Source: Flavobacteriales bacterium | Lineage (GTDB): Bacteria; Bacteroidota; Bacteroidia; CAIKAF01 | Length of the DNA stretch: 64,000 nucleotides | NCBI GenBank assembly: GCA_025055635.1 | Contig: JANWWQ010000004.1 | Location: 20,478-84,477, forward strand | Direction: 5' to 3' | Part shown: piece after piece, positions 1 through 64,000 of the stretch | Numbering within the stretch: position 1 is the first letter of the stretch | Layout of the letters: each line of letters starts with the position of its first letter | Notes under the pieces: generated by a model | Databases searched by the model: none | The model's input: the letters and a program-made list of their open reading frames with translations, nothing else | Told to the model about the DNA's origin: nothing | Program-made: the position numbers and the translations under genes

Positions 1-1194
1 GGCACCATCGCTGTGCCCCGTTTGCCTTCGGATAAATTGCATAAATCCCTGCACCTGGAATTCGATCGTCTGCGCCCTTTCAATCCGAGTTACAACAAGG
101 CTCCCGAGTTTCGCTGGTTGAATTATGGTTTACAGTTGGATACCTATTATTCTCCTGGCATGGCCGCCTTCAACTTTATGCATAACTTCCCGGACAGCAC
201 GATCGTGTTGGGTCTAACCTCCAGCGGGGAAGTAGTCTATCCATGGATCCACAAAACCGCTACCATTCTGGATCCTAAAAACATGCCTGATCCTTGGATT
301 ACTCCCACCACCTCCTATACCCTGGATTCCATAGGTTTTGCCTATGCTTATTTGCGTTCACTGCCCCCCTCCGTAATTGACAGCGTGATTGTAGAAATTA
401 TCAAGCATGACGATGCCTTAGTGTACACGGGTATTGGAGGCCAATATATCTGGCAGGATATTGAATATGATTACACGACCAACAGTATTAAACCTTATCA
501 GGTGATCAAAAGAATCGCCATTCCCCTTACAGAAAATGATACTACTTCTATTGCGGCTGAAATCCTTTTACCTGTAACGGGTGTTCCCGTACAACAAGGT
601 AATAGACGTATTGGGGCTGTGATTTCCTTTAAACCGGGCTTTACATGGACAATTACAGATAGTCTTTTTCAGAAAAATGTGTTTTTCCAGGTTTCCATGG
701 AGCAAAACGGAGATAATACTGATCCTTCTTTTTACGGAACACCCAACGATCCTAACTCTGACCTGAACTGTTCTTTCATATTGCCTCCCTCTGTACGGTA
801 TAACTTCAATACCAATGGTTGGAATGGGTACTTAATTCCTACGTGGGCCTTTGTGACCGCATTTCCTTTTGAACATCACTTAATCTACTTCGGCCTAACA
901 GCTGACCTTGCCTCAGTGAAAACAGAGGATCCCGCCGTTGAGCTTTTCAATGCTTTACCAGTACCTGCTGATCAGACGCTGACATTAAACATTCAGATGG
1001 CCCGGGCTTCCTCTGCTTCCGTGCGAATAAGCGATTTGACAGGCCGTACGCTGAGCAGCTCCAATATCGGACTATTGACGCCCGGTTTTCAGTCGTTGCA
1101 AATTCCGGTTGCTTCCCTGGCTACAGGCCACTATCTGTTGTGGCTGCAAACGGAAAGCGGTATTACGGCTCGGAAAATTATCGTGAAGCATTAA
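1..1194 (+). CDS. T9SS-exported protein, 5' end outside window
   Basis: The reading frame is open from base 1, so the true start lies upstream; the GTG at 13 in the ORF track is only the first possible start inside the window. About 397 residues are visible. Most of the protein is a beta-rich secreted region I do not recognise. The last ~80 residues look like a type IX secretion C-terminal sorting domain: a strand beginning near AVELFNALPVPADQTL, then VRISDLTGRTL, a GHYLLWLQ strand and a final basic KIIVKH. It is probably exported by the Gld/Por machinery encoded at 55-61 kb. The function of the cargo is unknown. A strong terminator follows directly. Confidence 0.75.
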   Translation, partial: GTIAVPRLPSDKLHKSLHLEFDRLRPFNPSYNKAPEFRWLNYGLQLDTYYSPGMAAFNFMHNFPDSTIVLGLTSSGEVVYPWIHKTATILDPKNMPDPWITPTTSYTLDSIGFAYAYLRSLPPSVIDSVIVEIIKHDDALVYTGIGGQYIWQDIEYDYTTNSIKPYQVIKRIAIPLTENDTTSIAAEILLPVTGVPVQQGNRRIGAVISFKPGFTWTITDSLFQKNVFFQVSMEQNGDNTDPSFYGTPNDPNSDLNCSFILPPSVRYNFNTNGWNGYLIPTWAFVTAFPFEHHLIYFGLTADLASVKTEDPAVELFNALPVPADQTLTLNIQMARASSASVRISDLTGRTLSSSNIGLLTPGFQSLQIPVASLATGHYLLWLQTESGITARKIIVKH

Positions 1195-1218
1195 TGCTAA
1201 CCTTTTATCAGCATGAGA

Positions 1219-1246
1219 AAGCCCTGCCGAGGCAGGGCTTTTTTTT
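1219..1246 (+). terminator. Rho-independent terminator
   Basis: A near-perfect hairpin AGCCCTGCC-GA-GGCAGGGCT is followed by a run of eight T. It sits 25 nt after the stop codon of the T9SS cargo gene and ends that transcript. Confidence 0.9.
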
Positions 1247-1576
1247 CGTTGATTTTGCGTTCCCGTCTTGACAAGCAAGCTCCTACAGTGTTTATAAGAT
1301 TATAAATTCAATCGTCTGCCAGTCAAGGGGCTCACAAATTTTTTTTATGGAAATGGCCTTACATGCTTTCGGACGATTTTAGGGAAAATCTAAAATTAAT
1401 TGTTTGAAATGAATTAATAGTATTTTCCGGATTGTAACCGGGCCTAAAGGGCACCAAACAATCCATTTGTATTCAGTCTCTCGCTTTCAAGAGAGGGATT
1501 TAAGATTGCTGCTCACGTTCAGGAAATCTTTCCAAGGAGATGTTCTGGCCCGCATAAAATCGCCCCGTGTAAAAAC
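1247..1576. other. Intergenic, AT-rich, no gene seen
   Basis: About 330 nt between the terminator and the convergent transglycosylase gene. It is AT-rich. The short ORF that starts here (1467-1655 +) lacks family features and runs into the antisense of the LysM domain. I see no RNA gene or convincing promoter. Confidence 0.5.
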
Positions 1577-3127
1577 CTATGCCAATGGCTTGATTTTAAG
1601 ACGATCGCCCACCTTTAAGTGTTTGCTGCGGAGGTTATTGAGACGCATGATTTGAGCAACGGGGACAGCGTATTTTCTGGAAATAGAATATAAGGTTTCG
1701 CCGCTACGCACCCTGTGATATTTATATTGAATGGGGGAATGCGATTTATTTGTTGAGGAAGCAGCAGGGGCAGGCGAAGAAGCCGAAAAGACTTCTTCCG
1801 GCACTTGCTCTTTTTTAATAAGCAATTTCTGGCCGGGACTTATGACATCGGAGCTAAGAGCGTTCCACCGCTTCAGGTCATACACGCGCACCTCGTATTT
1901 ACGAGCAATACTTGACAAGTATTCTCCCCTTTTCACAACGTGGTAAAATTCTTTTGTTTGCGGCATGATTTTCCGGATGGTATCAGGAGTCGGCAAGGCC
2001 GCGGCAACCACACTGTCCGCAGAGGCTGTAAAAACGGGCTCCAGAAACCTGTAAAGCTGTTCTTCGTTAGCCATGAATTCACCTATGTACTTTTTGGGAA
2101 TGAAAAGGGGATAAGGCTTGTAATTTCCTGGAATCTGATCCTTCACGTACATGGGATTGAGAAACCGCAGATCCTCTACAGGAATTCCGAGGACCTGGGA
2201 AATCTGCTGAAAAGTAACATGGCGATAAATCGTTACACTATCAATTTCCTGATTGAAAAATTTAGGTTGTAATGGAAACAGATTGTGCTCTTTATAGTAG
2301 TTCATGACATACACCACGGCGATAAAGGCCGGCACATAGCTTTGGGTTTCCCGCGGCAGAAAAGGCCTCACTTCCCAGTAGTTCATTTTACCACCGGAAC
2401 GGCGGATAGCCTTGTTAATGGTGCCCGGTCCGGCATTATAAGCTGCCAGGGCTAAATTCCAATCGTTATAAAGACTGTAGAGATATTTGAGGTAGCGGCA
2501 TGCCGCTTCCGTGGCTTTTTCGGGAGAGCACCGCTCGTCCACATAAGAATTGACATTCAGATCATACAGGAGCCCGGTACGGTACATAAACTGCCAAATA
2601 CCCGTAGCACCGGCCGGAGAACGGGCAATAGGGTTCAGCGCTGATTCTACGACGGCGAGATACTTCAGTTCCAACGGGAGCCCATGGCGCAAAAGCTTTT
2701 CTTCAAACATAGGAAAATACAGCTGGGCCAGGGCAAGAACACGGGGGACGATGTGCCGTTTACGGCGGGTGTATAAATCAATAAAACTCTTAACCTGCTC
2801 ATTAAAAACAAGTTCAAAAGGAGTCAGAGCATCCAGTTTGCGTATACGCTGTTCAAAAACCGCATCAGGATACCAGGGCACCGAATCCAGGGGGAATTTG
2901 TACACGTTAAGGCGCTCACGGTCAGCCGTGAAACGGGAATTATTGAAAAAATTTACCACTTCCAGCGAATCAATCATGGCCAACACCGGATCGTCCTTAA
3001 GGAGCCCCGGAAGCTGGCCATGCAAAGCAAAGCATCCCCAAAACCAAGAAATGCTGAGAAAGAATGAAGCTTTCCAGCCAGAGAGTTTCCGGAAAAAACG
3101 GGTTTTTAACAAACCGGTTTTTGGCAA
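1577..3127 (-). CDS. Membrane-bound lytic murein transglycosylase with two LysM domains (MltD-like)
   Basis: Predicted periplasmic enzyme cleaving the MurNAc-GlcNAc bond of peptidoglycan non-hydrolytically. A hydrophobic export segment lies around residues 19-38. The SLT domain spans roughly 140-270, with the likely catalytic glutamate in AVVESALNP followed by GATGIWQFM, and AAYNAGPGTINKA further on. LysM repeats that bind the glycan lie at about 395-439 and 470-516, separated by a Ser/Ala/Pro linker. At 516 aa the size suits the MltD family. The ORF begins with TTG, directly after an in-frame stop; the first ATG (residue 51) would delete the export signal, so a TTG start (3127 or 3112) is likely. 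Monocistronic. Confidence 0.88.
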   Translation of the reverse strand: MPKTGLLKTRFFRKLSGWKASFFLSISWFWGCFALHGQLPGLLKDDPVLAMIDSLEVVNFFNNSRFTADRERLNVYKFPLDSVPWYPDAVFEQRIRKLDALTPFELVFNEQVKSFIDLYTRRKRHIVPRVLALAQLYFPMFEEKLLRHGLPLELKYLAVVESALNPIARSPAGATGIWQFMYRTGLLYDLNVNSYVDERCSPEKATEAACRYLKYLYSLYNDWNLALAAYNAGPGTINKAIRRSGGKMNYWEVRPFLPRETQSYVPAFIAVVYVMNYYKEHNLFPLQPKFFNQEIDSVTIYRHVTFQQISQVLGIPVEDLRFLNPMYVKDQIPGNYKPYPLFIPKKYIGEFMANEEQLYRFLEPVFTASADSVVAAALPTPDTIRKIMPQTKEFYHVVKRGEYLSSIARKYEVRVYDLKRWNALSSDVISPGQKLLIKKEQVPEEVFSASSPAPAASSTNKSHSPIQYKYHRVRSGETLYSISRKYAVPVAQIMRLNNLRSKHLKVGDRLKIKPLA

Positions 3128-3224
3128 TTATACGGCAGAATTGGAAAAAAGATATAAGTTCTCTTATATATTAGGAAAACTTTAACAAAATTGGACTATT
3201 CAAAAGGGGATTGAAGGAACAAGG

Positions 3225-3256
3225 TTTGATTTTCCGAAGAATAAAGGCTACATTTG
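3225..3256 (+). promoter_or_regulatory. Promoter of prs-rplY
   Basis: TTTG (3225-3228), a 20-nt spacer and TACATTTG (3249-3256) match the Bacteroidota -33/-7 consensus closely. The -7 box lies 19 nt before the prs ATG, so the leader is short. Confidence 0.8.
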
Positions 3257-3275
3257 CGGCCCCAAAATAAAAGGG

Positions 3276-4208
3276 ATGTCCGCAGTTCCAAAAATCTTTG
3301 CCGGTTCCGCATCCCTTGAGCTGGGCCGTAAAATTGCTGAAGCCTACGGAATTTCGTTGGGTTCAGTTAAGCTGAATCGCTTCAGCGACGGCGAAATGCA
3401 ACCTAGCTTTGAAGATTCCGTACGAGGAGACGACGTCTTTATTGTTCAAAGCACCACCCCTCCCGCTGATAATATTCTGGAACTGCTGCTCATGGTAGAC
3501 GCCGCCAAGCGGGCTTCAGCCCGGCAGATCGTGGCAGTGATTCCCTATTATGGATATGCCCGCCAGGATCGTAAGGACAAGCCCCGTGTTTCTATAGGAG
3601 CCAAGCTTATAGCCAATTTGCTGACGGCGGCTGGTGTTACACGTATCATGACCATGGACTTGCATGCCGACCAGATCCAAGGCTTTTTTGATGTGCCGGT
3701 GGACCACCTGTTTGCCAGCACGATTTTCGTTCCTTACATTCAAAGTCTGGGGCTGGAAAACATGGTTATTGCTGCCCCCGACATTGGGGGTTCCAAAAGG
3801 GCCAATTCTTACGCCAAATATCTGAATTGTGAGATGGCCTTATGCTACAAGCAGCGTAAAGTGGCTAACGAGGTGGAAAGTATGACGGTAATCGGAGATG
3901 TGGCGGGGAAAAATGTGATCATGCTGGACGACATGATTGACACGGGGGGCACCCTAACGCGTGCGGCTGAAATGATGATGGAACGCGGAGCCCTGAGTGT
4001 GAGGGCCTTGTGTACGCATCCAGTCCTCTCTGGGAATGCCTTGGAACGTATTGAAAATTCCCTACTAACTGAAGTGGTGGTCACCGACACCATCCCCTTA
4101 AGCCGTCCTTCTCCGAAAATTGTAGTGCTATCCTGCGCAGAATTGTTTAGCAATACTATCTACAAATTGCTCCATGATGAATCCATCAGTTCCCAATTCA
4201 TTTTCTAA
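3276..4208 (+). CDS. prs: Ribose-phosphate pyrophosphokinase
   Basis: Makes PRPP from ribose 5-phosphate and ATP, the precursor of nucleotides, histidine, tryptophan and NAD. The 310-aa length is standard for class I enzymes. Visible signatures: RFSDGEMQP near the N-terminus, the segment YYGYARQDRKDKPRVSI, the metal-binding DLHADQIQGFFDVPVDHL, and the PRPP-binding loop VIMLDDMIDTGGTL. It is cotranscribed with rplY (13-nt gap), a pairing common in bacteria. A good Bacteroidota promoter lies just upstream. Confidence 0.97.
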   Translation: MSAVPKIFAGSASLELGRKIAEAYGISLGSVKLNRFSDGEMQPSFEDSVRGDDVFIVQSTTPPADNILELLLMVDAAKRASARQIVAVIPYYGYARQDRKDKPRVSIGAKLIANLLTAAGVTRIMTMDLHADQIQGFFDVPVDHLFASTIFVPYIQSLGLENMVIAAPDIGGSKRANSYAKYLNCEMALCYKQRKVANEVESMTVIGDVAGKNVIMLDDMIDTGGTLTRAAEMMMERGALSVRALCTHPVLSGNALERIENSLLTEVVVTDTIPLSRPSPKIVVLSCAELFSNTIYKLLHDESISSQFIF

Positions 4209-4221
4209 ACCATAACATCTT

Positions 4222-4800
4222 ATGAAAACTCTTTCTATCCCTGCAAAAAATCGAAGCAAAACTGGAAAAGCTGATAGCCGCAATATTCGTCGTCAAGGGC
4301 TGGTACCATGTAATCTTTACGGTCCATCTGGAAATTTCGCCTTGATGGCTGACGAAAGGCATCTGAAGAAATTGGTTTTCACCCCTGAAGTGTTTCTGGC
4401 CGAGCTGCATATTGAGGGGGGACCCACCGTGCGCGCCGTGGTTAAAGAAACCCAGTTTCATCCGGTAACAGATCGCATCTTGCACATGGATTTCCATGAA
4501 GTATCTGACGACCGTCCTGTGAAGGTGTTTTTACCAGTGCGTATTGTGGGTAATGCAGCCGGAGTGAGGGCCGGAGGACGACTCAAAACTGTGGTACGTA
4601 AGCTGCAGGTACAAGGCCTTATTAAAGATTTACCTGATTTTGTGGATATAGATGTTACCCCTTTGGAAATCGGGGATTCTATTCGTGTTAAAGACTTAAA
4701 AATTCCAGGCGTGCGGTTTTTGGACAGCCCCCAGAATGTGATTGTGAACGTAGCAGCCACCCGTGCCAGCTTGAAGGAAGAGGCATCTGCTAAAAGCTGA
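4222..4800 (+). CDS. rplY: 50S ribosomal protein L25, CTC form
   Basis: Binds 5S rRNA in the large subunit. The N-terminal ~95 residues (KTGKADSRNIRRQGLVPCNLYG onward) are the L25 fold. The C-terminal part (VKVFLPVRIVGNAAGVRAGG onward, to VIVNVAA) is the extra beta domain of the long CTC/TL5 form. The 192-aa length fits. It follows prs by 13 nt and should share its promoter. The pth gene that often completes this operon is absent; the next gene is convergent. Confidence 0.95.
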   Translation: MKTLSIPAKNRSKTGKADSRNIRRQGLVPCNLYGPSGNFALMADERHLKKLVFTPEVFLAELHIEGGPTVRAVVKETQFHPVTDRILHMDFHEVSDDRPVKVFLPVRIVGNAAGVRAGGRLKTVVRKLQVQGLIKDLPDFVDIDVTPLEIGDSIRVKDLKIPGVRFLDSPQNVIVNVAATRASLKEEASAKS

Positions 4801-4881
4801 TAACGCGTACTTTTCATCCATTCTTTTATTAAACACAGACTGAAAGCTGACCTGTGATGGTAAGCTAAAGGGGATGTCTGG

Positions 4882-5205
4882 TTAGTATAACTTAAATGTC
4901 GGGTCTACTTCTGCCAGCCAGGCAAGTAGACCTCCTCGCAGGCTCAAAATACGGGTGAAGCCGTGTTCACTGATAAGATAGCGAGCCACCTGGGAGCTGC
5001 GGGTTCCAGAGCGACACAGACATACCACAGGAATATGACGAGGCACTTCATGGTGCCTCAGGGCTATCTCTCCAGAAGGAATGTTTATAGAAGGTAGGTG
5101 GCCGTACTCGTATTCATAATCTTCCCTCACGTCCAATATCAGGAATTCCTCGGGTGTTCGGATAAGCCATTCCCGGAGTTCACCGGGTTGTATTTCCTGC
5201 AACAT
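4882..5205 (-). CDS. Single-domain rhodanese-like protein
   Basis: A 107-aa rhodanese domain carrying the persulfide-forming active-site loop CRSGTRS, preceded by the usual ILDVREDYEYEYGHLP strand/turn. It probably moves sulfane sulfur between thiols in the cytoplasm; substrate unknown. The ORF track starts at 5274, but the first 23 residues overlap the comA-like gene and look unlike rhodanese. MLQEIQPGELREWL at 5205 is the better start and gives a 26-nt overlap with the upstream gene. It is the last gene of the TPR-comA-rhodanese operon. Confidence 0.85.
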   Translation of the reverse strand: MLQEIQPGELREWLIRTPEEFLILDVREDYEYEYGHLPSINIPSGEIALRHHEVPRHIPVVCLCRSGTRSSQVARYLISEHGFTRILSLRGGLLAWLAEVDPTFKLY

Positions 5206-6019
5206 TTTCAGCGGTGGATTGAGAAGTCGGAACCTGCACAAACCTACGGCGAAGTTCTTCTGGTAGATACTCAAAAAAGGTATCGCCGCGAAGACCTAAT
5301 CTCAAAGCCTCCAGAGCGACCACTTCCTCAGGTGCAATATTGCCTAGGTTTGCGTTGGCCCCAAGTAATTTGATAAAATAGGTTTGCTGACTTTTCTGCG
5401 GTGCCTCCCAAATAATATGCTCCTGTGGTATCCGGCGCAGGATTTGACGCACCAAAGCCACGTGCGGATGACCACCGGGCCGGTAAATGCCCACCGTCCC
5501 ACTTTCCCGGGCCTCGGCTATTACCTTCCAAGCCCCCGCTTCCAGTTCCCGTTCCATCATATTTTTCCACCGATTGGGAGAAATGAGAATACCGCTTTCC
5601 TTGGACCCCACCTCGGACAAAACCTTGAATTCCTTGGAAAGCCTGCTGATGAAATGCGCCTTCTGGGAGGGCTTAAGCTTAATTGAACCGTCTGAAACCT
5701 CCACAACCTGCAATCGAAGCCTACGGTTCAGTGCCACGTACTCGTTGAACATGTCCCTGACCACAAAAGCTTCAAAGAGAGTGCCTCCGAGGTACACCAG
5801 GATCCCGGCCGAGTGGTAAATGTCAATTTTGGAACGTAGGTTCTGTGTACAATAGGCCGTGCCAAAACCGAGCTTCACGAAATCCACAATATGGCCGGCA
5901 CTTTCGGCCAGATCCTCCGCCTGACGTAATGAAAGACCCTTATCCATCACCATCGTGAGCCCCTGAGTTCGGGGCTTACGGGTACGTTCAGGGATAAAGG
6001 GCAGTTCCTGAAGTGTCAT
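5180..6019 (-). CDS. Phosphosulfolactate synthase (ComA)-family protein
   Basis: 279 aa. ComA adds sulfite to phosphoenolpyruvate to give (2R)-phospho-3-sulfolactate, the first step of archaeal-type coenzyme M synthesis. Family features seen: TMVMDKGLSLRQAEDL, the segment VDFVKLGFGTAY, GILVYLGGTLFEAF, VEVSDGSIKL, EVGSKESG and the late IWEAPQKSQQTYFIKLLG. Bacteroidota carry homologues but do not make coenzyme M, so the product may feed another sulfonate, such as sulfolactate or a sulfonolipid precursor; that part is inference. The start overlaps the TPR gene stop as ATGA, indicating translational coupling. Confidence 0.8.
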   Translation of the reverse strand: MTLQELPFIPERTRKPRTQGLTMVMDKGLSLRQAEDLAESAGHIVDFVKLGFGTAYCTQNLRSKIDIYHSAGILVYLGGTLFEAFVVRDMFNEYVALNRRLRLQVVEVSDGSIKLKPSQKAHFISRLSKEFKVLSEVGSKESGILISPNRWKNMMERELEAGAWKVIAEARESGTVGIYRPGGHPHVALVRQILRRIPQEHIIWEAPQKSQQTYFIKLLGANANLGNIAPEEVVALEALRLGLRGDTFFEYLPEELRRRFVQVPTSQSTAENVAGNTTR

Positions 6020-7437
6020 GATTTCTGGTTCTGGGCACTCTGGAGAAGCTCCTGTACCCAGGGACGCGCGGCAACTTGAGGAAAATACTCCACAAATTCT
6101 TTCCCAAGATTGGGATCCTTTTCCAAAGCCGCCCGGAGCAACTGGTGGGAAGCGTCTTCTTTATTCAGCAAGCACAGGATACCTGCCAGGCGAGCCCAGA
6201 GCCGAGTACTGTCAGGGTTGGCACGAATGGCTTCCAGCATGGTTTCAGCACATTCTTGTAAACGATCCTGACGATAAAGCAAATCCCCCAGGTCCAGCCA
6301 GGCCTCTTCGTATCCTGAGTCCCCCTCCAACAGTTCGGTATAAGCTTCCTCCGCCTTTTGATATTCCCCCAAGGCCTTGTGGATGAGGCCCACATACAGA
6401 AGGACATCTGGGTCAGAAGGGTCCAATTTTTCGGCTCTTTTTATGAACGGTAAAGCCTTGTGATAGTCTCCTTCCCGGCTGTATACCACGGCTAACCCCA
6501 ACCAAGGGCCGACATAATTTTCGTTATGCCGTATACTTTTTTTGTAATATTCCTTAGCCCGGTGAAAAGCCCCCATCATTTCATGGCATTCACCTATACA
6601 ATAGTACACATAAAATGAGCGATAATCATTAGACTCCAGAATGTGCAATTCCTCCAAGGCTTCCTCATACCGTTCTTCTTCCATGAGTATTTCAGCTTTT
6701 AGCATTCGGGCTTCATCATATTCGGGAGCCAAAAACAAAGCATACTCCAGGGCTTCTAAGGCAGAGGATGTTTTCTCCTGGTCAAACCAAACCAACCCCA
6801 GGTAATACCAAGGTTTAGGATTATAGGGATCCTCGTCAATCAGGCGGTTGAATTGCTCGATGGCCTTATCCATAGAGGCTGTGGCGCGGTAGACGTGGTA
6901 CAATTCAAAATAGGCCAAGTCTAAGTCGGGATTAGCATGAATGGCCTTCAGCAACCACTCAATGGCTTTAGGGGAATTTTGGTCGTTGAAATACTCATTA
7001 GCAATATCGATATACAAGTATTCCTTTTCCTCATCTTTTAATAAACGGCAGGCCCTCTCTAAGCAAGCAGCTGCCTCCCGATGCCGCTGCATGTCGCTGT
7101 ACACCTCTCCGCGCAACATAAGAAGTTCGGCCTGTTCCCCGCATATTTCATCTAACTCATCCAACAATGCTAAGGTGCGCTCGTACCGATTTCTCCGTAT
7201 GTACAACTGGCATAATCTGATTTTTAGCTCCACGGAGTAAGGATGCTGCTCCAGACCAATTTCGAGGGTTTTTTCAGCTTTGCGAATCTTATTCCGGCGC
7301 AGGTAATAATCAAACATCTCCTCAAACTGAGCTGAGTCAAAATACTTTGTCTTGTTTAGCGCCAGCATCTGCTCAAATTCCAGAATGGTTTGTTCCTCCG
7401 GCGAATCAGTTGTAAAATCTTCGTCGTCCCAGATCAT
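6016..7437 (-). CDS. Cytoplasmic tetratricopeptide-repeat protein
   Basis: 473 aa, almost entirely TPR helices from residue ~40 on. Units such as AIEWLLKAIHANPDLDLAYF and KPWYYLGLVWFDQEKTSSAL repeat with the 34-residue TPR spacing. There is an acidic N-terminus (MIWDDEDFTTDSPEEQ) and no signal peptide. It is a scaffold for protein contacts; the partner cannot be read from sequence. It heads an operon with comA-like and rhodanese genes and overlaps comA by 4 nt. A TACCTTTG -7 box lies 18 nt before the start. Confidence 0.85.
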   Translation of the reverse strand: MIWDDEDFTTDSPEEQTILEFEQMLALNKTKYFDSAQFEEMFDYYLRRNKIRKAEKTLEIGLEQHPYSVELKIRLCQLYIRRNRYERTLALLDELDEICGEQAELLMLRGEVYSDMQRHREAAACLERACRLLKDEEKEYLYIDIANEYFNDQNSPKAIEWLLKAIHANPDLDLAYFELYHVYRATASMDKAIEQFNRLIDEDPYNPKPWYYLGLVWFDQEKTSSALEALEYALFLAPEYDEARMLKAEILMEEERYEEALEELHILESNDYRSFYVYYCIGECHEMMGAFHRAKEYYKKSIRHNENYVGPWLGLAVVYSREGDYHKALPFIKRAEKLDPSDPDVLLYVGLIHKALGEYQKAEEAYTELLEGDSGYEEAWLDLGDLLYRQDRLQECAETMLEAIRANPDSTRLWARLAGILCLLNKEDASHQLLRAALEKDPNLGKEFVEYFPQVAARPWVQELLQSAQNQKS

Positions 7438-7455
7438 CTTTTTTAGGGTTTAATA

Positions 7456-7463
7456 CAAAGGTA
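7456..7463 (-). promoter_or_regulatory. -7 box upstream of the TPR operon
   Basis: TACCTTTG on the minus strand, 18 nt before the ATG at 7437. I see no clear TTTG at -33, so this rests on the -7 match and position only. Confidence 0.5.
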
Positions 7464-7518
7464 AATATTTACCATAAAACCATCACGGATACCCACCTGT
7501 TTATGAACACCCCAGAGT

Positions 7519-9027
7519 TTAATTCCTGGGGGTTTTAAGAGGCGAGGTGCAAATGCCATACCATTTATGTAAACTCCTGAAATACAGCTTTTTCAATTTA
7601 CGAGGTGGCGATGTTAGATTATCGGCAAGGCTGACAGCCAGCCCCCAATAGAAATTTTTCCCACAAAAACCGGCTACCAGAGCTCCAGACGAATGGAGCA
7701 GGGAAACACTGTCAGCCAGGGCCTCTTGAAGGGGGATTAGGGGAGCCGGATAGTAACGGGCAAAATAAGGCCTTTCAGTTTCTATAATAGCCTCTTTTAC
7801 ATCGTGACAGGGATAAGCGGCCACATAATATGAAGAGTCCGGGATATTTTTCAGAGATATAGCCACTTCGTTTAGTCGGGGGCCTGTCAATAACACGGGG
7901 GTATTCACAGAGGGCAAGCCCTTTTCGGGGTAGTTTAGGGAAAGCCTCTCATACATCTGCCGTATCCGTTTGTCCATATCAATTCCGGGATATCGCTTTG
8001 CTAATTGAAGAGCTTGCGCATGCATGGCTTCCACAAAAAGAGTTTGAGGGCCACAATGACACCACCAAGGATGTGAGCTTTGGGTGGTGTCCGTGGTCAG
8101 AAAAGTGACCAACCGGGGATAATTTCCGGTAAGGCATAACCGATATTTCCGACCTGGGCGAGAAAACCATAATTCTTTAAAAAAGCCATAAAGAATGAGA
8201 CTGTCCTCTTCACTTACGAGTAGGGGTTTTGGACGTTTGGCAGAAGGGACAAACGGTTGCTGATGGGAAGGGGTTTGCCCCAACAAACGCATAAGAAATT
8301 GGCCGTTAAGGCCATATGAAACTCCTTCCCCGCCGCTCATATTCCAGAATATTTCAAAATCAGTCAGGACGGCCACGCGACCCTTTTCACCCTCCGCTTT
8401 AATCTCCACGGAAAGGGCCAAGGGGCGGGCCTCAGCCCATGGCTTCCAGAACAGCAAGGTATCTACCCGGATTCCGGGTCGGCTATGCACATTAAGGCAA
8501 GCCGGCAAGTAAAGCCTCACGGATTGATCAAGCCGCTCAATCCAATTGGCGTTCAGCCAGCCTGCGGCCACCGAATTATCTCCGTATTTTTTGACCGCTG
8601 TATCTTTTATGCTAACGCCGTAGGAATGCAACAACTGATTAAGGGCCACGGCATGGTTAAAAAAATTATCGTGTTCGGCCACCAGAACTAACCTACCGCC
8701 TGCTTTCACAAAATCCCGCATAAGCCGGATTTCCAGTGCCGAATAGTTGCGAAACACTGTGGGCAACACCAGGAGGGTGCATCCTTGACGAGCCCTGCGC
8801 ATTAAGGGCCTTCTGAGGCGGGCGAGACTTTTAAAGGAAAGCTCAGGACGATAACCTTCCCGGAGCATCCTAAGCAGAAACTGCCTTTGTCCGGCAAAAC
8901 CTGGGTCTAAGGGAAAAAAAGGCTGACCATGGCTCAAATCCACTATTACCGTCTGTCCTTTAAGTAAAAGACCTGTAACCAGAAAAGCCAGGATAGCGAT
9001 AACGTTTACGATCCCAGGACTTCTCAT
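7519..9027 (-). CDS. Unknown exported protein with a DUF4350/GATase-like N-terminal part
   Basis: 502 aa. The start is set at the ATG at 9027, which overlaps the stop of the DUF4249 gene as ATGA; the ORF-track start is a TTG. An N-terminal hydrophobic segment (VNVIAILAFLVTGLLLKGQ) suggests export or anchoring. Residues ~30-240 resemble DUF4350-type Rossmann modules: TLLVLPTVF, then FVKAGGRLVLVAEHD, later GRVAVLTDFEIFWN and LNGQFLMRLLG. The C-terminal half (~250 aa) is unfamiliar. Last gene of the TonB receptor-DUF4249 operon, so it may act with that receptor; function unknown. Confidence 0.6.
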   Translation of the reverse strand: MRSPGIVNVIAILAFLVTGLLLKGQTVIVDLSHGQPFFPLDPGFAGQRQFLLRMLREGYRPELSFKSLARLRRPLMRRARQGCTLLVLPTVFRNYSALEIRLMRDFVKAGGRLVLVAEHDNFFNHAVALNQLLHSYGVSIKDTAVKKYGDNSVAAGWLNANWIERLDQSVRLYLPACLNVHSRPGIRVDTLLFWKPWAEARPLALSVEIKAEGEKGRVAVLTDFEIFWNMSGGEGVSYGLNGQFLMRLLGQTPSHQQPFVPSAKRPKPLLVSEEDSLILYGFFKELWFSRPGRKYRLCLTGNYPRLVTFLTTDTTQSSHPWWCHCGPQTLFVEAMHAQALQLAKRYPGIDMDKRIRQMYERLSLNYPEKGLPSVNTPVLLTGPRLNEVAISLKNIPDSSYYVAAYPCHDVKEAIIETERPYFARYYPAPLIPLQEALADSVSLLHSSGALVAGFCGKNFYWGLAVSLADNLTSPPRKLKKLYFRSLHKWYGICTSPLKTPRN

Positions 9028-9953
9028 TGAGCTACAGTCCAAATATCAAAGGCCCCGTAACCCACCCAGCCGCCCATGGCCCCCCCCTGGATATTGCTTT
9101 TCACAGAGGATGGATTAGAAAAGGGATTGCCGCTCGTATTGGCCGACTCCTCAAACGTGCGTAGAAACTCATAGGCAGGCCGGTCAATGGTGCAAAACCG
9201 CACATAGATGGTGTCCCCCCGTTTCCAGTAAAATCTCTCCCTTTGTTCCTGCGCGGTCAGAGTGTCTGAATTGTAAAACACAAAATTTTTGGGATCTGGC
9301 CTGTAAAAGGGAAACTCTATACGTAATCCATTGAATGACTGGTCATCCAGCACACTGGGGTCAAAAATGGGTCGGTAATGCACATACCCTTGCCGTTTAC
9401 AGAAAAGGCGATAGATGTTCCCGTATTGGGGGGGATCGGTAAAATAAAGGTTACAGGGACCTAAGGAATCCAACTGTCCTTCGGGCTTCCAACGTAGGCT
9501 GTCCAATGCTACAATGGGAGGGATAGTGGTGACAGCGGTATATGTTTTTCCATGGAGCCGAATGGTAAGAAAATAGCTCCGACCCGGCTGTCCCACAATA
9601 GTATCACCCATGTAAAAAACGGGAGGAAAATAGGTGGTATCCAAAACCAGGCTCAGATATTCGGTTACCGTTCCGTCGCTAACTGTAACTTCCGCATCCA
9701 AGGCCAAAAACTGCGCAATGGAGTTAGGATCGTAAATGTTAATACCTTGTAGAGGGGTAAAGAAGGGGAAAGTATAAGTGATCCATACCCGGGGATAATC
9801 ACCGGAAAACAAGCGTCCATCCACAACCGGTTTCTTTTCACCTTGAGGAAGCTCCACCGTGATATCCTTCTCACACCCTGACCAGAGTAGAGTCAACACT
9901 ACCAGGAAGAATAGCCTGATGGTGGCTTCCATACTTTTTATTGCCTTGCTCAT
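9024..9953 (-). CDS. DUF4249-family lipoprotein
   Basis: 309 aa. A signal peptide ends in the lipobox LWSGC, followed by EKDITVELP, so it is a predicted lipoprotein. The early LPQGEKKPVVDGRLFSGDYPRV segment is typical of DUF4249 proteins, which in Bacteroidota sit next to TonB receptors. The family has no established biochemical role; surface substrate capture for the receptor is a reasonable guess. It starts 4 nt after the TonB receptor gene and overlaps the next gene by 4 nt. Confidence 0.85.
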   Translation of the reverse strand: MSKAIKSMEATIRLFFLVVLTLLWSGCEKDITVELPQGEKKPVVDGRLFSGDYPRVWITYTFPFFTPLQGINIYDPNSIAQFLALDAEVTVSDGTVTEYLSLVLDTTYFPPVFYMGDTIVGQPGRSYFLTIRLHGKTYTAVTTIPPIVALDSLRWKPEGQLDSLGPCNLYFTDPPQYGNIYRLFCKRQGYVHYRPIFDPSVLDDQSFNGLRIEFPFYRPDPKNFVFYNSDTLTAQEQRERFYWKRGDTIYVRFCTIDRPAYEFLRTFEESANTSGNPFSNPSSVKSNIQGGAMGGWVGYGAFDIWTVAQ

Positions 9954-9957
9954 GGGC

Positions 9958-12384
9958 TTAGTATTTAAAATTCCACGTGATGGTAGGAATTATAGGGAAA
10001 AGCGACACCTGCCGGGCCTGAAGCTTGAACGTGCCTTCTGTCAGGTTGCCGCTGCTGTTGTAATAAATGAAAAAAGGATTCAGTCTGGAATACACGTTGT
10101 AAATTGAGAGACTTAGAGAAGAAAAGAACTTCTTCTGGGGGCGTGTAAGCACAAAGGTGGCCGCCAGATCCAGTCGGTGGTAGGGAGCAAAGCGATAGGA
10201 GTTCCGTTCGGCAAACTCGGTTACCAGGCGTTCCTCAATGAAATAGAGGTTTTTAGGTAAGGTTAATGTGTTGCCCGTAGCGTACACAAACACAGCGGAA
10301 ACGTTCAATCGGGAGGTAATATCGTAGCTAAGCACCACGGAGAGGTCGTGGCGCCGGTCATACTTGGCCCAGAACGTGCGGCCCTCATTCAGTTGAGGAA
10401 AGGTACGGTTGGTCCAGGCCAATGTATATCCAATCCAGCCGTTCCACTTGCCACGGGTTTTCCGGATGAAAAACTCGGCTCCCCAAGCCTTACCCTTTCC
10501 TTGTACCAGCGTGTTATCAATGTTGGAGTTTAGGGTTTGGGCAGGATCAGCCCCGTCCTGGAATTCAATCAGGTCACGCATGGGTTTGTAGTACAGTTCC
10601 ACACTGGTCTCCAGCATATCGTCCCAAAAATTATGGTAATAGCCCACGGCTACCTGCTGGCTAAACTGCGGTACCACGTACTCCGTGGTGGGCAGCCACA
10701 CATCAAAAGGCAGCGAGATGGTGGCTCGCGAAGCCAGTTGGATGTACTGCCAGTTCATGGTGTAGGAGGCTTTCACCGAAGCCCATTCATTCAATTTAAA
10801 GCGGGCCGCAAGCCTTGGTTCTGCCCTGAAGTAAGGTTTTATTAGCTGGTGGCGGCTATAATATATGGTATCCACTGTGGCTCCCAAAGCATCCTTCACA
10901 TAGCGGATGAAGCGCCCGTTGAAGGCGTAAAAGGTGGCCCGAACCCCCAGGTTCACACGAAGGCGTTGTGTGACGTCCCAATCATCTGAGGCGTAGGCGG
11001 AGGCCTCATTTGAGAAATATAAAATAGGCTCCGGTGGTTTTACATCCGTGATCTGCGAAGCAAAGGTGATATTGCTAGGGGTGAACTTATGATTCAAGTA
11101 TTCGGCCCCAAAGCGCACGTCGTGGCCTGCCACGGGATAATAGTTGAAATCCGCTTTCAGACCATAGTCGCGCACACCAGAAAAAAGTTTGAAGCGAAAA
11201 TTGTTCTGGTCTCCTTCAAAACGGAATTTGTAATCCGTGAATACGGCCATCAGGTTGCTAAAAAGCTTTTTATTGAATTGATGGTTCCAGCGCAATGTGG
11301 TGGTGGCGTTGCCCCACACAATGGCCGCTCGGAAACCTACCTCGCGATTCACAAACGAAAACACATCCCGGCCAAAATATCCGCTCAGATACAGCTTGTC
11401 CTTTTCGGAAATGCGGTAATGGAGTTTGGTATTCATGTCATAGAAATAATACCCCGACCCGCGGAAAGGCGATTTTTTAGGAATAAAAGGTTTGGCGAGC
11501 ACATCAAAATACGTACGCCTTCCTGAGGCTATCACGGCCAGTTTGTCCTTGACCAGAGGGCCTTGAACCGTCAGCCGCGAAGCAATGGCTCCCAGTCCAC
11601 CTTCCACTTCCCAGCGTTTAAGATTACCCTCCTTCATGGTGATGTCCACCACGCTGGAAAGGCGTCCGCCGTACTGGGCCGGCATACCACCTTTCACTAA
11701 ATTAACCGATTTAATGGCGTCGCTATTGAAAACAGAAAAAAATCCGAACAGGTGTGAGGCGTTGTACACCACGGCCCCGTCCAGCAACACCAGGTTCTGA
11801 TCGGGTCCCCCGCCGCGTATGTAAAGGCCGGAATTACCCTCGCCCGAGGATTGCACGCCCGGCAAAAGGGTCAGCGTCTTCAGGATGTCCACTTCCCCGA
11901 ACAACACCGGTAGCTTTTTCACATCTTCCATTTGCAGCTCCACCGTCCCCATGCGTGTGCTTTCGGTGTTCTGACGGCTGCGCTCGTCGGTCACTTCCAC
12001 CGCCCCGGCCTCAACGGCTACCTTCTGCAATTCCACCGACAGCGTCAGGTCCCGTGTCAGGTCCACCACCTGGGAAAAATTTCTGTAACCAATGTAGGAT
12101 ACTACCACGGTATATTGCCCCGGCTCCACCGTTAGGGAGTAGAATCCATAAGTATTGGTCGTGGTGCCCTTAAGATTTTCCTTCAGGTACACGCTGGCTC
12201 CCAATAGGGCCTCGCCACTGGCAGCTTCCCGCACATAACCGGAAAGAGTCACCTTGCGCTGAGCCATTCCAGGATTGAGGGCCCAGACCGCCCAGAGACC
12301 TGTCCACATCCAGCCGGCAATACGGGAAAGGGCCACCTGCAAAAGCGTCCGCAAAGATATTTCCCCGCTCCCTGGGCCACGCAT
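9958..12384 (-). CDS. TonB-dependent outer-membrane receptor with CarboxypepD_reg-like domain
   Basis: 808 aa. Order: export signal (ending near GMAQ, residue ~42; M26 is an alternative start), carboxypeptidase-regulatory-like beta domain at ~45-120 (GYVREAASGEALLGASVYL ... YGFYSLTVEPGQYTVVVSYIGY), plug at ~150-270 (LLPGVQSSGEGNSGLYIRGG, YGGRLSSVVDITMKEG), then the barrel, ending in the aromatic TWNFKY. It imports an unidentified substrate using the TonB/ExbBD proton-driven system (not in the window). First gene of a three-gene operon with DUF4249 and an unknown protein, which argues against the SusCD pattern since no SusD follows. Confidence 0.92.
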   Translation of the reverse strand: MRGPGSGEISLRTLLQVALSRIAGWMWTGLWAVWALNPGMAQRKVTLSGYVREAASGEALLGASVYLKENLKGTTTNTYGFYSLTVEPGQYTVVVSYIGYRNFSQVVDLTRDLTLSVELQKVAVEAGAVEVTDERSRQNTESTRMGTVELQMEDVKKLPVLFGEVDILKTLTLLPGVQSSGEGNSGLYIRGGGPDQNLVLLDGAVVYNASHLFGFFSVFNSDAIKSVNLVKGGMPAQYGGRLSSVVDITMKEGNLKRWEVEGGLGAIASRLTVQGPLVKDKLAVIASGRRTYFDVLAKPFIPKKSPFRGSGYYFYDMNTKLHYRISEKDKLYLSGYFGRDVFSFVNREVGFRAAIVWGNATTTLRWNHQFNKKLFSNLMAVFTDYKFRFEGDQNNFRFKLFSGVRDYGLKADFNYYPVAGHDVRFGAEYLNHKFTPSNITFASQITDVKPPEPILYFSNEASAYASDDWDVTQRLRVNLGVRATFYAFNGRFIRYVKDALGATVDTIYYSRHQLIKPYFRAEPRLAARFKLNEWASVKASYTMNWQYIQLASRATISLPFDVWLPTTEYVVPQFSQQVAVGYYHNFWDDMLETSVELYYKPMRDLIEFQDGADPAQTLNSNIDNTLVQGKGKAWGAEFFIRKTRGKWNGWIGYTLAWTNRTFPQLNEGRTFWAKYDRRHDLSVVLSYDITSRLNVSAVFVYATGNTLTLPKNLYFIEERLVTEFAERNSYRFAPYHRLDLAATFVLTRPQKKFFSSLSLSIYNVYSRLNPFFIYYNSSGNLTEGTFKLQARQVSLFPIIPTITWNFKY

Positions 12385-12646
12385 GGCTGTGCTGGTAATT
12401 TTTTATTGATTTGTGGTTAGCTGAAAATGAAACCCCTTGCGGGATTTTAGTATTTTTTTTTGGGGGGCGTGCCCCCTGCGCGGCCCCTCCCGCTCTCCCC
12501 TGGCAAGCGCCCAAAGTTCAAAACCTTTAGGGGGGCAGAAAAAAGCATGGGCTGTTAATTTCTCACAACCACCTTTTACACAGGCCCTCCCCTCCCCCCC
12601 CACACGCACATTCCGAAAAAGACTTTTTTTGCATGTAAATTCAAAA
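12385..12646. repeat. Divergent intergenic region with strong G/C tracts (possible REP-like element)
   Basis: Between the divergent TonB receptor and unknown secreted protein genes. It contains T8-GGGGGG-CGT-GCCCCC followed by CTGCGCGGCCCCTCCCGCTCTCCCC, then a T/A-rich part, AGGGGGGCAG, and a CCCTCCCCTCCCCCCCC tract. GGGGGC/GCCCCC forms a short hairpin. The composition differs sharply from flanking DNA. ORF-track proteins here are low-complexity translations, not genes. A dispersed palindromic repeat is possible, but I see only this copy in the window. Confidence 0.4.
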
Positions 12647-13570
12647 ATGAAACATCCTGTTCTGAGGGCTATTTTATTTTTCCATTTCCTTCCTTGCCAT
12701 TCCCAGATCAACTTGGCCGACTCCTCCGCTCAGGCCGTGGCATACTGGAACAATGGTGACAAAAGGATTTATACCATCAGGTTTGAAAAAGTCAAGATAA
12801 AGGATCAGGACACCCTCTCTCTAAAAGTATTGGAATACGATGCGGAAATCTCCGTGCTCAAGTCAAAACCTGCATTTTATTTAATTCAATGGACGTATCG
12901 CTACCGAAATAATCCCTTTACAGATTTGATGACTGAAACTTTTCAAACTCTCCCTCACGATTCCCGCATTATATACAAAACCAATGAAATGGGGGAATTT
13001 TCTAAACTGGTGAACTGGAGGGAAATACGTAGTAAAGTAAAACGTCAGATTCATAACTTCTCAAAACTTATATTTAAAATGCCGGAACTTAATATGTTTT
13101 TTCAGCAACTGAACACAGCGTTCGCATCCCGTAAGGCCATTGAAATAGCTTTGATTAAGGATATCCGGCAATTTCATAGTTTTCATGGATATTATTTTAA
13201 ACTTGGTAAAAATTATATTGCTACAACCCAAATACCCAACATTTTTGGAGGTGGCTTTTTGAATGCCGAAAATAAAACCCTGTTAAAGGAAGTAGATGCA
13301 AAGAAAGGTACATTCACCATACATCTTACCCAGGAGATAGATAAAGAACAACTCACGGAGGTAATTCACAAGTTTATCCGTAATATGGCGGAAAAGATCC
13401 ACCACGAGCCGCCCAAAAGCGGCGAAATACCTCAATATAATATTGAAATACAGGTGGAAACTCAATTGGATAACGCGGGCTGGGTAATTGAAAGCATGCA
13501 TACGCAAACTGTATTTTACAACGAAAACCGCAATGTGGAAAAAAGACTGATAAAGGCCCACCAAAACTGA
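12647..13570 (+). CDS. Unknown exported protein
   Basis: 307 aa from the ATG at 12647; the ORF-track start at 12437 would add 70 residues of low-complexity translation from the G/C tracts. MKHPVLRAILFFHFLPCHSQ is a plausible short signal peptide. The rest is a mixed alpha/beta protein rich in Lys, Ile and Phe, with no motif I recognise. Its second half includes TFTIHLTQEIDKEQLTEVI and a strand-rich end, IEIQVETQLDNAGWVIESM, reminiscent of proteins that read out a lipid- or detergent-like domain, but I would not assign a fold. Base composition is more AT-rich than its neighbours. It appears to be a single-gene unit. Confidence 0.55.
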   Translation: MKHPVLRAILFFHFLPCHSQINLADSSAQAVAYWNNGDKRIYTIRFEKVKIKDQDTLSLKVLEYDAEISVLKSKPAFYLIQWTYRYRNNPFTDLMTETFQTLPHDSRIIYKTNEMGEFSKLVNWREIRSKVKRQIHNFSKLIFKMPELNMFFQQLNTAFASRKAIEIALIKDIRQFHSFHGYYFKLGKNYIATTQIPNIFGGGFLNAENKTLLKEVDAKKGTFTIHLTQEIDKEQLTEVIHKFIRNMAEKIHHEPPKSGEIPQYNIEIQVETQLDNAGWVIESMHTQTVFYNENRNVEKRLIKAHQN

Positions 13571-13705
13571 TGTTTTCATGATTTTGAAATGGACCGTCTC
13601 TTCTCATTCCCTTCAGGGAAAAGGTTGCTGGAAATTTGTTTCAGATTATTTGATTCCCGCTACGCGGATTAAATTTAATATCCTTTTTGCTTAGATTTTT
13701 TGTAT

Positions 13706-14494
13706 TTAATTTTCCTGATCCTCAGGGCCTGAAGATGAAGGATTTTTCACTTTTTTCCGCAAGATCATGAGATAATAACCCACCATGAAAAAATTTCTAC
13801 CTATTTCATCTTGTAAGTTGTAATCAAATTGAAACACATAGCCCACCTGGAAAGTGGAGGCGAGCGAAGGCTTTACGCCCAGCTGAATCTGCAAACGGGT
13901 GCGCTCAAAGTAAGGCGCTCTGGAAGTGAAAAACAGTTCGTTGTGCACATCGGCGCGCAGCATTTTATAACCTGTACGCTGTGGGCCAAAAGGATAGCTG
14001 ACCCCAAAACGCTGGCGAAAACGTTCGCGGACGCCCTGGGTGGTGAAGCGCACTTCTACGCGGTAGCGATGGTCCACGCTGAGGGGCCCAAGAGGCTGGT
14101 TGAAAGCAGCCTGAGGCCAGAGCCGTATCTCCGCCGTCCGCATGGGTCGCCGGAAATTGCCTCCTTCCCTGTAGGTGTGGTATAGGCCGGCGCCCAGGCC
14201 CGTCGTAAAGGTCTCCGTCACCCTTAGAAAAACAGCTCCCTTCCCTTCGTAATAGTGAAACCAATCGTAGAAGCGCAATGACCGCAGGCAGCCTTCGGCG
14301 AGCAGGGTCCAGCGGGCTGAAGGCCGGTAGCCCACGCTGACCAGGTTCCAGGACCCCAGCGAAGTCAGTGCATCCTGAGCTATTCCCTTTCCGCTGGTAA
14401 ATAATAGGATTTTCCCTACGCCAACGACCGTGACCGCTCTGCAAGTGCCCAGTGATGTAAAAAATACCCTTGACAAAATATGCTTCCGTCTCAT
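13706..14494 (-). CDS. DUF2490-family outer-membrane beta-barrel protein
   Basis: 262 aa. A hydrophobic N-terminus is followed by alternating amphipathic strands: WNLVSVGYRPSARWTLLAEG, RFYDWFHYYEGKGAVFLRVTE, then DHRYRVEVRF and a late VFQFDYNLQDEIGRNFFMVGY, typical of DUF2490 proteins. These are predicted small barrels of unknown function. The start overlaps the truB stop as ATGA, so translation is coupled to truB. It is the last gene of mpl-truB-DUF2490. Confidence 0.75.
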   Translation of the reverse strand: MRRKHILSRVFFTSLGTCRAVTVVGVGKILLFTSGKGIAQDALTSLGSWNLVSVGYRPSARWTLLAEGCLRSLRFYDWFHYYEGKGAVFLRVTETFTTGLGAGLYHTYREGGNFRRPMRTAEIRLWPQAAFNQPLGPLSVDHRYRVEVRFTTQGVRERFRQRFGVSYPFGPQRTGYKMLRADVHNELFFTSRAPYFERTRLQIQLGVKPSLASTFQVGYVFQFDYNLQDEIGRNFFMVGYYLMILRKKVKNPSSSGPEDQEN

Positions 14495-15225
14495 AAAGTG
14501 TTTTCCGAAAGTTCGGAACAGTCTGGATTAAAATTCTGACAAAAAGCCTTCAGCTCCTCCATGGAAGCGGCATCCGATAACCGATAAGCCCCGCTACGGG
14601 TGCGTACCAGGCGCTCCAGCACGGCCACCGTACCCAAGGCATGGCCCAGGTCCCGGGCCAAACTCCGAATGTAGGTACCCTTGGAACAATGGATGTATAG
14701 CGATAAATACGGCGAATTCCACTCCAAAAGCTGCAACCTGAAAATATGAATAGGCCGGGGCTTCAAGGAAAGACTCATTCCTTTTCGGGCCCACTGGTAA
14801 GCGCGTCTGCCCTGAATTTTCACAGCAGAATAAAGCGGTGGGGTCTGAAATTGTTCTCCTTCAAATTTTCGTAAGGTGTTTTCTATATCAGAGACAGTTA
14901 AAAAAGGTATGGGTTTTCGCTCGTTAACCGGGGTTTCTCGGTCGTGGCTTGGTGTACTTTGCCCTAGGCAAAGGGTGGCTTCATATTCCTTGTCATCGCT
15001 AGTGAGACGAGCCAATTCCCTCGTCAAGGGTCCCGAAGCCAGTACCATCAGACCCTGCGCCAAGGGATCCAGCGTACCGGCATGTCCCACTTTAACACGG
15101 CGCTTGAAGTGTCGGCTCAAGCATCCATGTAAAAATTTCACTAAATCAAAGGAGGTCCACCCACTGGGTTTATTTAAGAGATAAATCCCCGCTTCGGGCT
15201 GGCCTTCAAAGGGAATTTTTGCCAT
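14491..15225 (-). CDS. truB: tRNA pseudouridine-55 synthase
   Basis: Converts U55 in the T-loop of tRNAs to pseudouridine. 244 aa, the short bacterial form. Signatures: YLLNKPSGWTSFDLVKFL, the catalytic-aspartate motif GHAGTLDPLAQGLM, QTPPLYSAVKIQGRRAYQWAR, and SKGTYIRSLARDLGHALG. The C-terminal extension of longer TruB proteins is missing, as usual in this phylum. It starts 4 nt after mpl and overlaps the DUF2490 gene by 4 nt. Confidence 0.96.
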   Translation of the reverse strand: MAKIPFEGQPEAGIYLLNKPSGWTSFDLVKFLHGCLSRHFKRRVKVGHAGTLDPLAQGLMVLASGPLTRELARLTSDDKEYEATLCLGQSTPSHDRETPVNERKPIPFLTVSDIENTLRKFEGEQFQTPPLYSAVKIQGRRAYQWARKGMSLSLKPRPIHIFRLQLLEWNSPYLSLYIHCSKGTYIRSLARDLGHALGTVAVLERLVRTRSGAYRLSDAASMEELKAFCQNFNPDCSELSENTL

Positions 15226-15229
15226 CTCT

Positions 15230-16591
15230 TCACTTCCGTTCTAATAGTAAACTTTTCCAGGCTAATCCCTGCCAAGAGCCTGAAGACATGAGAAGAAGCA
15301 CAAAGGGCGAACGCAGAGAGCCCAATACAGCTTTGGCCAAAGCCTGTGCGTCATGGGCCACTACCTCCACGTCTCCCGCGAAGGCTTCTGCCACCTCGGC
15401 AGGAGTGAGGGAAGGAAGTTTTTTAAGTTCCAAGGCATGGTTGTCGTAAAACACAAAAGCCTTGTCCGCAGGTTCTAAAGTGCGGGCATACAAAGGCAGG
15501 TAGTTCCTGGAAAGACTGCTATAAGTGTGAAGTTCTAAAGCCGCTATGAAATGGTGATGAGGATAACGATGGCGCACGGCCGCCACGGTAGCCCGGACCT
15601 TGCTGGGGGCATGGGCAAAATCCATGTAAGCCACATCAGGAGCGCGTTCCCAGATTTTCTCCAGCCGACCCCCTGCCCCCTCAAAGGTGGCAAATGCCTG
15701 ATAAATACACGCATCGCCAAGCCCCAATCTACGGCACACCGCTCGCACAGCGGCCATATTTTTCAGATTGTGGCGGCCGAAAATATGCGTAGAAATCCGC
15801 TCCCCGCTTTCTGTTAAAAAATGTGGTTCTGCAGTGTTGGAATCGTTAGGAAGTGCCTCGTAACCCACAGCTTCCCAATCCGCTCCCTGAAATTCCGTAA
15901 CGAGAGACCTAAGTACAGAATCTTCTAGGTCATAGTACACTGTTGCCCCAGTAGGCAAGCTAGCCAGCCTGCTACGAAAGGCCTCCACGTAGGAGGCCTC
16001 GTCCGGATATACATTGGCATGATCCCATGCTAAACCAGTTAAGATCAAGTGAGTCGGGTTGTAATGCATGAATTTGGGCCGATTATCCAGAGGAGAAGAA
16101 AAATATTCATCTCCCTCAATGATAGCTAGGGGGGATGATGGAGAGATGCGTACACTGCGTTCAAAGCCTGCCACGGAACTGCCCACCAAGTAATCAAATG
16201 CCCATCCCGCTTGCCGCAAGGTATGCATGAGCAGAGCCGTCACAGTAGTCTTACCGTGGCTACCGGCCACGACCACCTGCGGCACTCTCTGCCATTCTCT
16301 TCCTAAAAATTCTGGAAAAGACATAACGGGTAAGCTGAGCGCTAGGGCTTTCTGCAACTCTGGATTATCAGGACGCGCATGCATGCCCAGCAGGACCAAA
16401 TCCAGCTCCGATGTGACGCGCTGCGGATCCCATCCTTCCGTGGAAGGCAAAAGACCTGCCTGAAGCAGCCGGTTGCGCGCCGGATCAAAAATCTGATCGT
16501 CTGAACCGCTCACTACATGACCCAAACGTTGCAATTCCAGAGCCAGCGCATGCATTACAGCACCCCCAATGGCTATCATATGAATCCGCAT
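15230..16591 (-). CDS. mpl: Mur ligase, UDP-MurNAc:tripeptide ligase (Mpl-like)
   Basis: Recycles murein tripeptide by joining it to UDP-N-acetylmuramate. Start MRIHMIAIGGAVMHALALELQRLG at 16591 matches the Mpl N-terminus; the ORF-track start is an upstream TTG. The ATP-binding loop is VVAGSHGKTTVTALL, followed by IEGDEYFSS and HLILTGLAWDHANVYP (central domain) and RLEKIWERAPDVAYMDFAHAPSKV. 453 aa is normal. MurC is the closest alternative, but the N-terminal motif and DYAH-like DFAHAPSK favour Mpl. First gene of mpl-truB-DUF2490; the promoter -7 box is only 4 nt before the ATG. Confidence 0.85.
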   Translation of the reverse strand: MRIHMIAIGGAVMHALALELQRLGHVVSGSDDQIFDPARNRLLQAGLLPSTEGWDPQRVTSELDLVLLGMHARPDNPELQKALALSLPVMSFPEFLGREWQRVPQVVVAGSHGKTTVTALLMHTLRQAGWAFDYLVGSSVAGFERSVRISPSSPLAIIEGDEYFSSPLDNRPKFMHYNPTHLILTGLAWDHANVYPDEASYVEAFRSRLASLPTGATVYYDLEDSVLRSLVTEFQGADWEAVGYEALPNDSNTAEPHFLTESGERISTHIFGRHNLKNMAAVRAVCRRLGLGDACIYQAFATFEGAGGRLEKIWERAPDVAYMDFAHAPSKVRATVAAVRHRYPHHHFIAALELHTYSSLSRNYLPLYARTLEPADKAFVFYDNHALELKKLPSLTPAEVAEAFAGDVEVVAHDAQALAKAVLGSLRSPFVLLLMSSGSWQGLAWKSLLLERK

Positions 16592-16595
16592 GGCC

Positions 16596-16603
16596 CAAAA
16601 GTA
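16596..16603 (-). promoter_or_regulatory. -7 box of the mpl operon, almost touching the start codon
   Basis: TACTTTTG on the minus strand with 4 nt between its last base and the mpl ATG at 16591. No clear -33 TTTG. If used, transcription begins at or next to the ATG (leaderless). Confidence 0.5.
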
Positions 16604-16694
16604 AATTGCCAAAAACCCATCCCCTTCCCATGAAGTCTTTGAAAAATGGTATGCAAGCAGACAACTTTTTTCATACTTTTACCATCAGGATTTG

Positions 16695-18191
16695 ATGATG
16701 AAAATTTTACGGACAAATTTCTTTCTGATACTGGTTATTCTTTGGATTACAAAAACTGAGGGGCATGGACAAAATGTAGGAATTGGAACCAACACTCCTG
16801 ACAATTCAGCCATCCTGCACCTGGAAAGCACCACGATGGGTTTCCTTCCTCCACGCATGACTTACGCCCAGCGTGATGCCATCGTCAATCCTGCCCAGGG
16901 CCTTGTGGTTTTCATCACCGAAGACAGTACACTGCAATTCTGGAATGGCGCCTGCTGGCTGAAAAGCTTCCAGGAAAGCTGTAATAGTTGTCATTTCACA
17001 GTCAACCCCTCCGCGCCTTCCGACACCATTGACCGCACCATTACGGACAGTTGTTCAGTAACCCTGCAACTTACCCAAACCAACGGGGTGCCCCAGAATA
17101 TTATTTTCAATGTGGCTTCCGTACTTCCCAACGGGATGAGTGTGACCATTAGCCCTAATCCGCTGATGTCCACTGGTCAGGCCACTATTACCGTCCATGT
17201 AACACCCTTCACTCCGGCCGGCCTCCACACGGTTATTATTCAAGCTTTCTGTGGACAACAACTCCAAACAATCGTTTATTCCGTGTATGTGGAACCCTGT
17301 TACCTGTTAGATGTATTCAATTCTACCCAGAATTATGATGTGGCAGTGAATCTATACTCCACCTATCCGAATGCGCCTACCAACTCCCCCGTATGCGTCC
17401 ATGTGACTGTACATCCTGGTGTAGAGATAACAAGCAACACAACATCTCTTCCTGCATTTACCACAGGCAACTTACCTGCGGGTTCTGTTGTAGGTATAAC
17501 CAACAACGGGAATATAATCGGGCGCGGAGGCAATGGCGGTCAAGCCTACAGTCCTTCGGCCGGTACGACAGGGGAAGGATTTCCAGGGGGCACGGCCATA
17601 GAGCTCACTACTGCTACAACCATTCAGAACAACTTCAACATATTCGGCGGGGGAGGTGGCGGCAATGCCATGGCCTTCCAAATTAGCTGGACGCCCCCTG
17701 CCCCCGCCAATATTGTGACATTAGGAATATTTGTGGGGGCTGGAGGTGGTGGAGGAGCGGGTAACGGCCTGGGAGGTCAGGCACCAGGAGGCATTGTGGG
17801 ATTGTCCTATTACGTTAATGGTCTTAATGGTACAGGAGGCCAGTTTGGCGTGGGCGGCCAAGGCGGTATTCTCAACTTTCCCATACCGGTTAACTTGGGG
17901 CCCGTCACCATAAGCTTGTCGCCCAACGCTGTAGGAGGTAACGGTGGCGGATATGGTTATCCGGGCACTCAGGGCTATTTTAACCTCCTTGTGAGCGCCT
18001 CTATTACTATTAACCTTCCATTTTTGGGGACAGTAACTGTTCCTGTTGTGAACAATGTGCCCATTCCTTTGCCGGTGCCTCCCCCGCCTCCCGGAGCCGG
18101 AGGGTACGCTATCAAGCGCAACGGCAATCCAGTGAACATCCCCGATAACTTTTACACCAATTCTAACCTGCGCGGACAGGTAGGCAACTGA
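16695..18191 (+). CDS. Secreted glycine-rich protein with tail-tip-like C-terminal region
   Basis: 498 aa from ATG 16695 (the ORF track begins at TTG 16692). A signal peptide (ILRTNFFLILVILWI) leads to QNVGIGTNTPDNSAILHLES and GFLPPRMTYAQRDAI, a segment recurrent in Bacteroidota secreted and tail-like proteins. Middle: an Ig-like region (residues ~110-200). From ~270 on the chain is glycine-rich (GRGGNGGQAYSPSAG, FGGGGGG, GAGGGGGAGNG) and ends GAGGYAIKRNGNPVNI..., resembling glycine-rich receptor-binding tips of phage tails, which fold as polyglycine-II bundles. No T9SS sorting domain is visible. Translated 2 nt before the next gene. Role unknown; adhesion is a guess. Confidence 0.6.
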   Translation: MMKILRTNFFLILVILWITKTEGHGQNVGIGTNTPDNSAILHLESTTMGFLPPRMTYAQRDAIVNPAQGLVVFITEDSTLQFWNGACWLKSFQESCNSCHFTVNPSAPSDTIDRTITDSCSVTLQLTQTNGVPQNIIFNVASVLPNGMSVTISPNPLMSTGQATITVHVTPFTPAGLHTVIIQAFCGQQLQTIVYSVYVEPCYLLDVFNSTQNYDVAVNLYSTYPNAPTNSPVCVHVTVHPGVEITSNTTSLPAFTTGNLPAGSVVGITNNGNIIGRGGNGGQAYSPSAGTTGEGFPGGTAIELTTATTIQNNFNIFGGGGGGNAMAFQISWTPPAPANIVTLGIFVGAGGGGGAGNGLGGQAPGGIVGLSYYVNGLNGTGGQFGVGGQGGILNFPIPVNLGPVTISLSPNAVGGNGGGYGYPGTQGYFNLLVSASITINLPFLGTVTVPVVNNVPIPLPVPPPPPGAGGYAIKRNGNPVNIPDNFYTNSNLRGQVGN

Positions 18192-18193
18192 TT

Positions 18194-18832
18194 ATGGCCA
18201 TGAAACATTTCATTAATTTTCTTATTTTTATTCCAGCCGCTCTGTGGGGTCAGAGCTTTGAAGGCGTTCTGCACCTGGAGGCCCTGAATTATTCTGCGGG
18301 CGAAGCAGCCCAAATCACCTGGTACATAGGAGCGGCAGGTCAACGCCTGGATTATCAAATAAAAACCCAAGAAGGTCAAGGGCAATATAGTATATTCTTT
18401 CCCAAGGGAGACTTGAACGCTTACATGACCGCCGAAGGCAACGGGGAAAAACGGCTTTATACCATTCCTCCCAGCCTGGCCGATCCTTCCAATCCCATGA
18501 ACCAGCTGTTTTTTGCCCGGGAAACGGGTAATCGGGCGCCCAAAGGCCGTTTTGATGCCCGCGAGGTGCATATCCAGGGTACCCAGGGGCACGTGGAATG
18601 CTGGGTGGCCGACGTTCCAGGGCTCACTGTAAACGATTTTCCCCAGATGCTGCAAGGCCGTGGGGCCATTCGGGCCCTTCTGGCTCAAAATATCAGTGGG
18701 ATACCCATAGAGCTCACGGCTTATAACCCCGAAGGTAAGGCCCTCTTCCATCAAAAAATTATTTCCGTAGAACCTGGTAAGGTTAATGAAAGCCTTCTTA
18801 AAATCCCCGAAGGCTATACCCGAATTGAATAG
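18194..18832 (+). CDS. Small exported protein, DUF4412-like
   Basis: 212 aa. A signal peptide, MKHFINFLIFIPAALWGQ (starting at M3, 18200, or M1), is followed by SFEGVLHLEALNY, GQRLDYQIKT and LYTIPPSL, a pattern seen in DUF4412-type periplasmic proteins; the match is by eye and weak. Starts 2 nt after the glycine-rich protein gene, so the two are probably cotranscribed and may act together. A 231-aa antisense ORF covers the same DNA but has no signal or family feature and is taken as a shadow. Confidence 0.55.
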   Translation: MAMKHFINFLIFIPAALWGQSFEGVLHLEALNYSAGEAAQITWYIGAAGQRLDYQIKTQEGQGQYSIFFPKGDLNAYMTAEGNGEKRLYTIPPSLADPSNPMNQLFFARETGNRAPKGRFDAREVHIQGTQGHVECWVADVPGLTVNDFPQMLQGRGAIRALLAQNISGIPIELTAYNPEGKALFHQKIISVEPGKVNESLLKIPEGYTRIE

Positions 18833-19334
18833 CAGAAAACAGAACACCCTGAATGAATCTGCAAAAGCAATCTAGGGCTGGCTTTTAAAAGTTAGTTGGT
18901 ATTAGTTGGAAATTGTTTTGTTTTGGTTCAACTTTGAAAGGGTTAACCTAAAAACATTATAGAGGTTGGTCCATTGATTTAAACAGGTCATTAAAATCAT
19001 TCAATTCTCAATTAATTAAATGTTTTATTTTTGGTAATTGTTTTGTTTTTTGTTATTTTTTCGCTTCAGGCCGCATAAATTAGAAGTCAAAAATTTAATT
19101 TCGGCGAGTGACAGGCCTGCGAATAGGGTTGCTAGTGTGTGTTATTGAAATAAAATAAATTTTACAGCTACACGTAAAAGCTATAATTATAATTATTTAA
19201 AATTTAGAAATCTTAGTTTAATCAGTTTTCAAAAACCGTAAAACTAAAATCTGATTAAAGCATGTTTCAAAGGACTTTTAATTAAGCATTCTTTGTGTAC
19301 TGAAATGATAAATACCGCACAAAGGAATTTTTCA
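18833..19334. other. AT-rich intergenic region, no gene seen
   Basis: About 500 nt between convergent genes, very AT-rich, with homopolymer runs and no open frame with coding character. I found no tRNA, no clear rho-independent hairpin and no TAnnTTTG box positioned for either neighbour. Confidence 0.5.
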
Positions 19335-20033
19335 CTAATCTTCAATCAAATTCTCCTCCCTGAATGATAAATAGCCATTAGCGGTTATGATTAAGTGATC
19401 TAAGAAACGAATTTCCAAACTTTTTGCACCGGCCACAAGTTTTTTGGTGAGCAGGATATCCTGTTCGCTGGCCTGGAGTTGTCCGGAAGGATGATTGTGG
19501 GCCACCAGAATGCCCGTGGCTTTATGCATCAAGGCAAGTCGAAACACCACCTTGGGATCTACCACCACCTGGGTGAGGCCGCCCATGGCCACATATTCCA
19601 CATGTTTGATTTGATTCTGATTGTTGGTCAGGGCCACAAGAAAATGTTCCCGATCATGGTCTTCCAGATAACTACGCAAAGCCTCATAGGCCAGTTGGCT
19701 GGAGGATATACGGAGCTTAGAGGGCAGGCTATCCCTCTGACGGCGGCGACCTAATTCCAAGGCGGCCAAGAGTGTAACGGCCTTTTTCGGCCCCACCCCT
19801 TTTATTTGGCTCAGGTCATCTACTGTAAGGCGACTGAGTTCTGCAATGGAATTGTGGTATTTCTTTAGAAGATCCCGGGCCACATCCAGGGCTGATTTTT
19901 CAGCGGTGCCGGTGTTGAGAAGGATGGCCAAAAGCTCGGCATCACTGAGGGCCTGTGGTCCCTTCATGATAAATTTTTCCCGGGGTCTTTCGTCTTTAGC
20001 CCACAGCTTAATGGGTGTCCTGGATTCCCCCAT
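19335..20033 (-). CDS. radC: RadC-family JAB-domain protein (UPF0758)
   Basis: 232 aa. N-terminal helix-hairpin-helix region (LSQIKGVGPKKAVTLLAALELGRR, residues ~70-95) and a C-terminal JAB/MPN metalloprotease-like domain with the zinc-binding motif VAHNHPSGQLQASEQD. Despite the name, a DNA-repair role is doubtful; the biochemical activity is unknown. Full length. The ATG at 20033 lies 4 nt after a TATTTTTG -7 box that is also part of the rpsT terminator, so the mRNA is likely leaderless. Confidence 0.92.
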   Translation of the reverse strand: MGESRTPIKLWAKDERPREKFIMKGPQALSDAELLAILLNTGTAEKSALDVARDLLKKYHNSIAELSRLTVDDLSQIKGVGPKKAVTLLAALELGRRRQRDSLPSKLRISSSQLAYEALRSYLEDHDREHFLVALTNNQNQIKHVEYVAMGGLTQVVVDPKVVFRLALMHKATGILVAHNHPSGQLQASEQDILLTKKLVAGAKSLEIRFLDHLIITANGYLSFREENLIED

Positions 20034-20037
20034 CCTC

Positions 20038-20066
20038 CAAAAATAAAAACTACCCTTAAGGGGTAG
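20038..20066 (-). terminator. rpsT terminator whose U-tract contains the radC -7 box
   Basis: Minus-strand hairpin CTACCCC-TTAA-GGGTAG followed by TTTTTATTTTT. It ends the tRNA-Glu-rpsT transcript. The T-tract includes TATTTTTG (20045-20038), a consensus -7 element 4 nt before the radC ATG. Confidence 0.75.
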
Positions 20067-20094
20067 ATGAGAAAAATTCCACTAACGCAGCCTT

Positions 20095-20349
20095 TTATGG
20101 TAAAGCCTGCACTTTGCGGGCTAATTTGGATTTCAGGTTGGCCGCCTTGTTTCTGTGGATTATATGCTTTTTAGCTAATTTATCTAAAAGGGATGTCACC
20201 TTGGGCAAGAGTTTAGCAGCTTCTTCCTTAGAGTGGGCGGCTCGGATTTTTTTTATTAAAGTACGCGCCGTGGTCTTCTGGTAGCGGTTGCGCAAGCGCT
20301 TGGCAGCGCTGCTCCGCATAGCCTTGGCAGTGTGTTTGTGGTTAGGCAT
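20095..20349 (-). CDS. rpsT: 30S ribosomal protein S20
   Basis: 84 aa, highly basic. MPNHKHTAKAMRSSAAKRLRNRYQKT and the late HIIHRNKAANLKSKLARKVQ are diagnostic of S20, which binds 16S rRNA in the body of the small subunit. The ATG is only 5 nt downstream of the 3' end of tRNA-Glu on the same strand, leaving no room for a Shine-Dalgarno site once the tRNA is cut out. A terminator follows ~30 nt after the stop codon. Confidence 0.97.
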   Translation of the reverse strand: MPNHKHTAKAMRSSAAKRLRNRYQKTTARTLIKKIRAAHSKEEAAKLLPKVTSLLDKLAKKHIIHRNKAANLKSKLARKVQALP

Positions 20350-20354
20350 CTTTG

Positions 20355-20426
20355 TAGCCCATAGGGGAATCGAACCCCTGTTTCAAGAATGAAAATCTTG
20401 CGTCCTAACCCCTAGACGAATGGGCC
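20355..20426 (-). tRNA. tRNA-Glu (anticodon TTC)
   Basis: 72-nt cloverleaf: acceptor GGCCCAT/ATGGGCT (one G-T), D-arm GTCT/GGAC, anticodon arm CAAGA-TTTTCAT-TCTTG with TTC, T-arm AGGGG-TTCGATT-CCCCT, discriminator A. CCA is not encoded. It shares a transcript with rpsT. Confidence 0.97.
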
Positions 20427-20440
20427 ACTTTTACGGACTG

Positions 20441-20471
20441 CAAAGGTAATAAACTTTTCAATATTTCCAAA
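20441..20471 (-). promoter_or_regulatory. Promoter of tRNA-Glu-rpsT
   Basis: Minus strand: TTTG (20471-20468), 19-nt spacer, TACCTTTG (20448-20441), 14 nt before the tRNA 5' end. An excellent consensus match. Confidence 0.85.
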
Positions 20472-20477
20472 AAATCT

Positions 20478-20507
20478 TTTGGCCTTTTAGTAGGCCTTCT
20501 ACTTTTG
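20478..20507 (+). promoter_or_regulatory. Promoter of the nucleoid-associated protein gene
   Basis: TTTG (20478-20481), 18-nt spacer, TACTTTTG (20500-20507), then only 5 nt to the ATG. It diverges from the tRNA-Glu promoter; both -33 boxes lie in the inverted repeat CCAAAA-AATC-TTTTGG (20467-20482). Confidence 0.8.
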
Positions 20508-20512
20508 CGACC

Positions 20513-21556
20513 ATGTTAATAGATCTCACCAAAGCTGAAATAGCATCGCTCATCATCCACCGGGTGGGTAGCAGCTACCTGGGGGAAGAATTGGTGTTGT
20601 CCGAAAAAGAAACGCCAGTGCACGATGAGGAGCTGGCGGGCGCGTTGTACCATTTTTTTCTGAAACCCTTGGACACACGGGCCCTGTATCAATTCCAGAA
20701 GGATAAGGGGCGCACTGTTTTGGAAGCTGCTCGCAGCGTATTTGCTTCTTCTAAGCAATTCTATAAGGTTTCCCACACCCTGGCCAAATATCTTTATCAC
20801 GTATCCAGTCATCCGAAAATTAAATCGGGCGATCTATACGTAGTGCATTACCAGGGGGTGCGCGTGGGCGATGAAGAAGTGGAAGGACTGGGTATTTTCA
20901 AAACAGAACACCGAGATCGATTTGTTACGCTACAGGAAAAGCCCCAAACCATTAGTCTTTCGCTGGCTGAGGGAATCTTGTTACATAAATTGGACAAGGG
21001 CTGTCTTGTATTGAATGTGCCTTCAGACAATGATACATTATTCAGTCTATGCGTGGACAAAAGCAACCCACTGAACGACGCGGCCTTCTGGCGGGAAGAG
21101 TTTTTGGGTTTGGAGCGCGTGCCCGATGAGCGCTATATCAGCGAGTCTTTCCAGGAGATGGTGAAGATATTTACCGAAAATGCAAGGTTAGGCGATGTGC
21201 CGCTGGAGCCGGCCCGGAAGGCAGCTATCCTCAGCCGCAGCGCCGATTTCTTCAAGGAGGCTCCCGTACTGGATAACGCCCTTTTTGAACAGAACGTTCT
21301 GCAAGAACCGGCTATCATTGAGGAATTCCGGGATTTCCGCCGATCATATGAAGAAGCTTTCCGTCTACCGCCGGCCGACGGTGTGGAAATTCCCCTAGAA
21401 AGCCGCAAATCTGCTCAGAGGAAGTTTAAGAGTGTCATTAAGCTGGACAAAAATTTCCATATTTATATCCATGGCCCAGAACATTTGATAGAGAGGGGCT
21501 TTGATGAAAGCCGGGGCCTGCATTATTATAAGTTATATTTTGAAACAGAGCAATAA
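20513..21556 (+). CDS. Nucleoid-associated protein, NA37/YejK (NdpA) family
   Basis: 347 aa, the usual length for this family. Features: MLIDLTKAEIASLIIHRVG at the N-terminus, YQFQKDKGRTVLEAARSVF, a middle region with YVVHYQGVRVGDEEVEGLGIFKTE and VLNVPSDNDTLFS, and the C-terminal LDKNFHIYIHGPEHLIERGFDE. E. coli YejK binds the nucleoid; the molecular role in Bacteroidota is not known. Single gene with its own promoter, probably leaderless. Confidence 0.88.
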   Translation: MLIDLTKAEIASLIIHRVGSSYLGEELVLSEKETPVHDEELAGALYHFFLKPLDTRALYQFQKDKGRTVLEAARSVFASSKQFYKVSHTLAKYLYHVSSHPKIKSGDLYVVHYQGVRVGDEEVEGLGIFKTEHRDRFVTLQEKPQTISLSLAEGILLHKLDKGCLVLNVPSDNDTLFSLCVDKSNPLNDAAFWREEFLGLERVPDERYISESFQEMVKIFTENARLGDVPLEPARKAAILSRSADFFKEAPVLDNALFEQNVLQEPAIIEEFRDFRRSYEEAFRLPPADGVEIPLESRKSAQRKFKSVIKLDKNFHIYIHGPEHLIERGFDESRGLHYYKLYFETEQ

Positions 21557-21674
21557 ATCTTTGAAATTTTATTTCTTTTCTGTTGAGGCCCAAAAAGTCA
21601 TTGCAACAGCTCTCTTCTTCGGGAGTTAGGGATATTCTAGTATTTATTAAATTCGCAATACTTCTATTATAGAA

Positions 21675-22673
21675 ATGCAAGAAGGAGAATTTCCGGTAAT
21701 ATTTTCCTTTTATCGCTACTTGAAAATAAATGATCCTTTCCATTTTGCTAACTTAATGAGGGAAGGATTGGACAGATTGGGTGTAAAGGGACGGATATAT
21801 GTGGCCTACGAAGGGGTCAACGGGCAAGCATGTTGTGAAGGTACGCGTTTTGAGGATGTAAGAGCCTTCCTGTATTCCATGCCAGGCCTGGAAGGTATGC
21901 GCCTGAACCGGGCCATAGAGGAAAGCGGAGTAGCATTCCGAAAGCTTCACGTGAGGGTCAGACCAAAAATTGTGGCCGATGGCCTGGATGATCGTTCGTT
22001 TGATCCCACGCGTTGCGGCACGTACCTGGATGCGGAGGCCTTCAACCGACTCACAGATTCTACCGACACCCTTGTCGTGGACATGCGTAACCATTATGAA
22101 TATGCTGTTGGTCATTTTGAAAACGCTATAGGATTGGAGGCTGAAACATTCCGTGAAGCATTGCCCGAAGCCCTAGAAAAGCTGAAGGGAGCCCGCCACA
22201 AGCCCATCGTACTCTACTGCACCGGCGGTATCCGCTGCGAAAAAGCCTCGGCTTGGCTAAAGCATCATGGATTTGAAAAGGTGTATCAACTGGAGGGTGG
22301 TATCATCGAGTATGTACGCCAAGTCAAGGAAAAGGGCCTGAAAAACAAATTCCGAGGCGTGAACTTTGTATTTGATGACCGTCTGATTGAAAGAGTCTCT
22401 TCGGAGGTAATCAGCCGCTGTCAACAATGCGGCACTCCTACAGCCCGCCTGGTGAACTGTAAAAACGACGGCTGCCATTTGCTATTCATTCAGTGCGAAA
22501 CCTGCGGCCAAAAGTTTGGCAACTGTTGCAGTACAGTATGCCGTACCGTCATCAGCCTTCCTCCCGCCGTACAGAAACTTCTCCGCTCCAGACTTAGCAA
22601 AGGCCGAATGGTGCACGGCCACTTCCGGCATCCACGGTTCAAGCTCATCAAAGGGTATTGCCATGCGTCTTGA
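21675..22673 (+). CDS. trhO: tRNA U34 hydroxylase, rhodanese-domain (TrhO/YceA)
   Basis: 332 aa. TrhO hydroxylates uridine 34 in tRNA wobble positions using O2. N-terminal domain FYRYLKINDP..., GRIYVAYEGVNGQACC; the central rhodanese domain (~130-225) has TLVVDMRNHYEYAVGHF and the catalytic loop YCTGGIRCEKASAWL; the C-terminal cysteine-rich tail (RCQQCGTPTARLVNC..., QCETCGQKFGNCC) is the usual extension. The end overlaps the next gene start by 11 nt. Confidence 0.93.
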   Translation: MQEGEFPVIFSFYRYLKINDPFHFANLMREGLDRLGVKGRIYVAYEGVNGQACCEGTRFEDVRAFLYSMPGLEGMRLNRAIEESGVAFRKLHVRVRPKIVADGLDDRSFDPTRCGTYLDAEAFNRLTDSTDTLVVDMRNHYEYAVGHFENAIGLEAETFREALPEALEKLKGARHKPIVLYCTGGIRCEKASAWLKHHGFEKVYQLEGGIIEYVRQVKEKGLKNKFRGVNFVFDDRLIERVSSEVISRCQQCGTPTARLVNCKNDGCHLLFIQCETCGQKFGNCCSTVCRTVISLPPAVQKLLRSRLSKGRMVHGHFRHPRFKLIKGYCHAS

Positions 22674-24492
22674 TAAGCTGCTGCTTCCTGGATTCCTTAT
22701 GCTTTCAGCCTTTGCAAGGGCCCAATGTCCCCCCACCTTCACCTACACATTGAACGGCCTCCAGGTGGTGTTCAATAATCAGCCCAACTATTCTTTTCCA
22801 CAGGCCAGCCTATTATGGAATTTCGGGGACGGAACCACCCTAACCAACCAAAACGATCCTTCCCATACCTATGCCTCCACGGGCTCCTACACTGTATGCC
22901 TCACAGTGATAGACCCCGCCTGTGCGGGGGGCCAACCCCAGGTGGTCTGTCAGACCGTTCAGGTGACCGGTGCCTCCTGCCTGTATGATTTTACCTTTAC
23001 CATTAGCGGCAACGCAGTTTCTTTTAACAACACTCCTCAAGTTCTGTACCCCGCAAGCCTTTCCTGGAATTTCGGAGAGGGGAGCTGGTCCTGGGACAAC
23101 GATCCCGTACACTTTTACAACACTCCGGGCATTTACACAGCGTGCATGACGGTGAACGACCCTGCCTGCGGGTCTCAGCCCATCGTGGTGTGCCACCAGG
23201 TGGACATGAGTCAGGCCGATACTTGCGTGTTTACCATCAGCTATGTGGCCAATGGTTTGGAAGTTCAGTTTTTCAATACTCCCCAACTACCCGATACGGC
23301 TATCACTTGGTATATGGGCGACGGCGTAGAGCTCACAGGCAACAATCCTCAATACACCTACTGGTTTCCGGGAACTTATTTCGTCTGCGCTACCGCTCAG
23401 ATGCCCCACTGCCTCACGAACATGACACAAACGGCCTGTGATTCAGTGGAAGCCACGGTGCCTGATTCTTGTACCTTTTCCTACACGTACACCGTTTCAG
23501 GCCTCACGGTCAGTTTTCAGGCCGATCCCCCCCTGGAGCCGCCGGTGGATTTTTTCTGGGACTTTGGGGATCTGAGCGGATTTGTGTGGGGCAACAACAG
23601 TCCTGTGCACACTTTTGCCGGTCCGGGTACTTACTATGTGTGCCTGTATGCGGATAATTTGCCCTGCTCCGTGTTGCCCAGCTGGGCCCATTGCGAATAC
23701 ATAACGGTGACACAGCCGATTCCATGCACCGCTTCCTTCGGATACACCATCACAGGGCTCACCGTCCATTTTTACAATCAACCGGCCATCGGTTCCGGAG
23801 CCCCTTTCTCCTTGCAGTGGAACTTTGGGGATGGTGGCTCGGCCAGCGGCGATTACCCCATCCACACTTATTCCCAACCGGGCAGTTACGTGGTGTGCCT
23901 CACATACATTCATCCCCAGTGTCCTCAGCCTTATACCGTATGCGATACCGTGATTGTCACGGGTGCTACCAATTGTAATCCCTTGATTTCCCATGCCGTG
24001 AACGGCCTTACTGTGCAATTTTTTAATAATCCAGATTACATTCCTTCACCGGGTTTGTGGTTTCAGTGGATTTTTGGAGATGGTTTTTCTATAACCGGGG
24101 TTAATGATCCCGTTCACACATACCTCGGCTACGGCAATTACGTCCCCTGTTTCCTCGTCTTTGATCACCACTGCTCTGACACCGTTCAGGTGTGCGACAC
24201 CTTGGAACTCAAGCCAGCTTCCGCTTTGGATAAGAAGGAAGGAAATGAAATCTGGTTGTATCCTAACCCCGGGGACGGACAGGTGTGGATAAACCTTTCA
24301 TTCCAGGGTTCTCCTGTAATTGCGTGGGTCTCAGATTTGCAGGGCAGGGTGGTGGCGAAAAGTACTTTTCAGCCCATGAATGGAATTCCGGTTCCATGGG
24401 ATTTGCACTTTCTGGCACCGGGCGTGTATTCAGTAACTCTGGAAACCCCCGACGGAAGAAGTCGTCGCTTGAGATTTTTACTAAGCAGGTAA
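22663..24492 (+). CDS. T9SS cargo with six tandem PKD-like domains
   Basis: 609 aa from ATG 22663 (the ORF-track start would add 49 residues encoded inside trhO). The signal peptide LLLPGFLMLSAFARAQ leads to six ~85-aa repeats, each opening with Cys, carrying NGL-VxF, an FGDG-like turn (LLWNFGDGTT, IFGDGFS), a HTY strand, a YxVCL strand and a second or third Cys. The end, residues ~535-609, is a T9SS type-A sorting domain (IWLYPNPGDGQVWINLSF ... LAPGVYSVTL). Predicted surface-attached or secreted. Function of the repeats unknown; adhesion or scaffold is likely. Confidence 0.85.
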   Translation: MRLDKLLLPGFLMLSAFARAQCPPTFTYTLNGLQVVFNNQPNYSFPQASLLWNFGDGTTLTNQNDPSHTYASTGSYTVCLTVIDPACAGGQPQVVCQTVQVTGASCLYDFTFTISGNAVSFNNTPQVLYPASLSWNFGEGSWSWDNDPVHFYNTPGIYTACMTVNDPACGSQPIVVCHQVDMSQADTCVFTISYVANGLEVQFFNTPQLPDTAITWYMGDGVELTGNNPQYTYWFPGTYFVCATAQMPHCLTNMTQTACDSVEATVPDSCTFSYTYTVSGLTVSFQADPPLEPPVDFFWDFGDLSGFVWGNNSPVHTFAGPGTYYVCLYADNLPCSVLPSWAHCEYITVTQPIPCTASFGYTITGLTVHFYNQPAIGSGAPFSLQWNFGDGGSASGDYPIHTYSQPGSYVVCLTYIHPQCPQPYTVCDTVIVTGATNCNPLISHAVNGLTVQFFNNPDYIPSPGLWFQWIFGDGFSITGVNDPVHTYLGYGNYVPCFLVFDHHCSDTVQVCDTLELKPASALDKKEGNEIWLYPNPGDGQVWINLSFQGSPVIAWVSDLQGRVVAKSTFQPMNGIPVPWDLHFLAPGVYSVTLETPDGRSRRLRFLLSR

Positions 24493-24502
24493 AGGCAGAG
24501 GA

Positions 24503-26083
24503 CTAAAATTCTGATGTTTTATGGAATCGGATTTCCGGGTAATCCTGTTCGGCCTGTTGCAGCATCCATGCGGAAGGGGCTAGAAATACAGGGCGTCCTT
24601 CTTTGTCGGTGGCAATTTGTCCGGCTTTGGCCCTGGAAAAGCGCTCAAATGATTTAGAATCTGAACAACTAATCCACACGGCCTTGTAAATGGGCAGGGG
24701 AACAAACCGGCACCGCGCTCCGTATTCATGTTCTAGGCGGTATTGGAGTACCTCAAACTGAAGCTCCCCCACGGTACCCACAATCTTGCGCTGTCCCGGC
24801 TGAAGATAAAACAACTGGGCCACCCCTTCGTCCGTGAGTTGACGGATACCTTTATCCAGTTGCTTTGTTCTCAGGGGATCCAAGTTGGTGAGTTCCTTGA
24901 AAATTTCTGGAGAAAAACTGGGTATACCCTTAAAGCGGAGTTCTTCGCCCTCTGTTAGGGTGTCGCCTATTTTAAAATTACCTGTGTCGTAGAGGCCCAC
25001 CACTTCACCAGGCCAGGCCTCATCGATAACACTTTTTTGCTGGGCCATGAAACTGGTGGGGTTGCTAAAGCGCAGTTCCTGTCCCAAGCGCACGTGGTAG
25101 TAAAACTTCCCCCGTTCAAATTTTCCGGAACATACCCGGAAAAAAGCAATCCTATCACGGTGACGAGGGTCCAGGTTGGCATGAATTTTAAAGACGAATC
25201 CTGTAAGGCGGGGTTCGGTCGGTAATACCAAGCGCTGTTCGGTCCATCGGGGCTGGGGAGGAGGTGCAATTTCTACAAAAACGTCCAGAAGTTCCTGTAC
25301 TCCAAAGTTGTTCAGTGCCGAACCGAAAAAAAGGGGGGCCAGCTCCCCTTTCAAATAAGGCTCCGGACTGAATGCACCGTACACCCCCTCAATGAGTTCC
25401 ACATCTTCTCGGAGTCTATGGGCGGCATCCTCTCCCAGCTTCTCGTCCAACAGCGGGTGCTTGAGGTCGCGCAGAGTGAAGATATCGTCCGCAATTCGTG
25501 TCTTATTCGGCGCATACAGGTTCAATTCCCGTTTTTTCAGATTGTAGACACCCTTGAAACGGCGTCCCATACCAATAGGCCAGGTAAGGGGCTGCACACG
25601 GATGTTCAGCTTTTTCTCCAACTCCTCCATCAGGTAAAAGGGGTCCTTGCCTTCTCTATCCATCTTGTTGATAAAAATCATCACCGGTGTGTCGCGCATG
25701 CGGCACACTTCCATGAGCCGTTCGGTCTGTTCTTCCACGCCGTTGGCAGCGTCCACCACCAGCACCACACTGTCCACAGCCGTAAGTGTACGGTAGGTAT
25801 CTTCAGCAAAATCTTTGTGGCCCGGAGTGTCCAGAAGAGTCATGTGCACACCCTTGTAATCAAAGGCCATTACAGAGGTGGCTACCGAAATACCCCGCTG
25901 CCGCTCTATTTCCATGAAGTCAGAAGTGGCGTATTTGCGGATCTTATTGCTTTTCACTGCTCCCGCTGTTTGAATAGCTCCGCCGAATAGCAGCAGTTTT
26001 TCGGTAAGGGTGGTTTTTCCTGCGTCCGGGTGGCTGATGATGGCAAACGTTCGTCGTCGGGCAATCTCGGCTTCCAGAGACAT
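24503..26083 (-). CDS. prfC: Peptide chain release factor 3
   Basis: 526-aa translational GTPase that recycles RF1/RF2 after termination. G1 [19 protein letters not shown]2/switch [19 protein letters not shown]3 [17 protein letters not shown]4 [11 protein letters not shown]. Domains II and III follow, with [21 protein letters not shown], and the RF3-type end. Convergent with the PKD cargo gene (10 nt apart). The ATG is 5 nt after a TACTTTTG -7 box. Confidence 0.97.
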
Positions 26084-26088
26084 GGGCG

Positions 26089-26096
26089 CAAAAGTA
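26089..26096 (-). promoter_or_regulatory. -7 box of prfC, next to the start codon
   Basis: TACTTTTG on the minus strand with 5 nt to the prfC ATG (26083). No clear -33 match. Confidence 0.5.
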
Positions 26097-26535
26097 CGGC
26101 AAGTGCATACGCGGGCCTTCTCCTAAGGTTTTAGGGGGGCTGCAAACAATCTTCGCAGAATAGAGAAAACTTTGATCTATGATGTAGGATTAAATCTTTC
26201 TTCCTTTTTTCGCCTTTGCCACGACAACGTCTCTTTTCATTTTTTCCGTGTGCAGGAGTTCGCCAGCGTACAAAAAGCCGAAATGCTCCACATCAGAAAA
26301 CGCACCGTGGATAACCTACCCGTTTAACCTCCACCCAAAAACTTATATCCGCGCTACGGTGGTACTTGTTAAGTTTGGTTTGAAACAACCCATCGTGCCC
26401 CCCTGAATTAGCCGGAGCCTGATTAATACGAAAACTAACTCCTGTCCATCAGGAAATGCATGAAAAAGCCCTGGAGAATTTTCGTGTGTTTGTTGGCATA
26501 CCCTCTTCCGCCTTTTCTGTACACCGAACCTCCGA
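26097..26535. other. Intergenic region with a possible decayed HTH fragment
   Basis: About 440 nt between the divergent prfC and rlmN genes. One plus-strand frame (26253-26327) reads QEFASVQKAEMLHIRKRTVDN before a stop, resembling the end of a LuxR-type helix-turn-helix. No start codon or upstream domain supports a live gene. The ATG at 26460 opens the rlmN frame but is not the preferred start. Confidence 0.35.
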
Positions 26536-26543
26536 TACCTTTG
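26536..26543 (+). promoter_or_regulatory. -7 box of rlmN
   Basis: TACCTTTG, 15 nt before the ATG at 26559. No good -33 TTTG at 17-23 nt. It supports the shorter rlmN start over the ORF-track ATG at 26460. Confidence 0.5.
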
Positions 26544-26558
26544 CATGATTGCTTTCCG

Positions 26559-27635
26559 ATGCGATACCCAGCTGCCTCCCTACCTCGAAATATCCGCTCC
26601 CTGGACAGGGAAGAGCTGGAAACCTGGCTGCAGGAACATGGATATCCCTCCTGGCGGGCCACACAAATCCTAGAATGGCTGTGGGGCCATCAGGCCACTT
26701 CCTTTGAGGTCATGACTAACCTTCCCCTCACCTTGCGCCAAAAACTTCAGGAACAATTTGTCATTCACAACCTCCGAATTGAAAAGACAGTTCGCAGTGC
26801 TGATGGAACAGTGAAAGCTGCCTACCGCCTTTATGACGGTAAAACCATTGAAGGGGTGTTGATTCCCACGCCCCGGCGCATCACTGCTTGCATCAGTAGT
26901 CAAGCCGGTTGCAGCCTTAACTGTACCTTCTGTGCCACGGCCCGCCTTAAGATGGCCCGCAACCTGGGTGCGGATGAAATTTTCGATCAGGTAGCCCTGG
27001 CCCGTCAGCAAGCTATGGAAATCTACGGAAGACCCCTTACTAATGTCGTCTTCATGGGCATGGGAGAGCCTCTGCTGAATTATCGCAATGTGGTCCGGGC
27101 CCTGGAACTTTTACATGCCCGTTTTGGCCTTGCCATGGGTGCCCACCGATTCACCGTGTCCACTGCCGGAATTGCTAAAATGATCGTACGTATGGCCGAC
27201 GACCACCTCCCATGTAAGCTGGCCCTCTCCCTTCATGCCGCCATTGACGAAAAACGTTCTGCCTTAATGCCTATTAACCAATCTAATCCCCTGAAGGAGC
27301 TTAAAGAAGCTTTGCAATACTATACGGCTCGCACCCGTAAGGTGGTTACGCTAGAATACCTGCTTTTGGAAGGAGTGAACGATAGCCAAGCCGATGCTAC
27401 AGCCCTCGTGCGTTTCGCCAGAAAATTCCCTTCCAAGGTAAACCTTATTGAATACAACCCCGTGGAGGGCCTGCCTTTTAGGGGTTCTCCGCCCCTCCGC
27501 GTTAATTGGTTCCAAGCCTATCTCAAAGAGCATGGCATCGTTGCCACCCTGCGCCGAAGTAGAGGCCGTGATATTGAGGCCGCTTGCGGCCAGCTGGCTG
27601 GGACTTTGCTTCAAACAACCAGGACAACTGAATGA
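26559..27635 (+). CDS. rlmN: 23S rRNA A2503 / tRNA A37 C2-methyltransferase (radical SAM)
   Basis: 358 aa from ATG 26559. N-terminal RNA-binding part (IRSLDREELETWLQEHGYPSWRATQILEWLW), then the radical-SAM domain with its 4Fe-4S cluster motif CSLNCTFC in SSQAGCSLNCTFCATA, VFMGMGEPLLNYRNV, STAGIAKMI, LALSLHA and the late GRDIEAACGQL containing the methyl-carrier cysteine region. Adds a methyl group to C2 of A2503 in 23S rRNA. The longer ORF-track start adds 33 residues not typical of RlmN and lies upstream of the -7 box. Confidence 0.95.
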   Translation: MRYPAASLPRNIRSLDREELETWLQEHGYPSWRATQILEWLWGHQATSFEVMTNLPLTLRQKLQEQFVIHNLRIEKTVRSADGTVKAAYRLYDGKTIEGVLIPTPRRITACISSQAGCSLNCTFCATARLKMARNLGADEIFDQVALARQQAMEIYGRPLTNVVFMGMGEPLLNYRNVVRALELLHARFGLAMGAHRFTVSTAGIAKMIVRMADDHLPCKLALSLHAAIDEKRSALMPINQSNPLKELKEALQYYTARTRKVVTLEYLLLEGVNDSQADATALVRFARKFPSKVNLIEYNPVEGLPFRGSPPLRVNWFQAYLKEHGIVATLRRSRGRDIEAACGQLAGTLLQTTRTTE

Positions 27636-27668
27636 AATCTATTTTAGCCAATCCTACACCAAACACTG

Positions 27669-28517
27669 ATGAAAAGCTCTTGTGTAATCTCTCAATTTTT
27701 TTTCTCACTTGGCATAACTAGCCTACTGCCAGCTCAGGTACAACTTCCTTTACCCAGTCCCAAATGCATTACGGAACAAGTGGTAGGCCTCACAACAGTG
27801 AGGGTGGAATATTCCCGACCGGGAGTCAAGGGACGGAAAATTTTCGGCGAATTGGTACCTTTTAACCAAGTGTGGCGGACCGGTGCCAATGAGGCCACAA
27901 GCATTAGTTTTAGCCGGGATGTCACCTTCGGCGATAAAAAACTTCCTGCCGGGGAGTACGCCTTGTTCACTATCCCCAATCCAACGGAATGGATCCTTAT
28001 CTTCAATACCAATGAAGGTCAAAAAGGAAGTGTCAATTACAAAGAATCTTTGGATGTCTTACGCCTCTCTGCACGTCCTGAACTTTGCGATTTCACCGAA
28101 CGCTTTTTGATTGAGATAAATCCCATAAACGACGAGGAAGGGGAACTGGCGCTGCGCTGGGAAAGGACGCGTGTGGCAGTGCGTTTTAGAGTCAACACCG
28201 TTGAGCAAGCCCGGAAAAATATTGAGGAATTTTATAGCAAATTCACCTCTCAATGGTATGACCTGGCTCAGGCAGCCCGCTATGGACTTGAAAACAACGT
28301 GGCCCAAGATAAACTGCTGGATATGGTGAACCGCAGCATCAGTCTGCGCGACCATTTCTTCAATAAGTACGTGAAAGCCAAGATACTCTACCGTACTGGT
28401 AAAACCGCAGAAGCACGCGCCCTGATGAACGAAGCCCGCGAGTGGGGAGAAAAAAATCCATCTCCCTTTTACGAAGCCTACAAAGCCGATATAGAAAAAT
28501 GCCTGAAAGAGTGGTGA
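27669..28517 (+). CDS. Exported DUF2911-family protein
   Basis: 282 aa. Signal peptide (residues 1-~23, FSLGITSLLPAQ), then the DUF2911 core: SPKCITEQVVGLTTVRVEYSRPGVKGRKIFG, VWRTGANEATSISFSRDV, KKLPAGEYALFTIPNPTEWILIFN. The remaining ~100 residues are helical (ARKNIEEFYSKFTSQWYDLAQAARYG) and resemble the TPR-like tail often joined to DUF2911. Common in Bacteroidota; biochemical role unknown. Followed by recJ after 7 nt, so it may be cotranscribed. Confidence 0.85.
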   Translation: MKSSCVISQFFFSLGITSLLPAQVQLPLPSPKCITEQVVGLTTVRVEYSRPGVKGRKIFGELVPFNQVWRTGANEATSISFSRDVTFGDKKLPAGEYALFTIPNPTEWILIFNTNEGQKGSVNYKESLDVLRLSARPELCDFTERFLIEINPINDEEGELALRWERTRVAVRFRVNTVEQARKNIEEFYSKFTSQWYDLAQAARYGLENNVAQDKLLDMVNRSISLRDHFFNKYVKAKILYRTGKTAEARALMNEAREWGEKNPSPFYEAYKADIEKCLKEW

Positions 28518-28524
28518 CCTTCAA

Positions 28525-30264
28525 ATGGTTGAAAACATTACCCTCCACAGACGTATCGTTCTCAAACCATCTCCGCCGCAGGAACTTATCCGGCGGCTGG
28601 GGCAACAATTGAACATCCATCCGGTATTCCTCCGGATGCTTGTGCGGCAGGGAGTTGTCAGCTTTGAAGGGGCACGGGACTTCTTCAGGCCCCATCTAGG
28701 CTTGCTGCACGACCCATACCTCATGAAGGATATGGAACCCGCTGTGGGCCGAATCCTGTCAGCCATCGCTAACCGAGAACGCATCCTCTTCTGGGGGGAT
28801 TATGACGTGGACGGCACTACCGCTACGGCCCTCATGGTTTCCTTCTTTAAAGACTTTTTGAACTACACAGAGACAGGTTACTACATACCCGACCGCTATA
28901 ATGAAGGCTACGGTATAAGCTCCACCGGGCTGCGGTTTGCCGCGGATAATGGCTTCAGCCTCCTAGTGGCCTTGGATTGTGGCACCCTCGCCGTGGCAGA
29001 AGCCTCTGAGGCACAAAGCCTTGGCTTGGATCTTATCGTGTGCGACCACCACAGGCCGGGCCCCGTGCTGCCCCAGGCTGTCGCAGTGTTGAACCCTAAA
29101 CGCCCCGATTGTTCATATCCTTTTAGAGACCTCAGTGGCTGTGGTGTGGCCTTCAAACTGGTGCAGGCTTTGGCCGCTGCATATGGAATTTCTATTGAAG
29201 AACTGCAACCCCTCACGGACCTGGTAGCCATTAGCACCTGTGCCGATATTGTAGACCTCACCGACGAAAATCGTGTGCTTGTTTACACGGGACTTCAGCA
29301 AATCCGACAACACCCGCGACCTGCGGTCAGGCTGCTGGCCGAGATTTTAGAGAAGAACCCTGAAGAATTTACCTCGGAGGATATTGTGTTTGGCCTAGGG
29401 CCACGCCTAAACGCCGCCGGACGTATAGAGCACGGACGGCTGGCTGTGTCTTTGCTTCTTGAAAACGATGAAGAACATCTTCGCCAGATCGCAGCCCGCT
29501 TGGAAAACCTGAATCAAGAGCGCCGTCAGTACGATCGGCAAATTACGCTGGAAGCTTACGAAGACCTGCTAAAACAACAGATCACAAAATTTTCCGTGAT
29601 AGCCTATCGTCCCCACTGGCACAAGGGTGTGGTGGGTATCGTGGCGGCCCGGTTGGTGGAACGTTTTTACCTGCCGGCTATCGTTCTTACCAATAGCGAA
29701 GGAAAAATAACAGGTTCGGCACGGTCTATCCCCGGCTTTGACCTTTTTGAGGCCCTCTCACGCTGCGCGGAACATTTGGAAAACTTTGGCGGCCATGCCT
29801 TCGCCGCGGGGCTCACCCTTTCCCATGATAAATTGCAGGCTTTCATGGAAACCTTTGACCAGATAGCCTCTGAAATGCTGGGTAAGAGCAAGCCCTGCCC
29901 CATCGTGGAAGTGGATGATGAAATTGATTTCAGAACTCTCACACCGGCCTTTGTAAACCTGAAAAATCAGTTTGGTCCGTTTGGTCCGGGTAACATGGAC
30001 CCTGTTTTTCTTGCGCGTGGCCTGCGACTTTACGACAACGAAATTTCCGAATTTGGGGAAGGCCACTTACGTTTCAAAGTGCGTCAGCCCGCTTGCTGCC
30101 CCACAGCTTTTCCTGTGGTTGCCTATAAGATGGCCTCCCTCCGGCAGTTAATCCAGCAAACAGAAAGTTTTGACATGGCCTTCAACGTGTCGCTCTTTGG
30201 AAAAAATAAAATTATTGAATTGGAAGCTAAATCCATTATTCCTTCTGCTTTGGAATGCCAATAA
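28525..30264 (+). CDS. recJ: Single-stranded-DNA-specific exonuclease RecJ
   Basis: 579 aa. 5'-3' exonuclease used in recombination and mismatch repair. DHH-family motifs: FWGDYDVDGTTATAL (motif I-II), LDCGTLAVAEA, VCDHHRPGPVLP (motif III), and FGLGPRLNAAGRIEHGRLAV. DHHA1 region: HWHKGVVGIVAARLVERF, SARSIPGFDLF, and FGGHAFAAGLTL. The C-terminal OB domain starts near FGPFGPGNMDPVF. All core residues are visible. The end overlaps the downstream membrane-protein gene by 10 nt. Confidence 0.96.
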   Translation: MVENITLHRRIVLKPSPPQELIRRLGQQLNIHPVFLRMLVRQGVVSFEGARDFFRPHLGLLHDPYLMKDMEPAVGRILSAIANRERILFWGDYDVDGTTATALMVSFFKDFLNYTETGYYIPDRYNEGYGISSTGLRFAADNGFSLLVALDCGTLAVAEASEAQSLGLDLIVCDHHRPGPVLPQAVAVLNPKRPDCSYPFRDLSGCGVAFKLVQALAAAYGISIEELQPLTDLVAISTCADIVDLTDENRVLVYTGLQQIRQHPRPAVRLLAEILEKNPEEFTSEDIVFGLGPRLNAAGRIEHGRLAVSLLLENDEEHLRQIAARLENLNQERRQYDRQITLEAYEDLLKQQITKFSVIAYRPHWHKGVVGIVAARLVERFYLPAIVLTNSEGKITGSARSIPGFDLFEALSRCAEHLENFGGHAFAAGLTLSHDKLQAFMETFDQIASEMLGKSKPCPIVEVDDEIDFRTLTPAFVNLKNQFGPFGPGNMDPVFLARGLRLYDNEISEFGEGHLRFKVRQPACCPTAFPVVAYKMASLRQLIQQTESFDMAFNVSLFGKNKIIELEAKSIIPSALECQ

Positions 30265-31130
30265 AAAGTAAATTTTATTTTAGATTTCTAAATCCCACCT
30301 GGATATTAAACTCCCTGGCGGCCCTCGTGGCTGTATTTATCTTCTGGGGGATAATCCTGGATGTGGCATATTATTTCATCAGCCGCAATTTTGATCTGTT
30401 CCCAAAGATGCAATTTGACTACATAGTTGAGATAAGATATGAAAAAGACATTCAGTTTTTCCGGCGAAAAGTATTGCTCACCTTTTCTATTTCATTCTTT
30501 GCAATTCCTCTTGTCTTGATTTTTCTCAATAATGCCCTGTTCCATTGGTCTGTCCGCAAGCTTTCAAACCTGAAGTTACTTTTTCTGTGGAGCTACATTT
30601 TTTCGCTGAATAACTTTTTGGGTTATCTGGCTTTTGCTTCTTTTGGGGATCGTTCAAAAGTACTCACCGGTCTTTTGCGCAGGAAATTTAAAATCATTCT
30701 GGAATACCTCGGACTTTCAGAAAGTTGGCTGCCATTGCTTACAGCGCTCATCTTTCTTTTTTACTCTATCAGAGGAAGCCACATGTGTGGCCGTTTCCTG
30801 GTGATGTCCCCTTCTTTTTCCCTAAATAAGGATCCTGTTGGTCGGCTGACCTATTTGTTAAACACAGTTATTATTCCGCTTTTTTTATTCACAATTTTCG
30901 GTCCTTTTTTATATATCAATGAATTACCATACGAATCAAGATATCAAAACATGCTGATTTTTTGGGGACCCGCACTGGTAATGCTATACAGAGCCTATAG
31001 GCCTGGAATTTTTGCCCGATTCCCCGCTTGTCCGGGTTCATGGATTGATTATCCGGATATCCTGTTGTATTCGGGGGCTGTTATCCTGATATTTTTAATT
31101 ACCTATCTAATACCGGAATTTTATTACTAA
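30255..31130 (+). CDS. Polytopic membrane protein of unknown function
   Basis: 291 aa with about seven hydrophobic segments: residues ~17-38, 70-93, 106-126, 156-171, 200-222, 230-247 and 270-290. Between the fourth and fifth sits the polar GSHMCGRFLVMSPSFSLNKDP. No signature I recognise; lipid or sugar transfer is only a guess. Starts inside the end of recJ (10-nt overlap), so it is probably cotranscribed with it. Its TAA stop interleaves with the TAG of the convergent porin-like gene in the tetranucleotide CTAA. Confidence 0.6.
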   Translation: MPIKSKFYFRFLNPTWILNSLAALVAVFIFWGIILDVAYYFISRNFDLFPKMQFDYIVEIRYEKDIQFFRRKVLLTFSISFFAIPLVLIFLNNALFHWSVRKLSNLKLLFLWSYIFSLNNFLGYLAFASFGDRSKVLTGLLRRKFKIILEYLGLSESWLPLLTALIFLFYSIRGSHMCGRFLVMSPSFSLNKDPVGRLTYLLNTVIIPLFLFTIFGPFLYINELPYESRYQNMLIFWGPALVMLYRAYRPGIFARFPACPGSWIDYPDILLYSGAVILIFLITYLIPEFYY

Positions 31131-32548
31131 AACATGTAGTCCAAAATAAAATTCCAGTTAAACATATTGACCTTATTATGAATGAAGCGATACTGATTAT
31201 AAGTATTTCCGAGGGCACCCTTGTAAACCAAAAGCCCTACTATTGAAAATCCCTTCAGGTATCCCGTGAAATTGTACCGTACCTCTACGTTTAATTGATT
31301 AAAAGAAGGCATGCCATATTTATTTAATCTATATTCCCTAACATCGGGGAGATAGAAGTGGCCGTAGGCCACGGTCGGCGTAAGCCGATTGCCCCAAAAA
31401 CCATACGATATACGTGCTACGGCAGCGTGCACATTACCTAAACCGTCGTGCCGTTCGCGCGGCATAAATGTGTAGAAATATTCTCTCCCCCACTCTCGCG
31501 GGAAAAGAAAGCGCCCATGGGATGTAATTCGTGTATAGTTTAATGAAAAACGTAAAGAATTCTTCTGAAAGGCCAGCCGGCCGCTGAAGATATTGGAAGA
31601 TTGTCCTCGGGGCATGTAAGCTTTGGCCGGATCACAGTGACCGCCGCATCGCACAGGATCTTGCCTTGTGGCGATGAAGCCCGGCTGGAAAATCCACTTG
31701 GACCCCAAGGTAAATCGGCCTTCCAGTTCCAGAAATGCGGTGTTGAAAATGTTTTCTGTAAAAAGATCCCAAAACTGCACCTTGAAGCGGTCCTGCCATT
31801 GGTAGGCCAGTTTAAGGGCAAAGAAGCCCGCCGAACGGAGATTTCCCGGATATTCAGATTTTTGACCATAAATGTTTACCCCCGCCGGATAGACGCCCAT
31901 AGACTCGCTAATCCTATACCAGTTCACGGTGGAACGGGGCGATATGGCCCGAAGGTACCCCCCCTCCATGGAAAAACCTTTCACGTCGTCCAAGGATAGC
32001 CATATCCCCTCTTCCAGCGTGCCGCGCATCCGGCCGTCCTGCTTGTTGAGAAAAGGAGTGTGGACTTCTTGCCTGCCAATACGAAAATTAAAATTCTTAT
32101 ACCGATAATTTAAATATAAATTTTCAAGTCTGTCCAAGTCGTTACGGTTTTCGGGGTCGGTAATGTCAAAAAGCCCGATTTCATAACGGTTTCCAAGTCC
32201 CGAGAGGCTGTCAATTCGGCCCAAGGGGGAAGAAGCCACATTAAAAATAAAAAAACCGGTGAGCCCAAACTGAAAACCTTTCCATTCCGGACTTTCATAA
32301 CCAATACCCGCTCCAAGAGCATAAGCCCAATAATCACTGAGGGGACCATAGTTGGTAGTAGCCATCAGAAAAGAGCGTGCATGGGCGTGAAAATAACCAT
32401 AGCGGATCAGCACGCTGCGTAAGGATCCGCAAGTATCTCCATAAGAGGGGTTATCGTGCAACTGCCCCCATCCCACACTTTGGGCAATTAAATTTACTAG
32501 AAAAAATTTAAAAATTCTTCTTAAAAGCCCGCTTTGAGATAGCTCCAT
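31127..32548 (-). CDS. Outer-membrane beta-barrel (porin-like) protein of the sulfur cluster
   Basis: 473 aa. An N-terminal export signal ends near SVGWGQ; then many alternating amphipathic strands with aromatic girdles (YWAYALGAGIGY, LYLNYRYKNFNFRIGRQEV, LKLAYQWQDRFKVQFWDLF), finishing in LDYMF, a C-terminal Phe typical of OM barrels. The RIGRQEVHTPFLNKQDGRM segment recalls OprD-type porins. The start codon lies inside the dsrE-like gene (28-nt overlap), so it is last in the sulfur operon and may pass thiosulfate or related anions. Function inferred from context only. Confidence 0.65.
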   Translation of the reverse strand: MELSQSGLLRRIFKFFLVNLIAQSVGWGQLHDNPSYGDTCGSLRSVLIRYGYFHAHARSFLMATTNYGPLSDYWAYALGAGIGYESPEWKGFQFGLTGFFIFNVASSPLGRIDSLSGLGNRYEIGLFDITDPENRNDLDRLENLYLNYRYKNFNFRIGRQEVHTPFLNKQDGRMRGTLEEGIWLSLDDVKGFSMEGGYLRAISPRSTVNWYRISESMGVYPAGVNIYGQKSEYPGNLRSAGFFALKLAYQWQDRFKVQFWDLFTENIFNTAFLELEGRFTLGSKWIFQPGFIATRQDPVRCGGHCDPAKAYMPRGQSSNIFSGRLAFQKNSLRFSLNYTRITSHGRFLFPREWGREYFYTFMPRERHDGLGNVHAAVARISYGFWGNRLTPTVAYGHFYLPDVREYRLNKYGMPSFNQLNVEVRYNFTGYLKGFSIVGLLVYKGALGNTYNQYRFIHNKVNMFNWNFILDYMF

Positions 32549-32949
32549 CCTTGCTCTTGTTTTTCAATAATATAAACTAAGCCAAACGGCACAAATCCTA
32601 TATCTCGGATGAGCGCCGAATGAGGAATATTCTTTTGTCGTAAGGTATTCTCACAAGCTAAAAAGTTTACACCTTTTTTTCTAAATTCAGAAATTTTATC
32701 CTGAAAGGTGGATTTTTCATTTAATAAAATATCAATTCCCGGACCATGAGCTACAACTTCAATCTGCACAGAATCAGCCCATCGGGACTTGAGGGCCTGG
32801 ATTTGATTAATAAGGTTTTTATGAACCTCAGGATCAGCAGATGTGAGTTGAACGATTACTTTGTGATGTGGAAGTTTTTGGACTTGGGTAAAAGAAATCC
32901 CATGAATGAAAAAAAATTGTACTAAAAACCATTTTACAAAAGTTCTCAT
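32521..32949 (-). CDS. Exported DsrE-like protein
   Basis: 142 aa from ATG 32949 (the ORF-track start is a TTG). N-terminal export signal (FVKWFLVQFFFIHGISFTQ), then a DsrE/F-type fold: KVIVQLTSADPEVHKNLI, VQIEVVAHGPGIDILLNEKS, and VNFLACENTLRQKNI, where the cysteine occupies the position used for sulfur transfer in DsrE-like proteins. Such proteins carry persulfide sulfur; an exported one would work in the periplasm. Neighbours (TsdA-like and SoxB-like) support a role in thiosulfate or persulfide handling. It overlaps the porin-like gene by 28 nt. Confidence 0.72.
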   Translation of the reverse strand: MRTFVKWFLVQFFFIHGISFTQVQKLPHHKVIVQLTSADPEVHKNLINQIQALKSRWADSVQIEVVAHGPGIDILLNEKSTFQDKISEFRKKGVNFLACENTLRQKNIPHSALIRDIGFVPFGLVYIIEKQEQGWSYLKAGF

Positions 32950-33044
32950 ATAGTTATTAATTAATCTTCTATACAAATTAACATTTCGACTGATAAATGA
33001 ATTTAATAGTTAAGAAAATAAAATTCAGATATTCTTCTTTTTAT

Positions 33045-34115
33045 TTACATATTTTTTTTCTCCGCTAATTTTTGGTAAAACTCCTTAATTGGGCCAAAGG
33101 GGCCATATTTATGTTGCGACTCCGGGAAAGAATCCAAGAAAGGCCCAAAGGGATGATCAATGGGTTTCTTAGAAATGTCAGGCCAATCCTTAGATATATC
33201 CATTACTGGCCGAGGCTGGGAATTCACAAATGCGGCCACATCCCACGCCTCTTCGTCTGTGAGTTGGGGGTTATCGTGAGTAGCCCCAAGAGGCATGTTC
33301 GCTTTCACATAACCTGCGAAACGGGACAACCTATAAAGCCCCGCACCGGTGTTGTAGCTGTTAGGGCCCCATAAAGGGGGATATTGATAGGTAACACCAT
33401 CTGCAGCTTTTACCCCAGCGCCATCGGGTCCATGGCAAATTTTGCATTTGGCCTCGTACACCAGACGACCCTTCTCGGGATCAGCAGGCCTGTCCAGAAA
33501 GGGCACCTCTACAAGGCCGGCCCCTTTGGGAGTTTCTCCTTTAGAGACGTTCTGTCCCAGCCACTTAATGTAAGCCACAATAGCTTTCATCTCCCGGGAA
33601 TCAACGGCCAAGGGTTTGCCATTAAGACTTCTTTCAAAACAGTCATTCACCCGTTTCTCTATGGACTCCACCGTGCCGGAACGAGCCCGGAACTTGGGGT
33701 AGGTTGAAGCTACCGCACTGTAGTTATTGCCAAAAATTTTAGTGCCTGCTTCCAAATGACAATTTTGGCAATTCATTCCGTTAGTTATCTGAGCAACAGA
33801 ACCCTTGGGCCCCAAATACTTTGCCGTTTGCACGATGAGCTCACGGCCATATTTTATTTCCTCATCCGTAATGGTAGCAGGATCAGGTGCTACCCAGAAA
33901 AGGTCTTTTCCCTTTTGTTCATCCCTTGTACCCATGCCCTTCTCTTTAGCACTTTGAGGGCGCGCAATGAGTTTCAGCACTGGAGCCCCGGACATCCAGA
34001 AAAAAACACCTATTACCAGCAAAAAAACCAGAACGACTGTTAACCATTGGAGTTGATCCAGTTGCTTTAAAAGCCGTTGTAAATTCTTATCTTCAGAAGA
34101 TAACTCCCTCAGCAT
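33045..34115 (-). CDS. Membrane-anchored dihaem cytochrome c, TsdA-like thiosulfate dehydrogenase
   Basis: 356 aa. A transmembrane helix at ~22-46 anchors a periplasmic domain with two haem sites: CQNCH (residues ~115) and CKICH (~225). Between them, RVNDCFERSLNGKPL holds a cysteine where TsdA proteins have the unusual Cys axial ligand of the catalytic haem; ANMPLGATHD offers the Met ligand of the second. TsdA oxidises two thiosulfates to tetrathionate (or reverses this). The context (SoxB-like, DsrE-like, YeeE pair) agrees. Residue numbers are approximate. Alternative: a related dihaem cytochrome with other substrates. Confidence 0.78.
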   Translation of the reverse strand: MLRELSSEDKNLQRLLKQLDQLQWLTVVLVFLLVIGVFFWMSGAPVLKLIARPQSAKEKGMGTRDEQKGKDLFWVAPDPATITDEEIKYGRELIVQTAKYLGPKGSVAQITNGMNCQNCHLEAGTKIFGNNYSAVASTYPKFRARSGTVESIEKRVNDCFERSLNGKPLAVDSREMKAIVAYIKWLGQNVSKGETPKGAGLVEVPFLDRPADPEKGRLVYEAKCKICHGPDGAGVKAADGVTYQYPPLWGPNSYNTGAGLYRLSRFAGYVKANMPLGATHDNPQLTDEEAWDVAAFVNSQPRPVMDISKDWPDISKKPIDHPFGPFLDSFPESQHKYGPFGPIKEFYQKLAEKKNM

Positions 34116-34130
34116 ATTTTACAATATTTC

Positions 34131-35858
34131 CTAATGGAATTCGTACGAAGTCCCCTGAAGCTGTGTGAGAAGCGTGGGAGGATAATCTGTGGCTATGGCC
34201 CGCCCCTCCAGTTTGGGGGACACCACGGGGTGGGCGGCCAAATATTCTTCCAGCACGGCATGCATGAAAAAGCCCGTCCGAAGAGGATTCTTAACGCCCT
34301 CTAGCCGGCATAACACATCATCTGGATCCCCTTCTCTTTCGCAAGCTATTATCGTGTACTCGCGCTCCAAATCCAACGGCTCCCCTTTTACTTTAACCCA
34401 GTTTAATCGTTGTCCAAAATCATTATTAATGGTGAAATTTACTTGCATTCCGGAAAACCGCACAAACCAACCGCCAAAGCGCCGTGATGGATCTTTTGCG
34501 AAGGCATTTTCTAATTCCTTTTCTAACCAATTCCAGAGTTGCTTCCCCGTAACCACACCAGACTTTATTTCAGCATCTACAGGAAGCATGTTCCATAGAA
34601 ACTCTTTTGTAATTTCGGCTTCTCCCTTCTGCGGATCCACTGCTAAAGGCTGGCAAAAACGAAAACCGTTACTGAGCGCTATGTCTGGCTTGAATTTCCA
34701 CATCATAGCATCAGTAATAAGGTTATCCATGGGCGTTTCCAAGACAAAATACCGAAGCAGGGGTGTGCTTGTGCGTCCTATTACCCGTTTCATTTCTTTT
34801 TCAAAAGGAGCTGCCACTTGCTGGATCATAGCCTGTAGCTCTGGATCAGGGGGGTATTTGGCTGGATCTACATCCAATAGTTGATAAGTGTAATCACTGA
34901 GTTTTCCATCCCTAAAGTGTAAATCTAATTTTCCGATAAATGATCCAAAGGCCCCGCACTCTACAACCCGGGTATATTTGCCTTGGATAGGTGTGCGTAC
35001 ACGTTCATGTGTGTCAGCACCAAGAATAAAATCTACACCCTGACATACAGGATTATTGGCCAGACCCACCTGTTGGGCTAAGCCCATATGGGTGACGAGA
35101 AAAACACCATGGCAGCCCTCTATCTGACGCAAATACCGCACATATTTTGCAACGCTTTTATCGGCGTGTTCAAAACGGATGCCTTTGCTATAGGCGGGAG
35201 ATTGCCGTTTAGGAATCAGATGATCGGTGTACCCTATAAAACCTAACTTAATCCCATCAATGACTTTAATCCAATAGGGCGGATATATCAAATCCCCATT
35301 GTATTCATCATCTGTAGCGTGCCACATATTGGCGCAGATCTTTGCAGCCAAGGTGTGGCCCATGTCGTATAGCATTTTTTGTTTTTTGTAAACGACCTCC
35401 CAATTGCCAGGAAGCATGAGATCGTACCCCAGGTTATTAAAAAGGGGTATGAGAGCCTCCCCTTCTGTCAAACTGGCCACACCATGACCATGAAAGTAGT
35501 CCCCCCCGTCAATAAGAATTGTTCGACCGGGATTTTGCTGCCGCAGGGACTGAATCATTGTCTTTAAGACGGCGAGGCCCCCACGTTTGCGAAAAACACT
35601 TTTCCCATTTTCCCAAAAAAATTCATCGTGCGTATGCAATTGGGCATGAATATCAGCGGTATATAATAAGGTTATTTGTACCTCCGGAGGAATACAAGAT
35701 TCTTTAGAATGAGAAGGGGCTGAAGAAATACCTGGTGGAGGAGTTGATAACCCATCGGGCAGGGCCATACCCAACCCCACGGCGGCACTTCCCAACAAAA
35801 ATTCCTTGCGCGAGAGAGGAACAGAAGCCCGTTCTGGGGCAGTGCGTTCCTTTTTCAT
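34131..35858 (-). CDS. SoxB-like thiosulfohydrolase (metallophosphoesterase fold)
   Basis: 575 aa. Tat-like signal SRKEFLLGSAAVGLGMALP (an RK rather than RR pair). Metal-site motifs of the SoxB/5'-nucleotidase group: YTADIHAQLH, DGGDYFHGHGVASLTEGEAL, MLPGNWEVVY (the NWE form rather than NHE), VTHMGLAQ and GADTHERVRTPI. The C-terminal domain contains MDNLITDAMMWKFKPDIALSNGFRF. SoxB removes sulfate from cysteine-bound thiosulfonate on SoxYZ. No soxYZ lies in the window, so its partner is either elsewhere or different. Starts 16 nt after DUF6691-like, in the sulfur operon. Confidence 0.8.
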   Translation of the reverse strand: MKKERTAPERASVPLSRKEFLLGSAAVGLGMALPDGLSTPPPGISSAPSHSKESCIPPEVQITLLYTADIHAQLHTHDEFFWENGKSVFRKRGGLAVLKTMIQSLRQQNPGRTILIDGGDYFHGHGVASLTEGEALIPLFNNLGYDLMLPGNWEVVYKKQKMLYDMGHTLAAKICANMWHATDDEYNGDLIYPPYWIKVIDGIKLGFIGYTDHLIPKRQSPAYSKGIRFEHADKSVAKYVRYLRQIEGCHGVFLVTHMGLAQQVGLANNPVCQGVDFILGADTHERVRTPIQGKYTRVVECGAFGSFIGKLDLHFRDGKLSDYTYQLLDVDPAKYPPDPELQAMIQQVAAPFEKEMKRVIGRTSTPLLRYFVLETPMDNLITDAMMWKFKPDIALSNGFRFCQPLAVDPQKGEAEITKEFLWNMLPVDAEIKSGVVTGKQLWNWLEKELENAFAKDPSRRFGGWFVRFSGMQVNFTINNDFGQRLNWVKVKGEPLDLEREYTIIACEREGDPDDVLCRLEGVKNPLRTGFFMHAVLEEYLAAHPVVSPKLEGRAIATDYPPTLLTQLQGTSYEFH

Positions 35859-35874
35859 AGAATCTTATTGAATT

Positions 35875-36393
35875 TTAATGAGGGAGCTTCTCCCGCAAAT
35901 AACCGTACACCCATGTGCCTACGATGGCACTCAGAAGGGTAATCAACACGACCGTGGCGCCCATACCAATCTGAGCAAAAAGGGGCCCAGGGCACGCTCC
36001 GGTGATGGCCCAACCTATACCAAATAACAACCCTCCGAATATTTGACCTTTGGTAAATTTTTTGGGATGAAAAGTAATTTCTTCTCCGTAAATGGTTTTA
36101 ATTCTTAATTTCTTAATCAAGAAAACCGACAACGCACCCACGAGCACCGCACTCCCAATGATGCCATACATATGAAAGGACTGCAGGCGAAACATTTCTT
36201 GAATACGAAACCAACTGACCACTTCAGCCTTCACTAAAACAATACCGAAAAATATCCCTGCAAGCAGGTATTTTAATTTATGGTACCACTTGTGTTCCAG
36301 TTGGCTTTCGTTAACGCAAATAGTATCCAGAGAGCGAACTTCAAAATCCGTGTTTGTTTCTACTATTGGTGAAGTTTTTACTGGATTTTCCAT
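35875..36393 (-). CDS. YeeE/YedE-family membrane protein, DUF6691-type half
   Basis: 172 aa. A long polar N-terminus (~45 residues), then about four hydrophobic segments, with GQIFGGLLFGIGWAITGACPGP carrying the conserved GxxxxGxCPG cysteine motif of YeeE/YedE sulfur transporters. The paired gene upstream has the other half ([11 protein letters not shown]). Such split pairs are taken to import thiosulfate or sulfane sulfur. 55 nt after its partner and 16 nt before the SoxB-like gene. Substrate inferred from neighbours. Confidence 0.82.
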   Translation of the reverse strand: MENPVKTSPIVETNTDFEVRSLDTICVNESQLEHKWYHKLKYLLAGIFFGIVLVKAEVVSWFRIQEMFRLQSFHMYGIIGSAVLVGALSVFLIKKLRIKTIYGEEITFHPKKFTKGQIFGGLLFGIGWAITGACPGPLFAQIGMGATVVLITLLSAIVGTWVYGYLREKLPH

Positions 36394-36448
36394 AGCTTTA
36401 AAGTTTTTATTTTAATTGCAGGTGGTAACATTTAATTCTACTAATTAT

Positions 36449-37015
36449 TTATTTTAAGGATAGAATTAGGGGGACAATAAAATGAGCAGAGAAAAATCCG
36501 CCAACCATAAAACAAATCACGGCTATGAGGGAAGGCCACTGTAGAGTAGATAAGCCCATGATGGCATGTCCACTAGTACAACCGCCGGCATAGCGGGTGC
36601 CAAAACCAATCAGAAATCCCCCCAGCACCATCATTAAAATACCTTGAAGCGTGAACAGATTGTTCCAGTTAATAATGTCCTTAGGCACTAAGGAAGAATA
36701 ATCCTGAATACCATACTTGGACAACTCCTGATGCAGCTGAGGATGAACTTGAACAGGCTCCGGATTTTTAAGCCAGAAGGAAGCTAAAAATCCACCCAGG
36801 AAAATACCGGCCACGAAAAAGAGGTTCCACGCTTCCTTTCGCCAATCGTATTTGAAGAAAGGAATCCCAGCCGGTAAACAAGCTGCACAAATATGACGCA
36901 GGGAAGAACTAATGCCAAATGACTTATTGCCTAAGATGAGCAAGAGCGGCACAGTGAGCCCAATTAATGGGCCAGCGACATACCAAGGCCAAGGTTTACT
37001 GAGGATCTGCATCAT
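36449..37015 (-). CDS. YeeE/YedE-family sulfur transporter half
   Basis: 188 aa with about five membrane segments. The signature [19 protein letters not shown], with its conserved cysteine, is the motif of YeeE/TsuA-like thiosulfate transporters. An earlier CAACLPAG segment adds two cysteines. Full TsuA proteins are about twice this length, so it probably pairs with the DUF6691-type gene downstream. M1 (37015) and M2 (37012) are equivalent starts. Confidence 0.84.
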
Positions 37016-37104
37016 AGATATTTTTATTTTTAGGGTTTAAATAATTTTTTCATTATTGACAAATAAAATTAAATATCGTCCATAAAGAGGAAAAAGAGGT
37101 AAAA

Positions 37105-37380
37105 CTATCTGGAATCCTTTTTAGCCTCCCAGCGACCTAGCAAACAGCTCACAAAAGAAAGAGCCTTACGCCCTAAGGAATTTTCTCCAGCAGGTGGATA
37201 TCCTAATTTTGTGAGTTTTTCTTTAATTAGATTTTCATCGGCTGAGCCCCAGACTTTTACTGTGTCATCCTCCAAAACAACCTCAACACTATCAACTCCC
37301 GGCAATGCAGAGAGTGCTTTTTGGATGCTGGCAGCACATCCCCTGCATTTGAGGTTTTCTACATGCAATGTCAAAACCAT
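37105..37380 (-). CDS. Heavy-metal-associated (HMA) domain protein
   Basis: 91 aa. A ferredoxin-like HMA domain (residues 1-66) with LKCRGCAASIQKALSALPGV, whose CxxC pair binds soft metals, usually Cu(I). The remaining ~25 residues are basic and may be disordered. It starts 4 nt after the rhodanese gene in the sulfur operon. Copper buffering or sulfur relay could both fit; the position between rhodanese and YeeE genes is unusual for a plain copper chaperone. Confidence 0.85.
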   Translation of the reverse strand: MVLTLHVENLKCRGCAASIQKALSALPGVDSVEVVLEDDTVKVWGSADENLIKEKLTKLGYPPAGENSLGRKALSFVSCLLGRWEAKKDSR

Positions 37381-37384
37381 ATAC

Positions 37385-37750
37385 TTATTTTTTGAGGGCT
37401 TCAGCTACATTTTGCCATGAACCGCCGTTTATCACGTTGGTGATGCCGTGGCTTTCTAGAATTTCCTTAGCACGGGCACTGCGGCTCCCGCTGCGGCAAA
37501 AAACCACGATTTTTTCTTTATTCCTAAACTCCCCAATTCGCGATAATACTTGGTCGAGCGGAATGTTTACAGCGCCCGGCGCTGATCCTGCGGCAAATTC
37601 GGCGGGCGTACGCACATCCACCAAAAAAGCCTTTTGGAGATCCTCTTTTGTAAGCGCGGGTCCAGGACCCTGAGCAAACATTCTAAATAGTCCTAGCATA
37701 ATGATATTAACTAAACTAAAAATTAAGAGTTGAATACCTTGCTTTGACAT
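37385..37750 (-). CDS. Exported or membrane-anchored rhodanese
   Basis: 121 aa. N-terminal hydrophobic segment (GIQLLIFSLVNIIMLGLF), then a rhodanese domain with FLVDVRTPAEFAAGSAPGAVNIPL and the persulfide loop VVFCRSGSRSARA. The start lies inside the MBL-rhodanese gene (28-nt overlap). M18 (37699) is a fallback start but would leave little signal. Being exported, it could handle sulfane sulfur on the periplasmic side, near the YeeE transporters. Confidence 0.85.
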   Translation of the reverse strand: MSKQGIQLLIFSLVNIIMLGLFRMFAQGPGPALTKEDLQKAFLVDVRTPAEFAAGSAPGAVNIPLDQVLSRIGEFRNKEKIVVFCRSGSRSARAKEILESHGITNVINGGSWQNVAEALKK

Positions 37751-39159
37751 ACGAAGTCGGTTTTAGGAATGTTGGTTTTCTTGATAGCGTTGAACCCCCC
37801 TTCTATATCAGTAAAGTTACGAAAACCTCGTGACTGCAATATGCTCGCAGCAATCATGCTTCGGTAACCACCGGCACAATGCAGATAAAAATGTTCCTGA
37901 GGATTAATCTCACGAATCCAATCGTTGATGTACTGTAGAGGACGATTATAGGCACCCTCCACATGTTCCGCTGCATATTCACTTTCTTTTCTTACATCTA
38001 TTATCTTATCTTCATTAATTTTTACCCTTTGCGCAAATTCCTCAGCTGTAATCCGATTTACCGAATCCACTTCTTTTCCTGCATTTTTCCAGGATTCAAA
38101 TCCTCCCTTCAAGTGCCCCAATACATTATCAAAACCCACACGACTAAGGCGCGTAATAGCTTCCTCTTCCGTGCCCGGGTAAGTTACTAACAAGATGGGG
38201 TGCTTAACATCCACCACCATTGCTCCCACCCAGGGTGCAAAATCGCCCCGCAGTCCAATGTTGATAGAATTAGGAATAAAGCCTTTGGCAAAGTCGGTGT
38301 TGTCACGTGTATCCAAAATTAAAGCTCCTGTTTCTTCAGCCACAGCCTCAAACTCCTGGGGAGTGAGAGCTCGCATTCCTTGATGAAGGGCCTTTTCATA
38401 CGATTCATAACCCTGTTTGTTCATCATCACATTGTAGCCAAAATAACCAGGAGGTGGTGTAAGCCCCTCCGTTACAGCCTTAACAAAGGCTTCGCGGGAA
38501 GGTTGCCGTAAGGCATAGTTCACTTGCTTCTGGTTACCCAAGGTGTCCACAGTTTCTTTCATCATATTCTTTCCGCAGGCACTGCCGGCTCCGTGGCCCG
38601 GGTAAACGATGAGATCATCGGGCAAGGGTAATATTTTATTGTAAATGCTGTCATATAATAGACCGGCCAGTTGTTCCATCGTCATGTTAGCGGCTTTTTG
38701 AGCCAGGTCAGGTCGCCCGACATCACCCAGGAACAATGTATCACCGGTGAAGATGGCTACTTCTTTGCCATTTTCGTCAAGTAAAAGAAAACAGGAGCTT
38801 TCAAGAGTGTGGCCGGGTGTATGAATCACGCGAATCTTCACACGCCCTAGCGGAAATTCCTGGCCATCTTCGGCCACCACGCAGTCAAATCCACATTGGG
38901 CTGTAGGTCCATATACAATAGGGGCTCCCGTGACCCGAGATAGTTCCAAGTGTCCACTGACAAAATCAGCGTGAAAATGTGTCTCAAAAATGTACTTTAA
39001 ATTAACGCCGTCCTTTTGCAGACGCTCCAAGTAGGGTTTGGTTTCACGCAACGGGTCAATAATGGCTGCCTCTCCATCGGATACGATGTAGTAGGCTCCC
39101 TGCGCTAGGCAACCGGTGTAGATTTGTTCTACTTTGTAATTTTTAGTCGTGGTTTCCAT
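37723..39159 (-). CDS. MBL-fold hydrolase fused to two rhodanese domains, persulfide dioxygenase-like
   Basis: 478 aa. Residues ~1-250 are an ETHE1-type metallo-beta-lactamase domain: ETHFHADFVSGHLELS, HTPGHTLESSCFLL, TGDTLFLGDVGRPDL, YPGHGAGSACGKNM. Such enzymes oxidise glutathione or other low-molecular-weight persulfide to sulfite. The first rhodanese domain (~265-360) has LLVTYPGTEEEA in place of a catalytic cysteine and is probably inactive; the second (~370-465) has HCAGGYRS with Cys. No signal peptide. Sulfite made here could leave via the adjacent TauE/SafE. Confidence 0.87.
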   Translation of the reverse strand: METTTKNYKVEQIYTGCLAQGAYYIVSDGEAAIIDPLRETKPYLERLQKDGVNLKYIFETHFHADFVSGHLELSRVTGAPIVYGPTAQCGFDCVVAEDGQEFPLGRVKIRVIHTPGHTLESSCFLLLDENGKEVAIFTGDTLFLGDVGRPDLAQKAANMTMEQLAGLLYDSIYNKILPLPDDLIVYPGHGAGSACGKNMMKETVDTLGNQKQVNYALRQPSREAFVKAVTEGLTPPPGYFGYNVMMNKQGYESYEKALHQGMRALTPQEFEAVAEETGALILDTRDNTDFAKGFIPNSINIGLRGDFAPWVGAMVVDVKHPILLVTYPGTEEEAITRLSRVGFDNVLGHLKGGFESWKNAGKEVDSVNRITAEEFAQRVKINEDKIIDVRKESEYAAEHVEGAYNRPLQYINDWIREINPQEHFYLHCAGGYRSMIAASILQSRGFRNFTDIEGGFNAIKKTNIPKTDFVCQSKVFNS

Positions 39160-39208
39160 AATTATAAAATTTTAATGTTTTAGTTTGTTCTTTTATTCAA
39201 AATCTTTG

Positions 39209-39216
39209 CAAATTTA
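39209..39216 (-). promoter_or_regulatory. Possible -7 box upstream of the MBL-rhodanese gene
   Basis: TAAATTTG on the minus strand, 49 nt before the ATG (39159), in the 90-nt gap after tauE. No -33 match. If real, it separates tauE from the rest of the operon. Confidence 0.3.
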
Positions 39217-39249
39217 GCGCCATCCTAAAGGGAAAATGGGTTACTTAAG

Positions 39250-40059
39250 TTACACTCCCTGAATTCCAATTGTTTCCTTGATCAAAATGTAAACCCCCAT
39301 TACAAGCACAAACCATCCGAAGGCGGGCTTGAGTTTTTTACCGTCGATCCTTCGGCTTAAAAGGGCTCCAATAAAAATTCCAATTACTGAAAAAACGCTC
39401 ATGAGAATCAACAGCCTCCAATCCAGACTGGCAAAATTTCGCCCGCCCGTGAAGCCGATAAGCGACTTGGCCGCTATAATGAGAAGGGAGGTGCCCACAG
39501 CCTGCTTCATAGGAAGGCGGCTCAAAACCACTAAGGCGGGAATGATCAAAAAGCCGCCTCCCGCACCTACAAAACCGGTTAAAACTCCCACCACGGTTCC
39601 TTCCAAAAATATCAGGGGGTAATTAAACTTTTGGAAACTTTCGGAATTTTTTTCCTCGTGGGGCTTGTCTTTTTTTATCATGCTGTAGGATGAGGCTATC
39701 ATCAGGAGGGCAAAAACGGCCATCGTGAGGAGATCTTTAGTCATCACAAAACGACCCATTCTAAAAATTTCAGATGGCAAGGCTGGCATCAGCCATGCTT
39801 GAGTGGCATACACTGCTATGATAGAGGGAATCCCAAATACCACAGCGGTGCGCACGTTCACAAGACCTTGCCTGAAGTAAGGAACTGCGCCCAGCGCGGC
39901 CGTCAAACCTACAATAAAAAGAGAGTACCCCGTAGCTTCCACAGGTTTCACACCCATCAGATAAACCAACACCGGCATGGTAAGAATGCTCCCCCCTGCA
40001 CCGATCAGACCGAGTATGACTCCGATAAGTACCGAAGCAATGTAACCGAATATTTCCAT
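39250..40059 (-). CDS. Sulfite exporter TauE/SafE-family protein
   Basis: 269 aa from ATG 40059 (the ORF-track start is GTG). About eight membrane segments in two halves. The first half begins SVLIGVILGLIGAGGSILTMPVLVYL and the second VGVLTGFVGAGGGFLIIPALVVL, the paired GAGG motifs of the TauE/SafE family. These export sulfite or sulfoacetate. It leads the sulfur cluster, upstream of the persulfide-dioxygenase-like gene that would make sulfite. Copper or other anion export is possible in distant members. Confidence 0.87.
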   Translation of the reverse strand: MEIFGYIASVLIGVILGLIGAGGSILTMPVLVYLMGVKPVEATGYSLFIVGLTAALGAVPYFRQGLVNVRTAVVFGIPSIIAVYATQAWLMPALPSEIFRMGRFVMTKDLLTMAVFALLMIASSYSMIKKDKPHEEKNSESFQKFNYPLIFLEGTVVGVLTGFVGAGGGFLIIPALVVLSRLPMKQAVGTSLLIIAAKSLIGFTGGRNFASLDWRLLILMSVFSVIGIFIGALLSRRIDGKKLKPAFGWFVLVMGVYILIKETIGIQGV

Positions 40060-40477
40060 AATTGGCACGCAAAATTGATATTTCTGACACGGCCTGTTTG
40101 GTGATAAATGTTACAGAACCTTTTTATCAGCGGGTAGGCCCCTAAAAGACTTCGGAAAAAATCCTCCCTGAATGAGCCTTCTATGCAGCTTGGCAACAAT
40201 TTCTGGATGGTATGCGGGAATAATTATAAAAGCGTTGCTTTCTCTTACAACTAAATATTCAAAAATCTATTTTTATTAAAGATGAAATAAAACTCACAAA
40301 ACCCATGTCCGATGTATGCAGAGAAATTTGCCTTAATGCTAATTATTTTCAAGCTTAAATTATCTTACCTTTCGTCAAAAAGCAACTTTATGTTCCCAAT
40401 ATTATGTAGGGGCCAGGGAAATCTCGCATTTATGGAAACCCCCCTGAAAAAATTAGCCCTTCCAGCCAATTTTAATT
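40060..40477. other. Intergenic region upstream of the sulfur cluster, no gene seen
   Basis: About 420 nt, AT-rich toward the lipoprotein gene. No ORF with coding character. An imperfect palindrome GTGATAAATGTTAC (near 40101) lies upstream of tauE but is too weak to call an operator. No CAAAnnTA box is placed well for tauE. Confidence 0.45.
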
Positions 40478-40963
40478 TTAATAGCTAATAGCTAAGAAAA
40501 ACTCACCCTTTTTAATATTTCGAGTTTCCAGAGTACCGACTAGTCCGCGCAAGTAGGCTTCAAACTTTCCTTTCACAAATTTTTCGCCCATATTTATTTC
40601 CTCCACCACCACCTTGGCCTCCCCAATAAGATTGTTTAAGTAATGAGAGGAAAAGATGAAATTACCTTCCTTAAGCTCCATAATTACGCGGATCGGATAT
40701 TCCGGCGAATTCAATAATTCCCCGGATCCAAACCGACGGATTCGGACTGTGAGCATGCGAAAAATCTTGTCTTTAGGTCCGCTCTGCGCATTTATAGTTG
40801 CATCCGTGTCGTTTAGGATTGTAATTTTCCCGTTAAAGGCCAAAAGCACGGATTCCCCATTCACTTCCATGCGCAATTGGCCTTTTTGGAGGGGAGTTTG
40901 TTTTTTGCAGGAAAAGGCAAATAAAATTGAGCACGCTAGCCCAATCTGTAAAAGGCACTTCAC
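40478..40963 (-). CDS. Small lipoprotein of unknown function
   Basis: 161 aa if started at GTG 40963; the ORF-track TTG at 40972 lies inside the promoter -7 box. Signal CLLQIGLACSILFAFSC ends in a lipobox cysteine followed by KKQTPL. The rest is a beta-rich domain (LRMEVNGESVLLAFNG ... VIMELKEGNFIFSSHYL ... VKGKFEAYLRG) of a kind frequent in small Bacteroidota lipoproteins, with no family I can name. The promoter lies partly inside the end of the T9SS cargo gene. Confidence 0.65.
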   Translation of the reverse strand: MKCLLQIGLACSILFAFSCKKQTPLQKGQLRMEVNGESVLLAFNGKITILNDTDATINAQSGPKDKIFRMLTVRIRRFGSGELLNSPEYPIRVIMELKEGNFIFSSHYLNNLIGEAKVVVEEINMGEKFVKGKFEAYLRGLVGTLETRNIKKGEFFLAISY

Positions 40964-40969
40964 AGATGA

Positions 40970-41001
40970 CAAAAGTAGGGGAAAATGAATTTATTCACAA
41001 A
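40970..41001 (-). promoter_or_regulatory. Promoter of the small lipoprotein gene
   Basis: Minus strand: TTTG (41001-40998), 20-nt spacer, TACTTTTG (40977-40970), 6 nt before the GTG at 40963. The -33 box falls within the last codons of the upstream 1039-aa cargo gene. Confidence 0.75.
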
Positions 41002-44000
41002 GTGTTACAACACCATGCAACAGGCGCTCTTCCCCTCCCAGGGTGGTGATTCTGGCAATGTACACGTAGGCCCCGGAAGACGCTTTACCTCCCCATAGCG
41101 AGCTTCCATCCCATCCCTTAAACACATCATCCCAGAAATAAATTTCATTTCCCCATCGGTTAAATATAAAACACTGGAAAGTTTTTATTCCGGTAGCCAC
41201 TATTTTAAATTCATCGTTTATACCATCGCCGTTGGGCGTGAATACGTTGGGAATAAACACTTCCACTTGGTCGTCCACTATTACTTTCAGTGTGGCCGTG
41301 TCGCTACAACCCAGATCATCGCTCACCACCAGCGTCACATCAAAGGTGCCGGGGGAATAGAAAGTATGATTGAAGGAAGGCACCGAATAAGCTGTGCCAC
41401 CTACATCCCACTGAAGGCTTGTGGCACCTGAGGAAGTGCTGGAAAACAGCACGTTTAAGGGCGCGTTACCCATGGGAGGATCGGCTGTAAAGGAGGCCAC
41501 GGGCCCGCTGAAGATCACCTGGACTGAATCCGAGTCGGTTCCACACTGATTGCTCACGGTAGCCACGTAGGTACCGGGGGAAGTCACTGAGAGGGAAAAG
41601 CCGCTTTGGCTTGAGTTCCAAACGGGTATTAGGTTAGATGTGGCCTCCAAAATCACCCCAGAGCCGCTGCATACCACAAGGGGACTATTTTGAACGATAT
41701 CCACCTGAGGCGTCGGGATCTCGTTGATGACGATGGTGGAGGTTGCTGTGCCACAGGCGTTGGAGGCCGAAGCCGTGAGCGTGCCACCGGTAGCCACAGT
41801 TACCTGAGACCCAGTAGCGCCATTACTCCAAGTAATGGGCTCATTGGCAGTGGCTTCAATGGTCACTTGCGCCCCCTGGCACAGAGCGACTGGTCCTTGG
41901 GTGATAATATCAACCTCGGGAAGCGATATAAGTGTAAGATTTATAGATGTTTGAGCACTGCCGCAGGGGTTGGTAGCCGTAAGCGTGTAATTTCCACCCG
42001 TGGACACATAGATCGTAGGGGTGTTTTCTCCTGTGCTCCACAAATAAGTGTCTCCTCCAGAGGCTGTGAGCATTAAGCTATCTCCTTCGCAAAAGGACGT
42101 TGACCCGGCGGGAGTAATAAGAGGCGAGGGAGAGTTCATTGAATTAATAGTAACAGTTTCATTGTCAGAACCACAGATGTTGGATACCGTAACAGTATAC
42201 GTACCCCCTGAGCTTACGGTAATAGAGGGGGTGGTCGCTCCGGTATTCCAGAGATAAGAATCACCGCCGGAGGCCGTAAGGGTGAGGGTGGACCCGCTAC
42301 ACAGTGTGTTGTTTCCGGTTGAGCTCACCACAGAAGCCGACGGCATGCTTCCAGAAGAAATGGTAATCTGATCAGTGGAAGAGCCACAGGCATTATTCAC
42401 AGTAAGGGTCACAGTTACCGGTGCGGAGGATACTGTGGTTTGAATGCCAGTCACTCCCGTACTCCATTGATCAGTAGTTGAACCATTTACAGAGGTCAGG
42501 GTGATGGTCTCCCCTGGACACAGGACGGTATCACCCTGAACGGCAATTTGAGCCACAGGGGATTGCCCTGCTGTCACCGTAATTAAAACAGTATCAGTGC
42601 CACAAGCATTGCTACCTGAAACCCAGTATGTCCCGGGTTGAGTGAAACTTACCGAACTGTTGGTACTCCCAGTAGACCACACGTAATTCTGAGCACCAGA
42701 TGCCGTCACGGTTTGAGCTAAACCATTGCAAATCAGGATATTATCTGATGGCGCCACTGCCACGGAAGGTTCTGTGGAAACGGTCACTATCAACGTATCG
42801 CTATCTGTACCGCAGCCGTTGCTCACAGTGGCCACGTAGGTCCCTCCCTGAGTCACCTGAATAGCACTTCCCGATTGGCCGGTGGACCACTGAGGAGTTC
42901 CCGTATTGAAGGTGGCAGAAATGGTAAGTGTATTTCCCTGGCAAATTGAATAATTACCTGAAGGGGAAAGGGACACGTCAGGGAAAGGAATGGCAATCAC
43001 TTCCACCGTGTCGCTGTAAGAGTAGCAGGCATCAGAAGAACTTACAACGTAGGTACCTGCTGCATTCACAGAGATTTGAGCTGTGTTTTGCCCCGAACTC
43101 CAGGCATAGGTACCGGCTCCTCCGGAAGCCGTCAGCGTTACGGATTGCCCCTGACACATGTTCACCGGACCCGATGGAGTAATGGTGAGAGGTTGTTGCA
43201 CTGGTACGTCCACTGTGATGGATTGAGTTAAAGTATTTCCGCACAGATCTGTAGCTGTCACGTTCAAGGTGAATCCCCCAGCATCAGCCGGGGAAACCTG
43301 ATAGGTAGGATTCAATAATCCCGCACCAAATATGGTTCCGTTGCCTCCGGACCACTGGATAGAATACACCTGCCCTGTGGCAGAAGCACTGAGCTGCAAT
43401 AACTGACCCGGACACGCTGTGGTCGGGGGATTGTTGATGGAGAGTGTGAAAGGCACGAACTGGGGATTACAACCAGGATTTATATAGGTAGGAGTTCCAT
43501 TCGGAGAAAATAAGACGGTGGCGCCATTTTGAAGTGCCGATCCACCCCCGTAACCACCGTTGATATTAACAAGATTTATTTTATTGTAGGTAACAGTATC
43601 CGAGCAAGGCGATGGATTGGAAAAAGTTATAATGGTGGTACGCAATCCCGGATTTCCATCATAGTTGGCAAAATGACCTGAAGTAGCGCCAGGACACTGA
43701 AACAGAGCGATTACAGTGTCTGTGAGATTAGGGAAAGTATGGGCACTTTGGGTAATATTTGTGCTGGTGAACAAAAATACCCTTTTGTTTGCAGGCAACA
43801 CGCCATTAACTGGCTCCAAAAAGTATCCGCAACTTTGGATAGTGGAATTAAACCAGGCCACGTTGTTGGCCGTTATAGCATTCTGGCAGATCCCTAAAAA
43901 GGGGTTGTTGGGCCAATCCACGAACATATCGTTCACATTTAGCGGAGTATTGCCCACACGGAAAATGAGCATTTCGTTGTTGGACTCAGGCGAACCACAG

Positions 44001-44110
44001 GCATCCACCAGAATACTCTCAATCTCAAAGCATTGGGAAAACAAGCTAGAATTTAGAAAAATAAGTGAAAAAAGGGTGGAAAAAATAGATTTAGCGCTCT
44101 CCCGTTTCAT
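40991..44110 (-). CDS. T9SS type-B cargo with eight Ig-like repeats
   Basis: 1039 aa from ATG 44110. A signal peptide precedes an N-terminal domain (CFEIESILVDACGSPESNNE...), then a longer Ig/PKD-like unit, eight ~70-aa repeats each with two cysteines (for example LCSGSTLTLTASGGDSYLW ... NICGSD), one PKD domain (ASFTADPPMGNAPLNVLFSS), and a C-terminal gliding-motility-type (CHU_C) sorting domain with VFTPNGDGINDEFKI, FNRWGNEIYFW and SSGAYVYI. Predicted to be exported by the T9SS and placed on the surface. Likely adhesin or surface scaffold; substrate unknown. Confidence 0.85.
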   Translation of the reverse strand: MKRESAKSIFSTLFSLIFLNSSLFSQCFEIESILVDACGSPESNNEMLIFRVGNTPLNVNDMFVDWPNNPFLGICQNAITANNVAWFNSTIQSCGYFLEPVNGVLPANKRVFLFTSTNITQSAHTFPNLTDTVIALFQCPGATSGHFANYDGNPGLRTTIITFSNPSPCSDTVTYNKINLVNINGGYGGGSALQNGATVLFSPNGTPTYINPGCNPQFVPFTLSINNPPTTACPGQLLQLSASATGQVYSIQWSGGNGTIFGAGLLNPTYQVSPADAGGFTLNVTATDLCGNTLTQSITVDVPVQQPLTITPSGPVNMCQGQSVTLTASGGAGTYAWSSGQNTAQISVNAAGTYVVSSSDACYSYSDTVEVIAIPFPDVSLSPSGNYSICQGNTLTISATFNTGTPQWSTGQSGSAIQVTQGGTYVATVSNGCGTDSDTLIVTVSTEPSVAVAPSDNILICNGLAQTVTASGAQNYVWSTGSTNSSVSFTQPGTYWVSGSNACGTDTVLITVTAGQSPVAQIAVQGDTVLCPGETITLTSVNGSTTDQWSTGVTGIQTTVSSAPVTVTLTVNNACGSSTDQITISSGSMPSASVVSSTGNNTLCSGSTLTLTASGGDSYLWNTGATTPSITVSSGGTYTVTVSNICGSDNETVTINSMNSPSPLITPAGSTSFCEGDSLMLTASGGDTYLWSTGENTPTIYVSTGGNYTLTATNPCGSAQTSINLTLISLPEVDIITQGPVALCQGAQVTIEATANEPITWSNGATGSQVTVATGGTLTASASNACGTATSTIVINEIPTPQVDIVQNSPLVVCSGSGVILEATSNLIPVWNSSQSGFSLSVTSPGTYVATVSNQCGTDSDSVQVIFSGPVASFTADPPMGNAPLNVLFSSTSSGATSLQWDVGGTAYSVPSFNHTFYSPGTFDVTLVVSDDLGCSDTATLKVIVDDQVEVFIPNVFTPNGDGINDEFKIVATGIKTFQCFIFNRWGNEIYFWDDVFKGWDGSSLWGGKASSGAYVYIARITTLGGEERLLHGVVTLCE

Positions 44111-44201
44111 ACCCACAAAAAAACTTCCTCTTCTGAAAGCAAATGTTGATTGTTTGTTAAGCTATAATTAAGGGAATTAACAACTGAGTTTTCAAGATCG
44201 C

Positions 44202-45194
44202 ATGTATACCTCCTTACCGTCCATTGTATTTTTTGGAACTCCCGACTTCGCATCAGCCGCTTTGGAGTATTTATTTTTTAAAAATGTTCCTATTGTAGGG
44301 GTGGTAACTACTCCAGATAAACCTGCCGGGAGAGGGTTAAACCTAAAAGCTTCGCCAGTGAAGCAGAAAGCCCTTGAATTGAACTTGCCGATTGTGCAGC
44401 CCCAATCCCTTAAAGATCCTGCTTTCATTGCATCTTTAATTGCTATGAATGCGGAAGCATTCGTGGTAGTGGCTTTTCGTAAGTTACCAGCTGAAGTTTG
44501 GCAAATTCCTCCTAAAGGCGCCATTAACTTGCACGCTTCACTTTTGCCTCAGTACCGCGGAGCAGCGCCTATTAATCATGCGATTATACAAGGGGAAACA
44601 ATCACGGGTCTCACCACATTTTTTATCAATGACCGCATTGATGAAGGACATATTATTTTGCAAAAGGTAATACCAATCGGCCCGGATGACACGGCCGGGG
44701 ACCTTTATGAAAAGATGAAAGCCGAGGGTCCTCCCCTGTTGCTTCAGACCCTAGAGTGGATTCAGAAATTCGGCCCTAAATATGCCCGTCCCCAACCTTC
44801 TGATTCAGCACCCCTGAAAACGGCTCCTCGCCTTACTAGGGAGAATACCCGAATTCACTGGGAATGGCCAGCAGCCCACATCCGCAACTTTGTCCGCGGA
44901 TTAGCACCTCAACCGGGGGCTTGGTGTAGTGTGCCTCGTGAAGGCAAGCCTCCCGATACATGGAAAATCTTTCAATGCCGAGCTGAAGAAGATGGATCGG
45001 GGGGGGCGCCGTCCTCCTATACCCCTGGACAGCTCGTGGCTTTCGGTCATACACTCAAGATCCGTTGTTACGATGGCTGGATTGTGCCTCTTGTCATTCA
45101 ACAAGCTGGTCGTAAGCCACAGCAGAATGAAACTTTTCTGCGAGGCATTCACAATCAGGGTTTCCCAATTTTAAAGAAAAGCGAACCAACCTAA
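44202..45194 (+). CDS. fmt: Methionyl-tRNA formyltransferase
   Basis: 330 aa. Formylates initiator Met-tRNA using 10-formyl-tetrahydrofolate. Catalytic domain: IVFFGTPDFASAALEYL, VVTTPDKPAGRGLNL, INLHASLLPQYRGAAPIN (folate-site Asn/His), and TTFFINDRIDEGHIIL with the catalytic Asp. The C-terminal tRNA-binding domain includes RENTRIHWEWPAAHIRNFVRGLAPQPGAW. Its stop interleaves with that of the convergent capD-like gene in CTAA. Confidence 0.96.
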   Translation: MYTSLPSIVFFGTPDFASAALEYLFFKNVPIVGVVTTPDKPAGRGLNLKASPVKQKALELNLPIVQPQSLKDPAFIASLIAMNAEAFVVVAFRKLPAEVWQIPPKGAINLHASLLPQYRGAAPINHAIIQGETITGLTTFFINDRIDEGHIILQKVIPIGPDDTAGDLYEKMKAEGPPLLLQTLEWIQKFGPKYARPQPSDSAPLKTAPRLTRENTRIHWEWPAAHIRNFVRGLAPQPGAWCSVPREGKPPDTWKIFQCRAEEDGSGGAPSSYTPGQLVAFGHTLKIRCYDGWIVPLVIQQAGRKPQQNETFLRGIHNQGFPILKKSEPT

Positions 45195-47155
45195 ACGCCT
45201 TCACCCGAAAGGTCAGAATCAACAGATACCTTGTCCAGAACAGAAAATTTAGAATTATTACTAATGTACTCAGGAACAAGTTCTTTCATCACAGCCACCA
45301 TGCCAAGTTCATCGTGGAGGGCAAAACATTTCTGCAACTCTTTCAACTTTGCTTCCACAAATTCCAATTCAAATTCAGCCACTTTTGCTTTGAGAATTTT
45401 CTCATGGTGAGTAGGTATTGTTTTTTCTGAATCATTAAGCAATTCCTCAGTGAGCTTTTCACCCGGCCTGAGCCCAGTGAACACGATCTCTATGTCTTCA
45501 TAAGGCCTTTTTCCCGCCAGACGGATCATTTTTTCAGCCAAATCCAAAATACGAATCCGTTCACCCATGTCAAAGAGGAAAATTTCTCCGCCATTTCCTG
45601 TTACGCCCGCCTCCAGGACGAGGCGACAGGCTTCCTGGATGGTCATAAAGTACCGGGTTACTTCTGGATGTGTCACTGTTACGGGGCCTCCGCTTTCTAT
45701 TTGTTTTTTAAATCGAGGTATTACAGAGCCGTTAGATCCCAGCACATTTCCAAAACGTGTAGTGACAAAGCGAGTACCCCCAGATACTGCCGTGTGGCAG
45801 CGGTCCAATGCCTGCGTATAAATCTCGGCCACGCGCTTACTGGCTCCCATCACATTGGTGGGGTTGACGGCCTTGTCGGTGGAAATCATCACAAATTTTT
45901 TAACTCCGTGCGTCACGGACAGGTCGGCCAAGATTTTTGTGCCAAATACATTCACACGCACAGCCTCCCTCGGATTGAGCTCCATGATGGGCACGTGTTT
46001 ATAGGCAGCGGCATGAAAAACGATTTCCGGCCGATATCGTCGGAAAATGTAATCCATGCGGCATTCATCGGTGATATCGGCCACCAAAGCTTTAGCATAG
46101 GTTATTTTATGTTGTTCCTGAAGTTCTAAATGAAATTCCACAAGGGGCGTTTCGGCATTGTCCACTAATAATAGTTCCGCTGGTTCAAAGCCTGCCACTT
46201 GCCGCGCCAGTTCGCTTCCGATGGAACCGGCAGCACCTGTTATCAATACCCGTTTTCTATGTAATTGGTCAGAAATGGCTTTTGTATCAATGTGGATGGG
46301 GTCTCTCCCCAGAAGGTCTTCCAACCGAACATCCTTCAATCTATGAACATTCAATTCGGAGTTGATCCAAGTTCTTACGGGGGGTACCTGCAGCACTTTG
46401 AGGTTTAGAGATAAACATTGTTCTATAAATTCCTTTTTTCGTTTATCGGAGAGCGATTGGATAGAAATAATCACCTGGCGAACATTGTGACTTTTCACCA
46501 GTTTTTCCAGACAATTTCTCGCCGCACAGATAGGCACTCCATCCAAGCGTTTATTATGGAGGCCAGGATTATCATCCAGGAAAGCCACAATGCGGTATCG
46601 TGTCTGGGGATCTTTGTCAATGGCCCGTTTGGTAATGTAACCGGCTTGTCCAGCTCCGAAAATCACAGTGGGAACTTTCAGTCCAAAGCCAGCTTCCGTA
46701 AAATCCAATATCAGGCGTATGAAAATTCTGTACCCGATGAGAACAAATGTGCTCGCCAGAAAATCAAAAAGGTACACTGTGTTGGGAGCTTTGAAACCCA
46801 ATATGGATTTAAGCAATGTCAAATTAAGCAAAATGAGCAACAGCATGGCCGAAAAATTGGCCAACAGGATCCGGAAGGCATCCTTCTCCCCGGCAAAGCG
46901 TACCACCCCATTGTAAGTTTTAAAAAAGTAAAAGAAAAGGGCCTTCACAATTACCGTGAGACCCAAAAGAGCAGGCAACTGATCGGTGAGGCTTCCGCGA
47001 CGCAAAAACTGCCAAAAGAGGAAGTAGCAAACAAAATAGCTGAATCCTGAGAGCAGAATATCAGCCCAAAGTACCGTTAAGCGGGAGGTATACTTCTTGG
47101 TTAGGAATTTTTTGAGGGAGTTCCCAAAGCTTAAAGTCAGCCGTTTCATTTTCAT
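45191..47155 (-). CDS. Membrane-bound nucleotide-sugar 4,6-dehydratase (CapD/PglF/WbpM-like)
   Basis: 654 aa. N-terminal ~4 membrane helices (residues ~25-150), a CoA-binding-like Rossmann region (VIFGAGQAGYITKRAI), then the SDR domain at ~295-600: VLITGAAGSIGSELARQ, FHAAAYKHVPIMELNPREAV, STDKAVNPTNVMGASKR (Met in place of the SDR Tyr, as in this subfamily) and TRFGNVLGSNGSVIPRF. It dehydrates UDP-GlcNAc or a related sugar for surface glycans. Overlaps the upstream aminotransferase gene by 4 nt (ATGA); the two catalyse consecutive steps in making an amino-deoxy sugar. Confidence 0.9.
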   Translation of the reverse strand: MKMKRLTLSFGNSLKKFLTKKYTSRLTVLWADILLSGFSYFVCYFLFWQFLRRGSLTDQLPALLGLTVIVKALFFYFFKTYNGVVRFAGEKDAFRILLANFSAMLLLILLNLTLLKSILGFKAPNTVYLFDFLASTFVLIGYRIFIRLILDFTEAGFGLKVPTVIFGAGQAGYITKRAIDKDPQTRYRIVAFLDDNPGLHNKRLDGVPICAARNCLEKLVKSHNVRQVIISIQSLSDKRKKEFIEQCLSLNLKVLQVPPVRTWINSELNVHRLKDVRLEDLLGRDPIHIDTKAISDQLHRKRVLITGAAGSIGSELARQVAGFEPAELLLVDNAETPLVEFHLELQEQHKITYAKALVADITDECRMDYIFRRYRPEIVFHAAAYKHVPIMELNPREAVRVNVFGTKILADLSVTHGVKKFVMISTDKAVNPTNVMGASKRVAEIYTQALDRCHTAVSGGTRFVTTRFGNVLGSNGSVIPRFKKQIESGGPVTVTHPEVTRYFMTIQEACRLVLEAGVTGNGGEIFLFDMGERIRILDLAEKMIRLAGKRPYEDIEIVFTGLRPGEKLTEELLNDSEKTIPTHHEKILKAKVAEFELEFVEAKLKELQKCFALHDELGMVAVMKELVPEYISNNSKFSVLDKVSVDSDLSGEGV

Positions 47156-48354
47156 GCATTCCGAGATTTGTGAACAACTTGTCCAAGTGTCTCTTCAATC
47201 CTTTCCCATTCTTCTTCAGTTAGTCCGGAACCTGAAGGAAGGCACAAGCCGTCGCGGAAAAGCCTTTCGCTCACACTCCCGCCGTAACGAGGGGCATCAC
47301 GAAATACCGGTTGCAGGTGCATAGGCTTCCATAAGGGCCTGCATTCAATGTTCTCAGCTTCCATAGCCAACCGAAGCATTTCACGGTCAAAACCACAGCA
47401 GCCCGCATCTACCAAAATACAAGTAAGCCAGCGGTTACTGAAATTGCCCTCCACCTCTGGCTGGAATTTCACCCCCTCCACATCCTCAAAAAATCTCCGA
47501 TAGCGCTCAAAATGTGCCCGACGAGCTCTTATTTTGTCCTCCAGCGTTTCCAATTGCCCCCGACCAATTGCCGCCAGTACATTGCTCATGCGGTAATTGT
47601 AACCAATATGGGAATGTTCGTAATGCGGCGCTGGATCTCGGGCCTGCGTTGCCAGGAAACGGGCTTTCTGTATGGCGGCTTCATCCTCACTCAACAAGGC
47701 ACCCCCGCCTGAAGTGGTAATAATTTTATTTCCATTAAACGATAGTACCCCGAAGCGCCCCTGCGTGCCACAGGCTTTCCCATGACGCCGGCTTCCTAAC
47801 GCCTCGGCTGCATCCTCTATGAGGGGAATGTCGTATTTTCTACAAACGTTCAGAATATCCTCGGTCTTAGCAGGCATACCATATAAATGAACAGCCACAA
47901 CAGCTTTGACCTGCCTTCCGCGAGAAAGTCTATCCTTAATAGCTTCTTCCAATAAGTGGGGGCACATATTCCATGTATCAGGTTCGCTGTCCACAAAGAC
48001 CGGCGTAGCTCCCTGATACACAATAGGGTTGGCCGATGCCGCAAAAGTGAAAGATTGACAGATTACTTCATGGCCTCTTTCCACTCCACACAAAATGAGA
48101 GCCAGGTGCAAGGCCGCGGTTCCTGACGATAAGGCAGCAGCGTATCCCGCCCCTGTATAGGTACATAACTCCCGTTCAAATGCGTCCACATGGGGGCCGA
48201 GTGGGGCCACCCAGTTGCTCGCGAAAGCCTCTTCCACCAGCTCTTTCTCCCGTCCTGATAAGTGGGGAGGTGAAAGCCAAATTCTGGCTTTCAATTCTGT
48301 GCGACGTTTTTCTTTAGTTACAGCTGACTCCGACACTTTAGAAATATCAGACAA
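47152..48354 (-). CDS. DegT/DnrJ/EryC1/StrS aminotransferase
   Basis: 400 aa. PLP-dependent enzyme that aminates a 4-keto sugar. Features: WLSPPHLSGREKELVEEAFASNWVAPLG, SSGTAALHLAL, DAAEALGSRRHG and the PLP lysine in SFNGNKIITTSGGG; the GYNYRMSNVLAAIGRGQLE segment is also family-typical. The ORF begins TTG (48354); an in-frame GTG at 48336 may be used, since homologues normally begin close to IWLSPPH. It feeds the CapD/PglF-like dehydratase encoded downstream, as in bacillosamine or legionaminic-type pathways. Confidence 0.9.
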   Translation of the reverse strand: MSDISKVSESAVTKEKRRTELKARIWLSPPHLSGREKELVEEAFASNWVAPLGPHVDAFERELCTYTGAGYAAALSSGTAALHLALILCGVERGHEVICQSFTFAASANPIVYQGATPVFVDSEPDTWNMCPHLLEEAIKDRLSRGRQVKAVVAVHLYGMPAKTEDILNVCRKYDIPLIEDAAEALGSRRHGKACGTQGRFGVLSFNGNKIITTSGGGALLSEDEAAIQKARFLATQARDPAPHYEHSHIGYNYRMSNVLAAIGRGQLETLEDKIRARRAHFERYRRFFEDVEGVKFQPEVEGNFSNRWLTCILVDAGCCGFDREMLRLAMEAENIECRPLWKPMHLQPVFRDAPRYGGSVSERLFRDGLCLPSGSGLTEEEWERIEETLGQVVHKSRNA

Positions 48355-48739
48355 TCATTTGGCCAAAAGTTGCCTGCAAATTTCCTATATTAGTTGGTTT
48401 CAAATCAATTTTATTTTTTGAAAAGCCTGCAATAAAATTCACCTACATTTTTATTTATTTTTTGGGTGTGCACAATCAACTGGAAGCCCAATTGTGACCG
48501 ACCACCTTATGAATTCTTGACCACCCATATCACCCGTCTGCGGTGGCTAAGTGGGACAGTTCGGAGCGCTCGTTTCGCTGAAAAAGCCTTTGGGTCAAAT
48601 CTGCAAGGCTGAGCTAACATGTGGCTGCGCTTCGGACTAACTCAGAAAGATAACTTCTCGTTCAAGTGGATGCCCCTATCTCTATACCCATATGGCTTCT
48701 CAATTTTTTTAAAAAACCTTTTTATAAAGGATTTGGCAA
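48355..48739. other. Intergenic region upstream of tmRNA, possible IS-end remnant
   Basis: About 385 nt, no gene. Near 48496-48535 the direct repeats GACCGACCACC and TTGACCACCC recall the multiple TGACCACC-type repeats at ends of some IS21-like elements, but no transposase is present. The rest is unremarkable. Confidence 0.3.
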
Positions 48740-48747
48740 TAAATTTG
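48740..48747 (+). promoter_or_regulatory. Possible -7 box of ssrA
   Basis: TAAATTTG, 38 nt before the tmRNA 5' end; a leader of ~30 nt would be removed by RNase P. No clear -33 match. Confidence 0.45.
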
Positions 48748-48785
48748 CAATAAACTATAGGCGTTTTTTCGTTCATTGACACTAT

Positions 48786-49142
48786 GGGGCCGATCGGTTT
48801 TGACAGCGTGAAGAGTGTGTCGGTAAGCATGTGGAGGGCTGGCGATTCACCTCCTAAATCTCTGATCGTCAAAAAGTAAGTGGCGAAAGCTACAACTACG
48901 CAATGGCTGCCTAATTAAGCAGCGTTGCCATCCCTCCCCGGCCAGCCTGCCGCTGGTGGAAGGGGTGTCGTCCATGCAGGCCGCTGGTCAGGAGGGGTTT
49001 CCGGCCTGTCCAGTGTATTGCGGAAACAAGGGAAGTGCCGCTTGTCCTGTGGCTAAGCACTTCCTCCTTTAAAACAGGACTAAACATGTAGAAAGCCGAT
49101 ATGCTCCACGTTTGGACGAGGGTTCGATTCCCTCCGGCTCCA
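48786..49142 (+). ncRNA. ssrA: tmRNA (10Sa RNA)
   Basis: 357 nt. The 5' end GGGGCCGATCGGTTTTGACAG and the 3' end GTTCGATTCCCTCCGGCTCCA form the tRNA-like domain (acceptor GGGGCCG/CGGCTCC, one G-T; T-loop TTCGATT). The tag frame at 48882-48914 reads GGC GAA AGC TAC AAC TAC GCA ATG GCT GCC TAA, giving GESYNYAMAA. A Gly resume codon is usual in Bacteroidota, whose common tag is GENNYALAA. CCA is not encoded. Rescues stalled ribosomes and marks the nascent protein for proteolysis. Confidence 0.95.
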
Positions 49143-49192
49143 CTAATTTTTTTGGATATTATCCCCAACAGTTATCCATAAAAAAGCGCAAG

Positions 49193-49215
49193 AATCCCTA
49201 CAGGAGGATTTTTTT
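49193..49215 (+). terminator. Weak terminator after ssrA
   Basis: AATCC-8 nt-GGATT followed by a T run, 50 nt after the tmRNA. The stem is short, so confidence is limited. Confidence 0.35.
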
Positions 49216-49371
49216 AAAACAAAAATCCCATTTGAAGAGATTTTTCTTATTACTTCATTTCCCGTAATCTTAGAACAATCGCATCACCCAATTGCTCTGG
49301 TCAATTCTCGTGCTTTTAACTAGGTATGCAGGAATAATTCATTTTTACAAATCTAAAGCTTTGATTAGGAA

Positions 49372-49776
49372 TCAAGGGAGAAATACTGGATTGGGGGGGT
49401 GTTCCTGCCCCATACAGTGATCGGCTGGGCCAAACCAACGGCGCCTGCGTCGGGCAAAAAAATCGTACAAGTTATCGCGCCATCTGCGAGGGACCAGGCG
49501 TCCACCAGCCAACAGGCTCCAAGGAATTGGTAAATATCGCGCCATCCTTATCACGGCCTCAGAACGATCGTAACACACACCTTTTTCATAAAAGATTACA
49601 CTGTCCGATTGTGGAAATTCCACGCCATCATCTTTAAGGCTTTTATAGGTGATGCCTCCTAGGGGTGCAAAATAAAATTTTTTGCCTCCTCCACAACGCA
49701 CAACCCATCGTACTAACCCCTGACATAATCCGCACTGTCCATCATAGAAGATTATCGGCCTTTCTCCTGTTTGCAT
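49372..49776 (-). CDS. DCC1-like (DUF393) thiol-disulfide oxidoreductase-family protein
   Basis: 134 aa. YDGQCGLCQGLVRWVV contains the DxxCxxC motif that names the DCC family; LRxPRxxRDxxYDFFARRRRRWFG is the usual basic end (here LVPRRWRDNLYDFFA). Thioredoxin-like fold; activity not well established. The start codon shares one base with the sucB stop (TAATG), so it is translated with sucB. The C-terminal ~15 residues are proline-rich and may be unstructured. Confidence 0.85.
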   Translation of the reverse strand: MQTGERPIIFYDGQCGLCQGLVRWVVRCGGGKKFYFAPLGGITYKSLKDDGVEFPQSDSVIFYEKGVCYDRSEAVIRMARYLPIPWSLLAGGRLVPRRWRDNLYDFFARRRRRWFGPADHCMGQEHPPNPVFLP

Positions 49777-51071
49777 TACAAACCCAACAGTACTTCCTCT
49801 GGCTCGCGCCCCCCAAAGAGGAGCTTTATGGGATTTTCAATCATTTCCTTAACTTTAACCAGAAAACCCACCGATTCCCGACCATCAATTACCCTATGGT
49901 CGTAGCTAAAAGCCAGGTACATCATGGGACGGATTTCCACCCTGCCCTGAATAGCCACCGGCCGCTCCTGAACCTTATGCATCCCTAATATCCCGCTTTG
50001 AGGCGGGTTCAATATCGGAGTGCTCATCAGGGAACCGAACACGCCTCCATTAGTAATAGTGAAAGTGCCTCCCGTCATCTCATCCACAGAAATACGTCCC
50101 TCGCGGGCCTTTGCGGCTAATTCCTTGATTTGACGTTCTATCTCAGCGATCGTCAGCGTTTCGGCATTACGTATTACAGGCACCATAAGACCTTTGGGTG
50201 TGCTCACCGCAATGCCAATATCACAATAGTGGTAAAAGACCTGTTCCTCCCCGTCAATGGAGGAATTCACAGCGGGAAATAGGGCCAAAGCCTCCGTGAC
50301 AGCTCGGGTAAAAAAACCCATGAATCCTAGGCTTACACCGAACTTTTCCTTAAAAGACTCGCCATACTTCTTTCTTATCTCCAGGATGGCAGTCATGTCC
50401 ACCTCGTTGAACGTGGTGAGCATGGCAGTATGGTTTTTCACGCTCACCAAGCGTTCGGAAATCTTGCGGCGAAGGGTGGAGAGCTTTTTCCTCTCCTCCA
50501 AGCGCTGTCCACTAAAGGGCGAAGTTGGAATAGAAGAAGCGGCCTGTTCTTTGAATCCCTTGGCCAAATACGCTAGGACATCCTGCTTGGTGATGCGCCC
50601 CTGACGACCAGTACCCATCACCTGGGCCGAGCTTAAACCATGCTCAGCCATCAATTTGGAAGCCGCAGGAGAGGCTACGCTAGAATAGGACCCAGCTTCG
50701 GTGGATGAGCTTTTAGCCTCTGTCGGCTGGGGAATTTGTGCAGGTTCTGATTTTTCATTACCGACAGGGATACTTGAGGTTTTTAATCCGTCTACATAAG
50801 TAGACCCGGTCTGATTGTCTGTTTCCTCATTTACGGAAGTATCAATCCGAGCGATCACCTCTCCTACAGCCACCCGGCGACCCGCCTCCACCAAAATCTG
50901 AAGGCGTCCGGAAGCCCCGGCGCTGATGGCCAGTGTGGCTTTATCGGAGTCAATTTCACAGATTTCTTCGTCCTTGCGAACCAGATCACCATCCTTTTTG
51001 AGCCATGAGGCAATCTCCACTTCGCTTACCGATTCGCCCGGACTAGGAACTGTAACTTCTAGGACTGACAT
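49776..51071 (-). CDS. sucB: 2-oxoglutarate dehydrogenase E2, dihydrolipoamide succinyltransferase
   Basis: 431 aa from ATG 51071; the ORF-track start (TTG 51098) lies inside the promoter box. Lipoyl domain ~1-78 with the lipoylated lysine in [15 protein letters not shown], an acidic Ser/Pro/Glu linker, an E3/E1-binding domain ([22 protein letters not shown]...[10 protein letters not shown]), and the catalytic domain ending with [12 protein letters not shown], whose His/Asp are catalytic. TCA-cycle enzyme. sucA is not next to it; the DCC-family gene follows. Confidence 0.94.
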
Positions 51072-51095
51072 CCCGGAAACAATTATTTGAAAGGC

Positions 51096-51103
51096 CAAAA
51101 ATA
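51096..51103 (-). promoter_or_regulatory. -7 box of sucB
   Basis: TATTTTTG on the minus strand, 24 nt before ATG 51071. The upstream TTG of the ORF track overlaps it, which supports the later start. Confidence 0.5.
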
Positions 51104-51200
51104 GGCATTTTGCAGGGCCTCAAGGAAAGGATCAAACATTTAAGCAGGAAACTTTGCCGTGAGAAAAAACCTCGGGCATTAAGCCACCGGTGTACCTGAG

Positions 51201-51287
51201 CGGAGAGAGAGGGATTCGAACCCCCGGTCCGCAAGTGCGGACACCTGATTTCGAGTCAGGCCCGTTAGACCACTCCGGCATCTCTCC
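51201..51287 (-). tRNA. tRNA-Ser (anticodon CGA)
   Basis: 87-nt class II tRNA: acceptor GGAGAGA/TCTCTCC, anticodon arm CCTGA-CTCGAAA-TCAGG with CGA, long variable arm (GTCCGCACTTGCGGAC), T-arm GGGGG-TTCGAAT-CCCTC, discriminator G, CCA not encoded. Its first 23 nt overlap the 3' end of pabB. Confidence 0.96.
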
Positions 51288-52455
51288 GACCCTGCAAAGG
51301 TAGCCCTTGCTCATTTCCTAGACCAAATAAACTTAATAGGCCGCGCCACTTCCACAGGCATTCTTCCCATTCTTTTTCCGGACGACTCCAGTAAGTGATA
51401 GCGCCGCCTACCGAACCGCTCCAAAATCCGGTAAGCTCATTGTACACCAAACTCCTTATCACCACATTGAGGTCAAGGTGGGTCTCCCCCTCTATGTAAC
51501 CAATACACCCAGAATACATCCCACGCCGTGAAGGTTCATACATTTCGGCAAGCTCCATGGCCTTGATTTTGGGAGCGCCCGTCATGGATCCCGGAGGAAA
51601 TGCCGCATGAATAATGTCTCCAAAACTTATTCCTGGCCTCACTTGTCCCTTTACGGTACTTATCAGTTGATGGACGTGGCTGAATGAGTGCACCCCGCAC
51701 AATTCGGATACATGAACAGTACCGGGTACACAGACGCGCGATAAGTCATGACGCACCAGATCCACTATCATAACATTTTCGCGCCTGTTCTTTGGGCTGC
51801 GAGCCAGGAATGTGGCCAGTTTCCGGTCGGTCTTTGGGTCTTCATGCCGAGGGGCGGTACCTTTAATTGGCTGCGAAACCAGAATATCTCCACGTCTGCA
51901 CAAGAAACGCTCCGGCGAGCTGCACAAAAGCCATAAATGGTGCCATTTATACAGAGCGCTAAAGGGAGCTGGCGTGCGCACACACATGGTCTCAAAAACA
52001 TCCAGCGGATCATGGACCCCAGAGGCCACAAAATCCATACAGAAATTCATTTCATAGATGTCCCCCCGACGCAGATGTTCTAGAATCCTACGAATGGCTT
52101 CCAGGTATTCTTCTTTCCTCAGGGCAGGTTGCCACTCCATAGGAGCCAGTTCCTTTTCTTGTGGCCGCCACGGCATGTTCACTCGCTGAAATGCCACCTC
52201 AGTCACCTGCACAAGAGGCCAACCAAAATGGTCGGGCTTCGAGCTGTGCAATCGTTCTATGAAGTCTTTGTATTCATAACATATCCCAACGATGTAGGAG
52301 CCGCAGGGCGATACCTCCCATAAATTGGTGCCAGAGACACTTCCTGCCAAAAGGCAGTTTTTAAAACGGCCGAATGGATCATGCCGTCCTCCCTCACCAG
52401 TCACTAAAAAAGCCACCACAGGGTACGTGGCGAAAATCTCCCGCAAGTTTTCCAC
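51265..52455 (-). CDS. pabB: Aminodeoxychorismate synthase component I
   Basis: 396 aa (GTG start, right after an in-frame stop). Chorismate-binding enzyme that forms 4-amino-4-deoxychorismate for folate. The motif QPIKGTAPR has the lysine typical of PabB where anthranilate synthases carry alanine. Further motifs: MIVDLVRHDLSRVC, FPPGSMTGAPKIKAMELAEMYEPSRRGMYSGCIGYI. The usual C-terminus ends near LLSLF; the last ~19 residues are encoded over the tRNA-Ser promoter and its first 23 nt, with the stop codon in the D-loop. Confidence 0.9.
   Translation of the reverse strand: MENLREIFATYPVVAFLVTGEGGRHDPFGRFKNCLLAGSVSGTNLWEVSPCGSYIVGICYEYKDFIERLHSSKPDHFGWPLVQVTEVAFQRVNMPWRPQEKELAPMEWQPALRKEEYLEAIRRILEHLRRGDIYEMNFCMDFVASGVHDPLDVFETMCVRTPAPFSALYKWHHLWLLCSSPERFLCRRGDILVSQPIKGTAPRHEDPKTDRKLATFLARSPKNRRENVMIVDLVRHDLSRVCVPGTVHVSELCGVHSFSHVHQLISTVKGQVRPGISFGDIIHAAFPPGSMTGAPKIKAMELAEMYEPSRRGMYSGCIGYIEGETHLDLNVVIRSLVYNELTGFWSGSVGGAITYWSRPEKEWEECLWKWRGLLSLFGLGNEQGLPLQGRRDAGVV
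51295..51327 (-). promoter_or_regulatory. Promoter of tRNA-Ser, inside pabB
   Basis: Minus strand: TTTG (51327-51324), 21-nt spacer, TACCTTTG (51302-51295), 7 nt before the tRNA 5' end. It lies wholly within the last codons of pabB. Confidence 0.8.
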
Positions 52456-52501
52456 TACTTAAACCTAATGGCTGAGATTACGCAACTTTGAGCTGTTTAC
52501 C

Positions 52502-53590
52502 ATGCGACGGCTTGATCGGTATATTATTCGTATTTTTCTACGCACATTTATCCTTTCTCTGACGCTCCTGCTGGCCCTGGTCATCGTTTTTGACTTTGCC
52601 GAAAAATTGGATGAATTTTTCGGAAGCCACGAAGATACACCCTCTTTCCGGGAATTAATCTTGGATTATTACGTCAACTTCGTGCCCTATTTTGCGGGCC
52701 TTTATGCTCCACTGTTCGTGTTTATCGCCGTGGTTTTTTTTAATTCTCGCCTTGCTATGCGGAGCGAGCTTGTGGCGATTTTCGGAGCCGGTATTAGTTA
52801 TTTCCGATTTCTCCGACCTTATGTGCTCACGGCATCCGCTATCACACTGGCCCTCCTTTACCTTGCCCATTTTGCGATTCCCCGCAGCAACGGACGACGG
52901 GTGCTTTTTGAAAAAAAATACTTGAGCGGTGGCCAGCAGGATACGCGAAATATTTACCGCCAGGTAGCACCTGGTGTCTTTGTATATATGGACTGGTTTA
53001 GCCCCCCCAACAATTTTGGTCATAAGTTTTCATTGGAAAAATTCTCGGCCAATGGACTTCAGGAAAAATGGATGGCCGTAAATGTGACCTACGATTCGCT
53101 TACAGGCCGCTGGTCGTTGCATGATTATTTGCACAGGATTTTCACTGACTCAGGACAGATTGTGGTCTCAGGGCCGAAACTGGACACCATCTTTCCTTTT
53201 AAGCCGGACTATTTTGAATTGAAAAATAAAGATGTGGAGACCATGGAGTCTCCGAAACTAAGGGATTTTATTCGGCAGGAAAAAGCCAGCGGCACACCTG
53301 CTGTAGTATACTATGAAATAGAGCTGCAAAAACGCACTTCCGTACCGCTCAGTACAATCGTGTTCACCTTGCTGGCCGTGCCGCTGTCCTCTCGGCGTGT
53401 GCGTGGGGGTACGGGCCTTCACGTTGGTCTTGGCCTGGCTGTGGCCTTTTTCTATATTTTCCTAGACAGGATTTTTATTACCTATGCATACAATGGTATC
53501 CTCGTATCCTTCTGGGCTGTGTGGTTACCCAACATTTTCTTTGCGGCCGGCACAATTTGCCTCAATGTTTTTTTTAGCAACAGGTTGTAA
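52502..53590 (+). CDS. LptF/LptG-family permease (YjgP/YjgQ)
   Basis: 362 aa. Three membrane helices in the first ~125 residues (LDRYIIRIFLRTFILSLTLLLALVIVFDF, YFAGLYAPLFVFIAVVFF, and around ITLALLYLAHFAIP), a periplasmic beta domain (~135-270), then three more helices (VPLSTIVFTLLAVPLSS...). The opening LDRYIIRIFLRTF is a family hallmark. With LptB it moves LPS from the inner membrane toward the LptC bridge. I cannot decide between LptF and LptG. Confidence 0.9.
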   Translation: MRRLDRYIIRIFLRTFILSLTLLLALVIVFDFAEKLDEFFGSHEDTPSFRELILDYYVNFVPYFAGLYAPLFVFIAVVFFNSRLAMRSELVAIFGAGISYFRFLRPYVLTASAITLALLYLAHFAIPRSNGRRVLFEKKYLSGGQQDTRNIYRQVAPGVFVYMDWFSPPNNFGHKFSLEKFSANGLQEKWMAVNVTYDSLTGRWSLHDYLHRIFTDSGQIVVSGPKLDTIFPFKPDYFELKNKDVETMESPKLRDFIRQEKASGTPAVVYYEIELQKRTSVPLSTIVFTLLAVPLSSRRVRGGTGLHVGLGLAVAFFYIFLDRIFITYAYNGILVSFWAVWLPNIFFAAGTICLNVFFSNRL

Positions 53591-53620
53591 TCCCCCCTGT
53601 GGCCCTAAAAATTGGTTACC

Positions 53621-54808
53621 ATGAAAATTTTTGAAGCCTTTGACCCGATTCCGTCCCGGCTGATACCCCTTACAGCTTTTCCTGAAAGGATAGGGGCAGC
53701 CGTCAGAGCCCATACCCTGCCCGATGGCTGGGAAAACATTCTCGGGCAATCATGCGACATTGTGCTGGTAGGCTTTCCTGTCTCTTCGGACGGCACCGAA
53801 TCCGAATTCCTTGGCCTTTTCCGGGAGCACCTCTATAGTTACTTCCGATGGGAACACCATCTTTCCGTATGTGATGTAGGCAACCTGAGGTTGCCATGGA
53901 CCATGGAATCAGGAGATGAGGGGCTCAGCCAGCTTTGGAATGAATTGTTGGGCTTAGGACAGGTAATTGTGTGCGTGGGCGGACATCCCGAGGCTCTAAT
54001 TCCCGCGGGTTGGGCACTAATCACCCGAGGAGAACCAGTCCGCCTCACTGTGGCTAGTGCTTATTTGGATTTTAACGTCCTCCCCCATTCAGCCGATGAG
54101 CATCAGGCCGTTTCCTTTATTGAAGCCGTTATCCAAAGATTCCAAAATCACCTGCAAGTTTTAAGCTTTATCGGTTTGCAGAATTTTTTAAATCCCCCTT
54201 CTTTATGGCAGGAGATTGAAAGACTTTTGTTTGACCTGCAGAGGCTTTCGGAATTCCGGGAGCACCCCGCCGAAGCTGAGCCCCTGTTGAGATTATCTAA
54301 TATGGTGAGTTTTGACATCACCGCTCTGGAAGCCGCCTACATTCCGGAATTGGTAGGTCGCAGGCCTAACGGTTTCACAGGGGTGGAAGCCTGCCGATTG
54401 GCCCGCTATGCCGGGCTCTCCCCCACCCTTCGCTGGTGGGGGCTGCATCAAATTGTTCCCGAAAAGGGCATTACTCCCTCTGTGTCGGCTCAGATGGCAG
54501 CCCAGATAGTGTGGCATCTAATGGACGGATATCTATCCCGAATCCTTGAAAAGGACCCCGACGACTCTTCTGAATATACAACATATCATGTTCCCCTCAG
54601 CGGTTTTGGACACCAGGAAATACTCTTTTTTCGTCATAATATTACTGGCCGGTGGTGGATGAAACCCCCACTTCCTGTGTCAAATACTGGCGATGAGCAC
54701 ATCCTTATTCCCAAATTTATACCCTGCAGCCAGAACGATTACCTCACTGCCAGCAGGGGAGAGTGGCCCGAGAGATGGTGGAAATGGCTTCAAAAAATAA
54801 CTCTATAA
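53621..54808 (+). CDS. Arginase-fold (formimidoylglutamase-family) protein at T9SS locus, degenerate metal site
   Basis: 395 aa from ATG 53621 (the ORF-track start is TTG). Overall resembles the formiminoglutamase-like proteins found beside gldK in Bacteroidota: RRPNGFTGVEACRLARYAGL and the end PERWWKWLQK. The arginase metal ligands are mostly lost: GGHPE in place of GGxH, LDFNVLPHS in place of DAHxD, and SFDITALEAA in place of SxDxDxxDP, so at most one or two ligands remain. Probably not a hydrolase; a structural or accessory role with T9SS is inferred from position only. Confidence 0.7.
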   Translation: MKIFEAFDPIPSRLIPLTAFPERIGAAVRAHTLPDGWENILGQSCDIVLVGFPVSSDGTESEFLGLFREHLYSYFRWEHHLSVCDVGNLRLPWTMESGDEGLSQLWNELLGLGQVIVCVGGHPEALIPAGWALITRGEPVRLTVASAYLDFNVLPHSADEHQAVSFIEAVIQRFQNHLQVLSFIGLQNFLNPPSLWQEIERLLFDLQRLSEFREHPAEAEPLLRLSNMVSFDITALEAAYIPELVGRRPNGFTGVEACRLARYAGLSPTLRWWGLHQIVPEKGITPSVSAQMAAQIVWHLMDGYLSRILEKDPDDSSEYTTYHVPLSGFGHQEILFFRHNITGRWWMKPPLPVSNTGDEHILIPKFIPCSQNDYLTASRGEWPERWWKWLQKITL

Positions 54809-54925
54809 AATTCTGAAAAATATTTTAAGTTAATTGGGAATTCGGAGGCCAGTTAGAATTCAGAAAAAAGATATTTGTGGAATGTTTAACTTAACTTTGG
54901 GAGTTCTTCCAATAAAACAAAATAA

Positions 54926-54933
54926 TATATTTG
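54926..54933 (+). promoter_or_regulatory. -7 box of porP
   Basis: TATATTTG, 14 nt before ATG 54948. A TTTG 26 nt upstream is farther than usual. Supports the later start over the ORF-track TTG at 54834. Confidence 0.55.
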
Positions 54934-54947
54934 CACCCAAACTGATT

Positions 54948-55898
54948 ATGCGCAAATTATTTACATTTTTAATTTTTTCTGCTGTATTCAGCCCCCTCTT
55001 TGCCCAACAAGATCCGCAGTTTACCCAGTTTTTCTTCAACAAGCCCATGCTGAATCCGGCCTCGGTCGGTATCCATGGCAATATATGTGCCACTTTATTT
55101 AACCGCTTGCAATGGACCGGTTTCAAGGGCGCTCCGCGCACCACCCAACTGACCGCCGATGCTTCCCTTAAACCGTTTATAAATTCTGATGTGGGTGTGG
55201 GGCTCACGGTATTCAATGAATCCATTGGTTTCTTCACCAATACAGGTCTACGTGTGGCTGGGGCCTACAGGATCCCCATCGGTGAGTTAGGCCGACTTAG
55301 TCTGGGAATTGACCTAGGATTTCTTAATCAAGCTGTCAACCCTGATTGGATATATGCTGACCCCAACGATCCCAATATTCCTCCAAAGGCCTCTTCTATC
55401 GCTTTCGATGCTGGATTAGGTGCTATGTTTCAAGCGGCCAACTGGTATGCTGGCCTATCGGTCACACACATTCCTGGTATGAAACTGCGCGATCTGAACC
55501 AGCGCATGGCCCGCCATCTTTGGCTTATCGGTGGGTACACATTTCGTGGGATAGGGGGCAATCCCAATTGGGATATTTCTCCAAATTTGGCGGTGAAAAC
55601 CGATATGAAAGTGGCCTCTTTTGATGTGAATTGCAATGTGATCTTTAAGCAAAGATTTTGGGGAGGACTCAATTACCGTTTCCAGGACGCTGTGGCTTTG
55701 AATTTGGGTGCCACATTCCTACAAAAGCCTAAGTGGAGTTTAGGAGCCGGTTATTCCTATGACCTAACTACCAGCCGCATCATTCGCTTCAGCAGTGGTA
55801 CCCATGAATTAATGGTTCGGTATTGCTTTGTCATTGATGCCCAACCAAAAATGGGAGGTGGCTTTCGTGTGAGGGATCTGGACATGCTAAGGGATTAA
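54948..55898 (+). CDS. porP: Type IX secretion outer-membrane protein, PorP/SprF family
   Basis: 316 aa from ATG 54948. Signal peptide LFTFLIFSAVFSPLFAQ, then the family's opening QDPQFTQFFFNKPMLNPASVG and a beta-barrel with repeated strands (GLTVFNESIGFFTNTG, LGIDLGFLNQAVNPDW, LNLGATFLQKPKWSLGAGYSY). PorP binds the T9SS ring complex; SprF-like paralogues serve single cargoes. Its place directly upstream of gldKLMN favours the core PorP role. ~130 nt before gldK, which has its own -7 box. Confidence 0.9.
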   Translation: MRKLFTFLIFSAVFSPLFAQQDPQFTQFFFNKPMLNPASVGIHGNICATLFNRLQWTGFKGAPRTTQLTADASLKPFINSDVGVGLTVFNESIGFFTNTGLRVAGAYRIPIGELGRLSLGIDLGFLNQAVNPDWIYADPNDPNIPPKASSIAFDAGLGAMFQAANWYAGLSVTHIPGMKLRDLNQRMARHLWLIGGYTFRGIGGNPNWDISPNLAVKTDMKVASFDVNCNVIFKQRFWGGLNYRFQDAVALNLGATFLQKPKWSLGAGYSYDLTTSRIIRFSSGTHELMVRYCFVIDAQPKMGGGFRVRDLDMLRD

Positions 55899-55929
55899 AT
55901 TTTTTTCAACAAGTTGTTAACCATTTTAT

Positions 55930-55937
55930 TAACTTTG
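55930..55937 (+). promoter_or_regulatory. -7 box of gldK
   Basis: TAACTTTG, 92 nt before the gldK ATG (56030). A TTG lies 13 nt upstream, closer than usual. Possible start of the gldKLMN transcript. Confidence 0.4.
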
Positions 55938-56029
55938 CGTATTTAAATACCAAAATCTAAAAATTGAAATCACCTGTAATAATCAGAATCCGTACACGTT
56001 ATACCTCTCAAATCCTGAAACGTAACTCT

Positions 56030-57334
56030 ATGAACAAGGTGTTTTTGAGAAACCTCGCCTTGTTAGCTCTGGGCGCCGGCTTTCTCGCCAGTTGCAATTC
56101 CGGTCTTAGCGGTCAATTGGTGGGAGCTCCCAATAGACCCCGATGGTATCAGCCTGACCCCTATGGTATGGTTTACATAGCGATGGGGAGCTTTAATATG
56201 GGTCCCAGTGATCAGGATGTACCGATGGACTTCATTTCCCAAACCAAGACGGTTTCGGTTCAGGCATTTTACATGGACCAAACCGAAATCACAAACAATG
56301 AGTACCGACAGTTTGTAGAATGGGTGCGCGATTCCATTGCCCGCCGTCTGTTGGGTGAAAACGTGGACGCCGAGAAGTATTTCTTTGAAGAAGATGATTA
56401 CGGAAACCCCCTGGATCCTCCTCACCTGAACTGGAAAACCAAAATCCGCTGGGATGGTGAAGAGGAAAGGGAGGCTTTGGAAGAAATGTACTATCCTGAA
56501 AACGAAAGATTCTACGGCCAGCGCGTTATTGACCCCAGAAAGCTCATTTATCATTATTACTGGATTGATCTGAAGGCCGCAGCCAACAACCGCCCTCAGG
56601 GATTGCGCGATAGATCGGTGTTTATCCGCAAAGACCTGGTTAATGTGTATCCAGATACTCTTGTTTGGATTGCGGACTTTACATATTCATACAATGAACC
56701 CCTTACCAAAATGTACTTCTGGCATCCTGCCTACGACGATTATCCGGTTGTCGGCGTTAACTGGAAACAGGCCACCGCATTTTGCATCTGGAGAACTAAT
56801 CTTATGAACAGTTTTCTGGCCTTTCGCGGCGATTACCCTGTACACGACTTTCGCCTTCCTACCGAAGCTGAATGGGAATATGCTGCTAGAGGAGGCTTAG
56901 ATCTCGCTGCCTATCCTTGGGGAAGTTATTATATTCGTAATACAAAAGGGTGTTTCCTCGGTAACTTTAAACCACTGCGGGGCAATTATATTGATGACGG
57001 AGGCTTTCACACCGTGCCCGCCAATTCCTACAACCCCAACGAGTACGGACTTTATTGCATGGCTGGAAATGTGGCTGAATGGACGCGTGATGCATTTGAA
57101 GAATCAGCGTATAGTTTCACTCATGATTTAAACCCCGAACTTTATTACGAGGCGAAGGACGATGGCCCCCCCGCCGTGAGGAGAAAGGTCATTCGGGGCG
57201 GTTCTTGGAAAGATATTAGTTTCTATTTGCAAAACGGATCCCGGGCCTACGAATACCAAGACTCTTCCAAGAGCTACATCGGGTTCCGCTGCGTTCAGAC
57301 ATTCATGGGCAGAGCAAAAGAAGATTACAAGTAG
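56030..57334 (+). CDS. gldK: T9SS ring lipoprotein GldK (PorK)
   Basis: 434 aa from ATG 56030; the ORF track starts at an upstream TTG. Signal NLALLALGAGFLASC ends in a lipobox, so it is an outer-membrane lipoprotein. The body is a formylglycine-generating-enzyme (SUMF1)-like domain: YIAMGSFNMGPSDQD, QTEITNNEYRQFVEWV, GVNWKQATAFCIWR, RLPTEAEWEYAARGG, AGNVAEWTRDAF, VIRGGSWKD. With GldN it forms the periplasmic ring of the type IX translocon. gldL follows after 120 nt. Confidence 0.96.
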   Translation: MNKVFLRNLALLALGAGFLASCNSGLSGQLVGAPNRPRWYQPDPYGMVYIAMGSFNMGPSDQDVPMDFISQTKTVSVQAFYMDQTEITNNEYRQFVEWVRDSIARRLLGENVDAEKYFFEEDDYGNPLDPPHLNWKTKIRWDGEEEREALEEMYYPENERFYGQRVIDPRKLIYHYYWIDLKAAANNRPQGLRDRSVFIRKDLVNVYPDTLVWIADFTYSYNEPLTKMYFWHPAYDDYPVVGVNWKQATAFCIWRTNLMNSFLAFRGDYPVHDFRLPTEAEWEYAARGGLDLAAYPWGSYYIRNTKGCFLGNFKPLRGNYIDDGGFHTVPANSYNPNEYGLYCMAGNVAEWTRDAFEESAYSFTHDLNPELYYEAKDDGPPAVRRKVIRGGSWKDISFYLQNGSRAYEYQDSSKSYIGFRCVQTFMGRAKEDYK

Positions 57335-57454
57335 GCCAATATTCCGTAAAATTTTTATTTAATTTATCCCTCATTTGAATTCAAGACTTATTTTCGCCCC
57401 GCATTTTAAACAATAAAAAAACCTGTTCAACCCTAAAAACTAGAAGAGAGAACC

Positions 57455-58255
57455 ATGAAATTCCTCAAATCCAGGAAAGGCAAAATCGTGATGAATTTCA
57501 TCTATGGCATTGGGGCTTCAATTGTTATCATTGGGGCCTGGGCAAAAATTTTGCACCTGTCCTTTGCCAATGTGATGATAACCATCGGATTGCTCACAGA
57601 AGCCTGTATTTTCGCCATTTCGGCCTTTGATCCTCCAGCAGAGGAATTAGACTGGACCTTGGTGTATCCCGAACTGGCCGGTATGCCCGCCGACGAATCC
57701 AAGAGAAAATCTCGTGGTTCTCTGACGCAAGAGATTGATAAAATGCTCGAAGAAGCCAAAATAGGTCCCGAACTTTTCGAAAGTTTGGGTTCCAGCATCA
57801 GTCGGCTAAGCGATAACACTTCCAAATTGGCAGACATTACAAATGCCTCCCTAGCCACTGAGCAATACGTTAACAACGTTTCTAGAGCCAGTGAAAAGGT
57901 GGCTGAACTTTCAGAAACTTACGTACGGGCCACCCAATCACTCACATCCATTACCAAATCTGGAGAATATGGTGATGCTTTAGTAGAGGAGCTTCAACGG
58001 GTATCCAAAAACCTGGCTGCCCTTAATAACGTATACGAACTGCAACTGCAGGGTTCTCAGGAATATCTGGAAGCTACTAGTCGGGTGTATTCCAACATTG
58101 CCCAACTACTCACCAATCTTAGTGACTCCGTCGAAGGCACAATGAAGTTCAAGACAGAAATCGCCAAGCTGGGAGAAAATCTCTCTGCTCTCAACACCGT
58201 TTACGGCAATATGCTGGCTGCCATGAACATCCGCCCCAGTTATTCAAACGCCTAG
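57455..58255 (+). CDS. gldL: T9SS/gliding motor protein GldL (PorL)
   Basis: 266 aa. Two inner-membrane helices at ~14-33 and 38-59; the second holds Glu49 in GLLTEACIF, the residue shown in Flavobacterium GldL to be needed for proton-driven rotation. The rest is cytoplasmic coiled coil (SLTQEIDKMLEEAKIG ... YVNNVSRASEKVAELSETYV). Works with GldM as the motor that powers secretion and gliding. A purine-rich AGAAGAGAG lies just before the ATG. Confidence 0.95.
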   Translation: MKFLKSRKGKIVMNFIYGIGASIVIIGAWAKILHLSFANVMITIGLLTEACIFAISAFDPPAEELDWTLVYPELAGMPADESKRKSRGSLTQEIDKMLEEAKIGPELFESLGSSISRLSDNTSKLADITNASLATEQYVNNVSRASEKVAELSETYVRATQSLTSITKSGEYGDALVEELQRVSKNLAALNNVYELQLQGSQEYLEATSRVYSNIAQLLTNLSDSVEGTMKFKTEIAKLGENLSALNTVYGNMLAAMNIRPSYSNA

Positions 58256-58304
58256 AAAATAAAATGCACTCTTTTCAGTATTGAATAAAATAAGAGGGTG
58301 AAAT

Positions 58305-59924
58305 ATGGCTTCTGGTAAGTTAACGCCTCGTCAGAAAATGATCAACATGATGTACCTCGTGTTGACGGCTCTTCTGGCACTGAATGTCTCCAAAGAAGTA
58401 TTGGATGCCTTTATCGTGGTGAATGAAGGAATGATGGTACAAAAAGGAAATATTGAACGAAAGAATAATCTCACCCTGGCCGATTTTGAAGAATTGAAGA
58501 TCCTCTACGACAAACCTGAACAGCGCGAGTATTATGAAAAAACAATCAAGCCATGGTTTGACAAAGCCCTTGAGGTCAATAAAATGGCCAATGAACTTGT
58601 GGATTACATTGAAAATATGAAGGCGGAGTTAGTGGCCACTGCGGAAGGTATTCCTAAAGAAGACGTACTCCAGGGAAAGTTCAATTTATTCGATCTTGGT
58701 AAAAAAGATAATGTTGAAATTCCTGCCCAGTACTTTGGCACAGCCAACCCTCCCGGTACAGGAGGAAGGGCCTCCGAGCTGAAAAAAAAGCTAGAGGAGT
58801 TCAGGGATGCTTTGCTCAGCACCAGATTCCTTAAGGACATGAAGGACACTGCTCGGTTCCGGTTTAATTTAAGTACTTCTAAACAATTTGATTTCCGTGA
58901 AAAACACGAGGTAGAGTGGGAAATGTACTATTTCTACCATTTCCCTTTAGCCGAACAGATTGTGGAGCTTTCCAAATGGCAAAACAATGTACGCGACGCC
59001 GAAGGCCAGATGCTCCGGTATTTATACGAAAAAGTGGCATCAAACTCCTTCAAGTTTGATGCTGTAAAGGCCGCCATAATTCCTAAATCAAATGTTGTGT
59101 TTGAAGGCAATCCCTTTGAGGCTGAAATTTTCCTGGCCGCCTATAACACCACTAAAAATCCGGACATTGTGCTCCAGAGCGGAGGAAGCATCACCGAATA
59201 TAAAGACGGGCGTGGTATATTTAAACAAATAGCCACAGGAGAAGGGGAAAAAACCGTTAAAGGCATCATTAGAATCATGGATCCTGCCACGGGTCTTACA
59301 CGGGAAGAGCCCTTTGAAACTAAATACCAAGTGGCTAAGCCCATGATGTCAGTGACGCCCGACAAAATGAATGTCTTTTATCGGGGCCTGGAAAACCCCG
59401 TCACAATCACAGTACCCGGAGTAGCCCCCTCAGCCGTTTCAGCCACCTGTGAAGGATGCCTGGAATTCCGCTCTCTGGGAAAGGGCAAATACATCGTGAA
59501 GCCCGGTCAGGGCAACGAGGCTAAAATCAGCGTATCCGTTAAATTAGACGATAAGCGTATCCAACAAATGGGAACCGCCAGATTCCGTATTAAGAGGATT
59601 CCTGATCCCACCATCAAGTTTGCAGGGAAAGAATCCGGAGAAATCCTTACTCCTGCTGAAGCCTCCGCTTCCGGCGCCGTAGTTCCTGTTTTGAAGGATT
59701 TTGACTTTGAAGTATTTGCAAAAATTCTGGGATTTACTGTTTCTTTTGATCCAGGCACTGGTTCTATACGCGATTATCAAGTAACTGGCAACGTAATTCC
59801 TCAGGAAGTGCTCAATCAAATTCGTAAAATACCCAAGGGTAAAAAACTTTACATTGACAATATTACTGTGTTGATGCCTGACAATACCAAACGAACAGCT
59901 TTTGCTTCCTTCACCATAAAATAA
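58305..59924 (+). CDS. gldM: T9SS/gliding motor protein GldM (PorM)
   Basis: 539 aa. One N-terminal membrane helix (KMINMMYLVLTALLALNVSKEVLDAF) and a long periplasmic region: a helical bundle (to ~220), then beta domains (residues ~220-539) with VVFEGNPFEAEIFLAAY, KPMMSVTPDKMNVFYRGLENPVTI and DYQVTGNVIPQEVLNQIRK. It spans the periplasm to reach GldK/GldN and transmits motion from GldL. 13 nt before gldN. Confidence 0.96.
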   Translation: MASGKLTPRQKMINMMYLVLTALLALNVSKEVLDAFIVVNEGMMVQKGNIERKNNLTLADFEELKILYDKPEQREYYEKTIKPWFDKALEVNKMANELVDYIENMKAELVATAEGIPKEDVLQGKFNLFDLGKKDNVEIPAQYFGTANPPGTGGRASELKKKLEEFRDALLSTRFLKDMKDTARFRFNLSTSKQFDFREKHEVEWEMYYFYHFPLAEQIVELSKWQNNVRDAEGQMLRYLYEKVASNSFKFDAVKAAIIPKSNVVFEGNPFEAEIFLAAYNTTKNPDIVLQSGGSITEYKDGRGIFKQIATGEGEKTVKGIIRIMDPATGLTREEPFETKYQVAKPMMSVTPDKMNVFYRGLENPVTITVPGVAPSAVSATCEGCLEFRSLGKGKYIVKPGQGNEAKISVSVKLDDKRIQQMGTARFRIKRIPDPTIKFAGKESGEILTPAEASASGAVVPVLKDFDFEVFAKILGFTVSFDPGTGSIRDYQVTGNVIPQEVLNQIRKIPKGKKLYIDNITVLMPDNTKRTAFASFTIK

Positions 59925-59937
59925 AAACTTTTCGGCC

Positions 59938-60804
59938 ATGAAAACCCCCCGTTCACTTCCTCTTTATCTGACAGGAATTCTTGGAGGAGCCTTCGTGATC
60001 CCTGCCATCCAAGCCCAAGTAGATATTCCTCGGGATTTACCCTACGAAAAGGTAAATACAGAATCCCGAAGAGTGGTGCCCTACCCTTCCTTGCGCGAAG
60101 CAGATGTGATGTGGAGTCGGCGAATCTGGCGTATCATTGACCTTCGCGATAAGATGAACCAATTTATGTACTATCCCAAGGAACCGACTAACGGTCGGCG
60201 TAATTTCATGGATATCATTATGAAATCAATTCTTGAGGATAAGACCATCAAAGCCTATGACCCTCAATACGACGATTTTCGTTTACAAATGACCTCGGCC
60301 GAAGTGGCCCGCATAGGAGTGGATACCATCCGAAAAACCCTTACGCGGCCTGAGCCACCTTATGAAGAATACGATACTGTTATCGTTAACCCTTTTGAAT
60401 ACACGAGGGTGAAAAAACTTAAAGTGAAGGAAGATTGGTTTTTTGACCGCCAGCGTTCAGTCCTAGAGGTGCGTATTCTGGGTATTTGCCCTGTGTTTGA
60501 CAAGTTGGACCCTCAAACCAGGGAATTCCGCGGCTATTCAGATATGTTCTGGATCTATTTCCCAGATGCTCGTAAGGTACTTGCCAATGAAGAAGTCTAT
60601 TTACAATTCCATAACACGGCTCATCAAATCACATATGACGATGTATTTATGAAGCGCCTTTTTCAAAGTTATATCTATAAGGAAGATAATATTTATGACC
60701 GCCGCATTGATCAGTATGTTAAAAACGGATTGGATGCCCTTCTGGAATCAGAAAGAATTAAAGAAAGCATCCGCAATTTTGAACACGACCTTTGGGAGCA
60801 GTAA
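59938..60804 (+). CDS. gldN: T9SS ring protein GldN (PorN)
   Basis: 288 aa. An N-terminal signal (LPLYLTGILGGAFVIPAIQAQ), then the family signatures READVMWSRRIWRIIDLRDKMN, YPKEPTNGRRNFMDIIM and DLPYEKVNTESRRVVPYP; the C-terminus has RRIDQYVKNGLDALLESERIKESI. Forms the periplasmic ring with GldK. Last gene of the operon; a terminator hairpin 25 nt after the stop lies in the 3' end of convergent murI. Confidence 0.95.
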   Translation: MKTPRSLPLYLTGILGGAFVIPAIQAQVDIPRDLPYEKVNTESRRVVPYPSLREADVMWSRRIWRIIDLRDKMNQFMYYPKEPTNGRRNFMDIIMKSILEDKTIKAYDPQYDDFRLQMTSAEVARIGVDTIRKTLTRPEPPYEEYDTVIVNPFEYTRVKKLKVKEDWFFDRQRSVLEVRILGICPVFDKLDPQTREFRGYSDMFWIYFPDARKVLANEEVYLQFHNTAHQITYDDVFMKRLFQSYIYKEDNIYDRRIDQYVKNGLDALLESERIKESIRNFEHDLWEQ

Positions 60805-60816
60805 AAAATTACGCAC

Positions 60817-61638
60817 TTAATTTAATAGAAAAGTCTCCTGAATGGAGGCTTTTTTATTTAAAAACTTATGGCAAAGATCCATAAAACCAGGAGTCAACAT
60901 AGAGAGGTGGATGGCCGTTTGATCCGGCAATAGATGATGGGAGAGTCCTAAATCCAATTGATGCTGAACTTCTAATCTACGTTTTACGTGTCGGGCCACA
61001 ATTTCGGGCGGATTCAAAATCTCTACCTTGTACCAAAAGAAGTCGTTAAAATCATCATATAGAAAAGGATAATGTGTACAGGCGGGTACCAGGCATTGAA
61101 TTGGTCTGAAAAGATCATTTTTCAAATAATGCCGGATAACTTCTCGAGCCACTGGCGTGCCCGCGAAGCCCTCTTCCACCAGGGGTGCCAATAAAGGAGT
61201 GGCTAAGGCCCTCACTTCTAAATCAGATCTAAGCCGACGCAATTTTTCCTGATAAATGCCCGACTGAATGGTGGCCCGGGTGCCAATCAGGCCAATGCAA
61301 CGCAAATCAGAACGCTGAGCCAGGTGGTCTACAACAGGTTGCACCACGTCCACTACACTCACTCCAGGGCCAGCTTCTTCCACGGCCACATCAGCAGCCA
61401 CCGCCGAAGCAGAATTACAGGCAATCACTATGATTTCAGCCCCCTGATCTCTCAGAAACCGCACGATGCGGCGTGTGAGGCGACAAATTAAATCCGGAGA
61501 CTTATCCCCATAGGGCATATTAGCGGTATCCCCATAATAAATGAGAGGGAAACCTGGTAGCTGGCTCTCAATAGCCTTGAGAACCGTGAGGCCGCCCACT
61601 CCGGAATCAAAAATGCCAATAATGGGAAGTTTAGACAT
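60817..61638 (-). CDS. murI: Glutamate racemase
   Basis: 273 aa from ATG 61638 (the ORF-track start is TTG). Supplies D-glutamate for peptidoglycan. Motifs: IIGIFDSGVGGLTVLKAIE (first catalytic region), YYGDTANMPYGDKS, IVIACNSASAVA with the first catalytic Cys, and VPACTHYPFLYDD with the second. Follows sucD by 6 nt and is probably cotranscribed with it. Its last codons overlap the gldN terminator hairpin. Confidence 0.95.
   Translation of the reverse strand: MSKLPIIGIFDSGVGGLTVLKAIESQLPGFPLIYYGDTANMPYGDKSPDLICRLTRRIVRFLRDQGAEIIVIACNSASAVAADVAVEEAGPGVSVVDVVQPVVDHLAQRSDLRCIGLIGTRATIQSGIYQEKLRRLRSDLEVRALATPLLAPLVEEGFAGTPVAREVIRHYLKNDLFRPIQCLVPACTHYPFLYDDFNDFFWYKVEILNPPEIVARHVKRRLEVQHQLDLGLSHHLLPDQTAIHLSMLTPGFMDLCHKFLNKKASIQETFLLN
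60829..60856 (+). terminator. Terminator of the gldKLMN operon, within murI
   Basis: Plus strand AAGTCTCC-TGAAT-GGAGGCTT followed by TTTT: an 8-bp stem with one G-T, lying 25 nt after the gldN stop and inside the last codons of convergent murI. Confidence 0.7.
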
Positions 61639-61644
61639 CAAAAA

Positions 61645-62517
61645 CTACCGGCGAAGGGCCTCCAGCATTGTACGACCAATATGCGCCGGCGACTCTACGA
61701 CATGGATCCCGGCTTCGCGCATCACCCGCATTTTTGCCTCGGCTGTGTCTTCAGCACCACCGATGATAGCTCCGGCATGGCCCATCCGCCTTCCTTTAGG
61801 AGCGGTTTGGCCAGCTATAAAACCCACTACCGGTTTGGTGCCGTGTTCCTTTACATATTGTGCGGCTTCCATCTCCATCTGGCCTCCGATTTCACCTATC
61901 AGAATAATGCCTTCCGTTTCAGGATCTTCCATCAGGAGTTGCACCGCCTCTCGTATGGTAGTTCCCACCACGGGATCTCCCCCTATGCCAATGCAAGTGG
62001 ATTGCCCAAGTCCAACTTTGGTAACCTGGTCCACAGCCTCATAAGTGAGTGTACCGGAACGTGAAACGATGCCCACTGTGCCCTTGCGATGAATAAATCC
62101 AGGCATGATACCCACCTTAGCTTCTTCGGGAGTAATTACCCCGGGACAGTTGGGGCCTATCAGCCTGCATGGAAACTGTTGTAAATATCGCTTCACAGCC
62201 ACCATGTCTTGAATAGGAATACCTTCTGTAATAGCCACAATGACCTGGATGCCGGCTTCGGCTGCTTCCATGATGGCATCAGCAGCATAGGCTGGAGGAA
62301 CAAAAATGATGCTCACATTAGCACCCTCATAGCGCACGGCTTCCTCCACTGTGTTGAATACGGGTCGATCTAAATGGCGTGTACCCCCTTTTCCAGGTGT
62401 CACACCACCTACCACCTGGGTACCATAGGCTATCATTTGTTCTGCATGAAAGGTGCCTTCTTTTCCGGTAAATCCCTGCACCACCACGCGCGAATTCTTG
62501 TTGACGAGTACACTCAT
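61645..62517 (-). CDS. sucD: Succinyl-CoA ligase, alpha subunit
   Basis: 290 aa. Interconverts succinyl-CoA and succinate with NDP phosphorylation in the TCA cycle. Starts [21 protein letters not shown]; further motifs: [34 protein letters not shown], and the phospho-histidine loop [12 protein letters not shown]. The beta subunit is not adjacent. Cotranscribed with murI (6-nt gap). Confidence 0.97.
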
Positions 62518-63128
62518 GACGCTTAATCAAGTTAAAAAGCTAAGGCAAAAGTAAAGTGTTGGCCTTTGAGATTTTCGGAAAAGCACTTGTAAAAATTTTT
62601 AAGAAAAAACCAATAAGAGATGTACTTGGATGTATTCTAAAAGGAACAATAAAATCAGTGGATAAAAAAATAGAACGTTTTTTTGCTGGATGCCCTAAAA
62701 AAGGCTAAATTTCTAACGGAATGTTTTTCTGCATCAGCTTACAGGAATTCTACAAAATAACTGGTCTACCTATGTTAATTTACAGGCTAAATTCAGGTGT
62801 TAAATTTTTTAAGTCTGGTTTTCGAAATATTTTATTCTTGTCTTTAAAAAGTTATTTATAAAGAGAGCTGTCAAAATCTTCCAAAAAAATCTTTCCGTAC
62901 TCCGTACTCTCAATAATGTAAGCAGAAATGAATATATATAAATATAAAATATAATTTTCTATTCATCTAAAATTAATAAATCTTGGAAGAGCTTGGAGAT
63001 TGCTAAAAAAGTGTATCAATATTTAGATTGACACAATCTGGAGGAAGTATTAGAAAGTATATTTTTTATTATTCAGAGGTAGCCGAAAAAATGATGAAAA
63101 GGAAAACTAAAAATTAACTCCCTGAAGT
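62518..63128. other. Long AT-rich intergenic region, no gene seen
   Basis: About 610 nt, AT-rich with T and A runs, between sucD (leaving) and the convergent small secreted protein gene. Only the sucD -7 box is recognisable. I see no RNA gene or hairpin terminator. Confidence 0.45.
62546..62553 (-). promoter_or_regulatory. -7 box of sucD-murI
   Basis: TACTTTTG on the minus strand, 28 nt before ATG 62517. No -33 match at the usual distance. Confidence 0.5.
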
Positions 63129-63449
63129 TTATCTATCCTTTTTCTGTTGTTTTTTCCTTAATTCCGCCTTTTGTTCCTCGGTGAGAGGAGCGCTTTCATT
63201 CATTTTTCTGTAGGCTTCAGGGTTGTTTTGTATCCAAGCCGCTTTTTCCTGTTGATACCTTTTTTCATCCTCTTCGGGTCGGCCGGTGTGCTTGTACGTG
63301 GGATACGTCGGATGGTCTACGACTTTTACTTCCCGGTAAAGCGTACCGTCCGGCAATCTTTTCAATTCAGGTCGTAAGGCAGGATTTTGGGCCTTTAGGA
63401 TAAAGGCCGAGAAAAGAAGCGATGTTAAAACTAAGATGACTTTGAACAT
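63129..63449 (-). CDS. Small exported protein of unknown function
   Basis: 106 aa. MFKVILVLTSLLFSAFILKAQ is a clear signal peptide. The mature ~85 residues are very polar, with YPTYKHTGRPEEDEKRYQQEKAAWIQNNPEAYRKM and a lysine-rich helical end (TEEQKAELRKKQQKK). Looks like the small alpha-helical secreted proteins frequent in Bacteroidota. 16 nt after the T9SS cargo gene, so probably cotranscribed. No function assigned. Confidence 0.7.
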   Translation of the reverse strand: MFKVILVLTSLLFSAFILKAQNPALRPELKRLPDGTLYREVKVVDHPTYPTYKHTGRPEEDEKRYQQEKAAWIQNNPEAYRKMNESAPLTEEQKAELRKKQQKKDR

Positions 63450-63465
63450 AACGCAATTTTTATTT

Positions 63466-64000
63466 TTAATGCTGAGTTTTCAGAAATCTTAGAATCATTT
63501 TCTCTCCGGAGTCGGTCATTAATTCCAGGAAATACAATCCATCGGCCAGGTGAGCCAGGGAAACATCCACAGCGCCATTCTCTGCGAGAGCTTCCACATC
63601 CATAGGTAGGCATACTTGGCTTCCTGCTAGGTTAAAGGTTCGGTAAGCCCGGATTTTTTGTTTTGAGGGGTTATTCCAGATTAAATGCAGAAGATCAGAA
63701 GCAGGATTGGGATACAACATCAGATGACCTGAAAAATCATTCTCAGCCAGGCCAACGCCTGTTACCTTTACGAAAATGGACATCGTGTAGGAAGAGGAAC
63801 CGCAGGCGTTGCTTACCACCAGGGTCACGAAATAAGTGCCGCTATTCAGATAGGTATGGGTGGGATTCATGGCTGTAGAAGAATTACCATCCCCAAAGCT
63901 CCATTGGTAGGTGCTCCCATTTTGGGAAAGGTTCACAAAGCTCACTGTTCCATTGTTGGTATAGGCTGTATCAAACAGCGCAACGGGTGCGGGATTGACG
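63466..64000 (-). CDS. T9SS cargo with a PKD domain, 5' end outside window
   Basis: The frame is open to the window edge, so the N-terminal part is missing. About 177 residues remain. A PKD domain (VSFVNLSQNGSTYQWSFGDGNSS ... PTHTYLNSGTYFVTLVV) is followed by a type-A T9SS sorting domain (LMLYPNPASDLLHLIWNN ... LADGLYFLELMTDSGEKMILRFLK). The GTG at 63945 in the ORF track is internal, not the start. Predicted secreted or surface protein. Confidence 0.8.
   Translation of the reverse strand, partial: VNPAPVALFDTAYTNNGTVSFVNLSQNGSTYQWSFGDGNSSTAMNPTHTYLNSGTYFVTLVVSNACGSSSYTMSIFVKVTGVGLAENDFSGHLMLYPNPASDLLHLIWNNPSKQKIRAYRTFNLAGSQVCLPMDVEALAENGAVDVSLAHLADGLYFLELMTDSGEKMILRFLKTQH

Follow-up and report, generated by a model that had tools for sequence, protein, structure and literature searches.

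SoxB is a widely used marker gene for thiosulfate oxidation, and its function is assumed to depend on SoxYZ. The closest described system to the locus analysed here is the TsdA-SoxB-SdoA/B pathway of Erythrobacter, in which tsdA, one or more SoxB-like genes and the gene for a metallo-beta-lactamase (MBL)-rhodanese dioxygenase are clustered without the Sox complex or soxYZ. In E. flavus 21-3, deletion of either tsdA or soxB blocks the formation of zero-valent sulfur, the soxB mutant accumulates tetrathionate, and the tsdA mutant still converts added tetrathionate to sulfur (PMC7608252, PMC9426585). The cluster of this strain includes the MBL-rhodanese dioxygenase and lacks the remaining Sox components; in the published model, TsdA produces tetrathionate, SoxB converts it to sulfate and zero-valent sulfur, and the dioxygenase carries out further oxidation (PMC7608252, PMC9426585). 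The authors also reported sets of tsdA and soxB in Bacteroidetes (PMC7608252, PMC9426585). The idea of a TsdA-SoxB pathway, with Bacteroidetes named, is thus already published (PMC7608252), and a later survey gave the same reading for genomes with SoxB and TsdA and without other sox genes (PMC12345210). In the searched text of the first report, the action of SoxB on tetrathionate was deduced from mutants and not from the pure enzyme (PMC7608252). Canonical SoxB is active on trithionate, a small analogue (PMC5336275), which makes small polythionates plausible substrates.

The window, the whole stretch of DNA that was analysed, is 64,000 nucleotides long and originates from a metagenome-assembled genome (MAG) of a Flavobacteriales bacterium (GCA_025055635.1, contig JANWWQ010000004.1, positions 20,478 to 84,477; assembly 2.32 Mb, 94% complete). 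Its nearest protein-level matches are from Chitinophagales/Bacteroidia MAGs. A SoxB-like and a TsdA-like gene had been recognized side by side in an earlier reading of the sequence alone, and both were recovered at those positions on the minus strand, encoding proteins of 575 and 356 residues, respectively. They are included in a run of ten genes on one strand, separated by 95 bp or less or overlapping, in the order TauE, persulfide dioxygenase-rhodanese, rhodanese, HMA, YeeE pair, SoxB-like, TsdA, DsrE and porin (Table 1). The SoxB-like gene, whose product is designated as SoxBL, lies 16 bp downstream of a YeeE half and 15 bp upstream of tsdA. The dioxygenase matches the NCBIfam model bifunc_ST_SDO with the e-value 2e-15, short of the cut-off of that model. 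The split YeeE pair is of the PmpA/PmpB type, a proposed YeeE-like heterodimer (PMC11582611). In comparison with Erythrobacter, the SoxB-like gene here is single and belongs to a clade apart from canonical SoxB, and the operon adds the split YeeE, TauE, an exported DsrE and a porin. The likeness between the two systems is drawn from gene content and published genetics.

Table 1. Genes of the operon and key residues of SoxBL, with positions in the window.
Feature	Position	Strand	Basis
TauE/SafE-type sulfite/anion exporter, first gene of the operon	39250..40068	-	Pfam TauE E=1e-48
Persulfide (sulfur) dioxygenase, metallo-beta-lactamase and two rhodanese stretches, SdoA/Blh type	37723..39159	-	Pfam Rhodanese and Lactamase_B
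Single-domain rhodanese, hydrophobic N-terminus, overlaps the dioxygenase gene	37385..37750	-	Pfam Rhodanese E=4e-15
HMA (metallochaperone-like) protein	37105..37380	-	Pfam HMA E=3e-16
Half-size YeeE sulfur/thiosulfate transporter	36449..37015	-	Pfam Sulf_transp E=2e-18
Second half-size YeeE (DUF6691) transporter	35875..36393	-	Pfam Sulf_transp and DUF6691
SoxB-like hydrolase SoxBL, Tat-type signal	34131..35858	-	
SoxBL Asn152-Trp153	35400..35405	-	alignment
SoxBL Asp282-Thr-His284	35007..35015	-	alignment
SoxBL Cys402	34653..34655	-	alignment
TsdA, membrane-anchored diheme thiosulfate dehydrogenase	33045..34115	-	Pfam SoxA-TsdA_cyt-c; PDB TsdA E=7e-52
Exported DsrE-family protein, Cys99	32521..32949	-	Pfam DsrE E=1e-8
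OprD-type outer-membrane porin, overlaps dsrE	31127..32548	-	Pfam OprD E=4e-12

SoxBL matches the SoxB model TIGR04486 with 246 bits (E = 5e-73), less than half of the curated cut-off of 550 bits. T. thermophilus SoxB was the best match among solved structures in the sequence search, and also the top match of the AlphaFold model of SoxBL (mean pLDDT 86.9; TM 0.81 by target length). The single Pfam match is 5_nucleotid_C, the public annotation is bifunctional metallophosphatase/5'-nucleotidase, and no curated family is dedicated to this protein. A phylogenetic tree of 43 sequences was built with IQ-TREE, and four clades, each of a single origin, were obtained: nucleotidases, canonical SoxB, a group of short SoxB-like proteins, and SoxBL. 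SoxBL (100/100) and canonical SoxB (100/100) are separate clades, the short SoxB-like group is on the sister side of SoxBL (95/83), and the SoxB-type proteins, including SoxBL, are split from the nucleotidases with the support of 100/98.

The motifs were compared between 84 SoxBL proteins and 22 reference proteins, using UshA numbering. Asp41, His43, Asp84 and His217 are retained in all SoxBL proteins. The NWE metal motif described in the sequence-only reading is real and invariant (84/84). Its Asn152-Trp153 corresponds to His-Trp in SoxB (6/6) and to Asn-His in nucleotidases (5/6): Asn152 (UshA 116) is at the position of a metal-2 ligand, which is His in SoxB and Asn in nucleotidases, and the SoxB-like Trp153 (UshA 117) occupies the position of the nucleotidase catalytic His. 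Asp282 replaces the first His (UshA His252) of the H-x-H metal motif in 84/84 SoxBL proteins and in 0/22 references, so that Asn-Trp and Asp-Thr-His stand in SoxBL against His-Trp and His-Thr-His in SoxB. These positions, which we take from UshA to belong to metal site 2, indicate a change of this site from Asp/His/His/His in SoxB to Asp/Asn/His/Asp in SoxBL. The altered ligands could support a different reaction. The nucleotidase catalytic dyad His117-Asp120 is lost in 84/84 SoxBL proteins, being replaced with Trp and with Val, Ala, Ile, Leu or Met, and none of the 84 retains the Arg and Phe that bind the nucleotide. The segment between the first metal motif and the Gly-Gly strand consists of 21 residues in SoxBL and about 63 in canonical SoxB. 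Five Cys residues are near-invariant in SoxBL. One of the Cys residues, Cys402, aligns with the substrate-binding Arg410 of UshA and is present in 82/84; the corresponding residue is Gly in SoxB. The solved structure of SoxB joined to SoxYZ by a disulfide (4UWQ) shows, in the aligned sequence, a Cys at the site of the wild-type SoxB Trp, and this Trp position therefore appears to face the carrier thiol.

SoxBL thus shares with canonical SoxB (TIGR04486; 2WDF, 4UWQ) the fold, Tat-type export, Trp in place of the catalytic His, and most metal ligands. The signal of the window protein has RK instead of RR, as had been noticed earlier, and this is a mild variant of the twin-arginine motif; the full motif is present in 68/82 SoxBL relatives, RK only is seen in 8, and TatC is encoded in the source genome. 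The differences from canonical SoxB are the low score, the His-to-Asn and His-to-Asp replacements in metal site 2, Cys402, the short N-terminal segment, the separate clade, and the lack of SoxYZ, SoxAX and SoxCD. On sequence grounds, SoxBL is neither a 5'-nucleotidase nor a canonical SoxB, but forms its own clade.

The best matches of the TsdA-like protein among solved structures are those of Allochromatium vinosum TsdA (E = 7e-52). As in A. vinosum TsdA (4WQC), there are two hemes, a Cys ligand and a conserved catalytic segment: the heme-1 ligand C159 and the two CxxCH motifs (C116/C119/H120 and C224/C227/H228) are invariant among 75 sequences. The window protein differs in being anchored to the membrane at its N-terminus and in having a conserved tail at its C-terminus that is unaligned. 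This tail (residues about 310–345), beyond the region of similarity to A. vinosum TsdA, has the invariant residues D310, W311, K317, D320, P325, D328, H335, K336, G338 and P339, and is perhaps used for docking.

Among 52 SoxBL loci with at least 3.5 kb on either side (well-flanked loci), TsdA is encoded within 3.5 kb of SoxBL in 49, on the same strand every time. Ten genomes have a SoxBL locus without TsdA (three of these loci are well-flanked), and the whole-genome search found TsdA in nine of them; the one remaining genome is suspected to be mis-binned. The phylum was also sampled evenly, with 297 Bacteroidota genomes of at least 90% completeness; SoxBL (>700 bits) was found in 15, and TsdA in at least 11 of these 15. 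The latter count is a lower bound because a few stretches of the database were masked; one relative had such a stretch over the body of the gene next to SoxBL, with a TsdA-like tail alone left visible. TsdA was undetectable in 3 of the 15 genomes, and therefore, the substrate of SoxBL may not always come from TsdA.

The lack of SoxYZ, SoxAX and SoxCD had been noted for the window, and for SoxY, SoxZ, SoxA, SoxX and SoxC it extends to the whole 94%-complete genome. Neither SoxY (PF13501) nor SoxZ (PF08770) was found in the source genome or in 39 other SoxBL genomes, including the Daejeonella and Lacibacter isolates, with three sox-bearing plasmids as controls all positive. The search of the source genome revealed no SoxA, the TsdA gene being the sole SoxA/TsdA-domain match, no SoxC, and no SoxX match reaching the family cut-off. 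In the phylum sample, SoxY was above the cut-off in 35/297 genomes, and no genome had both SoxY and SoxBL: SoxY was present in 0/15 SoxBL genomes against 14/14 genomes with a canonical-type SoxB match. These 14 genomes belong to one family, and their matches score 210–230 bits against the SoxBL model. SoxBL without SoxYZ is phylum-wide in Bacteroidota. With SoxY missing from the SoxBL genomes searched, a substrate other than SoxY thiosulfonate would be needed, as the sequence-only reading had anticipated; its suggestion that the carrier is encoded elsewhere fails on the same genomes. In Daejeonella sp. JGW-45, a SoxC-type sulfite dehydrogenase was found above the family cut-off, yet no SoxYZ.

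The operon context was surveyed at 80 SoxBL loci, many of them truncated by the end of the contig. The halves of the YeeE pair were found at 53 and 50 loci, the dioxygenase at 42, TauE at 33, the porin at 33 and DsrE at 30, and the HMA gene, at 1/80, is not conserved among relatives. Complete plasmids of two Runella species, R. rosea and R. slithyformis, carry the same operon, which rules out an assembly artefact and shows that the operon can reside on plasmids. A SoxBL belonging to the Bacteroidota clade is also encoded in a record titled Nocardioidaceae bacterium UBA4001; the assignment of this record to Actinomycetota seems to reflect mis-binning or a transfer.

Gene content, layout, synteny, TsdA co-occurrence, SoxYZ absence, motifs and phylogeny are direct results, and from them we infer the substrate, the products and the order of the steps. 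The simplest option, absent from the sequence-only reading, is that free tetrathionate from TsdA would be hydrolysed by the SoxB-type enzyme with no protein carrier. The operon would then serve carrier-independent oxidation of thiosulfate or sulfide, of the TsdA-SoxB-sulfur dioxygenase kind, with SoxBL hydrolysing the tetrathionate made by TsdA, and the balance of the evidence leans modestly toward this function. The altered metal ligands and the sampled genomes without detectable TsdA count against it. Thiosulfate would enter through the porin, and membrane-anchored TsdA would join two thiosulfates into tetrathionate, passing the electrons to the respiratory chain. Exported SoxBL would hydrolytically remove a terminal sulfonate from tetrathionate, or from a different small S-sulfonate, to yield sulfate and sulfane sulfur. 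The sulfane sulfur would perhaps be relayed by the Cys of exported DsrE and imported via the split YeeE pair; the cytoplasmic dioxygenase-rhodanese would convert it to sulfite or thiosulfate, and TauE would export the product.

Alternatively, DsrE may replace SoxY, with Cys99 loaded with thiosulfonate by TsdA or by tetrathionate and SoxBL hydrolysing the protein-bound sulfonate. Such a thiol carrier had been suggested from the sequence, and some observations favour it: DsrE is exported, its Cys99 is invariant (38/38), and its gene is in the same operon and adjoins SoxBL on the Runella plasmids. However, DsrE was found in just 23 of the 52 well-flanked loci, against 49 for TsdA, and the shortened segment of SoxBL (21 versus 63 residues) gives no sign of a conserved carrier-docking surface, so this role of DsrE is unlikely. 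It is somewhat less likely that SoxBL is a self-sufficient thiosulfonate hydrolase, in which Cys402 would take the thiosulfonate from tetrathionate, the Asn/Asp dimetal site would release sulfate, and the persulfide would go to DsrE; if so, the carrier function of SoxY would be built into the enzyme. The Gly at the Cys402 position in 2/84 SoxBL proteins counts against this proposal. A role of SoxBL in sulfide/sulfite detoxification rather than respiration, in which it would hydrolyse the S-sulfonates that sulfite and tetrathionate form on small periplasmic thiols or on proteins, is slightly more doubtful again. BigR-type operons are sulfide-detoxification operons, and the operon core here (dioxygenase-rhodanese, YeeE pair and TauE) resembles them in family assignments. 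The three sampled genomes with SoxBL and no detectable TsdA also fit such a role, but the linkage to TsdA (49/52 loci, and 9/10 of the otherwise unlinked genomes) points to tetrathionate.

Two further explanations concern the identification itself. It is very improbable that SoxBL is an ordinary periplasmic 5'-nucleotidase that is beside TsdA by chance. The Pfam match and the public annotation agree with such an enzyme, but the dyad and the nucleotide-binding residues are lost throughout, the TsdA link is conserved across the phylum, and the tree places SoxBL outside the nucleotidases; the motifs and the tree together largely refute this identity and uphold the earlier SoxB-like assignment. 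More improbable still is that SoxYZ/SoxAX are present but were missed through incomplete assembly or a divergent carrier. The MAG is 94% complete and some database stretches were masked, but SoxYZ was found in none of the 39 other SoxBL genomes, isolates included, with the controls positive, and SoxY was found in none of 14 further SoxBL genomes at least 90% complete. A recognisable SoxY or SoxZ elsewhere is rejected on the 40 genomes and the even phylum sample.

New in this analysis are the operon, its distribution across the phylum together with the demonstrated absence of SoxYZ, and a subfamily of SoxB whose metal site is distinct. SoxBL falls short of the SoxB cut-off and carries a 5'-nucleotidase annotation as a result; a large Bacteroidota clade that lacks SoxYZ will therefore be missed or misread in surveys. 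The clade lends support to a common occurrence of the TsdA-SoxB route, and is relevant to the proposed action of SoxB-type enzymes on free tetrathionate, for which the evidence to date comes from mutants. The naturally substituted metal ligands (Asn and Asp, each in place of His) and the missing segment provide a tool to separate SoxB catalysis from the parts that serve the carrier.

The short SoxB-like proteins are encoded by plasmids of Novosphingobium, Sphingobium, Hymenobacter and Bradyrhizobium, beside MBL, YeeE, DUF6691 and TauE genes. Their sulfur-gene neighbours are similar to those of SoxBL, whereas they keep H-x-H and mostly HWE or HWD, and are about 80–90 residues shorter. On the Novosphingobium and Sphingobium plasmids, the short SoxB-like gene is accompanied by an MBL hydrolase, split YeeE, TauE, DsbA, cytochrome bd and an exported DsrE; these loci are a likely counterpart from Alphaproteobacteria, in the taxonomic order to which Erythrobacter also belongs. 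Plasmid Paks1 of Pontibacter akesuensis (3733–10662) carries three adjacent paralogues, a SoxBL, a short SoxB-like and a nucleotidase-like one; the neighbouring genes encode DsrE, DoxX, TlpA, a sulfate exporter and a rhodanese.

Elsewhere in the window, a gene for ComA-type phosphosulfolactate synthase was found at 5180–6019 (Pfam E = 6e-87), perhaps for sulfonolipid synthesis, and a tmRNA gene with the tag GESYNYAMAA at 48786–49143.
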